From contig CAIQVH010000017.1 of NCBI GenBank assembly GCA_903875215.1, positions 62,001 to 126,000 of the forward strand: a stretch of 64,000 bases of DNA, given 5' to 3'. A program made the position numbers and the translations under genes. The DNA is from an uncultured Anaerolineae bacterium (GTDB taxonomy: Bacteria > Chloroflexota > Anaerolineae > Anaerolineales > Villigracilaceae). The notes beneath the pieces were generated by a model. The model saw nothing but the letters and a program-made list of their open reading frames with translations. It did not search any database and was not told the DNA's origin. Below are positions 1 to 64,000 of the stretch, one piece after another. How positions within the stretch are numbered: the first letter of the stretch is position 1; each line of letters starts with the position of its first letter.

Positions 1-46
1 AAAACGAATCCGCCTGGGTTTCTTATTCCATCCCACGCCAGGTAAA

Positions 47-1096
47 ATGAAAATCGGCCTGATCCTGTATGGATCGCTTGCCACCCTGAGCGGCGGCTAC
101 CTGTATGATCGCCGGCTGGTGGAATCGCTCCGCGCCCAGGGCGATACGGTTGAAATCATCTCCCTGCCGTGGAGAAATTACGCCGCGCACCTGGGTGACA
201 ACCTCACCTTCCGCCTGCCCGCCGGCTTCGATCTGCTCATCCAGGATGAATTGAATCACCCATCCCTAATTAGCGCCAACCTGGGCCGTTATCCTGGCCC
301 AGTCATCAGCCTGGTGCATCATCTGCGCTGTTCAGAACAACGCCCCCACTGGCAGAACCAACTCTACCGCCTGGTCGAAACCCGCTACCTGCGCAGTGTG
401 GATGGCTTCCTGTTCAACTCGCAAACCACCCGCCGCGTCGTCACCGGGCTGATCGGCTCAAGCCAGCCTGCTCTCGTCGCCTACCCGCCCACCGACCGCT
501 TCGACCCCGGCCTGACCGGCCCGCAAGTGACCGACCGCGCCCAAAACGGCCCCCTGCGTCTGCTTTTTCTCGGCAACCTGATTCCGCGCAAAGGCCTGCA
601 CACCCTGCTCGAAGCCCTCACCCGCCTGCCCGCCACCGACCTGCGCCTCGAAATCGTCGGCGCGCCAACCAGTGACCCCGTTTACGCACGCGCCATGCAA
701 GCCCGCGCCGCCCAACCCGACCTGGCCGGACGCGTCACCTTCCACGGCGCCCTGGATAATGAACCCCTGCGCACCCAATTGCGCCAGGCCCACCTGCTCG
801 TCGTCCCCTCCTCCTATGAAGGCTTCGGCATCGTCTACCTGGAAGGAATGGCCTTCGGCCTGCCCGCCATTGGCACCAGCGCCGGGGCCGCCCCCGAAAT
901 TGTGCGCCACAACGAAACCGGCTTCCTGATTCCTCCCGGCGACGCCCCCGCCCTGGCCGCACACCTGGCCGCCCTGGCCGCCGACCGCAACCGCCTGGCG
1001 CGCATGTCGCTCGCCGCCCTGCAGCGCTACCAGCAGCAGCCCAAATGGGCCCAAACCGCCGCCGAAATCCGCCAATTCCTGCTCAGCCAGCTCTAA
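47..1096 (+). CDS. GT4-family glycosyltransferase
   Basis: Retaining GT-B glycosyltransferase that probably transfers a sugar from an activated donor to a glycan or lipid acceptor at the cytoplasmic membrane face. The 349-residue length is normal for the family. The C-terminal half holds the GT4 donor-binding signature: a phosphate-binding segment [12 protein letters not shown] near residue 180 and the E-x7-E pair at E258 and E266 ([11 protein letters not shown]), followed by [16 protein letters not shown]. The start MKIGLILYG leads straight into the first Rossmann strand. A methyltransferase follows only 2 bases after the stop, so the two are probably co-transcribed and may act on one glycan. 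Donor and acceptor cannot be read from the sequence. Confidence 0.85.
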
Positions 1097-1098
1097 AC

Positions 1099-2010
1099 AT
1101 GATGGACTATTCCTTTCCCCGCTACCTGCTTGCCAAACAAACCGTCGACGAGCGCGCCCTCAACCAGCATGTCTTCAACGCCCTGTGCCAGGTCCTGCCG
1201 CGCCGGCCACTGCGCATCATCGAAGTCGGCGGCGGCAATGGCACAATGATTCCACGCCTGTGGAAGTGGAACCTACTCCAGCAAGCCGAATACACCCTGG
1301 TGGATGAACTACCCGAAAACATCGCCTCCGCCGAAGCCGCCCTGCCGTTATGGGCAGAAACCACCGGCCTGAGCGTGGAACGCTCCGCGCCGCGCAGCCT
1401 GCGATTCAGCGCCCCGCCGCGCGAGCTGCGCCTGAACCTGACCCAGGCCGATGTCTTCGACTACATCCACTCCGCCCCGCGCCCCGCCGACCTGCTCATC
1501 GCTCATGCTTTTTTGGATCTTCTGCCCATGCCCGCTAGCCTGCCCCGGCTGTTTTCTCTGCTTCAGCCAGGCGGTCTGGCCTGGCTGACAATCAACTTTG
1601 ACGGAGTAACCACGCTGGAGCCTCCGCTCGACCCGGCGCTCGAAGCCCAACTCGAACAGCTCTACCACGAGACGATGGATACCCGTCCCAGCGGCGGGGA
1701 CAGCCGCTCAGGGCGGCACCTGTTCGGGCATCTGAAGCAGGCCGGAGCGGAGATTCTGGCAGCGGGCGCTTCCGATTGGGTGGTGTACCCACACCAGGGC
1801 CGCTATCCCGCCGACGAAGCGTATTTCCTGCACTTTATCCTGCATTTCTTTGAAAGTTCCCTGGCCCATCATCCCCAACTGGATGCGGCCGCCTTTGCGC
1901 GCTGGCTGGCCGCCCGCCATGCCCAGATCGAGCGCGGTGAGCTGGTCTATATTGCCCACCAGCTCGATTTTTTGGTGGCCCCGCAACCCCGCCCCGGCGC
2001 AGACGTATAA
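1099..2010 (+). CDS. SAM-dependent class I methyltransferase
   Basis: Rossmann-fold methyltransferase of about 303 residues. Motif I is IIEVGGGNG at residues 40-48; an acidic end of strand 2 ([12 protein letters not shown]) and a motif-IV-like stretch ([15 protein letters not shown]) follow. I chose the ATG pair 2 bases after the upstream glycosyltransferase stop. An in-frame upstream start at 1045 lies inside that gene and would add an unrelated Arg-rich extension. Tight coupling suggests a role in glycan or natural-product tailoring, but the substrate is unknown. The last codons (gta taa tga) also create a TATAAT that could serve the next gene. Confidence 0.78.
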
Positions 2011-2028
2011 TGAGCAGGGAGCAGTATC

Positions 2029-2640
2029 ATGATCCATTCTTACAAGATTAACGGGATTCCCGTCAAGACCGGCGATATTCTGTGCACCATGAACGGCAAG
2101 CCCAATATTTTGCCGGGAGAATTCTGGCGGCTGGTGGGCCGCCTGGTACCCGGCGATGTGGATCATATTGCCATTTATCTGGGCCCGGAAGGGCGCTGCG
2201 CCGAGGCGGGCGCGCTGGGCGTGGTCATTTTTGAGGTGCATGATGGCTGCTGGGATGCCGAACATACCATGCCCGAACGCGGCCTGCTGGTAGACACTTT
2301 CTATGGCGTGGCCTACCCGCTCGAAAGCATCGGTCTGGGCCGGGAGGAGGAAGCTGCCATCCGCGCCGGAGTGGCCGATTACTGCCTGACACAGGTCGGC
2401 AAGCCCTATAACCTGAATTTTCTCGACCCCGATACAGACCAGGCCTTCTATTGCAGCCAGCTGGCCTACAAAGCTTACCTGCCCTATGGCATCAACCTGA
2501 ATACCGGACTGGCGATGGAAATGCTCCCCGGCACCAATCAGATCATCTACCCTCAAGAAATCTGGGATGGTTGTTTTCACCAACGCCCGGAATCTCCTCC
2601 GCTATTGAGCACACCAGGCGCGGCAGCCTCTCAGCCATGA
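2029..2640 (+). CDS. YiiX-like permuted papain-fold (NlpC/P60 superfamily) protein
   Basis: 203-residue protein with the circularly permuted NlpC/P60 order, histidine before cysteine. VDHIAIYLG supplies H46 and FYCSQLAYKAY supplies C142; GDILCTMNG near residue 15 matches the start of the YiiX/DUF830 fold. Such proteins are amidases or cysteine hydrolases acting on peptide or lipid amide bonds; the substrate here is unknown. No signal peptide is visible, so it is probably cytosolic. It starts 18 bases after the methyltransferase, with GGGAGCAG as a possible ribosome-binding site. Confidence 0.72.
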   Translation: MIHSYKINGIPVKTGDILCTMNGKPNILPGEFWRLVGRLVPGDVDHIAIYLGPEGRCAEAGALGVVIFEVHDGCWDAEHTMPERGLLVDTFYGVAYPLESIGLGREEEAAIRAGVADYCLTQVGKPYNLNFLDPDTDQAFYCSQLAYKAYLPYGINLNTGLAMEMLPGTNQIIYPQEIWDGCFHQRPESPPLLSTPGAAASQP

Positions 2641-2644
2641 ATCA

Positions 2645-2681
2645 AAAGACCCTGACACTTGCGCATCAGGGTCTTTGTTTT
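2645..2681. terminator. Bidirectional terminator between convergent genes
   Basis: Perfect 11-bp inverted repeat: AAAGACCCTGA at 2645-2655 pairs with TCAGGGTCTTT at 2666-2676, followed by GTTTTT on the plus strand and TTTTGATT on the minus strand. It lies between the YiiX-like gene and the cold-shock gene, which converge here. Confidence 0.85.
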
Positions 2682-2894
2682 TCAGCCGACCATCGAGACG
2701 TTGGTGGCCTGCGGGCCCTTGGGGCCTTTTTCCACCGCGAATTCGACTTTCTGTCCTTCTGAAAGATTACGGAAACCTTCCCCTTGAATGGCGGAGAAGT
2801 GAACGAAAACGTCCTCGCCACCCTCGCGGGAAATAAAGCCGTAGCCTTTGTCACCGTTAAACCACTTTACCGTACCTTGAATGCGTTCAGCCAT
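2682..2894 (-). CDS. Cold-shock domain protein (CspA family)
   Basis: 70-residue single OB-fold nucleic-acid-binding protein. It carries both RNA-binding motifs, KGYGFISR (RNP1) and DVFVHFSAI (RNP2), after the typical opening [14 protein letters not shown]. The ATG at 2894 is preceded by AAAGGAGG, which fixes the start; the reading frame runs further upstream but that part has no family similarity. Members act as RNA chaperones, melting structures in mRNA during cold or growth transitions. The gene is monocistronic, ends at a bidirectional terminator, and has a leader containing a strong hairpin (see 2955-2992). Confidence 0.95.
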
Positions 2895-2954
2895 TAGATT
2901 TGCCTCCTTTGGGCAATAAGAAAAATTAGGTGTTCTGTTTGTTCCATCGGAGGG

Positions 2955-2992
2955 GTAAACAAAACAACTCACAGGTTCTAGCCGTGAGTTGT
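2955..2992 (-). promoter_or_regulatory. Stem-loop with T-rich tail in the csp leader
   Basis: In the minus-strand leader of the cold-shock gene, ACAACTCAC (2984-2992) pairs perfectly with GTGAGTTGT (2964-2972) across an 11-nt loop and is followed directly by TTTTGTTT. It looks like an intrinsic terminator placed about 70 nt before the start codon. That would be an attenuator or a temperature-sensitive leader element, or the terminator of a short leader RNA. Confidence 0.5.
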
Positions 2993-3096
2993 CGTTCCAT
3001 CAACCAACGTGAACTATCTGTTATCCTACATCCTTCATAGTAACACACGAATCGAGTTTGTGCCGACCCAGTTTCACGCGCCGGACTTTTGGTTAA

Positions 3097-3105
3097 TGCT
3101 ATAAT
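3097..3105 (+). promoter_or_regulatory. Extended -10 promoter element (TGCTATAAT)
   Basis: TG-C-TATAAT forms an extended -10 with no convincing -35. The predicted transcript would start about 3 nt before an 8-codon ORF (3116-3142) that overlaps the epimerase start codon. Confidence 0.55.
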
Positions 3106-3115
3106 CCTGCCACCA

Positions 3116-3142
3116 ATGACAGCGAAAGCCCAACAACCATGA
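3116..3142 (+). CDS. Putative 8-codon leader ORF overlapping the epimerase start
   Basis: ATG ACA GCG AAA GCC CAA CAA CCA TGA encodes MTAKAQQP. Its TGA overlaps the ATG of the following gene in an ATGA arrangement. The ATG lies 10 nt after a TATAAT, so the transcript would be almost leaderless. The epimerase start has no visible ribosome-binding site, so translational coupling through this mini-ORF is a reasonable but unproven idea. Confidence 0.35.
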   Translation: MTAKAQQP

Positions 3143-4065
3143 TCTTTCTCATCACCGGCGCTGCCGGATTCCTTGGCTCAGCTCTCGCCAACCAGCTCAC
3201 CCGCGAAGGACACCAGGTGCGCGGGCTGGACGACCTCTCCACCGGCGACTCAAAAGCACTCTCCCCCGATGTGCACTTCACTCGCGGAGACGTGAACGAC
3301 CGCCCCAAACTATGGACTCTGCTCCAGGAAGTTGACTGCGTCTACCACCTGGCCGCGCGCGTCTCCGTACCCGAATCAGTTCTCTACCCGCGCGAATACA
3401 ACGCCGTCAACGTCGGCGGCACCGTCAGCCTGATGGAAGCCATGCGCGATGTCGGCGTTCGCCGCGTCGTTTTCATCTCCTCCGGCGCCATCTACGGCGA
3501 CCAAGGCGAACAGCCCCTGCGCGAAAGCATGCCGCCCAACCCGCGCTCCCCTTACGCCGTCTCCAAACTCGCCGCCGAATATTACATCAACACCATCGGC
3601 GACCTGTGGAACATCGAAACCGTCAGCCTGCGCGTTTTCAACGCCTATGGCCCTGGCCAGCACCTGCCCGCCTCTCACCCGCCAGTCGTGCCTTACTTCT
3701 TGCGCCAGGCCCTGCACCACGGCTCACTCGTCGTCCACAGCGACGGCACCCAAACCCGCGACTACGTCTACATCGACGATGTCGTCTCCGGCATGATCGC
3801 CGCCGCCACCGCCCCCAACATCGACGGGTTGGTCATCAACATCGGCTCAGGAAAAGAAACCTCCGTCCGCGAACTCGTGAAAACCATCCAGGACATCACC
3901 GGCAACACCGCCCAGGCCCTCTACAACCCCAAAACCCCCGGCGGAGTCTCGCGCATGTGCGCTGACTTGAGCCTGGCCGCCTCCAGGCTCGGCTACCACC
4001 CCTCCATGTCACTCAGCCACGGCTTGCGCCTGACCCTGCAACGCGACCCACGCTTTGGAAGCTAA
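3139..4065 (+). CDS. NAD-dependent nucleotide-sugar epimerase/dehydratase (GalE-like, extended SDR)
   Basis: 308-residue extended SDR. The N-terminal GAAGFLG glycine motif binds NAD(P); HLAARVSVPES and the catalytic set Ser (SSGAIYG) and Tyr-x3-Lys (YAVSK) are all present. The C-terminal half has the sugar-nucleotide-binding RVFNAYGPGQ and RDYVYIDDV blocks. It probably epimerises, dehydrates or oxidises an NDP-sugar for glycan synthesis. The ATG has no clear ribosome-binding site and may depend on the overlapping 8-codon ORF. The next gene starts 4 nt after its stop. Exact sugar specificity is not readable. Confidence 0.88.
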   Translation: MIFLITGAAGFLGSALANQLTREGHQVRGLDDLSTGDSKALSPDVHFTRGDVNDRPKLWTLLQEVDCVYHLAARVSVPESVLYPREYNAVNVGGTVSLMEAMRDVGVRRVVFISSGAIYGDQGEQPLRESMPPNPRSPYAVSKLAAEYYINTIGDLWNIETVSLRVFNAYGPGQHLPASHPPVVPYFLRQALHHGSLVVHSDGTQTRDYVYIDDVVSGMIAAATAPNIDGLVINIGSGKETSVRELVKTIQDITGNTAQALYNPKTPGGVSRMCADLSLAASRLGYHPSMSLSHGLRLTLQRDPRFGS

Positions 4066-4069
4066 CCCC

Positions 4070-5158
4070 ATGAAACCCCTCAACATCCTCTCCCTTGGCG
4101 CAGGCGCCATCGGCACCTATCTCGGCGGATCCCTGGCCCTGGCCGGTCACCACCTCGTTTTTGTAGAACAACCCGCCATCGTCGAAACACTCCAAACACG
4201 CGGACTGCGCCTCAACCTCGCCAAAATCCCCGCCGAAAAACGAACCGGCATCGATCCGCACCACCAGGACCAAACCGAATTCACCCTGACCTCGGCCACC
4301 GTTAAATTCACCGCCTCCCTTGCCGAAGCACTCCCACACACCCACTTCGACGTGATCCTGTTTGCCCTGAAATCCTTCGACACCGCAACCGCCCTGCGCA
4401 CCCTGGCCGAAACCGTTTCACCCGCCGACCTGCCCCCCATCCTCTGCCTGCAAAACGGCGTGGATAACGAACCCGCCATCGCCGCCACCCTTGGCGCAGA
4501 AAAAGTCATCTACGGCACCGTCACCTCGGCGGTTGGCCGTCGCGGCCCCGGCGATATTATTCTCGAAAAACTGCGCGGCGTCGGCGTCGCCGCCGGGCAC
4601 CCTCTCTCTCAACAGCTGGTAGAAGCCCTCACCGGCGCAGCGCTCAACGCCCAGCTCTTCCCGGTCGCCGCCGACATGAAATGGTCCAAAATGTTGACCA
4701 ACCTGCTGGCCAACCCAACCTCCGCCATCCTGGATATGACCGCCGCCGAAGTTTTTGCCCACCCAGGCCTCTACCGCCTCGAGATCGAGCAACTGCGCGA
4801 ATGCCTGGCCGTGATGAAAGCCCAGGGTATCGATACCGTGGATCTGCCCGGCACACCCGTCCGCGCGCTGGCGCTGGCCACCCGGCTGCCGCTCTGGCTC
4901 TCGAAGCCGCTGCTCAGCAAAGCTGCCGGAGCCGGGCGCGGAGCCAAAATGCCTTCCTTCCACATCGACCTGCACGCCGGGCGCAAACAGAGCGAAGTCA
5001 GCTACCTGCATGGCGCCGTCGTCCGCGCCGGGGAAAAGGTTGGCGTGCCCACCCCGGTCAACAAACTGCTGACAGAAACCCTGCTGGCACTCACAGAAGG
5101 CAAAATCCAGCTCGAGGCATACGCTCATCAGCCCGAAAAACTTCTGGCGTTGCGGTAA
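4070..5158 (+). CDS. panE: Ketopantoate reductase family (ApbA/PanE) oxidoreductase
   Basis: 362-residue member of the 2-dehydropantoate 2-reductase family, which reduces ketopantoate to pantoate with NADPH in coenzyme A synthesis. GAGAIGTYLGG at the N-terminus binds NADPH. DMKWSKMLTNLLANP contains the family's catalytic lysine and asparagine. It is longer than the usual ~300 residues because of a central insert around VRALALATRLPLWLSK. An in-frame TTG at 4055 is possible, but the ATG just after the epimerase stop fits the family N-terminus. No other pantothenate gene is nearby, so a paralogue acting on another 2-oxoacid cannot be excluded. Confidence 0.75.
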   Translation: MKPLNILSLGAGAIGTYLGGSLALAGHHLVFVEQPAIVETLQTRGLRLNLAKIPAEKRTGIDPHHQDQTEFTLTSATVKFTASLAEALPHTHFDVILFALKSFDTATALRTLAETVSPADLPPILCLQNGVDNEPAIAATLGAEKVIYGTVTSAVGRRGPGDIILEKLRGVGVAAGHPLSQQLVEALTGAALNAQLFPVAADMKWSKMLTNLLANPTSAILDMTAAEVFAHPGLYRLEIEQLRECLAVMKAQGIDTVDLPGTPVRALALATRLPLWLSKPLLSKAAGAGRGAKMPSFHIDLHAGRKQSEVSYLHGAVVRAGEKVGVPTPVNKLLTETLLALTEGKIQLEAYAHQPEKLLALR

Positions 5159-5182
5159 CTTGCTCAAGGACAAACCGCTCTC

Positions 5183-6772
5183 ATGCTCTCCCGGCTGAAA
5201 CCCATTTTCGACAAAAACCTGCTGGCCTTCACCCTGCTCCTGGCCTGGCTGGTACTCCTGGTACTCAACCAGGCCAACCCCTACCTGGTGCCCATTGGGC
5301 GCGATAATGGCTTCTTCCTCTACGCGGGCGCCCGGCTGCTGGCAGGCAAACAACTTTACCTGGATATCTGGGATCACAAAGGCCCGGCCATTTTCCTCGT
5401 CAACGCCCTGGGACAGCTACTGGTACAGCACTCACGTTGGGGAATCTGGCTGCTGGAATACCTGTTCATCTTCTCCGCCTTTTTCATTGGCTACCTGACC
5501 ATTAAACGGCATTGGGGCGCCGCCCCGGCGCTGATCGGGGCGTTGACGGGCTTCCTCGTCCTGCAAAATACGCTCGGGCGCGGCAACCTGACCGAAGAAT
5601 ACCCGCTTCTATTCAACTTTACCGCCGCCTATATCTTTTTTCGCACCAGCCAGAAAAAGGCCTTGTGGCCCGAAGTCTTCGTCGGTGCGCTGTTTGGCCT
5701 GGCATTTTTATTTCGCGCCAATAACGGCGGAGTGCCCCTCAGCATCGGTCTTGCCATCCTGCTGACCGGCCTGCTTAACCAGGAGTGGGCCCGAACCTTC
5801 CAACGCCTGGCCGGCCTGGCGCTGGGCGCAGCTGTTCTCTTCATCGTCACCGCGCTTATCTTTGCGCAGCTGGGGACGCTGCAAGCCATGTTCGAAGCCG
5901 CGCTTCTTTACAATTTTTTAGATACGCAAGGGCAGCTAAACCTTATCACCGGGTTGGTAGCCGGATTTAAAAACCTGGGCGTGGTGTTCTACGTGCTCCT
6001 GGCCGGTTACACGACGGCAATCGTCAAACTGGCCATTGCCTTGCGGCAAAAACAAACCCGCACCAAGGATTTTGAGCTGCTTGCCTTTTTAGTCATCGCC
6101 TGGCCGGTGGAATTGACACTGAGCAGCCTTTCAGGGCTAAAATTTGTCCATTATTTTATTTGCTGGGTGCCGGTGGCTTTTTTGCTGGGTAGTTTTGCCT
6201 ACCAGGCTCTTTCGGAAAATTTGTTTTCATCCAAAGTGCTCTCTTTTTTGCCGACCTGGCGGGCCAATATCCTGTTTTTCTTGCTGACAATGGTCTTTTC
6301 CATTCCGATTGTTCTGAATTACGCCGTCACCTTCCAGGCCCTGGCCTTTAACCGCCAGAATGGCATTGACCTGAACGACCGGCTCTCCGATTTCATCCGC
6401 AGCACGACTGCGCCAAATGAACCGGTGCTCGTCTGGGGCGGCGAAGCTGGCATCAACTTCACTTCCGGGCGCCATTCGCCAACCCGCTATAATCTTTTTT
6501 CTCGCCTGCTAAGCGACCACCCGATGAACCAGGCCATTTCGGAGAGATTCACCGCCGATGTGCTGGAAAACCCGCCCGAGCTGGTGATTGATGGCTGGAA
6601 GCACAGTCCCGATTCCATCCCATCGCTGAATCCCACGATTCAGGCGCAGCAGGAAACCCGGCGGGTGTGGTCTGATTTTCCAGCCTATGGCCGTTTGCGA
6701 GATTTTATTGCCAACCACTATGTCTACGAAACAACCATTGACGGGTATGAGATTTACCGGCTAAAAAAATAG
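5183..6772 (+). CDS. Multi-pass membrane protein, GT39-like (GT-C) glycosyltransferase
   Basis: 529 residues with about 10 hydrophobic segments and a hydrophilic C-terminal portion of about 130 residues, the GT-C layout. The first loop carries acidic residues in GRDNGFFLYAGARLL and LYLDIWDHKGPA, typical of bacterial polyprenyl-phosphate-sugar-dependent enzymes. The likely role is sugar transfer outside the membrane from a lipid-linked donor. It starts with ATG after a CTCAAGGACA ribosome-binding site 24 nt behind the reductase gene. Donor and acceptor are unknown. Confidence 0.68.
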   Translation: MLSRLKPIFDKNLLAFTLLLAWLVLLVLNQANPYLVPIGRDNGFFLYAGARLLAGKQLYLDIWDHKGPAIFLVNALGQLLVQHSRWGIWLLEYLFIFSAFFIGYLTIKRHWGAAPALIGALTGFLVLQNTLGRGNLTEEYPLLFNFTAAYIFFRTSQKKALWPEVFVGALFGLAFLFRANNGGVPLSIGLAILLTGLLNQEWARTFQRLAGLALGAAVLFIVTALIFAQLGTLQAMFEAALLYNFLDTQGQLNLITGLVAGFKNLGVVFYVLLAGYTTAIVKLAIALRQKQTRTKDFELLAFLVIAWPVELTLSSLSGLKFVHYFICWVPVAFLLGSFAYQALSENLFSSKVLSFLPTWRANILFFLLTMVFSIPIVLNYAVTFQALAFNRQNGIDLNDRLSDFIRSTTAPNEPVLVWGGEAGINFTSGRHSPTRYNLFSRLLSDHPMNQAISERFTADVLENPPELVIDGWKHSPDSIPSLNPTIQAQQETRRVWSDFPAYGRLRDFIANHYVYETTIDGYEIYRLKK

Positions 6773-6796
6773 GGGATTTTGTCAGGAGGAAACCCG

Positions 6797-8500
6797 ATGA
6801 CTGGTTTCAGACAGATCGAACCGGGTGAGCGGATTGAAGTCCACCTCCCCGATGGACGCACACTGCAGGGGCCGCGCGGCGCAACCGCGGAGGCTTTTCT
6901 GGCGGTGATTGGCGCCGATTTACCGGCTCCGGTAGTCGGGGTGATTGTTAACGGAGAACTGCACGAGCTGACCTATCCCATCGAAATGGAAGCACGCCTC
7001 CAGCCGGTGACGATGTCGGATGCAGATGGGGCGCGCATTTATCGGCGGTCGCTCACTTTTCTGCTGGAGGCGGCTTTCTCCAGTCTGTTTCCACAGGCCT
7101 GGCTGTTTATTGATCATTCCGTTGCTTCAGGCGGCTATTATTGCGAGGTGAAGGGGCGCGCGCCGCTCTCTCAAGATGAATTGACCGCCCTGCAAACCGA
7201 AATGCGCCGCCTGGTGCAGGCCAACCTGCCTTTTGAACGGCACGAGGCCTCGCTCGATGAGACGATTGCGCTCTTTGAAAGGCAAAATTATGCCGACAAG
7301 GTTCGCTTGCTGCGCTACCGCCGCAAACCGTATGTGACGCTCTACCAGTTGGGCCGGCATGTGGATTATCATCATGGCTACATGGTGCCGGCTACGGGTT
7401 ATTTGGAATGGTTTGAGCTGGCAAACTCACAGGATGGTTTTACGCTGCGCTTTCCGCGCCGCCACAACCCCACCGGGCTGACCCGCCAGGATGATTTCCC
7501 CAAGCTGCTGGCCAGTTTCCGCCAGTATGGCGACTGGCTCGAACGGCTGGGCATCGAATCGGTCGGGGCGCTGGATGACGCCATCCAAAACGGGCGCAGT
7601 CGCGAGATTATTCTCGTTTCGGAAGCGCTGCACGAACAATATATCGCCGAGATCGCCCGGAAGATTGCCGGGGAACGGGAAAAGGTCCGGCTGGTGTTGA
7701 TTTCTGGGCCGTCCTCCTCGGGCAAAACCACCTTTGCGCGGCGGCTGGCGGTGCAGCTGCTGACCCTGGGCCTTTCGCCCTTTGCGCTGGAAATGGACAA
7801 TTACTTTGTCGACCGCGAGAAAAATCCGCGCGATGAAAACGGCCAGCTCGATTTTGAAGCGCTGGAAGGGCTCGACCTGGCGCTGCTTGGCTCTCAGCTG
7901 GAGGCGCTGCTGCGCGGCGAAGAAGTGCGCCTGCCGCATTATAACTTCCGGGATGGGAAACAGGAGCCGGGCGAATGGACGCGCCTGCGTCCGGAACAAT
8001 TGATCATTCTGGAGGGGATTCACGGCCTCAACCCGCGCCTGCTTCCGCCTACGTTGGCCGCCCGCGCCTTCAAAATCTATGCCTCCGCCCTGACCCAACT
8101 CAACCTCGACCGTCACAACCGCGTCTCAACCACTGATACGCGCCTGATTCGCCGTATCGTGCGCGACGCGCGCGAGCGCGGCTACAGCGCCCAGCAGACT
8201 ATCAGCCGTTGGGAATCGGTGCGGCGCGGCGAAAAACGGCACATCTTCCCCTACCAGGAAAACGCCGATGTGATGTTTAACTCGGCGTTGGCCTACGAAC
8301 TCGCGGTGCTGAAACCCCTGGCCGAACCCCTGCTGCGCCAGGTGCCGCACAACACGCCCGAAGCCATCGAAACCAAGCGCCTGCTGGCCTTCCTGGAATG
8401 GTTCCTGCCAATTGACCTGGAATGGATCCCGGATAATTCCATTTTGCGCGAATTTGTCGGCGGGTCTATCTTGAAAGATTTCAAAGTCTGGGGCAGCTAG
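6797..8500 (+). CDS. TGS/SAD-nucleoside kinase fusion (uridine kinase family)
   Basis: 567-residue three-part protein. Residues 1-65 form a TGS-like domain (IEVHLPDGRTLQGPRGATAE). The middle resembles the second additional domain of threonyl-tRNA synthetase (YRRSLTFLLEAAF, FIDHSVASGGYYCEV). The C-terminal half is a uridine kinase-type P-loop domain with SGPSSSGKTTFA near residues 302-313 and DNYFVDREKNPRDENG for nucleoside binding. This architecture is known in other bacteria; its natural substrate is not established. The ATG is fixed by AGGAGG 7 nt upstream; an in-frame TTG before it is less likely. It is the last gene of the plus-strand run. Confidence 0.85.
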   Translation: MTGFRQIEPGERIEVHLPDGRTLQGPRGATAEAFLAVIGADLPAPVVGVIVNGELHELTYPIEMEARLQPVTMSDADGARIYRRSLTFLLEAAFSSLFPQAWLFIDHSVASGGYYCEVKGRAPLSQDELTALQTEMRRLVQANLPFERHEASLDETIALFERQNYADKVRLLRYRRKPYVTLYQLGRHVDYHHGYMVPATGYLEWFELANSQDGFTLRFPRRHNPTGLTRQDDFPKLLASFRQYGDWLERLGIESVGALDDAIQNGRSREIILVSEALHEQYIAEIARKIAGEREKVRLVLISGPSSSGKTTFARRLAVQLLTLGLSPFALEMDNYFVDREKNPRDENGQLDFEALEGLDLALLGSQLEALLRGEEVRLPHYNFRDGKQEPGEWTRLRPEQLIILEGIHGLNPRLLPPTLAARAFKIYASALTQLNLDRHNRVSTTDTRLIRRIVRDARERGYSAQQTISRWESVRRGEKRHIFPYQENADVMFNSALAYELAVLKPLAEPLLRQVPHNTPEAIETKRLLAFLEWFLPIDLEWIPDNSILREFVGGSILKDFKVWGS

Positions 8501-8514
8501 CAAGCAAAAACGCT

Positions 8515-10617
8515 TCAGTCTTTCAGGTACTTCTCCATCCAGCGCGCAAGATGCCCCAGGCGCGCCACCCGCCGGTCAGTGCGGCCGGTGCGTGAGAGCC
8601 CGTGAAACTCCTCGGGGAAGCGGATAAATTCGGTCTCCACGCCGGCACGCTTGAGCGCCACAAAGGCCTGCTCGCCCTGCTCAATCGGGCAGCGCAGATC
8701 ACCTTCCGAATGGGTGATCATTGTCGGCGTGCTGGCGTTGCCAAGATATTTCAGCGGAGAAAGATCCCACCACTTCTGAAAATCGCGGAACGGCGGCCCG
8801 GCTTCCAATTCCAGTTCAAACGACCAATTCAAATCGCTCGAACCCCACATGCTGGTAAAGTTACTGACCACGCGCTGCGCCACAGCGGCCTGGAAGCGCG
8901 CCGTATGGCCAATGATCCAGAGCGTCAGATAACCGCCATACGAGCCGCCCATCACGCCCATCCGGTTCGGGTCGATGAACGGCTTCGCCGCCAGCACATC
9001 GGCAAAGGCCATCACATCGGCATAATCGGTCGTGCCCCACGCGCCCCAGATCGAGCGCGCATGCGCCTCGCCATAACCGCGTCCGCCGCGCGGGTTGCAA
9101 AAATACACCACATAGCCCTGCGCCGCCAGGAAATAAAACTCGTGCATGAAAAACTTGCCATACTGCGTCAGCGGCCCGCCGTGAATCTCCAGGATGGACG
9201 GATAGGTGCGCTTGGGATCAAACCCCGGCGGAAACATCACCCAACCCTGCAAATCATTGTCATCCGGCCCCTTAAACCAGATCTCCTCAACCCGCGAAAG
9301 GTCGAGCGAATCCAACAGGGCCCGGTTCACACGCGTCAGGTGGCGGATGGTCTGGCGGTCAGTTAATTCTTTGAGATGAATTTGCCCCGGATTATGCATC
9401 TGCCCAAAGAAATAGGCCACCCGCGAATGGCTTTTATCGAACGAAAAAGCGCCAACCACCCCACCCTCGCCCACGACTTCCGAGATTTTGCCATCTTCCA
9501 CGCTGATGCGCTTCAACACCACCGAACCATGCCACGAAACCTGGAAGTAGATCTGCTTCCCATCCGGCGACCAGACCGGAGCCATTTGCTCCGGCGATCC
9601 ACAATCCGCCAGGATGCTGACGGCGCAGTGAAAATCCTCCTGCGCGGTCAGATTGCGGGCTTCCTGGGCGCCATTCGCCGGGACAATCCACAGGTGAAAA
9701 TTCTTATACTCCGCGCCCACGCCCTCGCTTCCCAGGTAAGCGATCCAGCGCCCATCGGGAGAAAAAGCCGGCAGCCGCTTCGGTCCAGCCGGGGCCGGGA
9801 TTTTTCGCGTCGCCAGCGGCAGGCTGGGCGCTGCGCTGGCAGGCGTTGTGGTGCGCTCTCCCCCCGGCGTCAAAGCCGGAACCGACAACACAAACAGGTC
9901 CTGGCAATCGGGGGCTTCGTCCGGGGCCTCGCTGTGGTTGGAAATGAACGCAATTTGCGTCCCGTCCGGCGAAAAAGCCGGGTCGAGCTCATCCCATACA
10001 TCACTCTCGGTCAACTGCCTGCCCTTGCCTGCGCGCGCATCCACCAGCCAGATATGGGTGCGCTCACGCGGCAGGTAACCATAACCATCCAGTTTATAAA
10101 ACAGGCGCGTTACCTGCCGCGCCACCACACCCAGGGCCTTTTTTTGCGGATCCGCAAAGCGTTCGAGCTCCTCAGGTTCATACTTGCGCACGAGACAAAG
10201 CAGCCTTTTGCCATCCGGCGCCCAACCGGAAAATGTAATCTCGCCCTCAATCTCTGTCAGCGGCCGGGCTTCACCACCATCCACCGCGATCAGGTGGATC
10301 TGGGCGCCGCGTTCCCGGTTGCCACGGTTCGAAAGAAAAGCGATCTGGCTGCCATCCGGCGACCAGCGCGGCGCTGAATCGACCTGGTCTCCATAGGTAA
10401 ATTGCCTGGGGGAACCAGTTCCGAGCAGATGGTTAAGCTTTTCAAAGCTCAGGGTATCAGCCAGCCACAGGTTGCTGCTCTTTTTTTCGGTCTTTTTATC
10501 CACACGCTGTTGGCAATAAATGACATGCTTGCCGTTAGGCGACAGACGTGGTTCAGAGATCAGCTCCAGGCGGTACAGATCTTCGGCAGTGAGCGGACGT
10601 TTGGAGACAGCAGGCAT
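8515..10617 (-). CDS. S9-family (prolyl oligopeptidase) peptidase
   Basis: 700-residue dipeptidyl-aminopeptidase/acylaminoacyl-peptidase type enzyme. The N-terminal ~400 residues form a WD40-like propeller of repeated SPDGxxIAF blades (LSPNGKHVIY, WSPDGSQIAF, FSPDGTQIAF). The alpha/beta-hydrolase domain has the nucleophile in GVMGGSYGGYLT (Ser559), Asp in HSEGDLRCPIEQ and His in EEFHGLSR. No signal peptide is seen, so it probably cleaves cytosolic peptides. AAGGAG precedes the ATG. It stands alone, opposite in direction to its neighbours on both sides. Confidence 0.93.
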   Translation of the reverse strand: MPAVSKRPLTAEDLYRLELISEPRLSPNGKHVIYCQQRVDKKTEKKSSNLWLADTLSFEKLNHLLGTGSPRQFTYGDQVDSAPRWSPDGSQIAFLSNRGNRERGAQIHLIAVDGGEARPLTEIEGEITFSGWAPDGKRLLCLVRKYEPEELERFADPQKKALGVVARQVTRLFYKLDGYGYLPRERTHIWLVDARAGKGRQLTESDVWDELDPAFSPDGTQIAFISNHSEAPDEAPDCQDLFVLSVPALTPGGERTTTPASAAPSLPLATRKIPAPAGPKRLPAFSPDGRWIAYLGSEGVGAEYKNFHLWIVPANGAQEARNLTAQEDFHCAVSILADCGSPEQMAPVWSPDGKQIYFQVSWHGSVVLKRISVEDGKISEVVGEGGVVGAFSFDKSHSRVAYFFGQMHNPGQIHLKELTDRQTIRHLTRVNRALLDSLDLSRVEEIWFKGPDDNDLQGWVMFPPGFDPKRTYPSILEIHGGPLTQYGKFFMHEFYFLAAQGYVVYFCNPRGGRGYGEAHARSIWGAWGTTDYADVMAFADVLAAKPFIDPNRMGVMGGSYGGYLTLWIIGHTARFQAAVAQRVVSNFTSMWGSSDLNWSFELELEAGPPFRDFQKWWDLSPLKYLGNASTPTMITHSEGDLRCPIEQGEQAFVALKRAGVETEFIRFPEEFHGLSRTGRTDRRVARLGHLARWMEKYLKD

Positions 10618-10761
10618 GGAATAACTCCTTCAAGCAGGGTGGAAACTGGACTGATTTTATTCCATATTTCGGTAACAAACATCCTCAGAATGGGGGATAA
10701 TCCACTCTTGTTCGATCGCCAGGTTTCCGGTATGCTCCTGGTAACCATGGAGGTTTTCCGG

Positions 10762-11697
10762 ATGGGAATTAAATCGTTTTTTATCAATCAATCCACTGCG
10801 CAATTTTGGGCCGAGGCACGCAAGACGCCCCAGTATTCGTTGTTCGACTTTTTGCACGGCTATATTTACGGGCGCTGGACGCACCTGTATATAGCCATCG
10901 GCACCGGGCGGCACCCACTTGCAAAAAAGCTTGCGCCGCTGGCCGCCTGGGTGGAAAAACAAAGCACCGCCGGCAAGCCAGCCATCGCTGATACGGATGC
11001 GGTCAGCATGGCCGATACCTATCACGGCAAGGCGCTGCCGCTCGCATCCGCCCGCCAGCTTGTGCTGATTAACGAGGATATTAACATCCCAGACCTGGAG
11101 CAGGTCATCCCCTACAAGCGGGCCCGCGCCATCATTCTCAAGAACCCCGCGCATGTGGTGGCACTCAACTGTCCCTGTCGCGCTGCCAAACCCAATCCGT
11201 GCCTGCCGCTGGATGTGTGTCTCGTGGTGGGCGAGCCGTTTGCCAGCTTTGTGATGGAGCATAATCCCGACCAGGCGCGCTGGATCACCCAGCAGCAGGC
11301 CGTGGAAATTTTGGAGGCGGAGGACCGGAGGGGGCACGTACATCATGCTTTTTTCAAGGATGCCATGCTCGGACGCTTTTACGCCATTTGCAATTGTTGC
11401 GCCTGCTGCTGCGGAGCACTGCATGCCCACCAAACCGGGACGCCAATGTTGGCTTCTTCGGGTTATGTGGCCCAGGTGGATGAGGATCTTTGCATGAGCT
11501 GCGCCGATTGTGTGGATCATTGCCAGTTTGGGGCGCTGTCCATGGGGAGTCTGTACAGCCAGGTGGATGTTGAAAAATGTATGGGCTGTGGGGTATGCGT
11601 GGAAAAATGCCAGGTGGAAGCCCTGTCGCTTAAGCGGGATCCAGGCAAAGGGGAGCCGTTGGAGATTCTGGCATTGATGGAAAAAGCCGCCGGGTAA
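10762..11697 (+). CDS. Cysteine-rich 4Fe-4S dicluster protein
   Basis: 311 residues with three cysteine regions. The C-terminus is a two-cluster ferredoxin domain (CMSCADCVDHC at 244-254, CMGCGVCVEKC at 273-283). Upstream are CPCRAAKPNPCLPLDVC (Cys 137, 139, 147, 153) and CNCCACCCG (Cys 210, 212, 213, 215-217), which could hold further clusters. The N-terminal ~130 residues show no motif I recognise. GGAGG at 10749-10753 points to the ATG at 10762; a longer reading frame upstream overlaps the divergent peptidase gene and its promoter. It is probably a cytosolic electron-transfer or redox-sensing protein. No partner oxidoreductase is adjacent. Confidence 0.72.
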   Translation: MGIKSFFINQSTAQFWAEARKTPQYSLFDFLHGYIYGRWTHLYIAIGTGRHPLAKKLAPLAAWVEKQSTAGKPAIADTDAVSMADTYHGKALPLASARQLVLINEDINIPDLEQVIPYKRARAIILKNPAHVVALNCPCRAAKPNPCLPLDVCLVVGEPFASFVMEHNPDQARWITQQQAVEILEAEDRRGHVHHAFFKDAMLGRFYAICNCCACCCGALHAHQTGTPMLASSGYVAQVDEDLCMSCADCVDHCQFGALSMGSLYSQVDVEKCMGCGVCVEKCQVEALSLKRDPGKGEPLEILALMEKAAG

Positions 11698-11717
11698 TTT
11701 TGTCCCATTAAACGAAA

Positions 11718-11766
11718 AGCAAAAAGCGGGCCGGACGTCGATCCAGCCCGCTTTTTGCTTTTTTTA
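11718..11766. terminator. Bidirectional terminator
   Basis: 14-bp perfect stem: AGCAAAAAGCGGGC (11718-11731) with GCCCGCTTTTTGCT (11746-11759), then a T run. It separates the convergent 4Fe-4S gene and zinc-ribbon gene. Confidence 0.88.
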
Positions 11767-12495
11767 CTGCGCCTGGCCGCTTAAGATGAAAATGGCAATC
11801 GGCAGGCAGATACACAGGCACAAGAAAACCACAGCGGCAATACTGCACCCGATGATCCATTTGCGGGTGCTGGAAGGTGGCTGCTGCGGCTTATCGAATG
11901 GGTTGGCGTTGATGCCGGGTTCGTCGGGCCGGGCAAAGGCGGGAATCTCCACGTCGGGCAGGCGGACAGACTCGAACGGCAGGCTGGCTTCAATTTGCTC
12001 AACGGCTGCCCTGGCTTCGGCCAGGCTGGTGCTGAAATGGGTACGGTGCAATTGGATGGCCATCAATTTGCGGCCAGCACGCAGTTCGGCCTTGATGGCG
12101 TCCATGGCTTCGGCACTGCTCTGAAAGCCGCGATCCGCTTCGCCAGGCAGACCGGAGCCACTGGCTTGGGTGGCATCGATCGGAACGATAACCGGCTGCC
12201 CGGCTTCGAGCGCTTCGATGGCATCCTTGGCTTCTTTCAACCCTGCGCCGGTGATCTCACGATATGCCTTGATGGCTTCGATTTTTTTGCCCTGCGCCAA
12301 TAGTTCGCGCACTGCGCGAAAATTCGCCGAGTCGGCGACGTTGAGATACAGGTTGCCGCTGAAAAGATCGCGATCGATGCGCAGGGTGGGTGGCAGGTCT
12401 GCGCTGGGGGCAGGGAGGGCCGTGGAGCAATAGGGACAGACGGTATCGCTGGTTTCGATGGTTGCGCCACAACTGGGGCAGGCAATTTGAGTCAA
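11764..12495 (-). CDS. Zinc-ribbon membrane protein with two L7/L12 C-terminal-like modules
   Basis: 243 residues. N-terminal zinc ribbon CPSCGATIETSDTVCPYC (residues 5-22). Two helical modules resembling the ribosomal L7/L12 C-terminal domain follow: AIKAYREITGAGLKEAKDAIE and a diverged copy IQLHRTHFSTSLAEARAAVE. A Pro-rich linker and one C-terminal transmembrane helix (IIGCSIAAVVFLCLCICLPIAIF) close the protein, leaving most of it probably in the cytosol. The start is TTG with AAAGGAG 5-7 nt upstream. It lies 3 nt behind a longer relative of similar architecture, evidently its operon partner. Function unknown; L7/L12-like modules outside ribosomes have no assigned role that I know. Confidence 0.7.
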   Translation of the reverse strand: MTQIACPSCGATIETSDTVCPYCSTALPAPSADLPPTLRIDRDLFSGNLYLNVADSANFRAVRELLAQGKKIEAIKAYREITGAGLKEAKDAIEALEAGQPVIVPIDATQASGSGLPGEADRGFQSSAEAMDAIKAELRAGRKLMAIQLHRTHFSTSLAEARAAVEQIEASLPFESVRLPDVEIPAFARPDEPGINANPFDKPQQPPSSTRKWIIGCSIAAVVFLCLCICLPIAIFILSGQAQ

Positions 12496-12497
12496 GG

Positions 12498-13883
12498 CTA
12501 CTCCTTTAGGCTGTATTTCTCAATTTTTTTCTGATTGGTGGTCACATATAGTTTGCCCTGGTCGTCAAAAGCGAGGCCGTAGGCGACATATTGAACCTTG
12601 AAAACGTCGAGATAACGGCCGTCGCTGCTGAAGACTTGGACGCCTTTAATGTCACTGACGAAGACGCGGCCTTTGCCGTCCACTTCAATGGCCTGTGGAG
12701 CGCGGAACTGTCCCGGTTCTTCACCAGCGGAACCGAAGCGGTTGATGTACGTGCCCTGCGAGTTATAAACCAGAACGGCATTGTTGAAGGTGCCAAGCAG
12801 ATAGACATTGCCCAGGCCATCCACCGCCACCACCGAATCCAGTTCCGGGTCAGCGGTGATGCCAGAAACTGCGGCGCGAACACTTTGGAGCACTTTACCC
12901 TCGGGGCTGATCCACAAGATATCTTCCCCATTGGCGACCACCACAAGGGTACCATCGGGAGTGATGTCGAGGTTGCTGATACGGCCCTCCACTTTGAAAT
13001 CGCCAAGCGATTGGCCATGCTCATCAAAGCGCATAATCCGCCCATAAACGGGAATGTAGACGGTACCGTCGCGGCCAACCGCCAGGTCGCCAAAATAAGG
13101 GTCGGTCTGTTCTTTGGAAATAATCCACTGGGTGATGAATTTACCCTGGGCATCAAAGACCTGCACCCGCCCATCGTCATAATTGGCGGCGTAGATGTTG
13201 CCGTTGACAGGATTGACCCCGATCGCGCGGACATCGCCAAACAGACCGGGGCCGGTTCCTTCGCCGCCAAATGTCAATTCTTGTGAGGCAAAGGCGGTCA
13301 GCCTGGGAATCTCGACCGCCGGTTGGCTGCTGGGCACGACAGGGATGCCGGAATTCTTCAGGTTCCCAAAGATCATGGCAAAAACGCCCAGGCTTCCCAG
13401 CAGAGGGATGATCAGTGAAGCCGCGATACTGGCGATCAGAAAGGCAAAGAAACAGCCCAGTCCGCGGCCGATTTTGGCAGAAGTGTTGGCATCCACCTGG
13501 ATGACAGATTTTGCGGGGAGACTGGTCACCGGCGCGCTCGAGAAGATGACCGGTTGACCGGTTGCCAGCGCGCCCACCGCCTTGTGGGCCGCGAATTCAT
13601 CTGTACCGGTGATTTCACGGTAGAGCGCCACCGCCTGTTCCGTTTCGCCAGCTTCGGCCAGATCTTTCACCTGTTTGATGCGCCGCGCCTGGTTGATCAG
13701 CCCACCCCGATCTCCGCTGCCGCTGAGGGTGAAGTTGCTGGGTTTGTTGGAAAAAGTCGGTTTGGCGCGCAAATTCTCAGGAACAATCACCGAGCCATTG
13801 CAATACGGGCAGCGGATGATCGGGTCGCTGCCCTGATAATCCAGCGGCGCGCCGCAATTGGGACAATTAAAGGTCTGATTCAT
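12498..13883 (-). CDS. Zinc-ribbon, L7/L12-like, NHL beta-propeller membrane protein
   Basis: 461 residues in four parts. They are a zinc ribbon (CPNCGAPLDYQGSDPIIRCPYC), an L7/L12-like helical module (AVALYREITGTDEFAAHKAVG), a transmembrane helix (FFAFLIASIAASLIIPLLGSL) and a C-terminal NHL-type propeller of about 260 residues. The propeller shows blades such as VNGNIYAANYDDGRVQVFDAQGKF and YDSQGTYINRFGSAGEEPGQFRAP-like units. Zinc ribbon inside and propeller outside is the likely topology. ATG at 13883 follows CTGAGGAGAGAG; the frame continues upstream without similarity. It is co-transcribed with the shorter relative downstream. Possibly a surface sensor or scaffold; function unknown. Confidence 0.72.
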   Translation of the reverse strand: MNQTFNCPNCGAPLDYQGSDPIIRCPYCNGSVIVPENLRAKPTFSNKPSNFTLSGSGDRGGLINQARRIKQVKDLAEAGETEQAVALYREITGTDEFAAHKAVGALATGQPVIFSSAPVTSLPAKSVIQVDANTSAKIGRGLGCFFAFLIASIAASLIIPLLGSLGVFAMIFGNLKNSGIPVVPSSQPAVEIPRLTAFASQELTFGGEGTGPGLFGDVRAIGVNPVNGNIYAANYDDGRVQVFDAQGKFITQWIISKEQTDPYFGDLAVGRDGTVYIPVYGRIMRFDEHGQSLGDFKVEGRISNLDITPDGTLVVVANGEDILWISPEGKVLQSVRAAVSGITADPELDSVVAVDGLGNVYLLGTFNNAVLVYNSQGTYINRFGSAGEEPGQFRAPQAIEVDGKGRVFVSDIKGVQVFSSDGRYLDVFKVQYVAYGLAFDDQGKLYVTTNQKKIEKYSLKE

Positions 13884-13912
13884 GGCTCTCTCCTCAGGGA
13901 ATGGATAGGGAT

Positions 13913-13940
13913 ATTTTAGACTGTTTTTGGGGAAATTCAA
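13913..13940 (-). promoter_or_regulatory. Sigma-70-type promoter of the zinc-ribbon operon
   Basis: On the minus strand TTGAAT (13935-13940), a 16-bp spacer, then TAAAAT (13913-13918), about 30 nt before the ATG at 13883. Confidence 0.55.
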
Positions 13941-13981
13941 GAATTGGCAGGAGGGACGTTGGTACTGATAAGGTTAAAACA

Positions 13982-14019
13982 GCCGGGCTCTTTACTCGGC
14001 TGCGAGTAAAGAGCCCGGC
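13982..14019 (-). terminator. lysS terminator (16-bp perfect palindrome)
   Basis: GCCGGGCTCTTTACTC (13982-13997) and GAGTAAAGAGCCCGGC (14004-14019) form a perfect 16-bp stem with a 6-nt loop. On the minus strand it is followed by TGTTTTAACC, just after the lysS stop codon. Confidence 0.8.
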
Positions 14020-14033
14020 CTGCGTCGTCCGGC

Positions 14034-15569
14034 TTATTCTTCCTTGCGCAATGCCGGGAACAGCAGGACTTCACGGATAGAGCGATTGTTGGTCAGCAGC
14101 ATGGTCAGCCGGTCGACGCCCATTCCAAAACCGCCGTTGGGCGGCATGCCGTAGCGCATGGCACGCAAGTAGTCTTCATCGAGCGGATTTTTCTCTTCCT
14201 CATCGTCGCTGTAATCAGTCTGCATATCGAGAAAGCGTTGTTCCTGATCGAGCGGGTCATTTAATTCGGTAAAGGCATTACACAGCTCGAAACCGGCCAC
14301 ATATCCCTCGAAGCGTTCCACCGTCAGCGGGTCGCCGGGCTTGGGCTTGGCAAGCGGAGAAATGTCGCGCGGGTAATCGTGCAGGAAAGTTGGCTGGATC
14401 AGGGTAGGCTCAAGAAATTCTCCGAGCAGGAAATCAATCAATTTCCCGCGCGTCACATGCGGGTCGGGGGTTTTGTGCGGGTGGCGGGTGACGATCGCTT
14501 TGAAGAGCGCCTCGGCAGTGGGGTATTCGGCGATATCGATGCCGCTCGTTTCGAGAATTCCCTGGCGCATTTCCAGCCGCCGCCACGGAGTGGAAAAATC
14601 GAGTTCGTAGGCTTTTCCGGGTTCTTTCTCAAACGTGAACTTGCGCGTGCCAAAGACCGTATCGCAGACGTGGCCGATCATGTTTTCGGTCAATTCCATG
14701 ACCTTGAGATAGTCGGCGTAGGCACAGTAGAATTCGAGCTGAGTGAATTCGGGGTTGTGCTTGAAAGAGACCCCCTCGTTGCGAAAATCGCGGCCAATTT
14801 CATAGACCCGCTCCAGGTTGCCAACCAGCAGGCGCTTGAGATACAGCTCGAAGGAGATGCGCAGATACATGTCCTGCTCCAGCTCGTTGTGATGGGTGAC
14901 GAAAGGGCGTGCCGCTGCACCGCCATACAACGGTTGAAGAATAGGGGTTTCCACCTCGAGGAAGCCTTCGCCATCGAGATAGCTGCGCAACGCCTTGACA
15001 ATCGCCGCGCGCTGGCGGAAATTCTCACGGATGTGCGCATTGACCGCCAGATCGGCGTAGCGCTGGCGGGCGCGAATCTCGGCATCCTCCAGCGCGGCGT
15101 GCCGGACGAGCGTGCCATCGTCAAGCGTCTCATCCTTGGCAGCAGGCAGTGGCGAGACCGCCTTCGCCAGCATTTTAAAGTCATGCACCTGCAGGGTGGC
15201 TTCGCCGGTCCTGGTGCGCATCATCACGCCCGAAGCCTGGATGAAATCGCCCAGATCGTAATATTTATTAAAGAAATCAATTTTTTCCTGCCCAATTTCG
15301 TTGACGCGCAGGAAAAGCTGGATTTTCCCCTCGCCATCTTCGATGTGAGTAAAAACCAGCTTTCCCATCGGGCGGGTGGCGCGGATGCGTCCAGCCAGCG
15401 TGGCCCGGATTTCGGTTTCCTCGCCGGCCGGTGCAGCTTCCAGCGCGGCAATCGCCTGAAGGCTGGTATGGGTGCGCTCGGCACGGGTGGGGTACGGTTC
15501 AATCCCCTGGGCACGCAATTCTTCGATTTTCTGCAAGCGAATTTTTTCGAGACTTGAATATTCTGCCAT
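14034..15569 (-). CDS. lysS: Lysyl-tRNA synthetase, class II
   Basis: 511 residues; charges tRNA-Lys with lysine using ATP. The N-terminal OB-fold anticodon-binding domain covers about residues 50-150 (AGRIRATRPMGKLVFTHIED). The class II catalytic core follows, with motif 2 around RVYEIGRDFRNEGVSFKHNPEF and motif 3 GFGMGVDRLTMLL near the C-terminus. Start MAEYSSLEKIRLQKI is preceded by AAGGAAC; the upstream in-frame extension crosses the preceding terminator and is not used. It sits behind greA, separated by a strong terminator, and ends at a 16-bp palindrome. Confidence 0.97.
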   Translation of the reverse strand: MAEYSSLEKIRLQKIEELRAQGIEPYPTRAERTHTSLQAIAALEAAPAGEETEIRATLAGRIRATRPMGKLVFTHIEDGEGKIQLFLRVNEIGQEKIDFFNKYYDLGDFIQASGVMMRTRTGEATLQVHDFKMLAKAVSPLPAAKDETLDDGTLVRHAALEDAEIRARQRYADLAVNAHIRENFRQRAAIVKALRSYLDGEGFLEVETPILQPLYGGAAARPFVTHHNELEQDMYLRISFELYLKRLLVGNLERVYEIGRDFRNEGVSFKHNPEFTQLEFYCAYADYLKVMELTENMIGHVCDTVFGTRKFTFEKEPGKAYELDFSTPWRRLEMRQGILETSGIDIAEYPTAEALFKAIVTRHPHKTPDPHVTRGKLIDFLLGEFLEPTLIQPTFLHDYPRDISPLAKPKPGDPLTVERFEGYVAGFELCNAFTELNDPLDQEQRFLDMQTDYSDDEEEKNPLDEDYLRAMRYGMPPNGGFGMGVDRLTMLLTNNRSIREVLLFPALRKEE

Positions 15570-15601
15570 GCGATAAGTTCCTTCGTATTCAGAGATAGAA
15601 A

Positions 15602-15649
15602 AAGCCCCGCGCCAAGGCACCCTGCTGTCGCAGAGGCTGCGCGGGGCTT
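15602..15649 (-). terminator. Terminator between greA and lysS
   Basis: 11-bp perfect stem AAGCCCCGCGC/GCGCGGGGCTT (15639-15649 with 15602-15612) around a 26-nt loop that can itself pair partly; followed on the minus strand by TTTCTATC. It lies just after the greA stop. Confidence 0.8.
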
Positions 15650-15669
15650 GAGTTGACTGCCCCAGTCTT

Positions 15670-16140
15670 CTAGGTGGTCTTCAACACGGTGACTTTGAAA
15701 GCGCCGCCAGGAGCTTCCACACTGACGATATCGCCCGGCCGGTGATTGAGCAAGGCCTTGCCCAGCGGCGATTCGTTCGAGATTTTTCCGGCGCGCGGAT
15801 CGGCTTCTGCTGCGCCGACAATGGTATATTCTTCAGGCTCGCCGCCATCCTCTTGCACGGTGACAGTATCGCCAACCTGTACGAGGGTCGGGTCCTGATG
15901 CATGGAGGCTTCATCGATGATATGTGCCGCGGCAAGGATGATTTCCACTTCCTGGATACGACCCTCGACAAAGGCCTGCTCATTCTTGGCTGCCTCGTAC
16001 TCGGCGTTCTCGATCAGTTCCCCGCCTTCCATGGCTTCATGCAAGCGCTCGGCAACTTCCTGTCGCTTGACCGTGCGCAGGTAATCCAATTCTTCCTGTA
16101 ATTTTTGGAAGCCTTCTTTGGTAAGATAAGTGGCAGACAT
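15670..16140 (-). CDS. greA: Transcription elongation factor GreA
   Basis: 156 residues; binds the RNA polymerase secondary channel and stimulates transcript cleavage to rescue backtracked complexes. The N-terminal coiled coil (LTKEGFQKLQEELDYLRTVK to AEYEAAKNEQAFVEGRI) carries the family's acidic tip region (EGGELIENAEY). The C-terminal FKBP-like domain ends with the conserved SPLGKALLNHRPGD. ATG 16140 matches the family N-terminus MSATYLTKEG; the frame extends upstream through the promoter. Confidence 0.97.
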   Translation of the reverse strand: MSATYLTKEGFQKLQEELDYLRTVKRQEVAERLHEAMEGGELIENAEYEAAKNEQAFVEGRIQEVEIILAAAHIIDEASMHQDPTLVQVGDTVTVQEDGGEPEEYTIVGAAEADPRAGKISNESPLGKALLNHRPGDIVSVEAPGGAFKVTVLKTT

Positions 16141-16224
16141 GCAATGACCCTGTAATAAGAATATGTTGCACCCCTGAAAGAGATGCAACTCGGAAGCGAA
16201 CCCAATATTCCCGTCCGCGTGCAT

Positions 16225-16253
16225 ACTATATCATGATTTCCAGTCAAAATCAA
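16225..16253 (-). promoter_or_regulatory. Promoter of greA
   Basis: Minus strand TTGATT (16248-16253), 17-bp spacer, TATAGT (16225-16230). The leader to the greA ATG is about 80 nt. Confidence 0.65.
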
Positions 16254-16279
16254 GCAGGCTGGGAAAAAAGGGGGAACCT

Positions 16280-17017
16280 CTAGAGCGCCACTGCGCGTTC
16301 CCAGAGCAACAGGCCAGAATTTGTACGCGCATATTCCTTAATTTTTTGCCGCATGTCTTCTACATCCACAAACAGCGATGAGATTTGTGAGGCGTGGGCA
16401 GCAATGCTCGCCTGCCAGGCTGCCAGGCCGCGCTGGGAGATGAAGAAATGTTCACTCTGCAAAGTTCCGGTTACTGGAAACAATTCTTCCGCATGATTAA
16501 GCGTATATGGGATGTCAGCGTAGTACCACAACGGCCGCCCAAGCAATTCCACTGCGTGGCGGGTAAGTACATGATCAACGTGGCCGCCAATCGTCAGCGG
16601 GCAGACAATGGTGTCGTACTGGGTCAATTTTTCAGCAATGGACCGGGCGATAGATTCGCCCAACCCTGTTTCAGCGGGATTGGGTGAGACGAAAATATCC
16701 TCCGGATAGAAAAGCTCGCCCGCTTCTGAGCGGCGATAGATCGCATCGGGAAAAGACAGGTGCCGGATGCTCGCACCAACCCGCCGGGCAGCCTTCTGGT
16801 CTTCGCTGCGCCGCAGTGAGACGGTTTCCTGGGGGCTGCCGGTCTGCCATTCAGCATGAATGCGGTTGATCAGTTCGGAGGGCGGGCCGGGTGGCGGGTC
16901 GCCCGCCATTACCGTCCAGATTTCGACGGGAATTCCACTATGGGTTTGTTCCCAAATCAAACCACCGCACGAAAGCACGGCGTCGTCAAAGTGAGGGGAG
17001 ATGTATATCCAGCGCAT
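16280..17017 (-). CDS. PIG-L/LmbE-family deacetylase
   Basis: 245-residue zinc-dependent amide hydrolase of the family that deacetylates N-acetylglucosamine conjugates. Metal-binding residues lie in SPHFDDAVLSCGG (H9, D11, D12) and in GGHVDHVLTRH. The product could be a deacetylated glycan, glycolipid or low-molecular-weight thiol precursor; no neighbour decides this. No signal peptide. A -10-like TATGCT lies 9 nt before the ATG, so the transcript may have a very short leader. Confidence 0.85.
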   Translation of the reverse strand: MRWIYISPHFDDAVLSCGGLIWEQTHSGIPVEIWTVMAGDPPPGPPSELINRIHAEWQTGSPQETVSLRRSEDQKAARRVGASIRHLSFPDAIYRRSEAGELFYPEDIFVSPNPAETGLGESIARSIAEKLTQYDTIVCPLTIGGHVDHVLTRHAVELLGRPLWYYADIPYTLNHAEELFPVTGTLQSEHFFISQRGLAAWQASIAAHASQISSLFVDVEDMRQKIKEYARTNSGLLLWERAVAL

Positions 17018-17082
17018 ATTTCCCCGAGCATACGAGTTTTTTTACCAGACAGCATGGCAACACCGTGACAATTACGGATGAA

Positions 17083-18306
17083 TCAGACGGGTTCAGAATC
17101 GGTCCCATTCAGAAGCCGGGCTGCCATTTTTTGGAGGGTTTCTATTTCGTCATCCCCGGTGTGATTTGTTTTCCAGTACAGCTCGAGCAGTTCCAGCGTA
17201 GATAGGCTGGCCACGCTCTGATCGTGGGCCAGGCGCAGGCGGGCCTCCTGCTGCGGGCGTTTGACGAGGTGGAATTCGAAGCAATCTGCTGTATAGGAGC
17301 GCAATTCCGCTTCATCGATGAGCTTTTCGAAATCGCGTGGATATTCGACGGTCAGTTTGACCACGGCTTCGCGCAGTTTGTGTGGCGTCGGCAGGGCTTC
17401 TTTTAGCTGTTGGCTGACATTTTCGGGGGTATCCAGCCGCGCCCAGGCTTCAACAAAGGGGCGAACGGATTCCAGGCGGCGCCATTCCACCTGGGTGTGA
17501 CCTTTCTGTACGTCAGCGATAACAAAATATTTGTCATCGCGCGCCTCGCCAAAGTCAACCCGCTCGATGGAGCCCGGATAAATGACCGGGGGATGCTGGC
17601 CTTCGTTCAGGTTTTGGGCTTTGTGGATGTGCCCGAGGGCGACGTAATCGAGCCGGGGGTCTTTGACGAGCGAACCGGGCAGCACCAGGTCTGCGCCGAG
17701 CATGACCATGCGTTCTGCGCCAAAGGTGGCGCCCTGCACGGAGGCGTGCGCCGTCAGGATGAGGGGCAGGGCGGGATCAGCTCTGGCGATGAGTTGTTGC
17801 ACCAGTTCAGTCAGCCGGGTTTCGATCTCGGTGTAGATTTCGTCCACCGGAGTATCGAGCGCAGCCATCAAGCCGGAGCGGGAGACCCAGGGCAAGCCGA
17901 TTACCTGGGCTGGCAGCCCTAGCTGCGCGGCCGTCATCAGCTGGGGCCGTGAAATCAAGTGGATAAAAGGCACCTGGAGGGTTTCAAATTCCTGGATGGC
18001 GTTTGCGCGGCCAATGGAGGGCGAAAGGTCATGGTTGCCAACGAGCAGCAGGGTGGGGATATTGGCCTGAGACAGGCGCACAATCCGGCGGCCCCATTCT
18101 CGTTGAAAAGTGGGGGCGGGGGTGCGGTCTTTGTAGGCGTCCCCGGCAAAAATGACCAGGTCAACTTTTTCGTCAATCGCCGTGTCGATGATCGTATCCA
18201 GCGATTTGAGAAAATCGAGGACCCGCAAGGGCAGCCCGCTTTCGGGGTCGTGGCGGCCATAGTTGGCCATGTCAATGTGTGCGTCGGCAAAATGGAGAAT
18301 GCGCAT
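17083..18306 (-). CDS. SbcD/Mre11-like DNA repair nuclease
   Basis: 407-residue calcineurin-like metallophosphoesterase. Metal-ligand motifs appear in order: FADAHID (5-12), IFAGDAYKDR, VGNHDLSP, LTAHASVQG and LGHIHKAQ. Order and spacing match the SbcD/Mre11 exonuclease subunit, which with an SbcC/Rad50 ATPase processes DNA ends and hairpins. No SbcC gene is visible in the window, so it may partner a distant one or act alone. It begins 5 nt after the stop of the C39-like protein gene, suggesting co-transcription. Confidence 0.85.
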   Translation of the reverse strand: MRILHFADAHIDMANYGRHDPESGLPLRVLDFLKSLDTIIDTAIDEKVDLVIFAGDAYKDRTPAPTFQREWGRRIVRLSQANIPTLLLVGNHDLSPSIGRANAIQEFETLQVPFIHLISRPQLMTAAQLGLPAQVIGLPWVSRSGLMAALDTPVDEIYTEIETRLTELVQQLIARADPALPLILTAHASVQGATFGAERMVMLGADLVLPGSLVKDPRLDYVALGHIHKAQNLNEGQHPPVIYPGSIERVDFGEARDDKYFVIADVQKGHTQVEWRRLESVRPFVEAWARLDTPENVSQQLKEALPTPHKLREAVVKLTVEYPRDFEKLIDEAELRSYTADCFEFHLVKRPQQEARLRLAHDQSVASLSTLELLELYWKTNHTGDDEIETLQKMAARLLNGTDSEPV

Positions 18307-18311
18307 GGGTT

Positions 18312-19697
18312 TTATTTGAGCGGTTTTTCTGGGGTGATGCCGAGGGTTTGCAGGGCCTGAATGATGGCGGGCATTTTCGGGTTGAGATGGTTGGCCTGGA
18401 TAAAGTCGGCGCTGGCAGCGGCGAGATCTCCGGCGGCTTGCTCGGCCATCCCGCGCCAGAAGAGAGTTTCCTCCAGTGTAGGATTACTGACGGTTTGCAA
18501 GGTTACATTGGCGAGGTCGATCACATCCTGATAACGGCCAGCATAGAAGTAGGCCTTGTAAGGACCGGTCTGATACCACAACATGCGAAAAGGCAGCTTG
18601 TCTTTTTCAATGGGCAGGTCTGGATAGAGAAGAAAAGCTTGGTCGTAGGCGCTGGATGCATCAGCATATTCTTGCAGTTGAGTATGGCTCGTACCTTTGT
18701 TGAACCAGGCGAAGTAGGCATCCAACCCGCTCAGGGTTTTGGTTTCGGCATTGGCGATGTCGAGCGCGTGTTGGTTTGCCCATTTTTCGTCAGCCCAATT
18801 CCCCAGCAGTTGGTTAACCTGTTCTTCGCGGTCGGCAGGGAAGATGACGATAAAAAGATAATTAAAGGCTCGCCACTCATTGGAAAACTGGTCATATTTG
18901 GCTTTGAAGTTGGGACCATCCCGGTAGGAATCCTGGGCTAGGAAGGTTCGGTCCGCCTCGTTATAACCGGAGAGAAATTGGTAATGACCCATCCAACTGA
19001 CGGCTGTGCAGGTGTAAAAAGATTCACACTGGACTTCGCCTTTTTCAACCAAGACAGGGTAGCCGGCGGCGAGCAGACTTTTGAGTAGTTCCGGGCTGCC
19101 GCCGTAACGCCAGAGTGCGCGGAATTTGGTCTGATCGTTAACGTAATCAACCATTTCATAGGGCATAACGTTTTTGTCGGTTTTTCCGCGAACCATAAAC
19201 TCGAGGGACGGATCGTTGATGCCGGGTTTGATGGCCCAAAGGATGTCATCGCGTGTGCCATTCCACTTCCAAAACTTGAGTGCCATGGCCAGGTTGGAGG
19301 GTCCGCACAAATTGTAGCCACCCGACTGGTCAATATATTTGACGCCCGGCAGGGTAACGGAACCCGGGAGCGGCGTGGGCGTCACCGAGGGCGTGGGAGA
19401 AATGGTGGGGGTGGCGCTGGGGCCGACGGGGGTGGCGGTGACGGGCGGGGTCGGCGTGAGCGTCGGCTTTTGCATGGCGAGCAGGGTGGCGGTGACGATC
19501 CGGTCAATTTGGGCCTGTTGATCGGGGACAAAGACCGCCTCGGCCGGTGGGCGGAAAAAATAAACGATTTGCGCGCGCAAATCATCCAGCCGCCAGGAGA
19601 GTTTGTTGTGGACGAAGGGTATGTTGTAAACGGCAACAGCCAGGAGCAGGAGGCCGAGAACGGCCAGCAGGAGGCGGGGAGTTCGGTTTTTAAGCAT
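18312..19697 (-). CDS. Membrane-anchored C39-like peptidase with TPR tail
   Basis: 461 residues. An N-terminal transmembrane anchor (LLLAVLGLLLLAVAVYNIP) is followed by a Thr/Pro-rich spacer around residues 95-130. A papain-like domain of the peptidase_C39_2 type comes next, with Cys in YNLCGPSNLAMALKFW, His in MGHYQFLSGYNE and Asp in LAQDSYRDG. The last ~150 residues are TPR-like helices (ASSAYDQAFLLYPDLPIE and others). It is probably extracytoplasmic and may cleave peptides or cross-links at the cell surface. There is no ribosome-binding site; a TATAAT sits exactly 7 nt before the ATG, pointing to a leaderless mRNA. The spacer resembles those of the NBR1-Ig lipoproteins at 40-46 kb. Confidence 0.72.
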   Translation of the reverse strand: MLKNRTPRLLLAVLGLLLLAVAVYNIPFVHNKLSWRLDDLRAQIVYFFRPPAEAVFVPDQQAQIDRIVTATLLAMQKPTLTPTPPVTATPVGPSATPTISPTPSVTPTPLPGSVTLPGVKYIDQSGGYNLCGPSNLAMALKFWKWNGTRDDILWAIKPGINDPSLEFMVRGKTDKNVMPYEMVDYVNDQTKFRALWRYGGSPELLKSLLAAGYPVLVEKGEVQCESFYTCTAVSWMGHYQFLSGYNEADRTFLAQDSYRDGPNFKAKYDQFSNEWRAFNYLFIVIFPADREEQVNQLLGNWADEKWANQHALDIANAETKTLSGLDAYFAWFNKGTSHTQLQEYADASSAYDQAFLLYPDLPIEKDKLPFRMLWYQTGPYKAYFYAGRYQDVIDLANVTLQTVSNPTLEETLFWRGMAEQAAGDLAAASADFIQANHLNPKMPAIIQALQTLGITPEKPLK

Positions 19698-19704
19698 GGA
19701 GGTG

Positions 19705-19710
19705 ATTATA
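19705..19710 (-). promoter_or_regulatory. Leaderless-type -10 box, C39-like gene
   Basis: TATAAT on the minus strand, 7 nt before the ATG at 19697, with no Shine-Dalgarno sequence between. The expected transcription start coincides with the start codon. Confidence 0.6.
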
Positions 19711-19718
19711 TAACAAAA

Positions 19719-19747
19719 GTAGGGGCGACGCATTGCGTCGCCCCTAC
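19719..19747 (-). terminator. Palindrome acting as dnaK terminator
   Basis: GTAGGGGCGACGCA (19719-19732) and TGCGTCGCCCCTAC (19734-19747) are perfect 14-nt arms with one central base. On the minus strand it is followed by TTTTGTTAT directly after dnaK. The sequence resembles a dispersed intergenic palindrome, so it may be a mobile or repeated element used as a terminator. Confidence 0.7.
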
Positions 19748-19759
19748 CTGGTCATTCAA

Positions 19760-21649
19760 TCAGGCGTCCTTGACTTCGCCGTCAACAACGTCATCGCCGC
19801 CAGGAGGCGGGGTGGAGGGCCCGGCGCCGGGCTGGCCTTGCGGCTGACCCTGACCGTAGAGTTTTTCGCTGAGCTGGTAGAAGGCTTTTTGCAGGTCTTC
19901 GCTGGCCTTGGTGATGCGCCCGGCATCTTCACTGGTCAGCGCCGATTTTACATCGTTGATTTTGGCTTCCACGTCGCCGCGCTCGCTGGAGCTGAGTTTT
20001 TCGCCCAGATCGCGCATGGATTTCTCCACCTGATAGACAAGGTTGTCGGCCTGGTTGCGAGCTTCGATCAGTTCCTTGCGTTTCTTGTCTTCGGCTTCGT
20101 GGGCCTGCGATTCCTTGACCATGCGGTCAATATCGCCTTTGTTCAGGTTGGTCGAGGCGGTGACGGTGACTTTCTGTTCCTTGCCGGAGGCTTTATCGCG
20201 TGCGGTAACATGGATGATGCCGTTGGCATCAATGTCGAAGGTCACTTCGACCTGTGGCACACCGCGCGGAGCCGGGGGAATTCCATCCAACCGGAAGCGG
20301 CCGAGCGACATGTTATCGCCAGCCATCGGGCGCTCACCTTGCAGGATGTGAATATCAACGGCAGTCTGGCTGTCAGCCGCGGTGGAGTAGGTTTCGGTCT
20401 TTTTAACCGGGATGGTGGTGTTGCGTTCGATCATCACGGTCATCACACCGCCCAGGGTTTCAACGCCCAGGGAAAGTGGGGTTACATCGAGCAGCAAAAT
20501 ATCACGCACTTCGCCGCCCAGCACGCCACCCTGAATAGCCGCGCCAACCGCTACAACTTCATCGGGATTGACAGATTTATTCGGTTCCTTGCCGGTCAAC
20601 TTGCGGACGAGATCGCTGACCATCGGCATGCGGGTCGAACCGCCCACCAGCACCACTTCGTTCAGGTCGCTGGCGCGCAGGCCGGCATCTTTGAGCGCAT
20701 TTTCAAACGGGCGGGTGCAGCGGTTGAGCAAGTCGCTGGTCATCTGCTCGAATTTTGCGCGGGTCAGTTTCAAAACAAGGTGCTTCGGGCCGCTGGCATC
20801 AGCGGTGATATAAGGCAGGTTGATTTCAGTCTCCATCATGCTGGAAAGCTCAATCTTGGCCTTTTCAGCCGCTTCGCGCAAACGTTGAAGCGCCTGGCGG
20901 TCATTGCGCAGATCAATGCCTTCCTGCTTCTTGAATTCATCTGCCGCCCAGGTCGCAACGCGCTGATCCCAGTCATCGCCACCCAGGTGTGTATCGCCAT
21001 TGGTCGCCTTGACTTCGATCACACCTTCGCCAACTTCCAACACGGAAACGTCGAAAGTGCCGCCCCCCAGGTCAAAGACTAGGATGGTTTCGTTCTTCTT
21101 TTTATCCAGACCATAAGCCAGCGCCGAGGCGGTCGGCTCATTGATAATACGCTTGACATCCAACCCGGCAATACGGCCCGCATCCTTGGTGGCCTGGCGC
21201 TGAGAGTCATTGAAATAAGCTGGAACCGTGATGACCGCTTCGGTAATGGTCTCGCCCAGATAAGCTTCCGCATCCGCCTTGAGTTTGGCCAGCACCATGG
21301 CCGAAATCTCCTGCGGGCTGTATTCGCGCCCGGTAACGGGAACCTTCACCCGAACATCATCCGCCTGGCCTTCAATGACCTGGAACGGAACCATCTTGCG
21401 CTCCCCCTCAGTCTCCTCAAAACGGCGGCCGATAAAGCGCTTGATCGAATAAATGGTGTTTTCGGAATTAATGACCGACTGGCGTTTGGCCGTCTGCCCG
21501 ACCAGACGCTCACCGCTTTTATTAAAAGCAACCACCGAGGGGCACAAACGCCCGCCTTCCGCCGTGCTGATCACGGTCGGCTGTCCGCCTTCCATGACCG
21601 CCACAACACTGTTGGTGGTGCCGAGGTCAATGCCAATGATTTTTCCCAT
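19760..21649 (-). CDS. dnaK: Chaperone DnaK (Hsp70)
   Basis: 629 residues; ATP-driven chaperone. The nucleotide-binding domain starts [17 protein letters not shown] and contains the phosphate loops [14 protein letters not shown] and [12 protein letters not shown]. The substrate-binding domain starts near [16 protein letters not shown]. The tail is Gly/Pro-rich and ends [17 protein letters not shown] lies before the ATG. Unusually for this gene, no grpE, dnaJ or hrcA is adjacent, and I see no CIRCE repeat in the 168-nt upstream gap; its heat control must lie elsewhere or use another mechanism. Confidence 0.98.
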
Positions 21650-21764
21650 ATTTCAAACTCCTTGCTGACTGATTTCAGGTTGCATAGTTTGGCATAGGAT
21701 AATCGATGAATAATAGAAATGCGTTAACGTGATATAGAAAAGATGAAAACGCGCGAAAAAAGAA

Positions 21765-21793
21765 AAACCCGGCAGCCAACCGCTGCCGGGTTT
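21765..21793 (-). terminator. Terminator of the HtrA-type protease gene
   Basis: 12-bp stem AAACCCGGCAGC/GCTGCCGGGTTT with a 5-nt loop; followed on the minus strand by TTCTTTTTTC. Confidence 0.88.
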
Positions 21794-21816
21794 CCTGTGC
21801 CAGATTTACCAACCGG

Positions 21817-23514
21817 TCAGGGCTGGGAAATGCCAAAAGAATCCACTTCCACAAGGATTGGAGTGACATCGAACGATGAAACCCCAAAGCCAACCTGCCC
21901 TTCGCGCAGCTGGTGCTTGGTTTCTTTCACCGTCTTGATGGCCGTGCCATTAATGCCGACCGTCAACTCATCGCCCTGGCAAATGAATGTGTAATCGTTG
22001 ACACCCTTACCGGATTTGATCAGGTTAGAACCGCCATCAAAAATCGTATAGTATCGATTGTCTGCATTGACGAAAGCAAGAACCGAATAAAGGCCATTAT
22101 TGGCAATATTCAGCTCATACCAGCCTTCATCCCCGTACCGGCAGATCAAGGAAACATTGTTGTTATTCTTGCCACGGTTGTCAGCTTTCAGGTCCAGGCG
22201 GACATCGGTATAAGTGTAGGCGTCATAAGTGACGTAGACCCACTTGTTTTGGGTCTGCAAGTCAAAGACCAGGTACCCATCCTTGGTGGCTGGGACAATG
22301 TTATTGTCCGTGGCTTCACTGTTATACTTCTCGTGCCACTCAAAGTAAGAATAGTTGCTGATGTCGCCGTCAAAATTCTCGGTGTAAAAATCAGCCGCCT
22401 GACTGTCAGAGCTTCCCGAACCGGAATCGGTATTTCCGCCGCTGACATCAAAGGAGCCGGTAACTGCCAGCTCGCGGCCATTGAGCTGACCTTCCAGCAG
22501 TTCGCCGGTCGAATAACGAATCACGCTGAGAGACAGGGTATCTTCCGGCTTGTGGGTGCGCAGGATGCCGCAATAGTCTTTCATCGTTCCGTCGGTGGAC
22601 AGAACCAGGCCTTCCAACTGATACAGGATGTCACCGGCCTTGATGCCAGATTTATCGGCCGGAGAGCCTGACTTAACGGATGCCACCCAGATACCGGATA
22701 AGCTGCCATCATCGGATAAGACTGCGGTGCCGTTGATGCCTATTGAATCGACATCCTTGCCTGCGGCCAGTTGGTCAATCACCGGCTTGGCAGTTTTCTC
22801 ATCAATGGCAAAATACTGGTTGGCCGAATTGCTGCTATAGTTAATCCCGACCACCTTCCCATCTGCACTGATCAGCGGCCCGCCGGAATTGCCAGGATTG
22901 ATCGTGGCATCATGGCTGAGAACGTAATCGAGTGACGACCAACTCGTCTGGCCATCGGCCTGTTCTTTAGAAATGATCCCCTTGGTCAGGTTATATTGCG
23001 GTTCTCCAAGTGGGAACCCGGCAGCATAGACTTCCAGCCCGGTTTTGACTGCGCCCGGGTACCAATCCAGGTAAGGAAAGGGGCCGCCTTCAATCTGAAT
23101 CACGGCCAGATCTGAGCATTCTGAAACCCCCAGGATGCGGGCATTGTGCTGTACCCCGCCCACCCATACCTTGAGCAAGGCCGATCCGGTCACAACATGA
23201 TTATTGGTGACAGCAATGCCCGATGGGTCGATGATGAAACCAGAGCCTCTCCCTGCCCCGTTTAACACCAACCCAACCTGCGGATCAACGAAGGTACCCT
23301 GTGATTCGATCTGGATGACGGCACTTTGCGCATCGCTCAGGCTGGACACACCGCCAGATTGACTCTCTGTAGAGGGGGCCGGTTCAGAGGTGGCAACCGG
23401 GTTGTCAGTGCCGCCATTTTCAGCGGTTGGGGCTGCGCTTGAAAACAATGTGCATGCCATGCTGGTAATTAAAACAAAGACAACGATATAGAAAAATGGT
23501 CGTAATGCTTTCAT
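21817..23514 (-). CDS. HtrA-type (S1C) lipoprotein protease with PDZ and lectin-like tail
   Basis: 565 residues. Signal peptide with lipobox ITSMAC (lipidated Cys21), then a Ser/Thr/Pro spacer. The trypsin-like domain has the full triad: His106 (TNNHVVTG), Asp135 (CSDLAVIQI) and Ser210 (INPGNSGGPLI). A PDZ domain around residues 255-345 includes SGIKAGDILYQLEGL. After a Gly/Ser linker, the last ~180 residues (YTENFDGDISNYSYFEWHEK onward) resemble a concanavalin-like/DUF1080-type beta-sandwich that could bind sugars. It is probably an anchored envelope quality-control protease. ATG follows GGAGAGAG; no partner gene is adjacent. Confidence 0.85.
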   Translation of the reverse strand: MKALRPFFYIVVFVLITSMACTLFSSAAPTAENGGTDNPVATSEPAPSTESQSGGVSSLSDAQSAVIQIESQGTFVDPQVGLVLNGAGRGSGFIIDPSGIAVTNNHVVTGSALLKVWVGGVQHNARILGVSECSDLAVIQIEGGPFPYLDWYPGAVKTGLEVYAAGFPLGEPQYNLTKGIISKEQADGQTSWSSLDYVLSHDATINPGNSGGPLISADGKVVGINYSSNSANQYFAIDEKTAKPVIDQLAAGKDVDSIGINGTAVLSDDGSLSGIWVASVKSGSPADKSGIKAGDILYQLEGLVLSTDGTMKDYCGILRTHKPEDTLSLSVIRYSTGELLEGQLNGRELAVTGSFDVSGGNTDSGSGSSDSQAADFYTENFDGDISNYSYFEWHEKYNSEATDNNIVPATKDGYLVFDLQTQNKWVYVTYDAYTYTDVRLDLKADNRGKNNNNVSLICRYGDEGWYELNIANNGLYSVLAFVNADNRYYTIFDGGSNLIKSGKGVNDYTFICQGDELTVGINGTAIKTVKETKHQLREGQVGFGVSSFDVTPILVEVDSFGISQP

Positions 23515-23678
23515 GCTCTCTCCTCTTCTTTTGAAACTTGTTAAACCAGGGTTGAGTCGGTCACTCAAGTGGCGCTATTTTAACATATCCCTTTTTGGTT
23601 TCAACCATATGATCAGGGTACCCCTTAAGTCATGGATTGAGACGGGCAGCCTTAGAACGACAAGCCCCCGGCAGAAAC

Positions 23679-23707
23679 AAAAAACGCGCCGTTCAAGCGC
23701 ATTTTTT
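23679..23707 (-). terminator. ssrA terminator
   Basis: Minus-strand hairpin AAAAAATGCGC/GCGCGTTTTTT (one U-G pair) about 10 nt after the tmRNA 3' end, ending in a T run. Confidence 0.8.
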
Positions 23708-23715
23708 GTAAACAG

Positions 23716-24114
23716 TGGAGATGGCGGGAATCGAACCCGCGTCCGAAAGATTCGTCCGCCGGAAATCTACATGCGTAGCCGGTTGAAGCTGTCGCCGCAG
23801 GGAACTCAACCAGCAAAACTCTCCTGCGGCCATCCACTCAGACCCGAAGGCCCTCTTTCGCGCCGTTAGTGACGTGGCGGCGCGGCATTCTGCCTTTGTG
23901 ACGCCCGCTCGCTTACCGGGCAGTTAGCGGAAGCGGCAGACGCCGTCCCCGTGGGGACGGGCCGTTTTACTCTCTACTGCTGTTTAGGCAGCGAGGGGCA
24001 TAGCGGCGTAGGAAGTGCTATTGGCACTTGATTGTTTGTGCTGATTTTTCGAGCTCGGCACGCTCTCGGCACGCATTCCGGGGCCAGCCTCTCCCGTCGA
24101 AGCCTGTCATCCCC
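23716..24114 (-). ncRNA. ssrA: Transfer-messenger RNA (tmRNA)
   Basis: Rescues stalled ribosomes and tags their products for proteolysis. The 5' end GGGGATG (24114 downwards) pairs with CATCTCC before discriminator A at 23716, giving a 7-bp acceptor stem with one G-U. The 5' side continues with the conserved AGGCTTCGACGG, and the 3' side has a T-arm GCGGGTTCGATTCCCGC. The tag frame ends before TAA at about 23983 and reads ...ANSTSYAAMPLAA, so the degron ends LAA as usual; the resume codon is not certain. The CCA end is not encoded. Pseudoknot-like GC stems follow (CCGTCCCCACGGGGACGG). Confidence 0.95.
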
Positions 24115-24192
24115 TCAAAGCCCTTGGGGATTTCCTTTGATTGACGGAGGCTTTCCCTGTTTGGGATGGGGATTATAGCACCTTTTTTGACG

Positions 24193-24822
24193 CTATTTGA
24201 AAATCAGGCACGAGCGTTCGACGCGGGTGCTTTCGAGCGGGATGCCCAGCACATCGAGCACTTCTTCGGGGCGGCCAGTGGCGCCTTCCCGGGCGGCCAG
24301 GCGCATCCACAGGCGGGGGAGGTTTTCCGGGCCGGGTTCGATCAGGTTCAGGGCTTCGATCAGCGGGCGCAGGTCGTAGGGTTTGCCGCGCCGCTCGCGA
24401 GGCAGGGATTCTGATTCCATGACGGTTTGCAGGCGCAGGGTGAGGCTTTGCGGGGCGATTTCATCGCGCAGGAGGATTTCAAATTCTGCCGCAGTGACTT
24501 GGGTCTGGAGCGCCGGGGCGCGTTCGTCTATTTCTTCCACGTGAAGAATATGCAGCCCGGCGGGGACGGCGGCCTGGAGGCGATCCACCAGCCCTTCAAG
24601 CGGGAGGGTTTCGTTGAGTTTCAGGTCGACCAGTTCGCAGCGGCTGGAAAAGCCGAGCGGCAGGGCGGCGGCCAGTTGAATTTGGGGATGGGGATGAAAA
24701 CCCTGGCTGTAGGTCAGCGGCAGGTTGGCGCGACGGGCGGCGCGCTCCCAGATTTTGTGCAGGTCGAGGTGGCCGGTGTAGCGCAGCGGGCCTTGCTTGG
24801 AGAAGGTGACGCGGAGTCTCAT
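24193..24822 (-). CDS. TIGR03936-type radical-SAM-associated protein (DUF2344)
   Basis: 209 residues. The N-terminus RLRVTFSKQGPLRYTGHLDL and the segment LPLTYSQGFHPHPQIQLAAALPLG are the hallmark of the small partner of TIGR03960 radical SAM proteins. In many bacteria the two are fused; here they are separate. ATG at 24822 matches the family start and overlaps the upstream stop (ATGA), so it is translationally coupled. A longer frame upstream is not used. The biochemical role of the pair is not established. Confidence 0.85.
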   Translation of the reverse strand: MRLRVTFSKQGPLRYTGHLDLHKIWERAARRANLPLTYSQGFHPHPQIQLAAALPLGFSSRCELVDLKLNETLPLEGLVDRLQAAVPAGLHILHVEEIDERAPALQTQVTAAEFEILLRDEIAPQSLTLRLQTVMESESLPRERRGKPYDLRPLIEALNLIEPGPENLPRLWMRLAAREGATGRPEEVLDVLGIPLESTRVERSCLIFK

Positions 24823-25190
24823 GGGGTTGGGTTCTTTTCTTGGTTGGGCCGGCTGGCGGTGAGATAGCTGCCGACAATGGTCACCGCCAGACCTGGCAGA
24901 CCAAATACCAGCGGATTCAGCGAGGCGTTGGCCGGGGATTTCAGCCACACGAAAAGGATGGCCAGGGCGGCGATCAACCCACTGGCGAGGGCGGTGGCGC
25001 GCGCCTGGGCTTTGCGTGAGAGCCGGATGAGCCAGCCGACGAGCGCGGCATCGCCAGCCAACAGCGCCAGTTCCAGTCCATCGGAGACGGCGCCACGGCT
25101 GCGCAGCAAGGCGCTGAACATGAGCGTGCTCATGAAAATCAGCAGGCCGGCAGGCAGGCCCACCACCAGGTCAGAAAAGGTCAGGCGCAT
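24819..25190 (-). CDS. Small four-helix membrane protein
   Basis: 123 residues with four hydrophobic segments: VVGLPAGLLIFMSTLMFSALL, ELALLAGDAALVGWLI, ATALASGLIAALAILFVWL and LVFGLPGLAVTIVGSYLTA. No family recognised. It sits between the two radical SAM system genes, overlapping the downstream one by 4 nt. An in-frame GTG at 25199 would overlap the upstream stop; the ATG at 25190 follows it immediately. Its place in the operon suggests it works with them, or is simply an inserted gene. Confidence 0.6.
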   Translation of the reverse strand: MRLTFSDLVVGLPAGLLIFMSTLMFSALLRSRGAVSDGLELALLAGDAALVGWLIRLSRKAQARATALASGLIAALAILFVWLKSPANASLNPLVFGLPGLAVTIVGSYLTASRPNQEKNPTP

Positions 25191-25191
25191 T

Positions 25192-27132
25192 TCAGTCACC
25201 GGGGGCGGCCAACACTTCGCCGCGCACTTTCACTTCGGGGCATTTCCAATAGCCGCCGGGGTTCTCGCGGCGCACTTGCTTGAAGGTGGGCAGAATGCCG
25301 CAGGCGAAGCAGTGCTGGCGGCAGTCGATGCGTGTGATGCCTTCCAGGCTTTGGCGGTAATCTTCAAACAGGTAGGATTTCTTCACGGCGGCCGTGATGT
25401 GATCCCAGGGGAAAACCTCGTCGACGCGGCGTTGGCGATGAGTGTAGAACTCCGGGTCGAGGCCCTGTCCGGCGCAAGCCGCTGACCAGAGATCGTAACG
25501 GTAGCCTTCATTCCACGCGTCAAATTTAGCGCCAGCCTGCCAGGCGGCGTAAATGACTTCGGCGATGCGCCGGTCGCCGCGCGAGAGCAGGGCTTCGAGG
25601 AAAGTATCCTCGGCATGAGTCAGCGTCAGCTTGATGTTGCGGTCTTTCAGAATATCGCGCAGCAGGTTTTGCTTGGCCTTGATCTGCTCCACGCTATCGC
25701 ACGGCACCCACTGGAAGGGCGTCTGCGACTTGGGGACAAACGTGCTGACACCCACGTTCAACCGCGCCTTATATCCGATCACCTTGCGCCCTTCGGCCAG
25801 CACCCGCTTGCACAACTCGCCAATGGCGCGCACATCATCGAGCGTTTCACTCGGATGCCCGATCATGAAATACAGCTTGAGCGTCACCCAGCCGCGCCGG
25901 TAAATTTCGCGCGTGGTGTTGATGATATCTTCATCGGGGATGAATTTGTTGATGATACGGCGCATTCGCTCGGTGGCAGCCTCGGGCGCGAGCGTAAATC
26001 CGCCCGAGCGCCGGTCTTTGAGCAGTTCCATCAGGTCAATCGAAACCGATTCGATCCGCAGCGAAGGCAGCGAGACGTTGAGATGCCTATCGCTGAACTT
26101 TTCGCCAATTTTCGTCACCAGCTCCACGATCTGGCTGTAGTCTGACGATGAGAGCGACATCAGCGCCAGCTCCTCGAAGCCGGTATTGCGAATGGCTTCT
26201 TCGGCGGCGGCGACGACTTCATCCACCGGGCGTTCGCGCACCGGGCGGACAATCATCCCGGCATGACAGAAGCGGCAGCCGCGGGTGCAGCCGCGCATAA
26301 TCTCCACCGTAGCGCGGTTGTGCACCGTTTCGATGTTCGGGACAATGAATTTGGTCGGCGGCGGAGGCAGTTTCGCCACCATACGCTTGGTGATTGTCTT
26401 TGGCAGGGCCGGTTCACACGGGCTGACAGCCGCCACACTGCCATCTTCGAGATATTCCACGTTGTAAAAGCGCGGAACATACACACCGGGAATGCGCGCC
26501 AATTCTTTCAACATTACATCGCGGTCAAACGTCGAAGATTGAAGGTCAGCCTCGCCGTTGAACCGTTGACCTTTGACCCGCTGGACGACATTGATCATAT
26601 CTTGAATGACCTCTTCCCCCTCCCCAATCACAAAGGCATCGATAAAGGCGCTCATCGGTTCGGGGTTCATGGTGGAATGTCCGCCGGCGATGATGAGCGG
26701 GTGACGCCCATCGCGCTCGGCGGCGCGCAGCGGAACCCCGGCCAGGTCGAGGGTGTTGAGGGCGTTGGTGTAGAGCGTCTCGTAGGGCAGAGAAAAGGCC
26801 AGGATATCGAAGGCGGCCAACGGGTGGAAGGTTTCCAGCCCATATAACGGAATCCCGTTCGAGCGCATCAGCGCTTCCATATCGGTCCAGGGCACATAAG
26901 CGCGTTCTGCAAGGGCGTCTTCGCGCTGGTTGATCAAATCATAGAGAATCTTCAGGCCGACGTTGGAAACACCAATATCGTAAATATCGGGAAAAACCAG
27001 GGCCACCCTGGTTTGGGCCGCATTCCAGTCTTTGACGGTAATGTTCAGCTCACCGCCGACGTAACGACCAGGCTTGGTAACTTTGAGCAAAATACGGTCA
27101 AGTTTGTCTTGAATTTCGGTAGGGGTTAACAT
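25192..27132 (-). CDS. TIGR03960-type B12-binding radical SAM protein
   Basis: 646 residues. The N-terminal part resembles a B12-binding domain (RVALVFPDIYDIGVSNVGLK). The radical SAM core has CTRGCRFCHAG, where CxxxCxxC binds the 4Fe-4S cluster. The C-terminus carries CRQHCFACGILPTFK, typical of this subfamily. The reaction is unknown. It heads an operon with a membrane protein and the DUF2344 partner. There is no ribosome-binding site: TATAAT lies exactly 7 nt before the ATG, indicating a leaderless mRNA. The reading frame continues upstream only as the antisense of tex. Confidence 0.88.
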   Translation of the reverse strand: MLTPTEIQDKLDRILLKVTKPGRYVGGELNITVKDWNAAQTRVALVFPDIYDIGVSNVGLKILYDLINQREDALAERAYVPWTDMEALMRSNGIPLYGLETFHPLAAFDILAFSLPYETLYTNALNTLDLAGVPLRAAERDGRHPLIIAGGHSTMNPEPMSAFIDAFVIGEGEEVIQDMINVVQRVKGQRFNGEADLQSSTFDRDVMLKELARIPGVYVPRFYNVEYLEDGSVAAVSPCEPALPKTITKRMVAKLPPPPTKFIVPNIETVHNRATVEIMRGCTRGCRFCHAGMIVRPVRERPVDEVVAAAEEAIRNTGFEELALMSLSSSDYSQIVELVTKIGEKFSDRHLNVSLPSLRIESVSIDLMELLKDRRSGGFTLAPEAATERMRRIINKFIPDEDIINTTREIYRRGWVTLKLYFMIGHPSETLDDVRAIGELCKRVLAEGRKVIGYKARLNVGVSTFVPKSQTPFQWVPCDSVEQIKAKQNLLRDILKDRNIKLTLTHAEDTFLEALLSRGDRRIAEVIYAAWQAGAKFDAWNEGYRYDLWSAACAGQGLDPEFYTHRQRRVDEVFPWDHITAAVKKSYLFEDYRQSLEGITRIDCRQHCFACGILPTFKQVRRENPGGYWKCPEVKVRGEVLAAPGD

Positions 27133-27139
27133 GCGCCCG

Positions 27140-27145
27140 ATTATA
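27140..27145 (-). promoter_or_regulatory. Leaderless-type -10 box, radical SAM operon
   Basis: Minus-strand TATAAT, then 7 nt (CGGGCGC), then the ATG at 27132. It is part of a divergent promoter region shared with tex. Confidence 0.65.
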
Positions 27146-27194
27146 CCCGCCCGCAGCCCGACAGAGAATCCTGTCTGATAAACGCGGCGAAAAA

Positions 27195-27203
27195 TGATAA
27201 AAT
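27195..27203 (+). promoter_or_regulatory. Leaderless-type extended -10, tex
   Basis: TG-A-TAAAAT (TG at 27195-27196, hexamer 27198-27203), then 7 nt (CGCGCCC), then the ATG at 27211; no Shine-Dalgarno sequence. Confidence 0.6.
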
Positions 27204-27210
27204 CGCGCCC

Positions 27211-29346
27211 ATGTCTCACGCTGAAACCATTGCTTCCTTCCTCAAAGTCAAACCTTCCCAGGTTCAAGCCACCATCCAGCTTTTGGATGAAGGCAACACT
27301 GTCCCCTTCATTGCCCGTTACCGCAAGGAAATGACCGGTACGCTCGATGACGAACAGGTGCGCATCGTCGCCGATGAAATCTCGCGCCTGCGCGCCATCG
27401 ACGAGCGCCGCGGCACCATCCTGGCCTCCATCGAAGAACAGGGCAAGCTGACGGATGAACTCCGCGCCGCCATCACCAACGCCGATTCGATGACCGCGCT
27501 GGAAGACCTCTACGCGCCCTACAAACCCAAGCGCCGCACCCGCGCCATGATTGCGCGCGAAAAAGGTCTGCAACCCCTGGCCGACCAGATCATCGCCCAG
27601 GCCAAAGACAAGCGCCCGCTCGAAGCCATCGCCGCCGAATTCCTCAATGAGCAAGTCCCCAGCTGGCAGGAAGCCATCACCGGCGCCTGCGACATCGTCG
27701 CGGAGGCCATCAGCGACAACGCCAACGTCCGCCAGGCCACCCGCGAACGCGCCCTCAAGTTTGCCAGACTGGAAGCCTCGAAAATTGAAACTGCAGTCGA
27801 CGAAAAAAGAGTCTACGAATCGTATTACGAATTTTCAGGGATCGTCAGCCGCCTTCAACCGCACCAGATCCTGGCCCTCAACCGCGGCGAGAAGGAAAAC
27901 GTCCTCAAACTGCGCGTCACCATCGACGAACGCGACTGGCGCCCGGCCATTGCCGCCGAATTTGAAGAAGACCTGATCTCCCCCTTCTGCGACCAGCTCA
28001 CCCTCGCCATCGAAGACGCCGCCAACCGCCTGCTGCTGCCCTCCATCGAACGCGACGTACGCCGCGAACTGAGCGAAAAAGCCGACGGCCACGCCATTAA
28101 CGTCTTCGCCACCAATCTGCGCGCCCTTCTCTCAGTCTCACCGCTCACCAACCAGACCGTCATCGGCCTCGACCCCGGCTTCCGCACCGGCACCAAAGTC
28201 GCCGTCGTCGACCCGACCGGCAAACTGCTCGACACCGGCACCATCTACCCGCACGAACCAAAAAACGACTGGAAAGGCGCCCTCGACACCCTGCAAGACA
28301 TGATCAACCGCCACCACGTCACCCTCATCACCATCGGCAATGGCACCGCCTCGCGTGAAACCGAAAAACTGGCGGCTGAACTGACCCGCAACTCCCCCGC
28401 CGTCAAATATCTCATCGTCAACGAAGCCGGCGCTTCCGTCTACTCCGCCTCGGCCCTGGCCCGCGCCGAATTTCCCGACCTGGATGTCTCCATCCGCGGC
28501 GCCGTCTCCATCGCCCGCCGCGCTCAAGACCCGCTCGCCGAACTGGTCAAAATCGACCCAAAATCAATCGGCGTCGGCCTCTACCAGCACGACGTTGACC
28601 AGACCGCCCTCAGCCACAGCCTGGACGGCGTCGTCGAAAGCGTCGTCAACAACGTCGGCGTCGATCTCAACACCGCCTCGCCCGCCCTGCTGACGCACGT
28701 CGCCGGGGTCGGCCCCAAACTGGCCGCCAGCATCGTCAGCTACCGCAACGAAAACGGAGAATTCAAAAGCCGCACGGAACTGAAAAAAGTCACCGGCCTG
28801 GGCCCCAAAGCCTTCGAACAAAGCGCCGGCTTCATGCGGATTCGAAGTGGATCAAACCCTCTGGACGCCTCCGCCATCCATCCAGAATCCTACCCGATCG
28901 CAATGGCCGTACTGGAACACGTCGGGCTGAAACCTGCCTCGCCATTAACCGAACGCAAAACCGCCCTGGAAGCGCTCACCGCCAAAACCCCGCCCGAAAA
29001 ACTGGCCGCCCAACTGGGCTGCGGTCTGCCAACCCTGAAAGATATCCTCGAACAACTCGTCCGCCCTGGCCGCGACCCGCGCGAGGAAGCCCCCGCCCCC
29101 ATCCTGCGCTCCGACGTGCTCAAAGCCGAAGACCTCGTCCCCGGCATGGAACTGCAAGGCACCGTCCGCAACGTGGTTGATTTTGGCGCGTTTATTGATA
29201 TCGGCATCAAGCAAGACGGCCTGCTGCACAAAAGCCAAATCCCGCACGGGACCGTGCTCAAAGTCGGCGATATCCTGGATGTGGAGATTCTGAAAATCGA
29301 ACAGGAACGGGGCCGAATCAGCCTGGGCTGGGTTAAAAAGAAGTAA
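27211..29346 (+). CDS. tex: Tex-family S1 RNA-binding protein
   Basis: 711 residues, the usual length. Tex-type N-terminal helical domain (VPFIARYRKEMTGTLDDEQ); YqgF/RNase H-like domain beginning VIGLDPGFRTGTKVAVVD near residue 320; helix-hairpin-helix (LTHVAGVGPKLAASIV and VTGLGPKAFEQSAGF); C-terminal S1 domain (GMELQGTVRNVVDFGAFIDI). Tex binds RNA and has been linked to transcription and stress tolerance. It is divergent from the radical SAM operon and appears leaderless. Confidence 0.96.
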   Translation: MSHAETIASFLKVKPSQVQATIQLLDEGNTVPFIARYRKEMTGTLDDEQVRIVADEISRLRAIDERRGTILASIEEQGKLTDELRAAITNADSMTALEDLYAPYKPKRRTRAMIAREKGLQPLADQIIAQAKDKRPLEAIAAEFLNEQVPSWQEAITGACDIVAEAISDNANVRQATRERALKFARLEASKIETAVDEKRVYESYYEFSGIVSRLQPHQILALNRGEKENVLKLRVTIDERDWRPAIAAEFEEDLISPFCDQLTLAIEDAANRLLLPSIERDVRRELSEKADGHAINVFATNLRALLSVSPLTNQTVIGLDPGFRTGTKVAVVDPTGKLLDTGTIYPHEPKNDWKGALDTLQDMINRHHVTLITIGNGTASRETEKLAAELTRNSPAVKYLIVNEAGASVYSASALARAEFPDLDVSIRGAVSIARRAQDPLAELVKIDPKSIGVGLYQHDVDQTALSHSLDGVVESVVNNVGVDLNTASPALLTHVAGVGPKLAASIVSYRNENGEFKSRTELKKVTGLGPKAFEQSAGFMRIRSGSNPLDASAIHPESYPIAMAVLEHVGLKPASPLTERKTALEALTAKTPPEKLAAQLGCGLPTLKDILEQLVRPGRDPREEAPAPILRSDVLKAEDLVPGMELQGTVRNVVDFGAFIDIGIKQDGLLHKSQIPHGTVLKVGDILDVEILKIEQERGRISLGWVKKK

Positions 29347-29367
29347 CGAACCTCTTCAAGAAACAAA

Positions 29368-29395
29368 GAAGCGCCGCGAAAATTCGCGGCGCTTC
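29368..29395. terminator. Terminator between tex and msrA
   Basis: 13-nt arms GAAGCGCCGCGAA (29368-29380) and TTCGCGGCGCTTC (29383-29395). On the minus strand it is followed by TTTGTTTCTTG, so it serves msrA best; tex converges on it. Confidence 0.75.
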
Positions 29396-29399
29396 AACT

Positions 29400-29954
29400 T
29401 CAGGCGGCTTTTTTAAGCCGCACCGTGTAGTGCTGGCGGAATTTTGTCACCTTGGGGGCCACAACCGCCCGGCAGTAGGGTTGGGTGGGGTTGTGTGCAA
29501 AATATTCCTGGTGATAGTCTTCAGCCGGGTAAAAGGCCTGGAAACGGGTTACTTCGGTGACGATTGGATCCGGCCAGAGCCGGGCAGCGTTCAATTCGGC
29601 AATGGCGGCTTCAGCGGCGGCGTTTTGCTCGTCATCGAGATAGAAAATGGCCGAGCGGTAGGAAGTGCCAATGTCGCCGCCCTGACGATTCAGCGTGGTC
29701 GGGTCATGAATGGTGAAGAAGATGCGCAGCAGATCCTCGTAGGAGATCAAAGCCGGGTCGAAGATCAGGCGTACCACTTCGGCGTGGCCAGTGTTCCCGT
29801 CACAGACCTGGCGGTAGGTGGGATTGGCCAGATGCCCGCCCGAATAGCCAGATTCAACGGATAAGACGCCTTGCAATTCATCGAAGATGGCTTCCAGGCA
29901 CCAGAAACACCCGCCGGCGAGGATTGCAGTTTGGGTATGGGTTGTCATATTCAT
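29400..29954 (-). CDS. msrA: Peptide methionine sulfoxide reductase MsrA
   Basis: 184 residues; reduces methionine-S-sulfoxide in oxidised proteins. The active-site motif GGCFWC is at residues 14-19 with catalytic Cys16. The substrate region VESGYSGGHLANPTYRQVCDGNTGHAEVV is intact. There is no second resolving Cys near the C-terminus in the usual GYCG form (only YCRAV). ATG at 29954 follows GAAGGGAT. It is divergent from the small secreted protein gene, with overlapping promoter regions. No msrB is adjacent. Confidence 0.96.
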   Translation of the reverse strand: MNMTTHTQTAILAGGCFWCLEAIFDELQGVLSVESGYSGGHLANPTYRQVCDGNTGHAEVVRLIFDPALISYEDLLRIFFTIHDPTTLNRQGGDIGTSYRSAIFYLDDEQNAAAEAAIAELNAARLWPDPIVTEVTRFQAFYPAEDYHQEYFAHNPTQPYCRAVVAPKVTKFRQHYTVRLKKAA

Positions 29955-29971
29955 GGTTCAATCCCTTCTCG

Positions 29972-29980
29972 TGCTATAAT
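29972..29980 (+). promoter_or_regulatory. Extended -10 promoter (TGCTATAAT)
   Basis: TG-C-TATAAT about 38 nt before the GTG of the small secreted protein; no clear -35. It lies in the 64-nt divergent gap with msrA. Confidence 0.6.
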
Positions 29981-30018
29981 TATTGTGTTTGAAACAAACT
30001 GTGCCCAAGGAGTAACCC

Positions 30019-30411
30019 GTGAAAACCAAGACTCTGTTCATTCTCGTTATTCTTTCTTTGTTCGCGTCATTTATAGGAACAGCTGCTGCGCCATCAACTG
30101 TTTCAGCAACAAACTCGGTCACAAACGTGATCCTGCTTCAGTCAACCTTTGTCGAAGAAAAAGGCATGTTCTTTAAGTTTCAAGTCACCGGCACCTTCAA
30201 GGATAAGGATCTGAAGGGCACACTTCTGGTGGCTGGAAAAACCATCAAATTGCGCTGCCGTGCCCCAGTATCGGCGAACATTGTGCAATGTACCGCCCCA
30301 GGTGGTACTTCGTCCAACTATGTCGGCAGATCGGCAGTTCTCTCACTAAATGGCTTTAGTTTTTGGATCAAGGTTCCATCCAAAAAAGTAGAGTGTCCTA
30401 GCTGCGGATAA
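30019..30411 (+). CDS. Small secreted protein of unknown function
   Basis: 130 residues starting at GTG with AAGGAG 8 nt upstream. Signal peptide TLFILVILSLFASFIGTAAA, likely cleaved near Ala-Ala-Ala. The mature part of ~105 residues is beta-rich (FFKFQVTGTFKDKDLKGTLL, AVLSLNGFSFWIKV) and has four cysteines, two in LRCRAP and VQCTAP and two in the C-terminal VECPSCG. These could form disulfides. No family recognised. It has its own extended -10 promoter and a strong terminator, so it is an independent unit. Confidence 0.7.
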   Translation: MKTKTLFILVILSLFASFIGTAAAPSTVSATNSVTNVILLQSTFVEEKGMFFKFQVTGTFKDKDLKGTLLVAGKTIKLRCRAPVSANIVQCTAPGGTSSNYVGRSAVLSLNGFSFWIKVPSKKVECPSCG

Positions 30412-30444
30412 AACGTAGCATTTGTCTTGCCGTTTATGATACAG

Positions 30445-30480
30445 CAGGGCGGGTCTTCTCAGGCCCGCCCTGTTTTGTTT
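30445..30480 (+). terminator. Terminator of the small secreted protein gene
   Basis: CAGGGCGGG (30445-30453)/CCCGCCCTG (30464-30472) stem followed by TTTTGTTT; clpC converges from the other side. Confidence 0.85.
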
Positions 30481-30504
30481 ATCAAACGCACAACCCTTCT
30501 CTTG

Positions 30505-33018
30505 CTACGCTGCTGGTTCAGGCTCAGATTCGGTCTCAGCCACCGCCAGGCGGTTCAGGACGATTTCGCCATCCGGGTCAAGTTCGACCTGGATGGAATC
30601 GCCGTCTTTGAAGTCGCCGGAGAGCAGGCTGTCGGAGAGTTTGTCTTCCACCTTGAGCTGGATGACGCGGCGCAGCGGGCGGGCGCCCATTTCGGCGTCG
30701 AAGCCTTCAGCGCCAAGAAAGTTCAGGGCTTCTGGCGTGGCCGTCAGGCTGATGTTGTGCTCGGTCAGGCGCGAGGCAACCTTTTCGAGCTCGAGCTTGA
30801 CGATTTTCTGGATGTCTTCTTTGTTGAGTGAGCGGAAGACGATCACGTTATCCACGCGGTTGATGAATTCGGGCCGGAAGGCGCGCTTGAGTGTCTCGGT
30901 CAGTTTCTTGCGCATGTCTTCGTAGCCGAGGCGTTCTTCAGTCTGCTCGTCGCGCTTGAGGGCGAAGCCGAGCGCGGCCTGCTTCTTGATCAACTCCGCG
31001 CCGACATTGGAGGTCATCACGATGATGGCGTTGCGGAAATCGACCTTGCGGCCCTTGGCGTCGGAGAGGTGGCCTTCTTCCATGATCTGCAGCAGCATGT
31101 TGTGAACTTCGGCATGAGCTTTTTCGATTTCGTCAAAAACGACGATGGAATAGGGGCGGCGGCGCAGGGCTTCGGTCAGCTGGCCGGCATCTTCGTAGCC
31201 GACGTAGCCGGGAGGCGCGCCCACCAGGCGGCTGGCGGTGTGGCGTTCCATGAATTCGGACATATCAAGCTGCAAGGCGGCATCTTCTGAACCAAACATG
31301 AACTTGGCCAGTGTTTTGGTCAGCTCGGTCTTGCCAACGCCAGTCGGGCCGAGGAAGATGAACGATCCAATTGGGCGGCGCGGGTCTTTCAGACCGGCGC
31401 GGGCGCGGCGTACCGCGCGCGAGATGGCAGCGATGGCTTCGTCCTGGCCGATGATGGATTTCTGCAGTTCGGCTTCCATGCGCAGCAAGCGCTCGGATTC
31501 TTCTTCGGCAATCTGCATCAACGGCACACCCGTCCACATGGATACGACTTCGGCGATGTCTTCGGCGCTGACGACCGGGCTGGTGGCGCGATCCCAACCG
31601 GTGCGCAGGCGCTCGATCTGGTTTTCGATGGTGTTTTCCTGATCCTGCCAGGAGCGGATTTCTTCGGTGTTGCCTTCCTCCTGGGCCAGGGCACGGCTCT
31701 GGCGCACTTCGCGCAGGCGGGTGAACAGGTCTTTGGCCTGTTTGGCCGCCGGAGATTTATACATGCGCACACGCGAAGCCGATTCATCAATCAGGTCAAT
31801 GGCTTTGTCGGGCAGGAAGCGCTCGGTGACGTAGCGGCTGCTCAGGTGCGCAGCAGCTTCCAGGGCTTCGTCTGAAATGACCAGCTTGTGGTGTTCTTCA
31901 TACGCGCCGCGGATGCCTTTCAGGATTTCGATGGTTTCCGCTTCTGAGGGTTCATCCACCTGCACCGGCTGGAAGCGCCGCTCGAGAGCTGCATCCGCTT
32001 CGATGTGCTTGCGATACTCTTCAAGCGTGGTAGCGCCGATGACCTGCAATTCGCCGCGCGAGAGGGCCGGCTTCAGGATATTGGCCGCATCCACGCTGGA
32101 ACCAGCTGCCCCGGCCCCGACGAGCATGTGGACTTCGTCAATGAACAGGATCGACCCGGCCTGTTTCAACTCGTCGATGACGCGCTTCAGGCGTTCTTCA
32201 AACTGGCCGCGGTACATCGTCCCGGCCACCAGTGAGCCGACATCCAACTGGAGCACGCGTTTGTTCATCAGCGGAGCAGGCACATCGCCATCGACAATGC
32301 GCTGGGCCAGGCCTTCCACAATGGCGGTCTTGCCAACGCCCGGTTCGCCGATCAGCGCGGGATTATTCTTGGTGCGGCGCGCCAAAATCTGGATGACGCG
32401 CTCAATTTCCATCTGGCGGCCAATCACCGGGTCGAGCTTGCCCTGCTCTGCCTTGGATGTCAGGTCGCTGGCGAGTTGATCGACCAGGGGGGTTTTGGCA
32501 TTGGCCTGTGATTGTGGTGCGCCGGGGCGGGCAGGCTCGCGCCCGGCCGCAGCCGGCGGAGTGGGCGGTGTGGCAGACGAGGATTCTTGCAAAATGCGGC
32601 GCGTCTGGCGACGGATTTCATCGGGCGTGGCGCCCAGACGGCGCAGGGCTTCCATGGCGCTGCCTTCGGTGCGCACCAACCCGAGCAACAGGTGTTCGGT
32701 GCCGATGTAGTGATGTCCCAGCCGCCGGGCTTCGTCCACGGCGTATTCCAGCACTTGCTGGGTATCGCTGGAAAGGTCGATCCGTTCGCCGGGCGGATTT
32801 TTGCCCTCGCCGGTGAGTTTGAACACAATTTCGCGCACCCGTTCAATCTCCAGGCCCATTTCGCGTAAAACGCGACCGGCCACACCGCCATCTTCTTCTA
32901 TTAAACCAATCAAGACATGCTCCGTCCCGATAAATGGATGATGGGTGCGTTCAGCCTCGGCGTGTGCCAGGCTCAAAACCCGTCTTGCGCGTTGTGTAAA
33001 GCGTTCCATGCCAGCCAT
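30505..33018 (-). CDS. clpC: ClpC-type AAA+ unfoldase
   Basis: 837 residues. The N-domain is a Clp repeat pair ([37 protein letters not shown]). Two AAA+ modules carry Walker A motifs GEPGVGKT and GPTGVGKT and Walker B LFIDEVH and VFDEIEKAH. The short middle domain between them marks ClpC rather than ClpB. ClpC unfolds proteins for ClpP. ATG at 33018 is chosen for AGGAG 7 nt upstream; a second in-frame ATG lies at 33009. No mcsA, mcsB or ctsR is nearby. Confidence 0.95.
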
Positions 33019-33182
33019 AAATTTCTCCTGTGCCAGGGGAAAAGACCCCGGCACCTTGAATACGATCAATTAATCCTGTTTTCATTTTACCAAAGAACGG
33101 GAAACGAAAAATGTATGAATCTGATAAGAGTTTGGGCGACTGCAGCGCGGCAGATTTTCCAATCTGCAAAGCGGTGGCGGTT

Positions 33183-33647
33183 TCAGGCTTCGCCTGGGGC
33201 GATCAGCCGGGCCTTGAGCGCGGTTTCAATTTTGGATTTGAGGGCCTGGTGCGCCGGGTTGGACAGGTTCAGCCGTGGAGCCTGCGAGAAATCGTAAAAC
33301 CAGACCGGGCCGGTGCGATATTCGTCGGGTTCGGCGGCGTAGCGCGGGATGACGTGGGCGTGCAAGGCCTGGTCGGAGTTGCCGAGGATCTCGTAGTTGA
33401 TGCGTGCCGCGCCGGTGGCGGCCAGGATGGCGTCGCCGAGGATGGTCATCTCGCGCAGAAAGAGTTCGCGAGCGGGTAGGGTGAGGTCATTCAGGGTGGG
33501 AACAACCGGGTCGGGCAGGAGCAGGCAGTAGCCGTTGAGAATCTGCACGTCTCCTATGACAGCCCAGCCCGATTGCAAGCGGGCCAAAACGGTGGGGTTC
33601 TGGCCGGCGCGGGCCTGTTCAACACGTTGGTGAATGAGAGTGGACAT
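33183..33647 (-). CDS. HIT-family nucleotide hydrolase-like protein
   Basis: 154 residues. NYEILGNSDQALHAHVIPRY matches the HIT motif of dinucleoside polyphosphate hydrolases, but the first of the three spaced histidines is Ala94; His96 (the position of the catalytic residue in the family) and His98 remain. The likely reaction is cleavage of nucleoside phosphoryl bonds. It starts 42 nt downstream of the BLUF gene on the same strand and is probably co-transcribed with it. Confidence 0.75.
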   Translation of the reverse strand: MSTLIHQRVEQARAGQNPTVLARLQSGWAVIGDVQILNGYCLLLPDPVVPTLNDLTLPARELFLREMTILGDAILAATGAARINYEILGNSDQALHAHVIPRYAAEPDEYRTGPVWFYDFSQAPRLNLSNPAHQALKSKIETALKARLIAPGEA

Positions 33648-33689
33648 TGAATGATGAGAAGGAAATGGGACAAGGGGAAGGCAGGCGGC

Positions 33690-34118
33690 TTATGACTCGC
33701 GATTGACTTCCACCAGGGTGATGAGCATTTTGCGCAGTGAGCCGGGCGAGAGGGATTCTGGCGAGGCGGCCGCGCGCCAGGCGGATAAGCTGGCAAAGCC
33801 GGGCAGTTCGGCCGGGGTGAGGCCGCTCAGACTGCGGAAGCCCATCGTCCATTCGGGGAATTCGCGCGCGGAGGCTTCACCTTCGTAATAAACTTCGGGG
33901 CCATAATGGCGCGGATCGCGCTCGATTTTTTTATACAGGCTGCGAACGGCTTCCTGACTGCCTTCAAGCACCTGGACAAAGACGCCGTCCAGATAGAGCA
34001 GCATGCCGGTCAGGCCGTGATCGGCATTGAAGTTGCGGGCTTCCTGCAGCAGTTCGGCTAGGTCGCTTTCGCTCATGCGATGAGCGGCGGTACTGACGTA
34101 GAATAATTGATAGGTCAT
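33690..34118 (-). CDS. Stand-alone BLUF blue-light photoreceptor
   Basis: 142 residues forming one BLUF (FAD-binding blue-light) domain plus a ~45-residue helical tail. The key photocycle residues are all present: Tyr7 (LFYVSTA), Asn31 (ARNFNADHGLTGML), Gln49 (GVFVQVLEG), and Trp90 with Met92 (FPEWTMGF). No output domain is fused, so it is of the short PixD/BlrB type that signals through a partner protein. Its promoter is TTGTCA-18-TATAAT. The HIT-family gene follows 42 nt behind. Confidence 0.9.
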   Translation of the reverse strand: MTYQLFYVSTAAHRMSESDLAELLQEARNFNADHGLTGMLLYLDGVFVQVLEGSQEAVRSLYKKIERDPRHYGPEVYYEGEASAREFPEWTMGFRSLSGLTPAELPGFASLSAWRAAASPESLSPGSLRKMLITLVEVNRES

Positions 34119-34174
34119 GGATGGACTGCTTCTCCTATCTCAGCTGGGGTTCCTGACCAGGCGAGATGCCTGTT

Positions 34175-34204
34175 ATTATAGTAGACCTCTTGCGTAATTG
34201 ACAA
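34175..34204 (-). promoter_or_regulatory. Promoter of the BLUF-HIT unit
   Basis: Minus strand TTGTCA (34199-34204), 18-bp spacer, TATAAT (34175-34180), about 57 nt before the ATG. Confidence 0.6.
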
Positions 34205-34285
34205 TCTGCCGCCATAATCGGCGCGGACGCTGCCACATTGGATTTGGCCGGCAGGGATCCACCCATTCAACAAGGAGCATATGCG

Positions 34286-35020
34286 ATGATCACTTTTGTT
34301 CTCGTGCACGGGGCCTGGCATGACGGATCCGCTTGGAATCCGGTCAGGCAACAGTTGGAAAGCCAGGGCCACTCCGCCTACACCCCCACGGCTGCCGGAC
34401 ACGGCAAAGGCGCGGACAAGACGGTCAGCCACGCTCAAAGCGTGCAATCCATTGTAGATTTTATTGTGCAGCATGACCTGCGGGAGGTGGTGCTGGTGGG
34501 TCACAGTTATGGCGGCACGTTGATTTCCAAGGTGGTGGAACAGATTCCTGACCGAATCAAGCGGCTGGTATTTTGGAATGCGTTTGTGCTGAATGATGGG
34601 GAGAGCCTGAATGACAATGCCCCGCCGCATTACCGCTCTCTGTTTGACCCGATGTCTGAGGCGGCGCCTGACAAGGCAGTGATGCTGCCTTTCCCGATCT
34701 GGCGCGAGGCCTTCATCAATGACGGCGACCTGGAACTGGCGCAGAGGAGTTACGCCCAGCTCTCGCCAGAGCCATACCAGTTTAACGAAAAGCTGGATTT
34801 GAAGAAGTTCTACGAGATCATCCGCTCGGGGCAGGTGGCGTGCAGTTACCTTAACTGCAGCGAGGATATGGCTCTGCCGCACGGTGAGTGGGCCTGGCAC
34901 CCGCGCATGTCCAGCCGGCTGGGGCTGTTCCGGCTGGTGCAAATGCCCGGCAGTCACGAGGTCATTTTCTCGAACCCGGCTGGTCTGGCCGGAAAGCTGA
35001 TCGAAGCCGGCCGCGATTAG
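34286..35020 (+). CDS. Alpha/beta hydrolase (methylesterase/HNL-like)
   Basis: 244 residues. Oxyanion segment FVLVHGAWHDGSAW at the N-terminus, nucleophile elbow VGHSYGG (Ser74), and a C-terminal His in MPGSHEVIFSNPAGLA. This arrangement resembles the esterase/hydroxynitrile-lyase group of small hydrolases. Substrate unknown; cytosolic. The ATG is fixed by AAGGAG upstream. It is transcribed away from the BLUF gene. Confidence 0.82.
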   Translation: MITFVLVHGAWHDGSAWNPVRQQLESQGHSAYTPTAAGHGKGADKTVSHAQSVQSIVDFIVQHDLREVVLVGHSYGGTLISKVVEQIPDRIKRLVFWNAFVLNDGESLNDNAPPHYRSLFDPMSEAAPDKAVMLPFPIWREAFINDGDLELAQRSYAQLSPEPYQFNEKLDLKKFYEIIRSGQVACSYLNCSEDMALPHGEWAWHPRMSSRLGLFRLVQMPGSHEVIFSNPAGLAGKLIEAGRD

Positions 35021-35155
35021 CACGGCCTTTGGGGCCTGCTGTCGAACCACTACCTTTCACGCCCGGCAGCGATGTTTTTGCTGGCGAAAGCATTGCAACC
35101 GGTTTGGAAGGATTGTCAATTCAAATGGCACATACATCAAAAATTCAAAAACCTG

Positions 35156-35194
35156 TATACTATGTTGATAGTGTGCGAGACGCGGGTCTCGCAC
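35156..35194 (+). promoter_or_regulatory. Putative -10 and 5' stem-loop before the BMP lipoprotein gene
   Basis: TATACT at 35156-35161, then a hairpin GTGCGAGAC/GTCTCGCAC (35173-35181 with 35186-35194) with a GCGG tetraloop, about 40 nt before the start codon. There is no obvious -35. The stem would lie near the 5' end of the mRNA. Confidence 0.4.
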
Positions 35195-35235
35195 GAACGC
35201 CCCACCTTTTTCTTTTTGTTCAGAGGAGAAACCCC

Positions 35236-36261
35236 ATGAAGAAGCTCTATGCTGTTTTTGCGGTGTTGCTGGTCGCAGCCTTGCTACTCCCGGCCTGCGG
35301 CGCCAGCGGCACACCTGATTGCAGTAAGCCCGAAACCTTCTGCGTCGGCCTGGTGACGGATGTCGGCAAAATTGATGATAAATCCTTCAACCAGTCCGCC
35401 TGGGAAGGCGTCAAACAGGCCGAAAAAGACCTCGGAGCCGTGGTGCAGTACATCGAAACCACCGACGCCAAGGACTACGCCAAGAACATCAGCACCTTTG
35501 CCGAGGCTCAATACGATGTCATCGTCACGGTCGGCTTTGGGTTGGGCGAAGCAACCACCGCTGCCGCCCAGCAATATCCCGGCACCAAGTTTATCGGCGT
35601 GGACCAGTTCCAAGCTGCCGTAACACCTGGCGTGGCAGGGCTGAACTTCCCCGAAGATCAGGCAGGCTTCCTGGTCGGCGCGCTGGCCGCGCAAATGAGC
35701 AAGAGCGGCAAGATCGGCGGCGTGTTCGGCACCGACGCAGTCCCGCCCGTCTGGCGCTTTGGCGAAGGCTACCGCGCCGGCGCGCAGTACATCAACCCCA
35801 ATATTGAGATCTTCATCGTCTATCACAGCGATGTTGGCTTCGACAAGACCTTCAGCGATCCCGAATGGGGCGCTGCGACGGCCAAATCGATGATCGAAAA
35901 GGGCGCGGATATCGTCTTCGGCGGCGGCGGCAAGACCGGCAATGGCGCGGTCATCGGCGCAGTGGAAGCTGGCGCGCTTGGCATCGGTGTCGATACCGAC
36001 CAGTACTACACCCTGCCCGAAGCCCAGAAGGGCCTGCTTTCCAGCGCCATGAAGCTCATCACCCCAGGCGTCTTCGACCTGGTCAAGATGGCCAAGGACG
36101 GCGCTTTCCCGGATGGCAACTTCTTTGGTAAGGCTGCATATGCCCCCTACCACGACCTGGACAGCCAGGTTCCGGCGGAAGTGAAAGCCAAGATGGAAGA
36201 AATCAACAAAGCCCTGCTCGATGGCTCCCTGGCAACCAACGTTTCGCCCGTCAAACCGTAA
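35236..36261 (+). CDS. BMP-family ABC transporter substrate-binding lipoprotein
   Basis: 341 residues. Lipoprotein signal MKKLYAVFAVLLVAALLLPAC with lipidated Cys21. The mature protein begins VGLVTDVGKIDDKSFNQSAWEG, the hallmark of the Bmp/Med family (PF02608), which binds purine nucleosides in characterised members. A second signature is VFGGGGKTGNGAVIGA. It is the receptor for the permeases and ATPase encoded next. The frame runs far upstream, but the lipobox and GAGGAGA ribosome-binding site fix the ATG. A hairpin after the stop probably limits transcription into the permease genes. Confidence 0.93.
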   Translation: MKKLYAVFAVLLVAALLLPACGASGTPDCSKPETFCVGLVTDVGKIDDKSFNQSAWEGVKQAEKDLGAVVQYIETTDAKDYAKNISTFAEAQYDVIVTVGFGLGEATTAAAQQYPGTKFIGVDQFQAAVTPGVAGLNFPEDQAGFLVGALAAQMSKSGKIGGVFGTDAVPPVWRFGEGYRAGAQYINPNIEIFIVYHSDVGFDKTFSDPEWGAATAKSMIEKGADIVFGGGGKTGNGAVIGAVEAGALGIGVDTDQYYTLPEAQKGLLSSAMKLITPGVFDLVKMAKDGAFPDGNFFGKAAYAPYHDLDSQVPAEVKAKMEEINKALLDGSLATNVSPVKP

Positions 36262-36280
36262 GCCCCACACCTGAATGTTT

Positions 36281-36326
36281 GAAGGGGAAGGAGGCCAGTC
36301 CTCTTTCCCCTTCGTTGTTATATAAT
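36281..36326 (+). terminator. Hairpin after the binding-protein gene, with adjacent -10 box
   Basis: 14-bp stem GAAGGGGAAGGAGG (36281-36294)/CCTCTTTCCCCTTC (36300-36313), one G-U pair, 5-nt loop, followed by GTTGTTA. TATAAT at 36321-36326 comes right after and could restart transcription for the permease genes. Confidence 0.55.
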
Positions 36327-36335
36327 GGGACTATT

Positions 36336-36433
36336 CAACCCTCACCATCCGCCCTCGCCCGGCGGGGAAGGGGACTCTGAAACTGGTCAAATGAGGACCC
36401 TTCTCCCACGAAGAGAAGGACAGGGATGAGGGC
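36336..36433. repeat. Intergenic repeat-like element with imperfect inverted ends
   Basis: C-rich left end (ACCCTCACCATCCGCCCTCGC) and G-rich right end (GGACAGGGATGAGGG) are imperfect inverted complements, with smaller stems inside such as CCCTTCTCCCACGAAGAGAAGG. The composition is typical of dispersed non-coding repeats in bacterial intergenic regions. It fills most of the 228-nt gap. Confidence 0.35.
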
Positions 36434-36489
36434 AAAAAGCGCAACACGCGCCAGCCTGAGCAGTTACGTCTAAATAAGGGAGACTCTTT

Positions 36490-37623
36490 ATGCAAGCTGC
36501 AGCAGAAAAACCGGCTCGAGGATGGTTTGTGCGTCTCTGGCGCGCCTTTGTTGAAGCGGCGCTTGTTCCCATCCTGGCGATCATCACCGCGGTGATTGGC
36601 GGCGGCATCATCATCTGGGTCGTTGGTGGAAATCCGTTTGCCGCATATCTCGGCCTGCTCCAGGGCGCTTTTGGCTCAACCCGCGCCTGGAGCGAGACCT
36701 TTGTATGGGCCACACCTTATATCTTTGCCGGCCTGGCGGTGGCTCTGGCCTTCAAAGGCGGCCTGTTCAACATCGGCGCCGAAGGGCAGCTGGCCTTCGG
36801 CGCACTGGCCGCGGCCTGGGTAGGGTATGCGCTGCCCAACCTGCTGGGTGTGCAGCTTCCGGGCTATATCCACCTGCCGCTTGCCATTCTCGCCGGTATG
36901 CTGGTGGGCGCCCTGTGGGGAGCCATCCCAGGCGCGCTAAAAGCCTACGCGGGCGGGCACGAGGTCATCAACACCATCATGATGAACTACATTGCCCTGA
37001 ACCTGACCAGCTTCCTGCTGAATGGACCCATGAAAGACAAAAACCCCCTGAATGTGATTGCGCGCACCCCCGAAATCGCCGAAAGCGCGCGCCTCCTGCC
37101 GATCTTTGCCAACCTGCGCATCCACTGGGGCTTTCCGCTGGCACTGCTGACGGCTTTCCTGGTCTGGTACCTGCTCTGGAAGACGACCCTTGGCTTTGAA
37201 ATCCGCACCGCCGGCTCAAACCCGGATGCCGCCAAATATGCCGGGATCAACTTCAAGCGCATCCTGGTGTTGACGATGGCGCTCTCCGGTCTGCTGGCCG
37301 GGCTGGCCGGGGCGGTGGAAGTGACCGGCCTAAACTATCGCCAGGAATTGGGATTCTCCATCGGCTATGGCTTCGACGCCATCGCCATTGCCCTGCTGGG
37401 CAAAACACACCCGCTCGGGGTCGTGCTTTCAGCCATTCTGTTTGCCGGCATGCGCAACGGAGCCACCCGCATGCAGTTCCTGACGCAGATCCCGGTGGAT
37501 ATCATCTCGGTCATCCAGGCGCTGATCCTGCTCTTTGTGGCCGCAGACGCCATCGTGCGTAAAATCTACCGCATCAAGGCCAGGGAAGACCGGCTGGTAC
37601 TGACTCGCGGCTGGGGCGGGTAG
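36490..37623 (+). CDS. ABC transporter permease, BMP/nucleoside type (first)
   Basis: 377 residues, about 10 hydrophobic segments. The cytoplasmic loop GGHEVINTIMMNYIALNLTSF and the segment FKGGLFNIGAEGQLAFGAL are typical of the inner-membrane subunits partnering BMP receptors. ATG follows AAGGGAGA. The second permease begins 8 nt after the stop; the two should form a heterodimeric channel. Confidence 0.92.
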   Translation: MQAAAEKPARGWFVRLWRAFVEAALVPILAIITAVIGGGIIIWVVGGNPFAAYLGLLQGAFGSTRAWSETFVWATPYIFAGLAVALAFKGGLFNIGAEGQLAFGALAAAWVGYALPNLLGVQLPGYIHLPLAILAGMLVGALWGAIPGALKAYAGGHEVINTIMMNYIALNLTSFLLNGPMKDKNPLNVIARTPEIAESARLLPIFANLRIHWGFPLALLTAFLVWYLLWKTTLGFEIRTAGSNPDAAKYAGINFKRILVLTMALSGLLAGLAGAVEVTGLNYRQELGFSIGYGFDAIAIALLGKTHPLGVVLSAILFAGMRNGATRMQFLTQIPVDIISVIQALILLFVAADAIVRKIYRIKAREDRLVLTRGWGG

Positions 37624-37631
37624 GAGGAATC

Positions 37632-38735
37632 ATGGACTGGCGTCGCTTTAGCTTCATCGGCATCATCATCATCCTGCTTTTCGGCGTGGTCGTGCTGATC
37701 GGCGGAGAGCAAATCTCGCCGCTCATCATCATCTCCAGCATGCTGGCCACAACCCTTTCCGTCGCCACACCGCTGACGCTGGGAGCGCTTTCGGGCATTT
37801 TCTGCGAACGCGCCGGGGTGGTCAACATCGGCATCGAAGGCATGATGCTGGCCGCCGCTTTCTTTGGCTGGCTGGCCTCCATCTACATGAATTCCATTTT
37901 CGAATATTCCCCCGCCATCAGCCTGACCATCGGCGTACTGGCAGCCATCCTAACCGGCGGACTGTTCGCCCTGCTGCACGCCTGGCTTTCGATCACCTTC
38001 AAAGTTGACCAGATCATCGGCGGAACGGTGATCAACATCCTGGCCATCGGCGTGACCGGCTTTCTCAACCGTCAGCTGTTCTTTGACAAAGGCAGCATCT
38101 TTGGTGGGAACGTGCCGCACGCGCCCGGGCTGCTGCCCACGCTCTCGAAAGCCCTGACCGTGCTCTGCAGCGGGGCACAAGGCTGCGGTGGGCTGCCCAG
38201 CCTGATTGCAGGCACCATCTTCGACCAGAAACCGGTCGCCATCTCGGCCATTCTCCTGGTCATCGTAGCCAATTATGTCCTGTTCAACACCCGCTGGGGC
38301 CTGCGCACGCGCGCCGTGGGCGAACATCCCAAAGCCGCCGACACAGTCGGGATTGATGTCCGCCGCGTGCGCTACATCAACGTTGTCATCGGCGGAATGC
38401 TGGCCGGGCTGGCAGGAGCCTACTTCACCATCGAATCGGTGCCTTCCTTTGAACCGCTGATGACCAACGGCCGGGGCTTTATCGCCCTGGCAGCCATGAT
38501 CTTCGGCAACTGGACACCCTTCGGCGCTTGGGCAGCTGCGCTGGTCTTTGGCGCATCCCAGGCCCTGCAGATCAACCTGCAATTTTTCCGCGAGTCGATT
38601 CCGCCAGCCTGGGCCTTCCTGCAGCAATCGTATGTGGTTGGGCTGGCGCCCTACATTCTCACCATGCTCATCCTGACCGGGGTGATCGGCAAGACCACGC
38701 CGCCCGCCGCGGATGGGCAGCCCTACGAGAAATAG
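37632..38735 (+). CDS. ABC transporter permease, BMP/nucleoside type (second)
   Basis: 367 residues, about 9-10 hydrophobic segments. It contains LGALSGIFCERAGVVNIGIEGMM, the conserved motif of this permease family, and the coupling segment GLRTRAVGEHPKAADTVGID. It is preceded by GTAGGAGG and separated by 9 nt from the ATPase gene, so permeases and ATPase form one transcription unit. Confidence 0.92.
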   Translation: MDWRRFSFIGIIIILLFGVVVLIGGEQISPLIIISSMLATTLSVATPLTLGALSGIFCERAGVVNIGIEGMMLAAAFFGWLASIYMNSIFEYSPAISLTIGVLAAILTGGLFALLHAWLSITFKVDQIIGGTVINILAIGVTGFLNRQLFFDKGSIFGGNVPHAPGLLPTLSKALTVLCSGAQGCGGLPSLIAGTIFDQKPVAISAILLVIVANYVLFNTRWGLRTRAVGEHPKAADTVGIDVRRVRYINVVIGGMLAGLAGAYFTIESVPSFEPLMTNGRGFIALAAMIFGNWTPFGAWAAALVFGASQALQINLQFFRESIPPAWAFLQQSYVVGLAPYILTMLILTGVIGKTTPPAADGQPYEK

Positions 38736-38744
38736 GAGACGCAC

Positions 38745-40298
38745 ATGGCAGAAAAATCACTTACGCTTGAAATGCGCGGCATCACCAAGAACTTCCCAGG
38801 CGTGCTGGCCAACGACCAGGTCGATTTTGACCTGCGGGAAGGCGAGATTCACGCCCTGTTGGGCGAAAATGGCGCGGGAAAATCCACCCTGATGAACATT
38901 CTCTACGGGCTGTATCAGGCCGAGGCTGGCGAGATCAAAATCGGGACAGAAGCCCTGCACCTGGATTCGCCCAGAGACGCCATCCGGCATGGTATTGGCA
39001 TGGTACACCAGCATTTCATGCTCATCCCGGTCTTCAGCGTCACTGAAAACATCATGCTCGGGGCTGAAACCGATCACCGCGCAGCACCAAATGACTCCCC
39101 GCTGGTCAGGCTCGACCGCCGCGAAGTGGCCAGACGGGTCCAGCAGCTTTCGCAGGAATACGGCCTGGAAGTAGACCCAAAAGCCATCGTCGGTGACCTG
39201 CCGGTTGGCGTACAGCAGCGCGTCGAAATTGTCAAGGCGCTCTATCGCCAGGCGCGCATCCTGATCCTGGACGAACCCACCGCAGTGCTCACGCCCCAGG
39301 AAGCGGATGACCTGTTTCGCATCGTGCACAAGCTGACACAACGCGGCGTTTCGGTGATTTTCATCACCCACAAGCTGAAGGAAGTGCTGGCCATCGCCGA
39401 TCGAATCACCGTGATGCGCGGCGGAAAAGTGGTCGGCACCACCACCCCCCAGGAAACCAACGAAAACCAGCTGGCCGCCATGATGGTAGGCCGCGAAGTG
39501 ATCTTAAAAGTGGAGAAAAGCCCCGCCCACCCCACCAGCCAGGTGCTGGAGGTGGACCATCTGCATGTGCGGGATGTGCGCGGACTGGAGGCGGTGCGCG
39601 GAATCTCATTCAACGTACGAGCCGGCGAAATCCTGGGAATAGCCGGTGTACAAGGCAACGGCCAGACAGAACTGGTCGAAGCGCTGACCGGCTTGCGGCG
39701 CTGCGAAAGCGGAACCATCAAATTGCAAAACCACGACCTGACCGGAAAAACTCCGCGCGCCTTCACAGAAACCGGGCTAGCGCACATCCCCGAAGACCGC
39801 CAGCGTCATGGGCTGGTCCTCAGCTACACCATCGCCGACAACCTGGTCCTATGCGATTATTACAAACCGCCCTTCGGCCTGCGCGGCGTAATCCAACAGC
39901 AATCGCTTGACAGCCATGCCCGCCAGCTGATTCAAGATTTTGACATCCGCACCCCCTCCCCCTACATCGCAACAGGGAAGCTCTCTGGCGGCAACCAGCA
40001 AAAAGTGATCGTCGCGCGAGAGCTCAGCCGCCCCGTCCAGCTGGTGATCGCCAACCAGCCAACACGCGGTCTGGATGTCGGATCAATAGAATACATCCAC
40101 AAAGAAATCATTGCCATGCGTGACCGGGGCGTGGCCGTTCTCCTGGTCTCGGCCGAATTGGACGAAATCATGTCGCTCGCCGACCGGATCGCCGTCATCT
40201 ACCACGGGCAACTCGTCACCACAGTCAACACCACCGCAGTCACCCGCGAACAGCTCGGCCTGTGGATGGCCGGCGCCCAGCCAGAAACAACAGCATGA
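38745..40298 (+). CDS. Double-domain ABC transporter ATPase, BMP/nucleoside type
   Basis: 517 residues with two ATP-binding domains. Domain 1 has Walker A GENGAGKST (40-48), signature DLPVGVQQRVEIVKAL and Walker B ILILDEPTAVL. Domain 2 has a degenerate Walker A GVQGNGQTE and a good signature LSGGNQQKVIVAREL. This asymmetry is usual in sugar and nucleoside importers, where one site is catalytic. The first NBR1-Ig lipoprotein gene starts 17 nt downstream with no terminator between, so it is probably transcribed with the transporter. Confidence 0.93.
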   Translation: MAEKSLTLEMRGITKNFPGVLANDQVDFDLREGEIHALLGENGAGKSTLMNILYGLYQAEAGEIKIGTEALHLDSPRDAIRHGIGMVHQHFMLIPVFSVTENIMLGAETDHRAAPNDSPLVRLDRREVARRVQQLSQEYGLEVDPKAIVGDLPVGVQQRVEIVKALYRQARILILDEPTAVLTPQEADDLFRIVHKLTQRGVSVIFITHKLKEVLAIADRITVMRGGKVVGTTTPQETNENQLAAMMVGREVILKVEKSPAHPTSQVLEVDHLHVRDVRGLEAVRGISFNVRAGEILGIAGVQGNGQTELVEALTGLRRCESGTIKLQNHDLTGKTPRAFTETGLAHIPEDRQRHGLVLSYTIADNLVLCDYYKPPFGLRGVIQQQSLDSHARQLIQDFDIRTPSPYIATGKLSGGNQQKVIVARELSRPVQLVIANQPTRGLDVGSIEYIHKEIIAMRDRGVAVLLVSAELDEIMSLADRIAVIYHGQLVTTVNTTAVTREQLGLWMAGAQPETTA

Positions 40299-40315
40299 AA
40301 AGAGGAGAAACCAAG

Positions 40316-41062
40316 ATGGCGCAACCCCGACCCGTTTTTACCGCACTACTTGCCTTACTACTGGCCGCCCTGGCCTGCAACCTGCCCTCCAACCAGACCC
40401 CCACCGCCCTGCCGGGCGAAGTCATGACGATTGCCGCACAGACCATCGAAGCCCAGCTGACCCAAAACAGCCTCCAAACTCCCCTCACCCCCACCCTGCC
40501 GCCGGGTTCCAACACCCCCGAAGCCCCACTCGCCACCTCCGCCCCCACTGGCACAGCCACCATCACCCCAACCTGCGACCTGGCCGAATTCGTCACCGAC
40601 GTCACCATCCCCGACGGAACCCCCTTCCTGGCCGGGCAAACCTTTACCAAAACCTGGCGCTTCCGCAACGCCGGTGTCTGTCCCTGGAACACCAGCTACC
40701 AACTGATTTTTGAAAGCGGCGAATCCATGAACGGCCCAGCCAACCAGCCCCTGGCAGGGACCGTAGCCCCCGGCCAAACAGTGGATATTTCCGTAAATCT
40801 GAAAGCGCCAGCCACTCCCGGCTCCTATCGCGGCTACTGGAAATTGCGCAACCCCGCCGGAGTGCTGATCCCAATCCTGCAAGGCCACAATGGCATTTCC
40901 TTTTTTGTGGATATCAAAGTGATCCCACCCACCGAGACTCCCGTCCCCACCTCCACCCCCACCCTCGGCCTGATCATCATCAACCCAATCTTCTTCAAAA
41001 CCCATACACCCACCCCCACCCTGGGCCTGATCATCATCAACCCACTCTTCCCCAAACCATAG
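40316..41062 (+). CDS. NBR1-Ig lipoprotein 1
   Basis: 248 residues. Signal peptide with lipobox LAALAC (Cys21), the short segment VMTIAAQTIEAQLTQNS, then a Pro/Thr-rich spacer. One Ig-like domain at about 85-205 resembles the NBR1 central domain, with FTKTWRFRNAGVCPW and SYRGYWKLRNPAGV. The C-terminus holds two near-identical copies of TPTLGLIIINP, 19 residues apart. It is exposed on the cell surface. ATG at 40316 follows AGAGGAGA; an earlier in-frame start lies inside the ATPase gene. It is the only one of the six paralogues directly joined to the ABC transporter. Its binding partner is unknown. Confidence 0.8.
   Translation: MAQPRPVFTALLALLLAALACNLPSNQTPTALPGEVMTIAAQTIEAQLTQNSLQTPLTPTLPPGSNTPEAPLATSAPTGTATITPTCDLAEFVTDVTIPDGTPFLAGQTFTKTWRFRNAGVCPWNTSYQLIFESGESMNGPANQPLAGTVAPGQTVDISVNLKAPATPGSYRGYWKLRNPAGVLIPILQGHNGISFFVDIKVIPPTETPVPTSTPTLGLIIINPIFFKTHTPTPTLGLIIINPLFPKP
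40954..41060 (+). repeat. 57-nt-spaced direct repeat in lipoprotein 1
   Basis: Two copies of a ~50-nt unit begin at 40954 and 41011. The first ~38 nt differ by one base; the remainder has diverged. They encode TPTLGLIIINP plus a Phe/Lys/Pro tail. This is a recent in-frame duplication. Confidence 0.8.
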
Positions 41063-41086
41063 ATTCCGCAGACCGGCAAACACCAC

Positions 41087-41120
41087 AAAGCGGAGGCCTG
41101 CAAAATCTGGCCTCCGCTTT
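41087..41120 (+). terminator. Terminator after lipoprotein 1
   Basis: Perfect 12-bp stem AAAGCGGAGGCC (41087-41098)/GGCCTCCGCTTT (41109-41120), followed by GTTAT. Confidence 0.85.
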
Positions 41121-41122
41121 GT

Positions 41123-41128
41123 TATAAT
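41123..41128 (+). promoter_or_regulatory. -10 box for lipoproteins 2-3
   Basis: TATAAT 2 nt after the terminator stem and 25 nt before the ATG of lipoprotein 2; the terminator occupies the -35 region. Confidence 0.55.
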
Positions 41129-41153
41129 AGAGAAGTTACCGAAAGGACAAAAA

Positions 41154-42140
41154 ATGACCCAGATCGGATATAGAACACTATCCCTGTTGACTGCCATCGG
41201 ATTGCTTCTCAGCGCATGCGGAAATGCAACAGCAACAGCCCCAACCCCCGACACCAACGCCATCGCCACCGCCGTCGTGCAGACAGTGGAAGCGCAAAAT
41301 ACCGTCCAGGCCCTGATAGAGTTGGCCACCCGCGTGGCCAACTTGCCCACCCCAGAGCCCGCCACCGCCACACCAGCGGTCGCACAGGGCCAGGTCTCCC
41401 CCACGCCCGAAGCCACCAATGTATCGTATGAATACAAGCCCGGCTGCGTTTACGCCACCTTTGTCGCCGATATTTCCATCATCGATGGAACCATTATGGC
41501 TCCCGGCACAGAATTCACCAAAACCTGGCGCATCAAAAATTCGGGCAGCTGCAAATGGGATGGCCGCTTCACACTGGTCTTCTTCAGCGGCGACAAAATG
41601 GGCGAGACCACCAGCATCCCGATTCCACGCGTCGTCTACCCCGGGCAGGAAGTGGACTTTTCGATTACCCTCACCGCCCCCAGTAGCTATGGAACTTACA
41701 CCGGCCAATGGCGTCTGGGCACGCCCGTCGGCACCGCCGGGGTTGGGCAGGCTGATCAGAATCTGCTCGTTTCCATCGAAGTTTCTGACAAACCCCAGCG
41801 CGATTTTGCCGTCACCAACGTTGCATACACCATCGTTAAGCGCGATCCGCAAAACGGATGCAACTCCGGACGCATTAAAGCTACCTACACTTACGTAGCT
41901 GAAATTACCGTCAACGCGCCGGGTGATGTCAAATACGAATGGGCCCGCACCCCCTTTGACGGCGTCCACGAGGATGGCAACCTGCACTTCGCAACAGCCG
42001 GCTCAAAATCAGTTACCTGGACATGGACCATGACCGACGATACGATCCAAAGCATCGATCGCCAAATCTGGATCATTACCACCACCGAATGGGACACCGT
42101 GGAATGGCCACGGCAATTGTTTAATTTCCACTGCCCATAA
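41154..42140 (+). CDS. NBR1-Ig lipoprotein 2, two-domain form
   Basis: 328 residues. Lipobox GLLLSAC (Cys22), the conserved NAIATAVVQTVEAQNTVQA segment, then a Thr/Pro/Ala spacer. The NBR1-type Ig domain (about 95-215) has FTKTWRIKNSGSCKW and TYTGQWRLGTP. A second, C-terminal beta domain (about 222-328) begins FAVTNVAYTIV and ends FNFHCP; its two cysteines could form a disulfide. The same module occurs in lipoprotein 3. ATG follows GAAAGGAC. It is surface-anchored; ligand unknown. Confidence 0.78.
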   Translation: MTQIGYRTLSLLTAIGLLLSACGNATATAPTPDTNAIATAVVQTVEAQNTVQALIELATRVANLPTPEPATATPAVAQGQVSPTPEATNVSYEYKPGCVYATFVADISIIDGTIMAPGTEFTKTWRIKNSGSCKWDGRFTLVFFSGDKMGETTSIPIPRVVYPGQEVDFSITLTAPSSYGTYTGQWRLGTPVGTAGVGQADQNLLVSIEVSDKPQRDFAVTNVAYTIVKRDPQNGCNSGRIKATYTYVAEITVNAPGDVKYEWARTPFDGVHEDGNLHFATAGSKSVTWTWTMTDDTIQSIDRQIWIITTTEWDTVEWPRQLFNFHCP

Positions 42141-42160
42141 ACAATAAGGACCGCCACCCC

Positions 42161-43120
42161 ATGACATCCCGTCGATTGAGCCTATGGTTGTTTTTTAGCA
42201 TCATCCTGACCCTGAGCGCCTGCAATCTTCCCAGGAACCAGGCCAGCACCGAAACCAGCCCCAATGCCGTCTTCACAGCTGCCGCGCAAACCGTGGAAGC
42301 ACAACTGACTCAAAACGCCCTGCTGGCACCGGCCACACCCGTCCCACCCAGCCCGCTGCCTGCCGCCACGATAGCGCAAACCGCTTTGCCCAGTGAAACT
42401 CCCCTGCCCCTGCCTCAAGACACCCCCGCCGGAACTCTGGTCACACCCATCTGCGATGCCGCACAATTCATCACCGACGTGACCGTGCCGGACGGGACAC
42501 AATACAGCCCCGGGACGCCCTTCACCAAGACCTGGAGGCTCAAAAACATCGGCGCCTGCACCTGGGATGCCTCATACACCATCCTCTTTGACACCGGCGA
42601 TGCCATGGGCGGCCCGGCTTCCATTCCACTGAGCGGCACTGTCGCCCCCGGCGAAACAGTAGATCTTTCCGTCAACCTGCTGGCGCCCGCCGCCAACAAT
42701 ACCTATCGTGGATATTGGCGTCTGCGCAACGGCGCCGGCGTAATGCTGCCTGTCAGCGGAGGGTATAACTCCAAATCCTTCTACGTTGAGATCAAGGTCT
42801 CAAACGGCTCCGGCGGCTCGAGCGAGACGCTATTCGCGGTTACCAGCATCGGATTCAATGTCAGCCGAAGCGGCACTTGCGCCTCCGGAAAATACGTCAT
42901 CACTGCCACCATCACCGTCTCCAAAGCCGGGCAGGTCACCTACAACTGGCTCTACAGCGACGGGGGCAGCGGCCCGAGCGGCAGCCTCGATTTCTCCGGC
43001 GCCGGGTCACAATCCATCAGCGTTGAATGGAATACCAACCTCACCGGTCTGTGGACCGACCTGTATATCGACAATCCCAACCACCAGCAATTCGGGCGGG
43101 CCACCCTCAACTGTCCATAG
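42161..43120 (+). CDS. NBR1-Ig lipoprotein 3, two-domain form
   Basis: 319 residues. Lipobox LTLSAC (Cys21), NAVFTAAAQTVEAQLTQNA segment, Pro-rich spacer. The NBR1-type Ig domain has FTKTWRLKNIGACTW and TYRGYWRLRNGAGV. The C-terminal beta module is shared with lipoprotein 2 (FAVTSIGFNVS, a Cys in GTCASGKYV, ending ATLNCP). The gene is 20 nt behind lipoprotein 2 without a terminator, so the two are co-transcribed and look like a local duplication. Closest to lipoprotein 1 in the Ig domain. Confidence 0.78.
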   Translation: MTSRRLSLWLFFSIILTLSACNLPRNQASTETSPNAVFTAAAQTVEAQLTQNALLAPATPVPPSPLPAATIAQTALPSETPLPLPQDTPAGTLVTPICDAAQFITDVTVPDGTQYSPGTPFTKTWRLKNIGACTWDASYTILFDTGDAMGGPASIPLSGTVAPGETVDLSVNLLAPAANNTYRGYWRLRNGAGVMLPVSGGYNSKSFYVEIKVSNGSGGSSETLFAVTSIGFNVSRSGTCASGKYVITATITVSKAGQVTYNWLYSDGGSGPSGSLDFSGAGSQSISVEWNTNLTGLWTDLYIDNPNHQQFGRATLNCP

Positions 43121-43137
43121 CGCCTGCAAGCCCAAGG

Positions 43138-43180
43138 AAAAGAACCCGCAGCAGACTGCCAGTCGTTGCGGGTTCTTTTT
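43138..43180 (+). terminator. Terminator after lipoprotein 3
   Basis: 13-bp stem AAAAGAACCCGCA (43138-43150)/TGCGGGTTCTTTT (43167-43179), ending in a T6 run. Confidence 0.88.
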
Positions 43181-43246
43181 TCTCTGGGAACTTTCGCCCA
43201 GTCCACAACGTCATGAGAGTATGGTGTTCCAACCCTGGAGGATTAT

Positions 43247-44626
43247 ATGTATTTAATAATTCGACAAATTTTGCTGACATTGCTGACTGCCCTGGCGCTT
43301 TCCGCCTGCACCTTGCCCGCCAGCACACCAGATGGCGCGGCCACCCTGCAAGCCGTGTACACCGCCCAGTCCGCCACCCTGCAAGCCATGAAAACCCCGG
43401 GCCTGCCACCCACGTCACCGGCCCTGCCAACCTTCATCATACCTACCCTGCCACCACAAAATGCCCTCCCGAGCCAGACCACCGCAGCCGCTCACAGCAT
43501 CCCCAGCATCACCCCGCTCCCCATTCTCCTGACAGTGACATCCACCTCAGCCCCCACCTACTGTGACTGGGCCGCCTTTATCAAGGACGTCACCGTGGCA
43601 GATGGCACCACCTTCGCACCTGCCGACCAATTCACAAAAACCTGGCGCATCCAAAACATCGGCACCTGCACCTGGACTTCAGCATACTCGCTGGTATTCT
43701 CCAGCGGCAACAGCATGGGCGGCCCGACAAGCGTTCGCCTGCCTGGCAACGTCAACCCCGGCGAGACCGTCGACCTGTCCGTCAAACTGAGCGCCCCCTC
43801 CGCGCTGGGCAGCTACCAGGGCTACTGGTTCCTGCGAAATGCCTCGGGCGTGCTGTTTGGCCTCGGGAATTCCGCCCAAAAACCTCTCTACGTCGACATC
43901 AAAGTCAGCGGCAGCCTGACCACCATCTTCGACCTCGTCACAGAATACTGCCACGCCGACTGGCGCTCCGCTGCCGGCGACCTGGGCTGCCCCGGCAACG
44001 TCAACGGCAAAAAAGGCTACGCCATCGACATCACCAACCCGCAGCTCGAAAATGGCCAGACCTACACCGGCCGCGGCCTGATCATGGTTCCCGAACTGGT
44101 CACCAACGGTTACCTGCAAGGTTACTACTACCCAACCTTCCACTTCCAAAAAGGCGACCGCTTCCGCGCCATCATCAACTGCCAATACCTTGCCAACGGC
44201 TGCAACGCCATCTTCCGCCTCGAATACCAGTCCGAAAAAGGCGCGCCCATCAAAACCCTGTGGAGCTTCAACGAACTCTATGACGGCCTATACTACACTG
44301 CTGACGTGGATCTCAGCCCCCTGGCCGGAAAGCAGGTCATCCTGATTCTGACCATCGCCTCCAACGGTTCCGCCACTGCCGACAAACTACTCTGGGCTGC
44401 CCCGCGCATCGACCGCCCCTCCAACCTGATCACCCCTTCATCCACCCCCACCCGCACCCCCACCCGCACCGTCACCCCAACCATCACTGCCACATTCACA
44501 CTAACCGCTACTCCAACCGTCACCGTCACCGCCACTGCCACCGCCTCGCCCACTGCAACTTTGACCCCCACCCCCACATCCACCCCAACCGAGACGGAAA
44601 CCCCCACCCCAACCGCAACACCGTAG
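43247..44626 (+). CDS. NBR1-Ig lipoprotein 4 with extra beta domain and Thr/Pro tail
   Basis: 459 residues, the longest paralogue. Lipobox LALSAC (Cys21), a diverged AVYTAQSATLQAM segment, then a spacer. The Ig domain (about 100-215) has FTKTWRIQNIGTCTW and SYQGYWFLRNASGV. A further domain of ~160 residues follows (FDLVTEYCHADWRS to KLLWAAPRI), beta-rich and perhaps a jelly-roll, with four cysteines. The last ~65 residues are almost pure Thr/Pro/Ala repeats, an unusual free low-complexity C-terminus that could be glycosylated. ATG follows CTGGAGGA. Confidence 0.75.
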   Translation: MYLIIRQILLTLLTALALSACTLPASTPDGAATLQAVYTAQSATLQAMKTPGLPPTSPALPTFIIPTLPPQNALPSQTTAAAHSIPSITPLPILLTVTSTSAPTYCDWAAFIKDVTVADGTTFAPADQFTKTWRIQNIGTCTWTSAYSLVFSSGNSMGGPTSVRLPGNVNPGETVDLSVKLSAPSALGSYQGYWFLRNASGVLFGLGNSAQKPLYVDIKVSGSLTTIFDLVTEYCHADWRSAAGDLGCPGNVNGKKGYAIDITNPQLENGQTYTGRGLIMVPELVTNGYLQGYYYPTFHFQKGDRFRAIINCQYLANGCNAIFRLEYQSEKGAPIKTLWSFNELYDGLYYTADVDLSPLAGKQVILILTIASNGSATADKLLWAAPRIDRPSNLITPSSTPTRTPTRTVTPTITATFTLTATPTVTVTATATASPTATLTPTPTSTPTETETPTPTATP

Positions 44627-44652
44627 AATCCATCCAGTGCGCTGGCTTAAGA

Positions 44653-44693
44653 TATAATCAAGATATGATCATGGCCGGTCCTAGAATCGGCCA
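44653..44693 (+). promoter_or_regulatory. -10 box and leader stem-loop for lipoprotein 5
   Basis: TATAAT at 44653-44658, then TGGCCG (44672-44677)/CGGCCA (44688-44693) forms a hairpin close to the expected 5' end of the mRNA. GGAGG lies before the ATG at 44711. Confidence 0.5.
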
Positions 44694-44710
44694 CATTCCC
44701 CGGAGGATAT

Positions 44711-45445
44711 ATGAACCGTTTCCTTAAACCAGCGCAGGCGGTCCTATTGCTCGCCTTCATCGCCACACTGACCAGCTGCACCCTTGGTCAGGCCGCGGAA
44801 CCCACCCCCACCGCAGTAGATGTCAACGCCGTCATGACCTCGGCCGCATCCACCGCTTTTGCCCAGCTGACCCAAATCGCCGGGCAGGCTTCGCCCACCA
44901 GCGCGCCCACCGAAACCCTGGCCCCCACCGAGACACAGGCCTCCCCCAACACCCCCGACCCTGGACAACCCACCGCCCAGCAGGCCGCCCAAATCACCGA
45001 TACCCCCATGGTGATCCTTGAACTTTCCCCCACCCTGCCAGGCCTGCCCGAAGTGCCAACGATGACCCCCGTACCCATCGTTGCCACCCCAAATCCAGGT
45101 CAGGTTTGCAACAACTCATCCTTCGTCGCAGATATGACCATCCCGGATGGCACCGCCTTCAAAGCCTGGGAGAAATTCACCAAGATCTGGCGCATCAAAA
45201 ACACCGGCTTCTGCGCCTGGGATGACGGATATGGCATCATCAACTGGAACGGGCCCGCCCTGGCCGGCGATAATAAATTCTTCTCCCCGGGTGAATACGT
45301 CCAACCTGGCGGCGAAGTCGACATGGTCATCAAAATGTATGCCCCCGGCGAACCCGGAGATTACATCTCCCACTGGGTCATGGTCAATGACCAGGGACAA
45401 ACATTTGGGACGGATCTGGTTGTCTACATCAAAGTCGTAAAATAG
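44711..45445 (+). CDS. NBR1-Ig lipoprotein 5
   Basis: 244 residues. Lipobox TLTSC (Cys23), NAVMTSAASTAFAQLTQIA segment, a long Pro/Thr/Glu spacer (to about residue 135), then one NBR1-type Ig domain to the C-terminus with FTKIWRIKNTGFCAW. The last strands (YISHWVMVNDQGQTFG) differ from the GYWxLR form of the other paralogues. It has its own promoter and terminator. Confidence 0.78.
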   Translation: MNRFLKPAQAVLLLAFIATLTSCTLGQAAEPTPTAVDVNAVMTSAASTAFAQLTQIAGQASPTSAPTETLAPTETQASPNTPDPGQPTAQQAAQITDTPMVILELSPTLPGLPEVPTMTPVPIVATPNPGQVCNNSSFVADMTIPDGTAFKAWEKFTKIWRIKNTGFCAWDDGYGIINWNGPALAGDNKFFSPGEYVQPGGEVDMVIKMYAPGEPGDYISHWVMVNDQGQTFGTDLVVYIKVVK

Positions 45446-45463
45446 TACTTTCTTGCCACCCCC

Positions 45464-45498
45464 ACCCCCGTCCCAAAATCACCGGGCGGGGGTTTTTT
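45464..45498 (+). terminator. Terminator after lipoprotein 5
   Basis: ACCCCCGTCCC (45464-45474) pairs with GGGCGGGGGT (45484-45493) with one bulged T, then a T6 run. Confidence 0.8.
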
Positions 45499-45522
45499 GT
45501 TATAGGATGATAAGTAGCGGTA

Positions 45523-45563
45523 TATAATCAAACTGGATCCCCAGCCGGACATTCACGGGATCC
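45523..45563 (+). promoter_or_regulatory. -10 box and 5'-terminal stem-loop for lipoprotein 6-queG
   Basis: TATAAT at 45523-45528. GGATCCC (45535-45541)/GGGATCC (45557-45563) starts at the predicted transcription start, so the mRNA would begin with a stem-loop. Confidence 0.5.
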
Positions 45564-45585
45564 TCCCATAGAAAATAGGTGCCAC

Positions 45586-46179
45586 ATGAAGAAAACTTTG
45601 CTAACCCTTGCCCTGATCCTGAGCCTCCTGCCCGCTGCCTGCGCGCCTGCCAGCACCGAACCAACTGCCACCCCTGTGGACATCAACGCCCTGCAAACCG
45701 CCGCCGTAAAGACCGTCGTCGCCAACGTGACCCTGACCGCAGACGCCCTCCCAAGCGCTACGCCAAGCCCAAGCGCACCACCCACCGAAACCCCTGTCCC
45801 GGCCCCCAGCGAAACCCCCACCCCCGCCGGCACCCCCACCCTCACCACCTGCGACGATGCCCTCTGGATTGCCGACATCTCCATCCCAGACGGTACCCAG
45901 CTGACCGCCGGGCAAGACTTCGTCAAAACCTGGAAGGTTAAGAACACCGGTTCCTGCACCTGGAAACCGGGTTACCAAATCATCCTGGCCTATGGCGACC
46001 GCATGAATGGCCAATCCACCGCCCTGACCAGCGAAGTCCCCGCCAACACCGAAGTGGAACTCTCCGTCAACCTGCGCGCGCCCGACAAAGCCGGCACTTA
46101 CAACGGCTACTGGACCCTGCGCAACAACAACGGCTACAACTTTGGCCAGCGGCTTTCCGTCATTATCACCGTGCCATGA
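45586..46179 (+). CDS. NBR1-Ig lipoprotein 6
   Basis: 197 residues, the shortest paralogue. Lipobox LLPAAC (Cys19), INALQTAAVKTVVANVTLTA segment, Pro/Thr spacer, then a single NBR1-type Ig domain running to the C-terminus (FVKTWKVKNTGSCTW, TYNGYWTLRNNNGYNFG). Its stop codon overlaps the queG ATG (ATGA), so queG is translationally coupled to a surface protein, most likely an accident of gene order. Confidence 0.78.
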   Translation: MKKTLLTLALILSLLPAACAPASTEPTATPVDINALQTAAVKTVVANVTLTADALPSATPSPSAPPTETPVPAPSETPTPAGTPTLTTCDDALWIADISIPDGTQLTAGQDFVKTWKVKNTGSCTWKPGYQIILAYGDRMNGQSTALTSEVPANTEVELSVNLRAPDKAGTYNGYWTLRNNNGYNFGQRLSVIITVP

Positions 46180-47228
46180 ACCCGGGCGAACTCGCCGCCG
46201 CCATCAAAGCACATGCCCGCCAGTTGGGTTTCCCCCTGGCGGGCATTACCACGCCGGATCCCCCCGCCCATTTTGGCCTTTACCAGCGCTGGCTGGAAGC
46301 CGGGCACCACGCCGGGATGACCTATCTGGAGGAAGAACGCGCCCGGCAACGCCGCGCCGACCCGCGCCTGATCCTGCCCGAGTGCCGCTCCATCCTCGTC
46401 CTCGGCATCCCCTACCACAGCCCGCAAACCGCCCCAACGCCTCAACCTTCCCCCGCCCGCGGACGGGTGGCCGCCTACGCCTGGGGCGACGACTACCACA
46501 TTCTCCTGCCGCCGCGCCTCGCAGCGCTGGTAAGCTTCATCGAAACCCAGGTCGGCGCGCACATCCCCAACCGCTGCTACACCGATACCGGCCCCCTGCT
46601 CGAACGCGAACTCGCCAGCCGCGCCGGCCTGGGCTGGATCGGTAAAAACACCTGCCTGATCGCCCCACAAACCGGCTCGTACTTTCTCTTGGCCGAAATT
46701 TTGCTTGGGATCGAACTCCCCCCAGATAGCCCCTACCCCGCCGACCACTGCGGCCATTGCACCCGCTGCATCGCAGCCTGCCCAACCGGCTGCATCCAAC
46801 CCGATCGCACTCTCGATGCCAGCCATTGCATCTCCTATCTCACCATTGAAAACAAAGCCGAAATCCCGCCAGACCTGCGCCCCCAGCTGGCTGACTGGGT
46901 TTTCGGCTGTGACATCTGCCAAATGGTCTGCCCGTGGAACCAACGGTTTGCCCCGCAGCACGGCGACCCGGCGTTTGCGCCCCGCAACGGCCTGCCGCTG
47001 CCCGTCCTGCAAGAGGAACTGACCCTGACCGCGCAGGAATTCAACCGTAAATTCAAAGACAGCCCGCTCAAACGCGCCAAACGCCGCGGATACCTGCGTA
47101 ACCTCGCCATCGCCGCCGGAAATGCCCGGGAGCCGGAAAGCCTGCCAGCCCTGGAAAATATCCAAGACGACGAACACGCCCTGATTCGCCCCCATGCCGA
47201 ATGGGCAATCAAACAAATCCGCGGGTAA
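46176..47228 (+). CDS. queG: Epoxyqueuosine reductase
   Basis: 350 residues; cobalamin- and Fe-S-dependent enzyme performing the last step of queuosine synthesis in tRNA. Two 4Fe-4S motifs are intact: CGHCTRCIAACPTGC and CDICQMVCPWN, with the active-site-side YTDTGPLLERELA and LGWIGKNTCLI. The C-terminal HEAT-like tail is short. It overlaps lipoprotein 6 by 4 nt, and rdgB follows at 33 nt. Confidence 0.94.
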   Translation: MNPGELAAAIKAHARQLGFPLAGITTPDPPAHFGLYQRWLEAGHHAGMTYLEEERARQRRADPRLILPECRSILVLGIPYHSPQTAPTPQPSPARGRVAAYAWGDDYHILLPPRLAALVSFIETQVGAHIPNRCYTDTGPLLERELASRAGLGWIGKNTCLIAPQTGSYFLLAEILLGIELPPDSPYPADHCGHCTRCIAACPTGCIQPDRTLDASHCISYLTIENKAEIPPDLRPQLADWVFGCDICQMVCPWNQRFAPQHGDPAFAPRNGLPLPVLQEELTLTAQEFNRKFKDSPLKRAKRRGYLRNLAIAAGNAREPESLPALENIQDDEHALIRPHAEWAIKQIRG

Positions 47229-47261
47229 AATCGGGTGTATCTCTCAGCCAGGAAGTCTACA

Positions 47262-47861
47262 ATGCAAAAATTGCTCATCGCCACCGGAAATCCCGGAAAA
47301 GTTAAAGAAATGCAGGCCTTGCTGACCGGTTTGGAAGTTGAACTGGTCACGCCAAAATTGCTCGGGCTGACGCTGGAAGTGGAGGAGGATGGTGCAACAT
47401 ACCAGGAAAATGCCGGCAAAAAGGCCCGCGCCTACAGCCAGGCCAGCGGCCTGATCGCGCTGGCGGATGATTCCGGGCTGGAGGTGCAGGCTCTCAATGG
47501 CGAACCAGGCCTTTATTCCGCGCGTTATTCGGGACGAGTGGGCGCAAGCGATGCTGACCGGCGCGCCTTTTTGCTGAGCAAACTGGCCGGCCGGCCAGGG
47601 CCGTGGGCGGCCCGCTTCCATGCCACCGTTGCTCTAGGCCAGCCGGATGGACAGGTGGAATTTGCGGAGGGAAACTGTTACGGGGAGATAATCTCCATCG
47701 AGCGCGGCGACAAAGGCTTCGGGTATGATCCGATTTTTCTGATTCCAACCTTGAACCGCACCATGGCCGAGCTGACCATGGACGAAAAAAACCGCCTGAG
47801 CCATCGCGCCCTGGCGGTGAAGCAAATCCGGCCAATGCTGGACAGGCTGTTCAGGCGATGA
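47262..47861 (+). CDS. rdgB: XTP/dITP pyrophosphatase (RdgB/HAM1)
   Basis: 199 residues; removes non-canonical purine nucleoside triphosphates. Family motifs: ATGNPGKVKEM at the N-terminus, LADDSGLEVQALNGEPGLYSARYSG in the middle and KGFGYDPIF near the C-terminus. ATG at 47262 follows AGGAAG; an in-frame start 27 nt upstream is outside the family N-terminus. The 3' end overlaps the convergent hydrolase gene by 11 nt, with no terminator between them. Confidence 0.94.
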   Translation: MQKLLIATGNPGKVKEMQALLTGLEVELVTPKLLGLTLEVEEDGATYQENAGKKARAYSQASGLIALADDSGLEVQALNGEPGLYSARYSGRVGASDADRRAFLLSKLAGRPGPWAARFHATVALGQPDGQVEFAEGNCYGEIISIERGDKGFGYDPIFLIPTLNRTMAELTMDEKNRLSHRALAVKQIRPMLDRLFRR

Positions 47862-48639
47862 TTTTCTCACCAGGCTGGTAGGCAATACCGCTCAAAAACA
47901 GCTGCAACATCCCGGCAACGGCTTGCGGCTGCTCGAGCATGACCATATGCCCGGCGCCTTCCACGGTGTGAAGCAGGGAATTTTTTATACGGTCGCGCAG
48001 AATTTGCGAGAGGAACAGGGGGGTCATTGTGTCTTGCGTGCCGCAGACGATCAGAGTTGGAGCCCGAACGCGCCCGAGCAGCTCAGTTTCGTCATAATCC
48101 GCGCAGGCGACTAAATCTCCATGCAAAACCGGGCAGCGCACCTCTGCCAGTCTCTGGGCGGCCAGTTCCTTCAAACGCGGATCGGCGTTATTGGAAAAAG
48201 ACCCGGCCACGATACTGCCGACCGCTGAATTGAACGTGGCAGGATTGGCTGAGCTGGAAAGTAAATCGGATGAAACGCGCAAACGGGCTGCGGTGGCAAT
48301 CAACCCGAGGCCAAGAGTGCGCGCCGGGCGGTGAACCCCGAGCCAGAGGGCTATCGCTCCACCCATCGAATGACCCACAAAGACCGCACGCCGCAGCCTG
48401 AGCACATCCATAAAATCCAGCACGCACTTGGCATATTCTTCAATAGACTGCTGCCCAATGCCTTCCGATTTGCCATGACTGGGCAGATCGAGGGCGTAGA
48501 TGCGCTGCCCTGGCAAACGACGTATCTCCGGCGGCCAGAACAAGTGATTTCCACCAGCGCCGTGCAGCAGAATCACGGCTGGCCGCGCCCAGTGGTTTTC
48601 TTCGTTGGCAAAATAATAGGTTCCAGCAGCGAGGGGCAT
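47851..48639 (-). CDS. Alpha/beta hydrolase
   Basis: 262 residues. Oxyanion hole AVILLHGAGGNHLFW, nucleophile elbow VGHSMGG (Ser91), Asp in CGTQDTMTP and His in VEGAGHMVMLEQP. The catalytic set is complete; the family includes esterases, lactonases and C-C hydrolases, and the substrate is not readable. It starts 26 nt after the sensor kinase gene on the same strand, perhaps co-transcribed. Confidence 0.88.
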   Translation of the reverse strand: MPLAAGTYYFANEENHWARPAVILLHGAGGNHLFWPPEIRRLPGQRIYALDLPSHGKSEGIGQQSIEEYAKCVLDFMDVLRLRRAVFVGHSMGGAIALWLGVHRPARTLGLGLIATAARLRVSSDLLSSSANPATFNSAVGSIVAGSFSNNADPRLKELAAQRLAEVRCPVLHGDLVACADYDETELLGRVRAPTLIVCGTQDTMTPLFLSQILRDRIKNSLLHTVEGAGHMVMLEQPQAVAGMLQLFLSGIAYQPGEKIIA

Positions 48640-48665
48640 GAGAGTTCCAGGAAAGCGAGGATTTT

Positions 48666-50477
48666 TCAGGAGTTCGGTCGGGCTTGCTGCCGGTCGCGAG
48701 CATGATGCAAAACATCGGCAGCGTCTTCACTAAGCGGGATATAGACCTGGATCTTGGAGCCACGGCCGGGAGCGGCATCGATATGTAACAACCCATTCAC
48801 CAGTTCGGTGCGCTCACGCAAGTTGACCATGCCGAGACTGCCGCGCTTATCGTACGATTTGGTAATGGCTTCTACGTCAAAACCAACCCCATCATCAATG
48901 ATCTCAACCAGGGCAATTTCCGGGTGCTTTCGCAGAGCATTCAGTCGCACCCAGATGTGCGAAGCCTGGGCATGTTTGCGGGCATTATTGACGGCTTCTT
49001 CAGCGATATAAAAGATAACGCCGCTCTTACCCATTTCCAACTGCTCAGCCAGTTGATCATTCACCTGGATGATGACATCCTGCCCGTAGGTTTCTTTCAT
49101 CTTGTCTGCCATGGCCTGCAAAGCGGCTTTCAACCCCTGCGATTCAAGCACCAGCGGACGCAGAGTAAAAAGCATGTGCCGGATTTCCTTAGTGGTGCGC
49201 CGGGCCAGATCTTCAATCTTTTCCAATTCATCTTTGGCGGCATTGGTATCGCGGTCAATCATGCGCCGGGCCAGGTTCACACGCATGGCCATGGCCGCCA
49301 CCGATTGCGTCGGGCCATCATGCAGATCGCGCGCCAGCTTTTTGCGGGCTTCCTCCTGCACTTCAACCATGCGCTCCTTCTCATCCGCCAGATCCTGGTA
49401 CAGACGCGCATTCTGAATGGCAATAACAGCCTGGCGGCCCACGATGCCAAGAATATCACAGCGCTCACGGGAGAAATAATCCGCTTCAAGATGACCAAAA
49501 ATCATCACCCCATAAACGCTGAACCCGCTGCGCAAGGGGAAGCAATACAGGGATTTACACTGCAGAAAACCGACCACGCGCCCCAGCTCCGGATCCTGCG
49601 CGACAGAATTAACCGTCAACGCCTCCCCTTCTTCGATGACCCTGGCCAGCAGCCCGGCCTTGGCTGGAAAAACCGCGCGCAAATCGGCCTGAGTCAGCCG
49701 CCGGGCAGAACCAATATTCAGCTCTTCGCCGTTAAAGAGCAGGATGGCGCTGACCAGGCCATTATCCACAGGAACCGTCTGCCCGTCCGAATCGCCACTC
49801 TCAACGTGCAGAGCATGGACACTCAGATCCAGCGCACTGTCCAACACCCGGCGATAGCTCAGAGAGGAAGTCAGCGCCGCAGTAAGATTATAGATGGCGC
49901 GCAGGCGGTCATTTTCACCTTTTTGTTGTTGTTCGCGCACAGCAATCTGCTTCTGTCGTTCGGCCTGCCAATGTTTATAAAATCTCTGACTGATCAGGCC
50001 GAAGGCCAGGCCCAGCAACCCGGTGAAAAGCGTACCTGCTGTGAGTTCCACCACAGACAGGGAGTATAGAAAACTGCCGGCCACTTCAACAAGAATCAGG
50101 ATTACGACCGTCAACAGGGCACCGGCCAGGTTATAGTACAGGCTGGCGCTGACGAGCGGGACCAGCAAGGCCCAGGCTGCAGAGCCAAGGAATGTACCTT
50201 CCAGCAGGAAAAAGGCCACCGCCACCAGAACATCCACCCCAACCACGATCAGGCGATGATATTCCCAACGATAGTTTTGGCCTGCCATCCAGGTCAGGAT
50301 CACATTCCACAAAACCATGCCAACCAGCATGATCGCCCCGAGCAAGGCGGGGAGAGTCAGCGAAACACCAAGCGGGGCAAGGGACAAACTCAGGCCGACC
50401 AAAATCAGCCAGCGCAGAGCAACAGCATACCAGTCGGTAATGTAAGGAGAGTCGGATCGCTGCATGGCATTAATCAT
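48666..50477 (-). CDS. NarL-type sensor histidine kinase with GAF domain
   Basis: 603 residues. About 6 transmembrane segments in the first 165 residues, then a linker helix and a GAF domain (about 205-360). A HisKA_3 dimerisation domain follows with phospho-acceptor His386 in RDLHDGPTQSVAAM, then an ATPase domain with YIAEEAVNNARKHA and GSLGMVNLRERTELV. The input may be a small molecule or a membrane signal. No response regulator gene is adjacent. Start ATG 50477 has no ribosome-binding site; ATG 50465 is an alternative. Confidence 0.9.
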   Translation of the reverse strand: MINAMQRSDSPYITDWYAVALRWLILVGLSLSLAPLGVSLTLPALLGAIMLVGMVLWNVILTWMAGQNYRWEYHRLIVVGVDVLVAVAFFLLEGTFLGSAAWALLVPLVSASLYYNLAGALLTVVILILVEVAGSFLYSLSVVELTAGTLFTGLLGLAFGLISQRFYKHWQAERQKQIAVREQQQKGENDRLRAIYNLTAALTSSLSYRRVLDSALDLSVHALHVESGDSDGQTVPVDNGLVSAILLFNGEELNIGSARRLTQADLRAVFPAKAGLLARVIEEGEALTVNSVAQDPELGRVVGFLQCKSLYCFPLRSGFSVYGVMIFGHLEADYFSRERCDILGIVGRQAVIAIQNARLYQDLADEKERMVEVQEEARKKLARDLHDGPTQSVAAMAMRVNLARRMIDRDTNAAKDELEKIEDLARRTTKEIRHMLFTLRPLVLESQGLKAALQAMADKMKETYGQDVIIQVNDQLAEQLEMGKSGVIFYIAEEAVNNARKHAQASHIWVRLNALRKHPEIALVEIIDDGVGFDVEAITKSYDKRGSLGMVNLRERTELVNGLLHIDAAPGRGSKIQVYIPLSEDAADVLHHARDRQQARPNS

Positions 50478-50552
50478 AACGCAGTTTTTACCAAATCAAG
50501 GCTAATTTTGTTACCGAAAAAAAGAATTTGGAGACGACAGCCGAAAGGTTTT

Positions 50553-51947
50553 CTAAAAGCCCTGGTAGACGAATCCCGCAAGGTTGGCGGCGCTGCCCAA
50601 AAAGAGCACCAGGAGGAACAATGCGGCGCCGAGGCCCCAGGCTTGCGCGCTCGGACTCCAGACCATGAAGAAGTCTTCGCGGGCGGAGCTTATTTCCTGG
50701 CGGTCAAGCCACAGTGAAAAGATGGTTAACAGGAAAAAGTCGGGGAGCAGGGTCAGATCGATGGCTCCGGTCAAGTGCCACAGCCCCGAAAGGTAGAAGC
50801 GCGCTGAGGCGGTGCTGGCGGCTGTAAATGGAATCCAGGCCAGGGTGGTGAGGGTCAAGGTCAAGAGTGTTGCAGCGGTCAGTTTCCAACGAGAATCAAC
50901 CGGGGGGCGCAGACGCAGGAGTTGTTCCAATGCCAGGTAAAGACCGTGCAGGCCGCCCCAAAGCAGCATGGAGAGGTAGGCTCCGTGCCAAAATCCACTG
51001 GCGAGCATGGTCATCAGCGGCGTGAGCAGGTTGACCAGGCCGCGTGGGATGCGGTTTTGCAGCATCCAGCGCTGGAGGGGGTAGAAAAGATAGTCGCGCA
51101 GCCAGCTGGAAAGGCTGATATGCCAGCGTTTCCAAAAGTCGGTGACGGTGGATGCGAAGAAAGGTTGGCGAAAGTTGGGGCTGAGTTCGATTCCGAACCA
51201 GGCGCTCAGCCCGCGAACCATGGAGGTGTAACCGGCAAAGTCGTTGTATAGGGTAAAGGCGAAGATGATGATCCAGCTGGCGCGGGTGAGCGGGGAGAAA
51301 TCGGCGGGCTGGGTGAACAGGCCGGCGGGGCGAAGCGCTGCCAGGTGATCGGCGATCACGAGTTTGCGAAGCAGGCCAAGCAGGATGAGGCCCAATCCAC
51401 GACCCAGGCCGCTAGAATCGAGTGGGCGAGGCGAATCCAACTGAGGCAGGAAGGTTTTAGCGCGTTCAATCGGGCCAGCCAGCAGCTTGGGAAAATAAGC
51501 CAGGTACAGCGCAAAGTGAATCAAGCGGGTTTCCGGCTGAAGTTGACCGCGGGATACATCCACAAGATAAGAAATGGCCTGCAAAATGTAAAAAGAGAAA
51601 CCGACTGGCAGCAGCGCAGCGGTCCAGCCAGGGGCCAGGCCGGGGGCCAGCAGGTTGGCGAAGACCGTCCCATAAGGCCCGGATAGGAATTTGAGCAACC
51701 CAAAGGAAGCCAGGTTGAGGCCCAGTGCGGGCCAGAGCCAGGCTTTTTGAACAGGCAGGCGCAAGGCCAGGACGTAGTTAAAGCCAGTTAAAGCGGCCAG
51801 GGCCAGGGCGTAGGACCAGCCAAAGGTGAATAAAAAACCATAAGAAGCGGCCAACAGCCACAGATTGCGCCAGCGGCGCGGTAACAGGTGGTAGCCTGCC
51901 AGGGCTGCCAGAGATAGGATGAGAAAGGGCAGAGAGACGATGGCCAT
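50553..51947 (-). CDS. MBOAT-family O-acyltransferase (AlgI/DltB-like)
   Basis: 464 residues, about 11 transmembrane segments. It carries the MBOAT core: TDFWKRWHISLSSWLRDYLF and the catalytic-His region SGFWHGAYLSMLLWGGLHG. Such proteins pass acyl groups, usually acetyl, across the membrane to surface polysaccharides with an SGNH partner, which is encoded directly upstream and shares one base with this start codon (TAATG). It is the last gene of the glycan operon. The frame extends upstream inside the SGNH gene, but the ATG at 51947 is the family start. Confidence 0.92.
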   Translation of the reverse strand: MAIVSLPFLILSLAALAGYHLLPRRWRNLWLLAASYGFLFTFGWSYALALAALTGFNYVLALRLPVQKAWLWPALGLNLASFGLLKFLSGPYGTVFANLLAPGLAPGWTAALLPVGFSFYILQAISYLVDVSRGQLQPETRLIHFALYLAYFPKLLAGPIERAKTFLPQLDSPRPLDSSGLGRGLGLILLGLLRKLVIADHLAALRPAGLFTQPADFSPLTRASWIIIFAFTLYNDFAGYTSMVRGLSAWFGIELSPNFRQPFFASTVTDFWKRWHISLSSWLRDYLFYPLQRWMLQNRIPRGLVNLLTPLMTMLASGFWHGAYLSMLLWGGLHGLYLALEQLLRLRPPVDSRWKLTAATLLTLTLTTLAWIPFTAASTASARFYLSGLWHLTGAIDLTLLPDFFLLTIFSLWLDRQEISSAREDFFMVWSPSAQAWGLGAALFLLVLFLGSAANLAGFVYQGF

Positions 51948-52969
51948 TAGTGAGAGAGGCCCTGAGGGGATAACCGGCTTAATTGGCCGCCCAGCCAGCG
52001 CGAGAAGACCGGCGCGCCGCGGGAGTTGACATGCAGTGAATCGTACCAAAAGTCAGCCGGCAGGCTGTTGGACAGGTTAACGGTTCGCAAGAAAGGAATA
52101 TTGCGGGCGGCAAGATCAGTCTGCACCGGCTGGATAAAACGCTGTTCGTACCTTTGCGGCGTTTCAAGGTAGATTTGCCGGTAAGCTGGCTGGATCGGGG
52201 CTTCGACAAAGATGACAACCGTTTCGGGCTGGTTTTGGATGCTTTCAAAGCCCTGCCAGGCAGACTGGGCTGGAGAAAAATCCACAAATGCCGGAAAATT
52301 GACGGGCGGGTCGCGGAATTCTTGCAGTGGTGAAAAGCCCTGGCGCGTCAGCGCATGGTATTCCTGCAAGAATGGGGCGCGGTTTTCCGGGCGCAGCCAG
52401 TATTGCAGTGCCAGACGGTAGCGATAGCCGCCGGCATAATTGACCAGCCAGCCTTCCAGCGATGCCTGGCCCAGGTTTTGCCGCACCCAGGCAGTCTGCA
52501 AAAGCGGGGCAGTCAAATCGCCATATTCAATAGAAAAATCTCGCGCCGAAAGAACAATGATCAGTATATGGGGCTGATAGCGTCGGAGCAGGGCTCGGGC
52601 AATATCTCCGCCACTTGCCATGGTCAGCGCAGAAAGGCCAAAGTTGAAGCAATGCAGGGTCTGGCCGGTTTCCTGGGTATAGACCTGGTCAATGATCAAC
52701 GGGTCGAGGCCGCTGTTGGCCATTGAACTGCCCACGATGAGACAATCCAGCCGGCCATAACGGCGAATAAACTGTTCGAGATAGTGGGTTTTTAGATCGA
52801 ACTGAAAATTATCCGCGCCGACGCTGGGCGGGAGAAAATCTCCCAGCGGGGAACGCAGCAGGGCCTCTGCCAGGAGGCTCCAGAGCAAGATCAGCGCCAG
52901 GAAAGCCAACAGCCCGCGCATCAGCGGGCTGTGCAGGCTGGGGTGAGGGCGGCGAGAGGCAGGTTCCAC
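51947..52969 (-). CDS. SGNH-like membrane-anchored acyltransferase partner (DltD/AlgJ-like)
   Basis: 340 residues. One N-terminal transmembrane helix (LLAFLALILLWSLLAEALL) and a large extracytoplasmic domain. The SGNH nucleophile lies in CLIVGSSMANSGLDP, and the C-terminal Asp-His pair in YDSLHVNSRGAP. Paired with the MBOAT gene it should complete O-acylation of the secreted glycan. The start is a GTG at 52969; an internal ATG at 52921 (MRGLLAF) is an alternative that leaves only the helix. Neither has a clear ribosome-binding site. Confidence 0.8.
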   Translation of the reverse strand: MEPASRRPHPSLHSPLMRGLLAFLALILLWSLLAEALLRSPLGDFLPPSVGADNFQFDLKTHYLEQFIRRYGRLDCLIVGSSMANSGLDPLIIDQVYTQETGQTLHCFNFGLSALTMASGGDIARALLRRYQPHILIIVLSARDFSIEYGDLTAPLLQTAWVRQNLGQASLEGWLVNYAGGYRYRLALQYWLRPENRAPFLQEYHALTRQGFSPLQEFRDPPVNFPAFVDFSPAQSAWQGFESIQNQPETVVIFVEAPIQPAYRQIYLETPQRYEQRFIQPVQTDLAARNIPFLRTVNLSNSLPADFWYDSLHVNSRGAPVFSRWLGGQLSRLSPQGLSH

Positions 52970-52978
52970 AAGCGGCGG

Positions 52979-53713
52979 TTAAATTTCGTATCCCAGTTTG
53001 GCCAGCGCCGGCCCAAATCTCCCAGCCAGAGTGTGTTGTTCATCCGCGGAATAATGCTCACGGAAACGGCCCACCTGGCCTTTATAGAAGTGCGTGCCTT
53101 GCTGACCCTGCACCTGCCCTCCCGGGCGATACTGAGCCACCGCCGCCTGAACCGCTGGCGCCTGGGCATCGAGCCCAAGGAAATCCACCAGCCGGCGGGT
53201 TTCGGTCTCATAATTGCTGAGCAAATCCTCGTAACGGGCTGTGAGCACGCCGGGCACCCTGCGCCAGCGCAGACAGCCTTCCACGTATTCAGCAAAAAAA
53301 TCCATCGTTTTCTGAAAATCCGTCAGATGCGAGAAAGCATTCGGGCGGCCTTGCTTTTCCAGCACCCGTTTGCCATATTCATAAGCCGAAAGCATCGCAT
53401 CGCGCGGATCACGATAAATATACGTCGTACGCAGCAATCCGCCACGGATCAAGGCCTGCGCAGTCAGCGTCGGCGCGGAATGGGCTTTGATCACAAACGT
53501 ATGTCCGAGCAACGCCGGGCGCAGTACCAGCGCCAACCGGCGCAGACTCAACACCCCAATATTGCAATTGACCTCGGTTAGGATTTTTTCCAGGCCATAG
53601 CGGCTGCGAATCTCACGCGCTTCATCACAGCCTGTTGTCGCCATCAGGTCATGGACCAGGTTATAGTGCCAGCCGGAACCCGCGCGCGGCATCCCCACAG
53701 ATAAAACAATCAT
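52979..53713 (-). CDS. Sulfotransferase-family protein
   Basis: 244 residues. The N-terminal VLSVGMPRAGSGWHYN is a 5'-phosphosulfate-binding loop of PAPS-dependent enzymes, and YIYRDPRDAMLSAYEYGK is the 3'-phosphate-binding segment; ARYEDLLSNYETE follows as in cytosolic-type sulfotransferases. It probably places sulfate on a sugar of the glycan assembled by its operon. ATG at 53713 is 5 nt after the Wzy-like gene. Sulfated bacterial glycans are uncommon. No PAPS synthesis genes are in the window. Confidence 0.82.
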   Translation of the reverse strand: MIVLSVGMPRAGSGWHYNLVHDLMATTGCDEAREIRSRYGLEKILTEVNCNIGVLSLRRLALVLRPALLGHTFVIKAHSAPTLTAQALIRGGLLRTTYIYRDPRDAMLSAYEYGKRVLEKQGRPNAFSHLTDFQKTMDFFAEYVEGCLRWRRVPGVLTARYEDLLSNYETETRRLVDFLGLDAQAPAVQAAVAQYRPGGQVQGQQGTHFYKGQVGRFREHYSADEQHTLAGRFGPALAKLGYEI

Positions 53714-53718
53714 GCCTC

Positions 53719-55194
53719 TCACTCCTTCGGTTGAATTAAAGCCCCGGCGGCCCCAATCAGCAGGCCCAGGTTGATCCACATCTCGGGCATCGCCAGCGAA
53801 TCCTGCGAACCGCCCTGTAATAGCACCGCCGTAAAAGCAAACAACCCGGCAGTCCCCAGCCAGCGCGCCGCGCTGCCCGGCTGGCGCAGCAGCTCAAGCA
53901 CATCGGCCAGGGTTGAAAGGTAAAAAGCCACAAACAGCATAAAACCGACCAGCCCGGTCTCAGCCAACAAACGAACAAACAAATTTTTCGGGTTCGGAAA
54001 TTGCCCCGCATCCGGGCTCATCTGCTCCGCAATCTCAGGCACCCCCGAAAGCACCCAATCGGGCATAGACCGGTACATCCAAAAACCGCTCGCGCCCAGC
54101 CCTACCCCGGTCAACGGATGCTGCTGAAACGCTTCCAACGCCGAAACCGCATACGCCAGGCGCGGCCCCAGATACACCGAAACAAGATAATCGGGTAGAT
54201 TTTCCTTTTCCGAAGTAAAAAACCGGGCGATGTAGCCTTTATCGGCCAAGAAGAAACCGGCGCCCGCCAGCACAGAAACAGCCAGCAGGATTAACACCAT
54301 GCGACTCCCCGCAGCTTGCAGGCGCGCCCAACGGCCGGGCGCTACATCCGGGCCGAATCCTGCCCGAAACCACCCGAACCCGCTTCTCAACAACGCGCCG
54401 CCCGAAGCAAACAGCGTGATCGCGGCGGCCAAAACCGTCACCAGCAACCCCGAGCGAGAATAGGTCATCAACAGCGCCGCCAGCGCGCCCAAAAGCAGCC
54501 CTGCCTCTACCCAGGCACCCGAAAGACGCCATTTTTTCAAAAACCCGTCGAGCGGAAAAAGACTCTCACGAAAGCGCACCAGCAACCCGGCCACCAGCCA
54601 GGGCAAATACAACGTCACAATCTGGCCGGCCAGCCAGGACGGCTCGAAGGCAAACCCCGAAACCCGCTTGTTCTTGACCAGACCGCGCACCGAGAAACTC
54701 TGCTGAATCTGGTTGAGCAGGCTGCGGTAGCCATGGTTCAACCCGTAAAACTGGATCGCGCCCCAGGCGAGATGCAGAATCAGCCCCAGCAGCAGCCAGC
54801 GCGCCGAAAATTTCAAGTCGGCTTCTTCCTGGTTCATCCAAACGGCGGCCAGGAAAAAAGCCAGCCCAACCGCCAGGGTGACGAAGGCCCGCAATGCACG
54901 ATCCCAAACCTCCACGCCGCGCAATTCAAGCGGGGCCAGGAGCTGTCCCCAGGCCGAGGAAGCCAGCGCCACCAGCGCAAAAGCCGCCAGGATTGTCAGC
55001 TGGCCGGGCCAGGGGCGCGGAATTTGCCGGAGACGCAGGCGCACCAACAGGATGGGCAACAGCAGCGCCAACGGAATCAAGGCCAGAGGGCGCACATAAG
55101 TCCCGGAACCCACGAATGGCAGGTAACGGAAGCTGGTGACCGGTAGGGTCACCAGAGTCAGGGCCCAAAAAAAGCGCGAGAGACGTGGCAGCAT
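53719..55194 (-). CDS. O-antigen ligase/polymerase (Wzy)-like membrane protein
   Basis: 491 residues with about 11-12 transmembrane segments and one large extracytoplasmic loop (about 310-400). The loop contains YLGPRLAYAVSALEAFQQHPLTGVGLGASGFW, the characteristic HPLTGVGLG of the Wzy/WaaL superfamily. It should polymerise repeat units or ligate the finished chain outside the membrane. It is next to the Wzz-like gene, consistent with a chain-length-controlled polymer. Confidence 0.88.
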   Translation of the reverse strand: MLPRLSRFFWALTLVTLPVTSFRYLPFVGSGTYVRPLALIPLALLLPILLVRLRLRQIPRPWPGQLTILAAFALVALASSAWGQLLAPLELRGVEVWDRALRAFVTLAVGLAFFLAAVWMNQEEADLKFSARWLLLGLILHLAWGAIQFYGLNHGYRSLLNQIQQSFSVRGLVKNKRVSGFAFEPSWLAGQIVTLYLPWLVAGLLVRFRESLFPLDGFLKKWRLSGAWVEAGLLLGALAALLMTYSRSGLLVTVLAAAITLFASGGALLRSGFGWFRAGFGPDVAPGRWARLQAAGSRMVLILLAVSVLAGAGFFLADKGYIARFFTSEKENLPDYLVSVYLGPRLAYAVSALEAFQQHPLTGVGLGASGFWMYRSMPDWVLSGVPEIAEQMSPDAGQFPNPKNLFVRLLAETGLVGFMLFVAFYLSTLADVLELLRQPGSAARWLGTAGLFAFTAVLLQGGSQDSLAMPEMWINLGLLIGAAGALIQPKE

Positions 55195-55215
55195 GGTTGC
55201 AGTGGGGAGAAAACG

Positions 55216-55926
55216 TCAGGCTGGCTGACGCGGAGACAGCAATATGAGCAGGGCGCTGATGGCCAGGAAAATCGCGGCTCCAGCCAGCACATAAGTGCCC
55301 TGTCCAACCTTGCGGCTGACTGGCAGGGAGGAGGTCTGCACTTCGGAAAGCTGCAGTTGCGGGGTCAGGCCAAGCGCGGCGGGTTCCAGGGCGCTGACGC
55401 GAGCCAACAGGGCGGCGTCTTGCGGATTGGATTCGAGGGCGGTGCGGGCGGCGGAAAGAGTCAGGGCGCTGGCAACTCCAGCGCGGGTGCGTTCGGTAAA
55501 GGCTTTGGCCCAGGTGGCGGCCAGTGTGGAGGCCAGGTCGGCGTCGGCGTCGGTGGCGTAAAAGTGCCAGCCGCCATCCTGGGGTTGGCTGAGTTCCAGT
55601 TTGGCGGTACGCAGCTCGGACAGGCTAAATCCGGTTCGGTCAGCCACCTGCTGCAGGGTGGTGTCTGCCCAGGCCACTTCTTCAAGTTTGCGGGTTTCAC
55701 GTTCGAGGAAGTAGAAAAGCTCCTTGTCCGAATCGACCGGCCAGGCCTGTTCGGCGTTGAAATCGACCACGACCGTGGCGCGGGCGCGATACTGGGGCGG
55801 GAAGACGTTGTAAACAGCCGCCCCCAACGCTCCGCCAATCAGCGCTCCAACCAACCAGAAACGCCAGGCGCGTAATAGGTGCAGGAAATCATCAAAACTG
55901 GGAGAGGTGAGAAGCCAGGTTTTCAT
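55216..55926 (-). CDS. Wzz-like polysaccharide co-polymerase
   Basis: 236 residues with one transmembrane helix at each end (WLVGALIGGALGAAVYNVFP and VLAGAAIFLAISALLILL) and a coiled, helical extracytoplasmic middle, the classic chain-length regulator topology. After the first helix comes the typical PPQYRARATVVVDF. No tyrosine kinase domain is fused or adjacent. It is located between the Wzy-like polymerase and glycosyltransferases of the same operon. Confidence 0.85.
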   Translation of the reverse strand: MKTWLLTSPSFDDFLHLLRAWRFWLVGALIGGALGAAVYNVFPPQYRARATVVVDFNAEQAWPVDSDKELFYFLERETRKLEEVAWADTTLQQVADRTGFSLSELRTAKLELSQPQDGGWHFYATDADADLASTLAATWAKAFTERTRAGVASALTLSAARTALESNPQDAALLARVSALEPAALGLTPQLQLSEVQTSSLPVSRKVGQGTYVLAGAAIFLAISALLILLSPRQPA

Positions 55927-55959
55927 AGGGCAGACCGCACTCCACGGCGGTGCTCGGGG

Positions 55960-56736
55960 CTAATCATATTTTTTCATGCGCCGCTGGCGCTGCCAGCGCA
56001 GCAGTGGGGCCACAAGCTGGCGCAGATAATATTTGGCTACCAACGGGGAAAAGAAGGAGCCGCCGTTACGGTAATGGACTTTGAGCATTTCTGGCCAGCA
56101 GCGGTCGTCGGCGGCCATGGTTTTGCTGGCCGATTGCAGCCGAAAGTTGGCCCAGGTCTGGTTGGGAAGATACGCGACAGGCGCAAGGCGGGCCAGGCGC
56201 ACCCACAGGTCGTAATCCATGGCAAAGTAAAAATCGGGGTCAAGCGGGCAAACTTGTTTCCACAGGCTGGCGCGGAAGAAAGCCGTCTGCTGGGGGATGT
56301 GGACATAACCGCGCCGCAGACGGGCATAATCGGTTTGGGCGGCGGGGAAACGCCCCAGCCAGCGGCCCTGCTCGTCAATGAAATTCGCGCCCGAATATAC
56401 CAACCCAACTTCGGGGTGTGCTTCCAGATATTTCACAGCTGCGGCAACCGCGCCGGGTTCGTAGGTGTCATCCGAGTTGATCCAGGCCAGGATCTCACCC
56501 GTGGCGCGTTCGAATCCTTTATTCAGGGCGTCGGTCTGGCCTTTGTCCCTTTCCGAGACCCACCAGGCCAGCCGGTCGGCATGGCGGGTAATGATCTCCA
56601 CCGAGCCGTCGGTCGAGCCGCCATCGACGATGATGTATTCCAGCCCGTCATGCTCCTGTTCCAGCACCGAGCGGATGGTGGCCTCGAGATAGCGGGCCTG
56701 GTTAAAGGATGGGGTGATAATCGAAACTGTGGTCAC
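55960..56736 (-). CDS. GT2-family glycosyltransferase
   Basis: 258-residue inverting GT-A enzyme. VSIITPSFNQARYLEATIRS starts the nucleotide-binding fold; VDGGSTDGS and WINSDDTYEPGA supply the acidic donor-binding residues; DYDLWVRLARLAP is typical of this subgroup. No membrane segment. Closely similar in layout to the GT2 at 58256-59209, suggesting a duplication within the operon. Confidence 0.92.
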   Translation of the reverse strand: MTTVSIITPSFNQARYLEATIRSVLEQEHDGLEYIIVDGGSTDGSVEIITRHADRLAWWVSERDKGQTDALNKGFERATGEILAWINSDDTYEPGAVAAAVKYLEAHPEVGLVYSGANFIDEQGRWLGRFPAAQTDYARLRRGYVHIPQQTAFFRASLWKQVCPLDPDFYFAMDYDLWVRLARLAPVAYLPNQTWANFRLQSASKTMAADDRCWPEMLKVHYRNGGSFFSPLVAKYYLRQLVAPLLRWQRQRRMKKYD

Positions 56737-56750
56737 GGGCTGAGTCCGGG

Positions 56751-58259
56751 TCAGGGAGTGCTGTTCTTGGGATGGGCCAGGTCAAAAATGACGTAGCCTT
56801 TGCCTTCTGCGTAGACCGGGTAGTTGGAATAGAGGACATCTTTCAGGTAAGCTTGGCGCTCCAATTCAGCCAGGTGCGTAACGACAAAAAAGCGCTTGCC
56901 CTCGATCATTTTTGGGAACTGGCCAGCCAGGTCAATATCGCGCCCGGCCAGGTCGCGCAGAACCAACATGCTTTCATCATACCACGCGACATTCGGCTGC
57001 CAGCCCCAGTAGGCCAGACGGCCGCCATAATCCTGCGCCAGGCTGACGACCGGGGTGGAAGTATGTCCCAGCACTTCGCCGATGCTCCATTGGTAGGCGG
57101 CATCCGGGCGATAGTCCTGGCGCACCAGCTCAACGCGCACTGTCCACATCTCCACAGCGACGACGGCCAGCAACCCCAGGGCGATCACTGCACGCGCCAG
57201 TCGTAAGTTTCGCAGCGCGGCGGCATGCTCAAAAAGGATTTCTGCCACAACCGCGAGCGAAAGCGCCAGAGTTGGCATCAGCAGCAGCTGGTAATAATCA
57301 TGTGAGGTGATGTGATAGGCAAAAGTCATTCCGTAGAGGAAATAACCGATCCACAACCCGGCCAGCAACGCAAACACCCGCCGCCGGGCGGCAAACATGC
57401 CAGCCAACCCCAACAAGACCAGGCTGAATCCGAACACCCCTTCCAGTTGATTCTTCCATTGCAGATAAAAGGCGGCAGTCGGCCATAGGTTGGGGAAAAA
57501 GCGAAAGTCAAATTGTCCGCCCAGATAGCCGGCAATCGCCACGCCATACAGCGTATAGAGCGCCACCGGCAGCACCGCGAGAAGCGCCACGACCCAGGTC
57601 TGCCGGTCTTTCAGCGCGGCGACCAGACCCCATTCGAGCACCAGTGCCATCGCCGCAACGCCCAGCGGAAACACGGCCACATTTTTGACGAAGATCGCCG
57701 CGCCGGTCAACAGCCCGGCGGTGAGCGCATAGCGCCACGAGCCATGCTCACGCCAGTTCCACATGCCCCACAGCGCAGCGCAAATCAGAGCCACCATCAG
57801 CGGGTCGGGTTGAAAGCTGCGACTGGCATAGACGCCAAAGGGCAGGAACAGGTAAAAAAGCAGGGCGATCAGCGCACCCCCAGCCCCGGTCATTTGTCGC
57901 GCCAGCAAAAACAGGAAAAGTCCGCCCACCAACCAGAATATGGAGGAATAAATGCGCGGAATTTCGAGATGCTCGCCAAACGCCCGGTAGGAAACAGCCA
58001 CCAGCGCTTCGAGCACCGGCGGTTCAATCACGGCGGTTTCCTGCCACTGCTGAATGGCAATTTCACGCTGCCAGGCTGGCAGCTCAGGCGAGAGCGCATA
58101 ATACATCCCGCGCGCCTTAAGCATCGAGAATAACTGCCGGCCGGGATTAAAATCCAGCGGCAAATCAGTCAAATCGACCATTCGCAGGCCAAAAGCCAGC
58201 ACAAAGGCCAGAGAAACGACAAACGTCAGGGTTTTACGAGATCCAGGGAACCAGGTCAT
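56751..58259 (-). CDS. GT39/ArnT-like membrane glycosyltransferase
   Basis: 502 residues, about 11 transmembrane segments. The first external loop has VDLTDLPLDFNPGRQLFSML and SRSFQPDPLMV-type acidic positions expected for lipid-phosphosugar transferases. A soluble ~110-residue C-terminal domain follows the last helix. It probably adds a sugar from a polyprenyl-phosphate donor on the outer side of the membrane. Its ATG overlaps the stop of the upstream GT2 gene (ATGA), so the two are translationally coupled. Confidence 0.8.
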   Translation of the reverse strand: MTWFPGSRKTLTFVVSLAFVLAFGLRMVDLTDLPLDFNPGRQLFSMLKARGMYYALSPELPAWQREIAIQQWQETAVIEPPVLEALVAVSYRAFGEHLEIPRIYSSIFWLVGGLFLFLLARQMTGAGGALIALLFYLFLPFGVYASRSFQPDPLMVALICAALWGMWNWREHGSWRYALTAGLLTGAAIFVKNVAVFPLGVAAMALVLEWGLVAALKDRQTWVVALLAVLPVALYTLYGVAIAGYLGGQFDFRFFPNLWPTAAFYLQWKNQLEGVFGFSLVLLGLAGMFAARRRVFALLAGLWIGYFLYGMTFAYHITSHDYYQLLLMPTLALSLAVVAEILFEHAAALRNLRLARAVIALGLLAVVAVEMWTVRVELVRQDYRPDAAYQWSIGEVLGHTSTPVVSLAQDYGGRLAYWGWQPNVAWYDESMLVLRDLAGRDIDLAGQFPKMIEGKRFFVVTHLAELERQAYLKDVLYSNYPVYAEGKGYVIFDLAHPKNSTP

Positions 58260-59209
58260 TTGAGAGGGGTCAATTCAGAGGGAGGATTGAGCCGGGTACG
58301 CAGGCGGTTGTAAACCGGGCGCAGGCGGGTTAATCCGAGCGGCGCAAGCAGTGCATACAGCACACGGTGAAATTCACGCAACACAACAAGTGGATTATAC
58401 CGGAAAGCGCGCGCATATGCCCTGAGCGCCTGCCCGTAAAAACCAGCATCCAGCAGGTAAAACGCGTCAAAACGGTTTGCGCCGCCCAAAATCCGGGTGC
58501 GCTGGGCAGCAAAAAGCGCAGTAAAATCCGGATCCGACTCCATCCAGTCCACAATCCGCCAGGCTTCGCGCCCAAAATCCGTCGGGCGGGCCAAATTTTT
58601 GGCTTCAGGATGATACCGTGCCGCGGCCAGCGGCTGCGGCAGGTAAACGACCGGGGCCAGGCGCGCCAGGCGCAGCCACAAGTGATGATCCAACAGACAG
58701 TGGAAACTCTCATCGAGCAGGCCGGCCTGCTCCAGCACTGCGCGGCGCATAAAAACCGCCGGCTGGCTGATAATGGAAAAGGCCATCAGGTCGCCCAGAT
58801 TGAGCTGACGGAAGCGCTGTTGATTGAAGACCCGGCCTTCCCCATCCACCGAAAGCACGTCACCATACACCAGCCCGGCCTGTGGATGCGCGCGAAAGGC
58901 TTCCACCGCCGCCCGGAAAGCTCCCGGCAAATAGAAATCATCCGAATTGATCCAGGCGACAATCTCTCCCCGCGTGCGCCGCAAGCCCTTATTGATGGCT
59001 TCTGCCTGGCCGCGATCTTTTTCCGAAACCCAACCCGCCAGCTGACCTGCATAGCGTCGGATGACATCCACACTCCCATCGGTTGACCCGCCATCGATCA
59101 CAAAATACTCCAGCGGAGCCGCATCCTGCCCCAACACCGAGCAGATCGTCTGCTCGAGATAGCGCACCTGGTGATAAGACGGGGTGACAATGCTGACGGT
59201 CAGAGTCAT
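58256..59209 (-). CDS. GT2-family glycosyltransferase
   Basis: 317 residues. LTVSIVTPSYHQVRYLEQTI, IDGGSTDGSVDVI and WINSDDFYLPGAF define the GT-A donor site; LDHHLWLRLARLAPV follows. The C-terminal ~70 residues are basic and amphipathic, as in membrane-associated glycosyltransferases. It overlaps both neighbours by 4 nt (DUF115 gene upstream, GT39-like gene downstream). Confidence 0.92.
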   Translation of the reverse strand: MTLTVSIVTPSYHQVRYLEQTICSVLGQDAAPLEYFVIDGGSTDGSVDVIRRYAGQLAGWVSEKDRGQAEAINKGLRRTRGEIVAWINSDDFYLPGAFRAAVEAFRAHPQAGLVYGDVLSVDGEGRVFNQQRFRQLNLGDLMAFSIISQPAVFMRRAVLEQAGLLDESFHCLLDHHLWLRLARLAPVVYLPQPLAAARYHPEAKNLARPTDFGREAWRIVDWMESDPDFTALFAAQRTRILGGANRFDAFYLLDAGFYGQALRAYARAFRYNPLVVLREFHRVLYALLAPLGLTRLRPVYNRLRTRLNPPSELTPLK

Positions 59210-60033
59210 GCCAGGCCTGGGAAGAGCGCGTTGTAATCTACTTTTTCAAAAATGGTCAACTTGCCGCCCAGCGTGGCATCCACCACCCGCCGGCCGGCGG
59301 CGCTGTAAGCCTGCCGCGCCATGCCATAAGCCAGCTCAGACGTCTCCAGGTCGGGCAGCTGCCAGCGGAAGCCGGCGCCAAAATAACGCGCGTCAAAGTG
59401 ATTGGGGTCATCGCCGGTGGAAACGACGGTGGTATTCGGCTTGCCGCGCGCCTCGTAGTTGTGATCCACACCGATCAAAATGGCTTCGCTGATGCCCATG
59501 TGGAAGGCCAGCTGCAAGGTGACGTAAGTGACCGTCGCGCCTTCCCAAACGCGCCCGCGCACATCGGGTGAGAAGCGCGGCGAGTCGTAGGCAGTGTAGA
59601 GGAAGGTGGGTAAATTGGTAGATTGGGAACCGGTAAATTGGTCTGGAGAAAAGAAGCGGCGCGAGCGCCAGGTCAGGAACTTGGGGATTTCGAGGGCAGC
59701 CAGGTCGCTGGCAGTCTGTTCTATGACCAGGTCGTTGACCACGCTCAGGTAGGTGGTATTGAAGCCCAGTTCGGGGAACATCAGGTAAATGCGGTTCATC
59801 CCAAAGGTGATTTCGCCTTTGAGTTTCTGCATGGGCGTATTTTTCAGGCTGGGGCCGTTGCCAATAATGAAGGCGCGCTTGCCTTTGTGGATGTCTTTCA
59901 GTGCAGCCAGCCGCCCGAGGGCCACGCGCCGCCAGGGATGCAGGTAGGCGGCCGGGAGTTGGGGCAGATCGCGCAGGCCAATATAGGCAGCGCGCAGGAA
60001 AGGCCAAAAGCGGGTGCTTTTAAGAGTCTGCAT
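59206..60033 (-). CDS. DUF115/MptE-like glycan protein
   Basis: 275 residues. AFIIGNGPSLKNTPMQKLKG around residue 55 is the phosphate-binding GNGPSL motif of the DUF115 family, which includes flagellin-glycosylation (Maf-type) and sialyltransferase-like proteins. GMNRIYLMF and LIGVDHNYEARGKPN support the assignment. With a CMP-sugar synthetase two genes away, it may transfer or handle a nonulosonate-type sugar. It overlaps the downstream GT2 gene by 4 nt. Confidence 0.78.
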   Translation of the reverse strand: MQTLKSTRFWPFLRAAYIGLRDLPQLPAAYLHPWRRVALGRLAALKDIHKGKRAFIIGNGPSLKNTPMQKLKGEITFGMNRIYLMFPELGFNTTYLSVVNDLVIEQTASDLAALEIPKFLTWRSRRFFSPDQFTGSQSTNLPTFLYTAYDSPRFSPDVRGRVWEGATVTYVTLQLAFHMGISEAILIGVDHNYEARGKPNTTVVSTGDDPNHFDARYFGAGFRWQLPDLETSELAYGMARQAYSAAGRRVVDATLGGKLTIFEKVDYNALFPGLA

Positions 60034-60038
60034 GTTCC

Positions 60039-60824
60039 TTATTCCGTGCTGAGACGCGCCGTTGCGCCGCCATCCACCACCAGCGCCTGGCCGGTCATGA
60101 AAGACGATTGTTCGCCATCTGCCAGGAAATAAATGGCGCTGGCAATTTCTTCGGGCTGGCCAACGCGCCCATTGACCGTTTTGCGGGCCAGATTATCCAG
60201 GCGCGATTGCATGTCACCCTGGCCAACATGCCCGCGACCCAGCCCGGCGCGCAACATGGGCGTATCCACTGCGCCCGGCAAAATGGCATTAACGCGAATA
60301 TTGTCCGGCGCAAATTCGATTGCCATGGCGCGCGTCAGCGCCAGCAGGCCGCCCTTGCTGGCGGCATACGCGGCAATATTGGCCGAAGTCTGGATGGCGT
60401 GCACGGAGGAAACATTCACGATCGCGCCACCGCCCGCCGCCTTGAACAGCGGATAAGTCAGCTTGGCAAACAAAAAAACCGAGCGCAAATTGGAAGCCAT
60501 CACGGCATCCCACTCTTCAACAGATGTCTCCACCAGCGGCTTGGCAACCTGTACTGCGGCATTATTGACCAGGGCATGCAGTGTGGAAGTCGAGGCGCGC
60601 GCCTGGATGAAAATCTGCTCCAGCACTTCGGGGTGAGAAATATCAGCCTGGATAAAATGCCCGCGGGCTGGAAATTCCCCGGCAAACGGGGCGCGATCCA
60701 CGCCGATGACATGCCAACCGCGGCTGGCAAAATATTCCAGCGTGGCGCGGCCAATGCCGCCCCCAACGCCGGTGATCAGGGCAGTTCTGGGAGATTCGGA
60801 ATTTGGAATTCGGGATTCGGTCAT
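60039..60824 (-). CDS. Short-chain dehydrogenase/reductase
   Basis: 261-residue classical SDR. Cofactor motif ITGVGGGIGRA, structural NNAA motif at 87-90, catalytic Ser140, Tyr153 and Lys157 (YAASK). The acidic residue after strand 2 (VIGVDRAPF) favours NAD(H). In this operon it probably oxidises or reduces a sugar or sugar-acid precursor. Its start overlaps the stop of the 2-hydroxyacid dehydrogenase gene (ATGA), hinting that the two act in sequence. Confidence 0.9.
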   Translation of the reverse strand: MTESRIPNSESPRTALITGVGGGIGRATLEYFASRGWHVIGVDRAPFAGEFPARGHFIQADISHPEVLEQIFIQARASTSTLHALVNNAAVQVAKPLVETSVEEWDAVMASNLRSVFLFAKLTYPLFKAAGGGAIVNVSSVHAIQTSANIAAYAASKGGLLALTRAMAIEFAPDNIRVNAILPGAVDTPMLRAGLGRGHVGQGDMQSRLDNLARKTVNGRVGQPEEIASAIYFLADGEQSSFMTGQALVVDGGATARLSTE

Positions 60825-61798
60825 CGGGTGCCATCCTGATTCATTAAATCAGCAAGGTTGTAATCAATCTCCAGCCCATCCAGCAGATTTTTGATGGTAT
60901 TCCAGTGCACCCGCTCCCAGGCTGCCGGGCTGGAATTGGCATTGTGCGGAGCGAGCATCACATTTTCCATCCGAATCAGCGGACTGGTCTGCGGGAGTGG
61001 TTCAAACTCGAAGACATCCAGCGCCGCGCCGCCCAGTTTTCCGGTTTCAAGGGCCGCGATCAAGGCTGGTTCATCCACAATCGGGCCGCGGGCAGTATTG
61101 ATCAGCACTGCGCCGGGCCGGACGTGCGCCAGCGTGTCAGGGTTGATCAGGTGCCGGGAGGTGGGATTCAGGTCACAGTTGATGGAAATATAATCAGACC
61201 GAGAGAGAAGCGCGGCGAGAGAAGTCATCTCAACGCCGGTTTCAGCAATAAAAACATGGTCAATATCAACAATATCGGTGCCGAGCACTTTCATCCCGAA
61301 GGCGCGGGCGCGGCGCGTCAGCGCTTTGCCAATCGCGCCAACGCCGATGATGCCCAGCGTCTGCTCGTGCAAGGCTTTGCCGGGGATTTTGTCCCAGATG
61401 CCGCTCTTCATCTGAAGATTCATCCACGGCTGGCGGCGCGCAAAAGCCAGGATGTAGCCCATCACGGTATCGGCTACCGGCAGGGTGAAGGCGTTGGGAG
61501 TGCGTCCCAGCCTGATTCCCAACCGGGAGCAATTTTCAGCGTCGATCGAATCGACCCCTGTCCCCCACTTGGAGATGACTTTCAGGCGCGGGGCGCAGGC
61601 TTCCAGCACGCGGGCCGTGTAACGGTCATCGCCGCAGATGGCGCCATCAAATTGGCCGGCATATTTTAGAATCTCGGCTTCTTCGAGCCGTTCGTGGACT
61701 TCGGGCAGGATCAGGTCGATGTCAAAAGAAGCAAACACGGGGCGAAAGCGCTCCACAAACGGGAGCATGTATGGGGCAGAAAAAAGGACAGTTTTCAT
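60821..61798 (-). CDS. D-isomer-specific 2-hydroxyacid dehydrogenase
   Basis: 325 residues. NAD-binding GIIGVGAIGKALTRRARAFG (149-168), catalytic Arg in INTARGPIVDEPAL, Glu downstream and His in LAPHNANSS. The family includes phosphoglycerate and erythronate-phosphate dehydrogenases. Within a glycan operon beside a cytidylyltransferase it may make or recycle a sugar-acid or oxoacid precursor. Confidence 0.9.
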   Translation of the reverse strand: MKTVLFSAPYMLPFVERFRPVFASFDIDLILPEVHERLEEAEILKYAGQFDGAICGDDRYTARVLEACAPRLKVISKWGTGVDSIDAENCSRLGIRLGRTPNAFTLPVADTVMGYILAFARRQPWMNLQMKSGIWDKIPGKALHEQTLGIIGVGAIGKALTRRARAFGMKVLGTDIVDIDHVFIAETGVEMTSLAALLSRSDYISINCDLNPTSRHLINPDTLAHVRPGAVLINTARGPIVDEPALIAALETGKLGGAALDVFEFEPLPQTSPLIRMENVMLAPHNANSSPAAWERVHWNTIKNLLDGLEIDYNLADLMNQDGTR

Positions 61799-61807
61799 GG
61801 TTCCTAA

Positions 61808-62482
61808 TCAGGCCAGGCCCAGACGGCGGCGCATGAGCAAGTCGGCGATCTCGAAATCGGCTTCTTCGTCGATATCTACCGCTTCGAGACGGGGAATTTC
61901 GAACATCAGTGGACGTTCACCCATCCGGTTGCGGCGCGCCAGCAGGTTTTGGCGGGTGAACAGGTAAAAGCAGGAGTTCTCTTCGTAAACGGGCGGCAGA
62001 TCCTGGGTTTGGAGCAGGATGGCCGGGTTGTGATTGAGGGCGCGGGTGAGCGAATCCCACAGGCGGGTTTGCAGCCGGGTGACGGAAAACATCGAGTCGA
62101 AAGCCGGGTACGCGGCGAGGAATTTTTGAATCGCCCCGGAGATGGTTTCCGCTTTCAGTAGCGGGTTGGTGCTGTGAGTTTGCAGGTAGAAATCGGCTTC
62201 GAGTTGGGCCATGTCGTAAGCCAGGATTTCGTTCATGGGGATTTCTGGCGCGCGGAGATGCTCGGGGCGCTGGATGATCTTCACCTGCGGGAAGTTCTCC
62301 CGCAGCCCGGCCATGACCGGTTCTGAATCAGTATCCACCATGATGCTGGTCACTTCCGGGACGGCGCTCAGCGTCTCGAGGATGTGCTGGTAGAGTGGTT
62401 TCCCGGCCAGCGGACGATAGTTTTTTCCCGGCACACGCTGGGAATGGTGACGCATGGGAACAAGGGCGGCGATTGTAGGCAT
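61808..62482 (-). CDS. Acylneuraminate cytidylyltransferase-like CMP-sugar synthetase
   Basis: 224 residues. AALVPMRHHSQRVPGKNYRP is a variant of the CTP-binding loop of NeuA/KdsB-type enzymes, followed by LAGKPLYQHILETL and VDTDSEPV. The likely reaction is CTP plus a nonulosonate-type acid sugar giving the CMP-sugar. No NeuB-type synthase lies in the window, so the sugar is unidentified. ATG at 62482 is next to the upstream stop; an in-frame ATG at 62491 would overlap it. Confidence 0.82.
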   Translation of the reverse strand: MPTIAALVPMRHHSQRVPGKNYRPLAGKPLYQHILETLSAVPEVTSIMVDTDSEPVMAGLRENFPQVKIIQRPEHLRAPEIPMNEILAYDMAQLEADFYLQTHSTNPLLKAETISGAIQKFLAAYPAFDSMFSVTRLQTRLWDSLTRALNHNPAILLQTQDLPPVYEENSCFYLFTRQNLLARRNRMGERPLMFEIPRLEAVDIDEEADFEIADLLMRRRLGLA

Positions 62483-62483
62483 A

Positions 62484-63419
62484 TTACCCATTATTATACC
62501 GAATCGGCTCGATCTGGCGCCTGGGGGTCTCAACGATCTCCATCCCGCGCGGATAGTAGAAAGTCTGGCGCAGTTGCCAGTTCCATTCGAGCGACTGGCG
62601 GTAGCCCTGGTAGGTGCCCCAGAACTGGTTGAAGCGGAACCAGAAAATGCTGGCAAAATTTTTGAACAGCACTTTTTGCTGCGCGGCGTGCCACAAGTCA
62701 TTGAAAATATTGCCGCTTGTCATGCGGATGAAATCGTAGGCGTTAAAATGCGCCTCAGGGTAAATCCGTTTAAAGGCCATCGCCTCGCGCCGGTAGCGGT
62801 TGCGCACCCCTTGGGGTGTTTCGTTATGGAGATGGATAATCTCCGCTTCGGCGACATAGGCGAGACCATGCCCGTTTGACTGCATCCACCTGGCCCAGGC
62901 CAGGTCTTCCAGGCCGGTCAATGTTTCATCATAGGGATGGATTTCCCACAACGAGCGGCGGATGGCGGCGTTGGCATTATTGCAGAACGGGTGGGATTGG
63001 CGTAAATCAGAGACATCTGGGAACCAGCGGGCGAAAATCTCGTGTTCAGAGAATTTGCTGATCTCCGTGCCACGCTGCTTGCCGTAGGTCAGCCCGATGG
63101 AGGCATCTGCAAAGGGTTCGAGTAAACCCTCCAGCCAGTCGGGATAGACTGGGTAGACATGCGCCGAGGCGATGATAACCAACTCGCGGGTGGCGGCTTC
63201 GATCCCGTGGTTGAGCGAATGGCCAAAAGTGAATTCCTGTGGGGCAATGTGGACAATTTTCGCGCCGAAAGATTCTGCAATCATCACCGTTTCATCCGTC
63301 GAGCCGGAGTCAACCAGGATGATTTCCACATCCTCGAGCGTTTGCTGCTTGATCCCTTCCAGCAGGCGCGGCAGGTGGCGGGCTTCGTTATAGGCGCGGA
63401 TGACAATGGAACAGTTCAT
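62484..63419 (-). CDS. GT2-family glycosyltransferase (rhamnosyl-like)
   Basis: 311 residues. CSIVIRAYNEARHLPRLLEG, LVDSGSTDETV and the acceptor-side ALTGLEDLAWARWMQ-type segment (TLTGLEDLAWARWMQSNGHG) resemble GT2 enzymes of O-antigen clusters. The C-terminal ~90 residues are basic and aromatic. It overlaps the upstream membrane protein gene by 4 nt, while the cytidylyltransferase ATG at 62482 lies one base beyond its stop. Confidence 0.92.
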   Translation of the reverse strand: MNCSIVIRAYNEARHLPRLLEGIKQQTLEDVEIILVDSGSTDETVMIAESFGAKIVHIAPQEFTFGHSLNHGIEAATRELVIIASAHVYPVYPDWLEGLLEPFADASIGLTYGKQRGTEISKFSEHEIFARWFPDVSDLRQSHPFCNNANAAIRRSLWEIHPYDETLTGLEDLAWARWMQSNGHGLAYVAEAEIIHLHNETPQGVRNRYRREAMAFKRIYPEAHFNAYDFIRMTSGNIFNDLWHAAQQKVLFKNFASIFWFRFNQFWGTYQGYRQSLEWNWQLRQTFYYPRGMEIVETPRRQIEPIRYNNG

Positions 63420-64000
63420 GGATTGCGTTTGTAGACGCGGCCTTCCGCATCCTCGTAAACCAGCGTCCAGGTTTGCTCCCAATCTGGCGCCGAGAGCATC
63501 TCAGTGAAACCTTCCTTCCGCCCTTTGGTCCAGGCGGTTTTGAAGGCCACAAAATAATCGGCGTCGTGTGAACGCGTGACCGTGTTGGTAAATTGCGCAT
63601 CATAAAGATAGTAGGGCAGGCCATTTTCAACGATCACCGTTGAATGATGCACATTTTCCTGGATGTAAGCATAGGCACTGAAATAACCATCTACGCCAAC
63701 TGACTCTTCAAACTGGTCACAGAGCACCGCATCCCCATTGGGCACATACTCCAGCAGGCCACGATTGCGTCGCAGACCCACGGCTCCAACGCCCAGAACC
63801 AAAAGGGCGATCAGCGCCGAAAAAACCAGGCGGGGCGCGATCCAGTTGTAAAGCCGGTTGATAATGGGTTCCAACAAGACCAACAGCAAAACAGCTTCAT
63901 AAGCGAGGAATCCAACTGCAAAACGCCAGGCGATCTGGGTCGGTTGCTGGTTATTGCCCAGGAAAGCCGAAGCAGGCGTCAGTACGAAAGTCAAAAAGAG
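63416..64000 (-). CDS. Membrane protein, 3' part only (window edge)
   Basis: The frame is open to the right edge, so only about 194 C-terminal residues are visible. Two hydrophobic segments (FLAYEAVLLLVLLEPII and LVFSALIALLVLGVGAVGL) precede a soluble domain of ~120 residues (YVPNGDAVLCDQFEES, YFSAYAYIQENVHHSTVIVE). A multi-pass region ending in a soluble domain fits a GT-C type enzyme, but the diagnostic N-terminal loop is outside the window. First visible gene of the glycan operon. Confidence 0.6.
   Translation of the reverse strand, partial: LFLTFVLTPASAFLGNNQQPTQIAWRFAVGFLAYEAVLLLVLLEPIINRLYNWIAPRLVFSALIALLVLGVGAVGLRRNRGLLEYVPNGDAVLCDQFEESVGVDGYFSAYAYIQENVHHSTVIVENGLPYYLYDAQFTNTVTRSHDADYFVAFKTAWTKGRKEGFTEMLSAPDWEQTWTLVYEDAEGRVYKRNP

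Follow-up and report, generated by a model that had tools for sequence, protein, structure and literature searches.

The six tandem genes at positions 40316-46179 of the window (the whole stretch of 64,000 nucleotides analysed here, from an uncultured Anaerolineae bacterium) form an old, ordered block of Anaerolineales in which each position has its own type of FW-domain protein, and we propose, with a probability of about 40%, that they encode stalked proteins of the cell surface that capture ligands and cooperate with the ABC importer encoded upstream. In this order the block runs BMP-type ABC importer, X-FW, FW-A, FW-B, FW, FW, QueG, RdgB, where A (Ig-like), B (CBM51-like fold) and C denote position-linked C-terminal modules (Table 1). 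As stated in the original prediction, which was made from the sequence alone, six consecutive + strand genes carry one NBR1-type domain each: Pfam PF16158 (N_BRCA1_IG, curated cut-off 28 bits) matches once in 6/6 array genes with 77.5-99.1 bits (E 1.4e-21 to 2.6e-28), far above chance level. The Ig-domain motif described there is real in all six genes, and their homology to each other is supported. The ORF of gene 1 is open from a GTG at 40262. No array protein scored above any model cut-off in the NCBIfam search, while the Thr/Pro-rich stretches of genes 4 and 6 matched PHROGs family 15511, of unknown function (E 4e-7 and 9e-7). Promoter and terminator scans gave counts close to those for shuffled DNA (5 vs 4.1; 18 vs 14.8).

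Table 1. Features of the FW block and its neighbours (positions within the window; P1 to P6, array positions).
Feature	Coordinates	Strand	Evidence and remarks
BMP/PnrA-type substrate-binding lipoprotein	35236..36261	+	PF02608 170.2 bits, cut-off 24.1
ABC permease A	36490..37623	+	PF02653 178 bits
ABC permease B	37632..38735	+	PF02653 137 bits
ABC double ATPase	38745..40298	+	PF00005 twice; 17 bases before gene 1
FW lipoprotein 1 (P1)	40316..41062	+	PF16158 86.2 bits; only a short tail after FW; P1 set
FW lipoprotein 2 (P2), FW + module A	41154..42140	+	PF16158 89.5 bits
FW lipoprotein 3 (P3), FW + module A (Ig-like)	42161..43120	+	PF16158 77.5 bits
FW lipoprotein 4 (P4), FW + module B + Thr/Pro-rich tail	43247..44626	+	PF16158 86.4 bits
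Module B, CBM51-like beta-sandwich without Pfam match	43925..44416	+	Fold match
FW lipoprotein 5 (P5), long linker, FW only	44711..45445	+	PF16158 80.2 bits
FW lipoprotein 6 (P6), FW only	45586..46179	+	PF16158 99.1 bits; 4-base overlap with QueG
QueG, epoxyqueuosine reductase	46176..47228	+	TIGR00276 343.5 bits, cut-off 200
RdgB/HAM1 family NTP pyrophosphatase	47235..47861	+	TIGR00042 171.2 bits, cut-off 145.35; conserved neighbour

The age of the block was read from the FW domains of related loci. Runs with two or more FW genes numbered 49, and the 24 with four or more were used for the tree and the census; seven loci present in duplicate (L029, L031-L033, L038, L064, L089) entered the counts a single time, the remaining loci, with fewer FW genes, stand outside the tree, and the near-identical pairs L113/L127 and L091/L092 were kept. 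On the tree of 122 domains (a quick tree, like all trees here) the domains sort by array position and not by genome: position labels need 6 changes for 6 labels (minimum 5), when shuffled labels need a mean of 75.9 with 0/200 shuffles as low as observed, while genome labels on the same tree need 115. The P5 set (24 genes) and the P6 set (21 genes) each make up one side of a branch. Because the FW domains group by position, the array is no recent local expansion, and recent local duplication is rejected on this tree. The original prediction had derived the array from local duplication and divergence, which in that form is not supported, as the positions are separate old groups common to 24 arrays. 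It had also called for a comparison of copy number, and this did reveal lineage-limited extra genes, namely an FW-A gene (gene 2, P2) in 5/24 arrays and a P5 FW gene in 2/24 (L030, L112), while order and neighbours are otherwise fixed.

Six lipoboxes had been proposed. Called by sequence pattern, the signal peptide with lipobox that marks bacterial lipoproteins is conventional in 5/6 (ALAC, LSAC, LSAC, LSAC and LTSC in genes 1-5), while that of gene 6 (LPAAC) is atypical, with Pro at -3, and is the only one in the window to fail the lipobox regular expression; 19/21 P6 genes match the pattern. The lipobox is followed by a short conserved stalk motif (T-x4-T-x2-A, in 93/106 proteins vs a shuffled mean of 22), a Thr/Pro/Ser/Ala-rich linker and the FW domain, to which most arrays add a second beta-sandwich module at positions 1 to 4, and this predicted layout supports a lipid-anchored, stalked design of the six proteins. 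The C-terminal modules differ as first described: a short tail in gene 1, A in genes 2 and 3, B with a Thr/Pro tail in gene 4, and none in genes 5 and 6. At P1, module A, B or C is present in many relatives. Module A has generic Ig matches only (Z 8.5-8.8; PKD and FlgD_ig below cut-off), and for module C just one relative gave a weak CBM96 match (E 0.007, below cut-off). Module B of the gene 4 model superposes on CBM51 with Z 14.3 and 2.7 Å over 133 of 145 residues (structures 2VMG, 2YGL and 2VNG, Z 13.9-14.3). We take its conserved ending to be reminiscent of NPCBM; true membership of NPCBM/CBM51 was nevertheless rejected, since Pfam including PF08305 gave no match up to E 10 and hhalign against one NPCBM domain of this genome gave a probability of 2%. 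With 6 copies in this genome, module B is an unannotated CBM51-like domain family present in 19/25 relatives.

The NBR1-type Ig fold originally assigned to the shared region is borne out by the profile matches together with models of two of the six array genes. The gene 4 model (43544-44422, pLDDT 91.9) lies on human ILRUN with Z 16.6 and 1.4 Å over 108 residues, and the gene 3 model (42440-43117, pLDDT 92.8) with Z 16.5, the two spanning 1.4-1.5 Å; other FW structures follow (NBR1 4OLE, Z 15.2; CtNbr1 7VQO, Z 14.4). Bit scores are higher for ILRUN than for NBR1 in gene 4 (65.8 vs 33.8) and gene 6 (52.9 vs 46.1), in a comparison that covers three eukaryotic sequences; an ILRUN-like ancestry of these genes was set aside. 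Three of the four Trp of the canonical FW signature (beta2, beta2-3 linker, beta5, beta6) are found in 6/6 array genes; because the beta6 Trp is absent from all six (F, L, Y, Y, V, S in genes 1-6), the array proteins are PF16158 members of a three-Trp kind. Across the 122 domains the beta6 position holds W in 23, Y in 43 and F in 22. Two Cys are near-invariant (119/120 and 121/122 aligned domains; n is 120 where two rows lack a letter, at some early columns), one of them being the motif Cys (G-x-C-x-W). The first falls outside the ILRUN, NBR1 and CtNbr1 alignments, while the second is E in ILRUN and V in both NBR1 and CtNbr1 (the structure alignment was made without L098, whose reading contains X). 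Pfam found only PF16158 and one sub-threshold PKD in the six proteins, and none of the PB1, ZZ and UBA domains by which an NBR1 autophagy receptor is recognised.

In CtNbr1 the residues named for the N-terminus-binding pocket include F651, D654, D658 and W672 (Zhang 2022, PMC9233695). The corresponding core (aromatic, Asp, Asp, Trp) is present in 6/6 array genes, with Trp at the F651 equivalent in gene 6. Across the domains, the F651 equivalent is aromatic in 105/120 (only 9/24 in P3), that of D654 is Asp or Glu in 114/120, and those of D658 and W672 are Asp and Trp in 121/122 each. The L762 equivalent is F or L in 6/6 array genes, W763 in the pocket wall is aromatic in 3/6 (88/122 domains; 0/5 in P2 and 4/24 in P5), and the R743 equivalent is without conservation. 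A complete pocket is thus typical only of P1 and P4, and a structural role may explain why Asp and Trp are conserved.

The BMP-type importer upstream and QueG-RdgB downstream were absent from the first reading of the locus. An importer gene is the nearest upstream marker, within 800 bases, in 21/24 arrays (four or more FW genes); two of the other three lie at contig edges and one is a true miss. By its binding protein the importer could be assigned, with some uncertainty, to the nucleoside/BMP class; its permeases and ATPase are closest to NCBIfam models of putative vitamin B6 importers, all below cut-off (permease A 170 bits, cut-off 400; permease B 126, cut-off 465; ATPase 519, cut-off 670), and its description as surely nucleoside was dropped for that reason. 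A single change on the ATPase tree separates two importer lineages (split support 92, not starred; the L102 ATPase is a long branch equally near both types and that of L090 is partial). For the same 21 loci the FW-B tree requires 5 changes between them, 5 of these forced by well-supported branches, with the label still slightly clustered (38-47/500 shuffles as low), and both lineages occur in one stretch in 0/21 loci. Such alternation, a gene-order signal pointing at a partner, is what would be expected if one BMP-type importer had repeatedly displaced another at this site; differential loss of an ancestral pair could also account for the five changes. Against a partnership, only 1/5 BMP loci of this genome adjoins the array, and 12/18 of its FW domains are outside the array.

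From the gene order and the folds, which are established, we infer a partnership with the importer. The block would be co-transcribed, and the FW proteins at the surface would act for the importer as binding proteins there do for an uptake system. A free amino terminus, or some other small ligand with an amine, would sit in the FW pocket with its aromatics and two acids; further contacts would come from modules A, B and C, in the case of B probably to glycan, and the divergent positions would cover different ligands or build one assembly. Binding of polymers, cells or nutrients, as first suggested, is possible. There is also an appreciable chance that FW and modules A, B and C act as structural spacers, or as adhesive parts of a cell-surface coat used in cell contact, a sheath or a biofilm, with the importer and QueG as neighbours by inherited order. 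The stalked multi-beta-sandwich design would suit a coat, as would the generic Ig matches of module A, the likeness of FW to an Ig linker found in a sialidase (Z 8.5, 2.3 Å, 21% identity) and the FW-FW, FW-B-FW-B and FW-CAP proteins that occur away from the importer. However, five switches of importer lineage at the same place are unexpected for idle neighbours, and several residues of the pocket rank with the best conserved.

It is unlikely that the FW lipoproteins recognise peptide N-termini, for scavenging or display, independently of the importer substrate. Such a role would fit the conserved pocket residues, a full set of which is typical of P1 and P4, and the fungal Nbr1 FW pocket, which reads N-terminal Gly-Gly, provides a precedent (PMC9233695); yet the adjoining importer has a BMP-class and not a peptide-binding protein, and the pocket wall is mostly lost in P2 and P5. 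The partnership with the importer can be carried further, into a speculation to which we give little credence: the FW proteins would be importer co-receptors whose pocket is in origin a general clamp for a flat amine-bearing group, made of two aromatic rings and two acids and holding the substrate class of the importer (nucleosides/nucleobases or B6-like rings) at the cell surface, which eukaryotes would have reused as an N-terminus reader for autophagy cargo.

QueG lies directly downstream in 18/24 arrays (of the other six, 2 are at contig edges and 4 are true misses), and a script counted an FW gene directly upstream of QueG in 25/38 genomes, with G006 listed separately; FW-QueG pairs without an importer occur. 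For QueC, 25 relatives gave nothing beyond partial matches (<80 of 210 positions, <=37 bits; above the Pfam cut-off in 17 genomes); among the controls, E. coli, B. subtilis and others matched. Tgt is present in 23/25. Judging by this gene content, these bacteria probably import queuosine precursors. It is very improbable, though, that the block serves their salvage, with the BMP importer taking up a precursor that the FW proteins help to bind. The 4-base overlap of gene 6 with QueG, the FW-QueG adjacency and the QueC and Tgt counts speak for it; this reading is weakened by PF02592, a known preQ transporter family already present in 19/25 relatives, this genome included, and by QueG acting late, on tRNA. 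PMC11130926 lists an unnamed ABC family (PF00005) among untested candidates, a further point in its favour, but has no mention of 'BMP', a point against it. A lineage-specific, recently duplicated and locally diversified array would agree with the limited spread of the extra FW-A and P5 genes and with the varying module after P1, but is scarcely credible given the grouping by position.

Our preferred reading, surface capture for the importer, can be set against known systems. BMP/PnrA-type importers (PF02608) share their class with the upstream binding protein, while the permeases and ATPase here score best with the putative B6 models, below cut-off; no importer of this class is known to us to include a set of FW lipoproteins. 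CBM51 has a fold like that of module B, with undetectable sequence kinship. FW domains in bacteria are already known: XRE-FW, tandem-FW and membrane FW proteins have been described, with Chloroflexi among the hosts (Marchbank 2012, PMC3357945), and tandem FW proteins occur here too. Transcription regulators are among those described, and the section of that paper on bacterial FW proteins mentions neither a lipoprotein block nor an importer linkage. The literature searched, with much subscription literature outside its coverage, gave no account of an FW lipoprotein block or array and no assigned function of the FW domain in bacteria. The domain is a hallmark of NBR1, which a review describes as the archetypal selective autophagy receptor (PMC9582228), and its bacterial function becomes testable with an ordered block in which up to six divergent FW proteins adjoin a defined importer class. 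With ILRUN, NBR1 and fungal Nbr1 the array proteins share the profile, the Ig-like fold and the F/D/D/W pocket core, whereas they are predicted to be lipid-anchored and extracellular, carry extra Cys and lack the fourth Trp in 6/6.

Six consecutive genes, each encoding a lipoprotein with one NBR1-like Ig domain, had been described in the original prediction, and profile searches bore this out: the six array genes (+ strand, 40316-46179) are real, with one PF16158 (FW) domain per protein at 77.5-99.1 bits (cut-off 28), and no NCBIfam model exceeded its cut-off for the six proteins. The genome (3.77 Mb, 38 contigs) has 18 PF16158 domains, six of them in the array. FW domains occur in all 41 genomes that were searched from the same order, this one included (1 to 20 per genome), and phylum-wide there were matches in 117 of 400 genomes, above cut-off in 96; none of 14 control genomes gave a match. 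Beyond the window on the same contig lies an adjacent pair of FW genes that have diverged strongly (47 and 44 bits).

Coordinates of the array, its neighbours and related loci (window positions; L, fetched loci; G000, this genome; C, contig)
Feature	Position	Strand
BMP gene	35236-36261	
Permease and ATPase genes	36490-40298	
Gene 1	40316-41062	+
Gene 1 tail	40900-41059	+
Gene 2	41154-42140	+
Gene 3	42161-43120	+
Gene 4 (compared with PDB: 43247-44623)	43247-44626	+
Gene 5	44711-45445	+
Gene 6 (compared with PDB: 45586-46176)	45586-46179	+
QueG	46176-47228	
RdgB	47235-47861	
MBOAT and Wzy_C genes	50553-55191	-
Two diverged FW genes	L042:6179-7621 (G000 C17:44574-45578)	
FW-B-FW-B or B-FW-B proteins	L044:6180-8291; L047:7070-9901; L083; L085; L041	
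FW-CAP fusion	L048:7112-8170 (G000 C18)	
Non-FW lipoproteins with weak stalk motif	L155:880-1650; L156:1447-2589	

The genes of the array make up an old block. Its downstream neighbours were identified as QueG (TIGR00276) and RdgB (TIGR00042) by profile matches, and a script found an FW gene directly upstream of QueG in 25 of 38 genomes (absent in 11, without room in two); this count left out G015, whose QueG match is partial, and two genomes without a QueG match, and in G006, one of the two without room, the coordinates place an FW match 3 bases from the QueG match. A scan of named genomes yielded 58 loci of relatives, all Chloroflexota and mainly Anaerolineae or Anaerolineales MAGs, which makes Anaerolineales the probable order of the window; since they were found by an FW-A-gene pattern (FW followed by module A), arrays without FW-A are under-sampled. 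The recurrent order is importer, X-FW, FW-A (FW-A), FW-B, FW, FW, QueG, RdgB. In the 24 arrays that have at least four FW genes, an importer gene is the nearest upstream marker within 800 bases in 21 (within 300 in 18), the exceptions being two contig edges and one true miss (L132); QueG follows within 10 bases or overlaps in 18, the rest being two contig edges and four true misses. Three same-genus relatives have split arrays, in which FW6 (or FW5-6) and QueG lie at another place (L031/L050, L032/L051, L033/L052; L032 reaches a contig end). In the window, 17 bases separate the ATPase gene from gene 1, the gaps from gene 1 to gene 6 are 91, 20, 126, 84 and 140 bases, and gene 6 and QueG share four bases; judged from this spacing, the block is probably co-transcribed.

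In 25 relatives (this genome counted), QueC gives only partial and weak matches; 23 of them have Tgt and 19 have a member of the preQ transporter family PF02592, so that these Anaerolineales look like queuosine-precursor salvagers. About 4 kb past the array, genes for an MBOAT acyltransferase and for Wzy_C proteins resembling O-antigen ligases perhaps mark a surface polysaccharide region.

Array positions (P1-P6) were labelled from gene order and C-terminal modules, the latter lying outside the columns of the tree. With these six labels a tree of 122 FW domains takes 6 changes, where 5 is the minimum and shuffling gives a mean of 75.9 (0 of 200 shuffles as low); genome labels need 115. A single branch sets each of P4, P5 and P6 apart (support 86, 92 and 95), and P1 and P3 take 2 and 3 changes. 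As the tree is a quick one of 120 columns, its inner forks are weak; the sorting by position is not. On this phylogeny the positions are orthologous. P1 may be followed by module A, B or C or by no module, and P1 FW domains still group, one extra change aside, which indicates that modules were exchanged. Lineage-limited duplications gave P2 in five arrays and a second P5 in two.

From the N-terminus, array proteins comprise a signal peptide with lipobox, a short, conserved stalk motif (T-x4-T-x2-A), a linker rich in Thr/Pro/Ser/Ala (on average 57-62%, depending on the position; length medians 61-94), FW and the module. The lipobox is conventional in five window proteins and atypical in gene 6; the pattern was found in 106 of 122 array proteins, and the 16 misses are two truncated ORFs, one ambiguous base and 13 judged by eye to carry QLAC, QAAC or similar. 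The stalk motif is present in 93 of the 106 (shuffled mean 22, maximum 34). In this genome its profile matched, besides all six genes of the array, an FW-FW gene and, with weak scores, two non-FW lipoproteins (E 8.7e-5 and 0.049), that of L156 having an SH3_3 domain. Two near-invariant Cys in FW (119/120 and 121/122 domains) probably form a disulphide. The gene 1 tail holds two near-copies of a TPTLGLIIINP-type sequence, where many P1 relatives have a C-terminal module, and an FW lipoprotein on another contig has a CAP (cysteine-rich secretory protein) domain joined to it.

For gene 4 (FW-B; pLDDT 91.9) and gene 3 (FW-A; pLDDT 92.8), AlphaFold2 models were compared with the PDB. Their FW domains matched human ILRUN 6VHI (Z 16.6, 1.4 Å over 108 residues; Z 16.5, 1.5 Å), NBR1 4OLE (Z 15.2 and 15.8) and CtNbr1 7VQO (Z 14.4 and 14.5), respectively. 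Module A is predicted to be Ig-like, with generic matches only. For the module B model, CBM51 gives the best fold match (Z 14.3, 2.7 Å over 133 residues), and meprin/MAM and Eph domains score lower, at Z of about 12 to 11; neither Pfam nor an hhalign comparison with one NPCBM domain showed sequence kinship to NPCBM. Six copies of module B are present in this genome, and 19 of 25 genomes have the module; in the fetched loci it is almost always accompanied by FW, and some FW-B-FW-B and B-FW-B proteins have no evident lipobox.

The importer occurs in two arrangements, BMP-PermA-PermB-ATPase (the window) and BMP-BMP-ATPase-PermA-PermB, never together in the 21 stretches fetched. Its ATPases fall into two clades, one change apart with support 92, and median identity is 74% inside a clade and 62% across the two. 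Mapped onto the FW-B tree for these 21 loci, the arrangement switches five times, and well-supported branches force every switch (average 7.2 with shuffled labels, 38-47 of 500 as low as observed). The L102 ATPase has a long branch equally close to both types, and that of L090 is partial. Either repeated replacement by a same-class importer or differential loss of an ancestral pair would account for this alternation; if the importer was repeatedly replaced, this would argue for a working link with the array. The binding protein is of BMP/PnrA class, and one of five BMP loci in this genome adjoins the array. For the window's permeases and ATPase the best-scoring models are those of putative vitamin B6 importers, none of them reaching its cut-off, and 'nucleoside' was dropped as a firm label for the substrate.

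We favour, at a probability of about 0.4, stalked surface capture proteins serving with the BMP-type importer. Importer and array genes would be transcribed together and the FW lipoproteins displayed on the cell surface, where the FW pocket may hold a ligand, module B may touch glycan and the proteins would cooperate with the importer. What has been observed comprises anchoring signals in the sequence, folds modelled for two of the proteins, the order of the genes, orthology of the positions and importer alternation. That the FW proteins are a structural or adhesive coat is an only slightly less probable alternative; other readings are less probable than either.

Bacterial FW domains, with Chloroflexi among the hosts, were published in 2012 (PMC3357945) and are mentioned again in a review (PMC9582228); in our literature search no publication came up on a conserved block of FW-lipoprotein genes, on the importer beside it, on modules specific to a position or on the family of module B. 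In the PDB comparison genes 6 and 4 obtain higher scores with human ILRUN than with NBR1, and ILRUN has the longer first strand (F-x-x-D-V-T-I) in common with bacterial FW domains. In the fungal CtNbr1 FW, W763 and F651 are described as clasping an N-terminal Gly-Gly whose amine is faced by D654 and D658, and W672/L762 form the floor; N-terminal recognition was proposed as the conserved FW mode (Zhang et al. 2022, PMC9233695). Our pocket numbering, set by HMM alignment, agrees with that source for F651, D654, D658, W672 and R761-W763. Among array FW domains, the F651 equivalent is aromatic in 105/120 (only 9/24 at P3), that of D654 is Asp/Glu in 114/120, those of D658 and W672 are Asp and Trp in 121/122 each, and the R743 equivalent is not kept in the alignment. 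The W763 wall is aromatic in 88/122: P1 24/24, P4 24/24, P3 20/24, P6 16/21, P5 4/24 and P2 0/5. By these counts P1 and P4 retain the whole CtNbr1 pocket and the other positions its acidic end. This is the pattern to be expected if one chemistry served different ligands, and a similar one would result if the acids and Trp were conserved for structural reasons alone.
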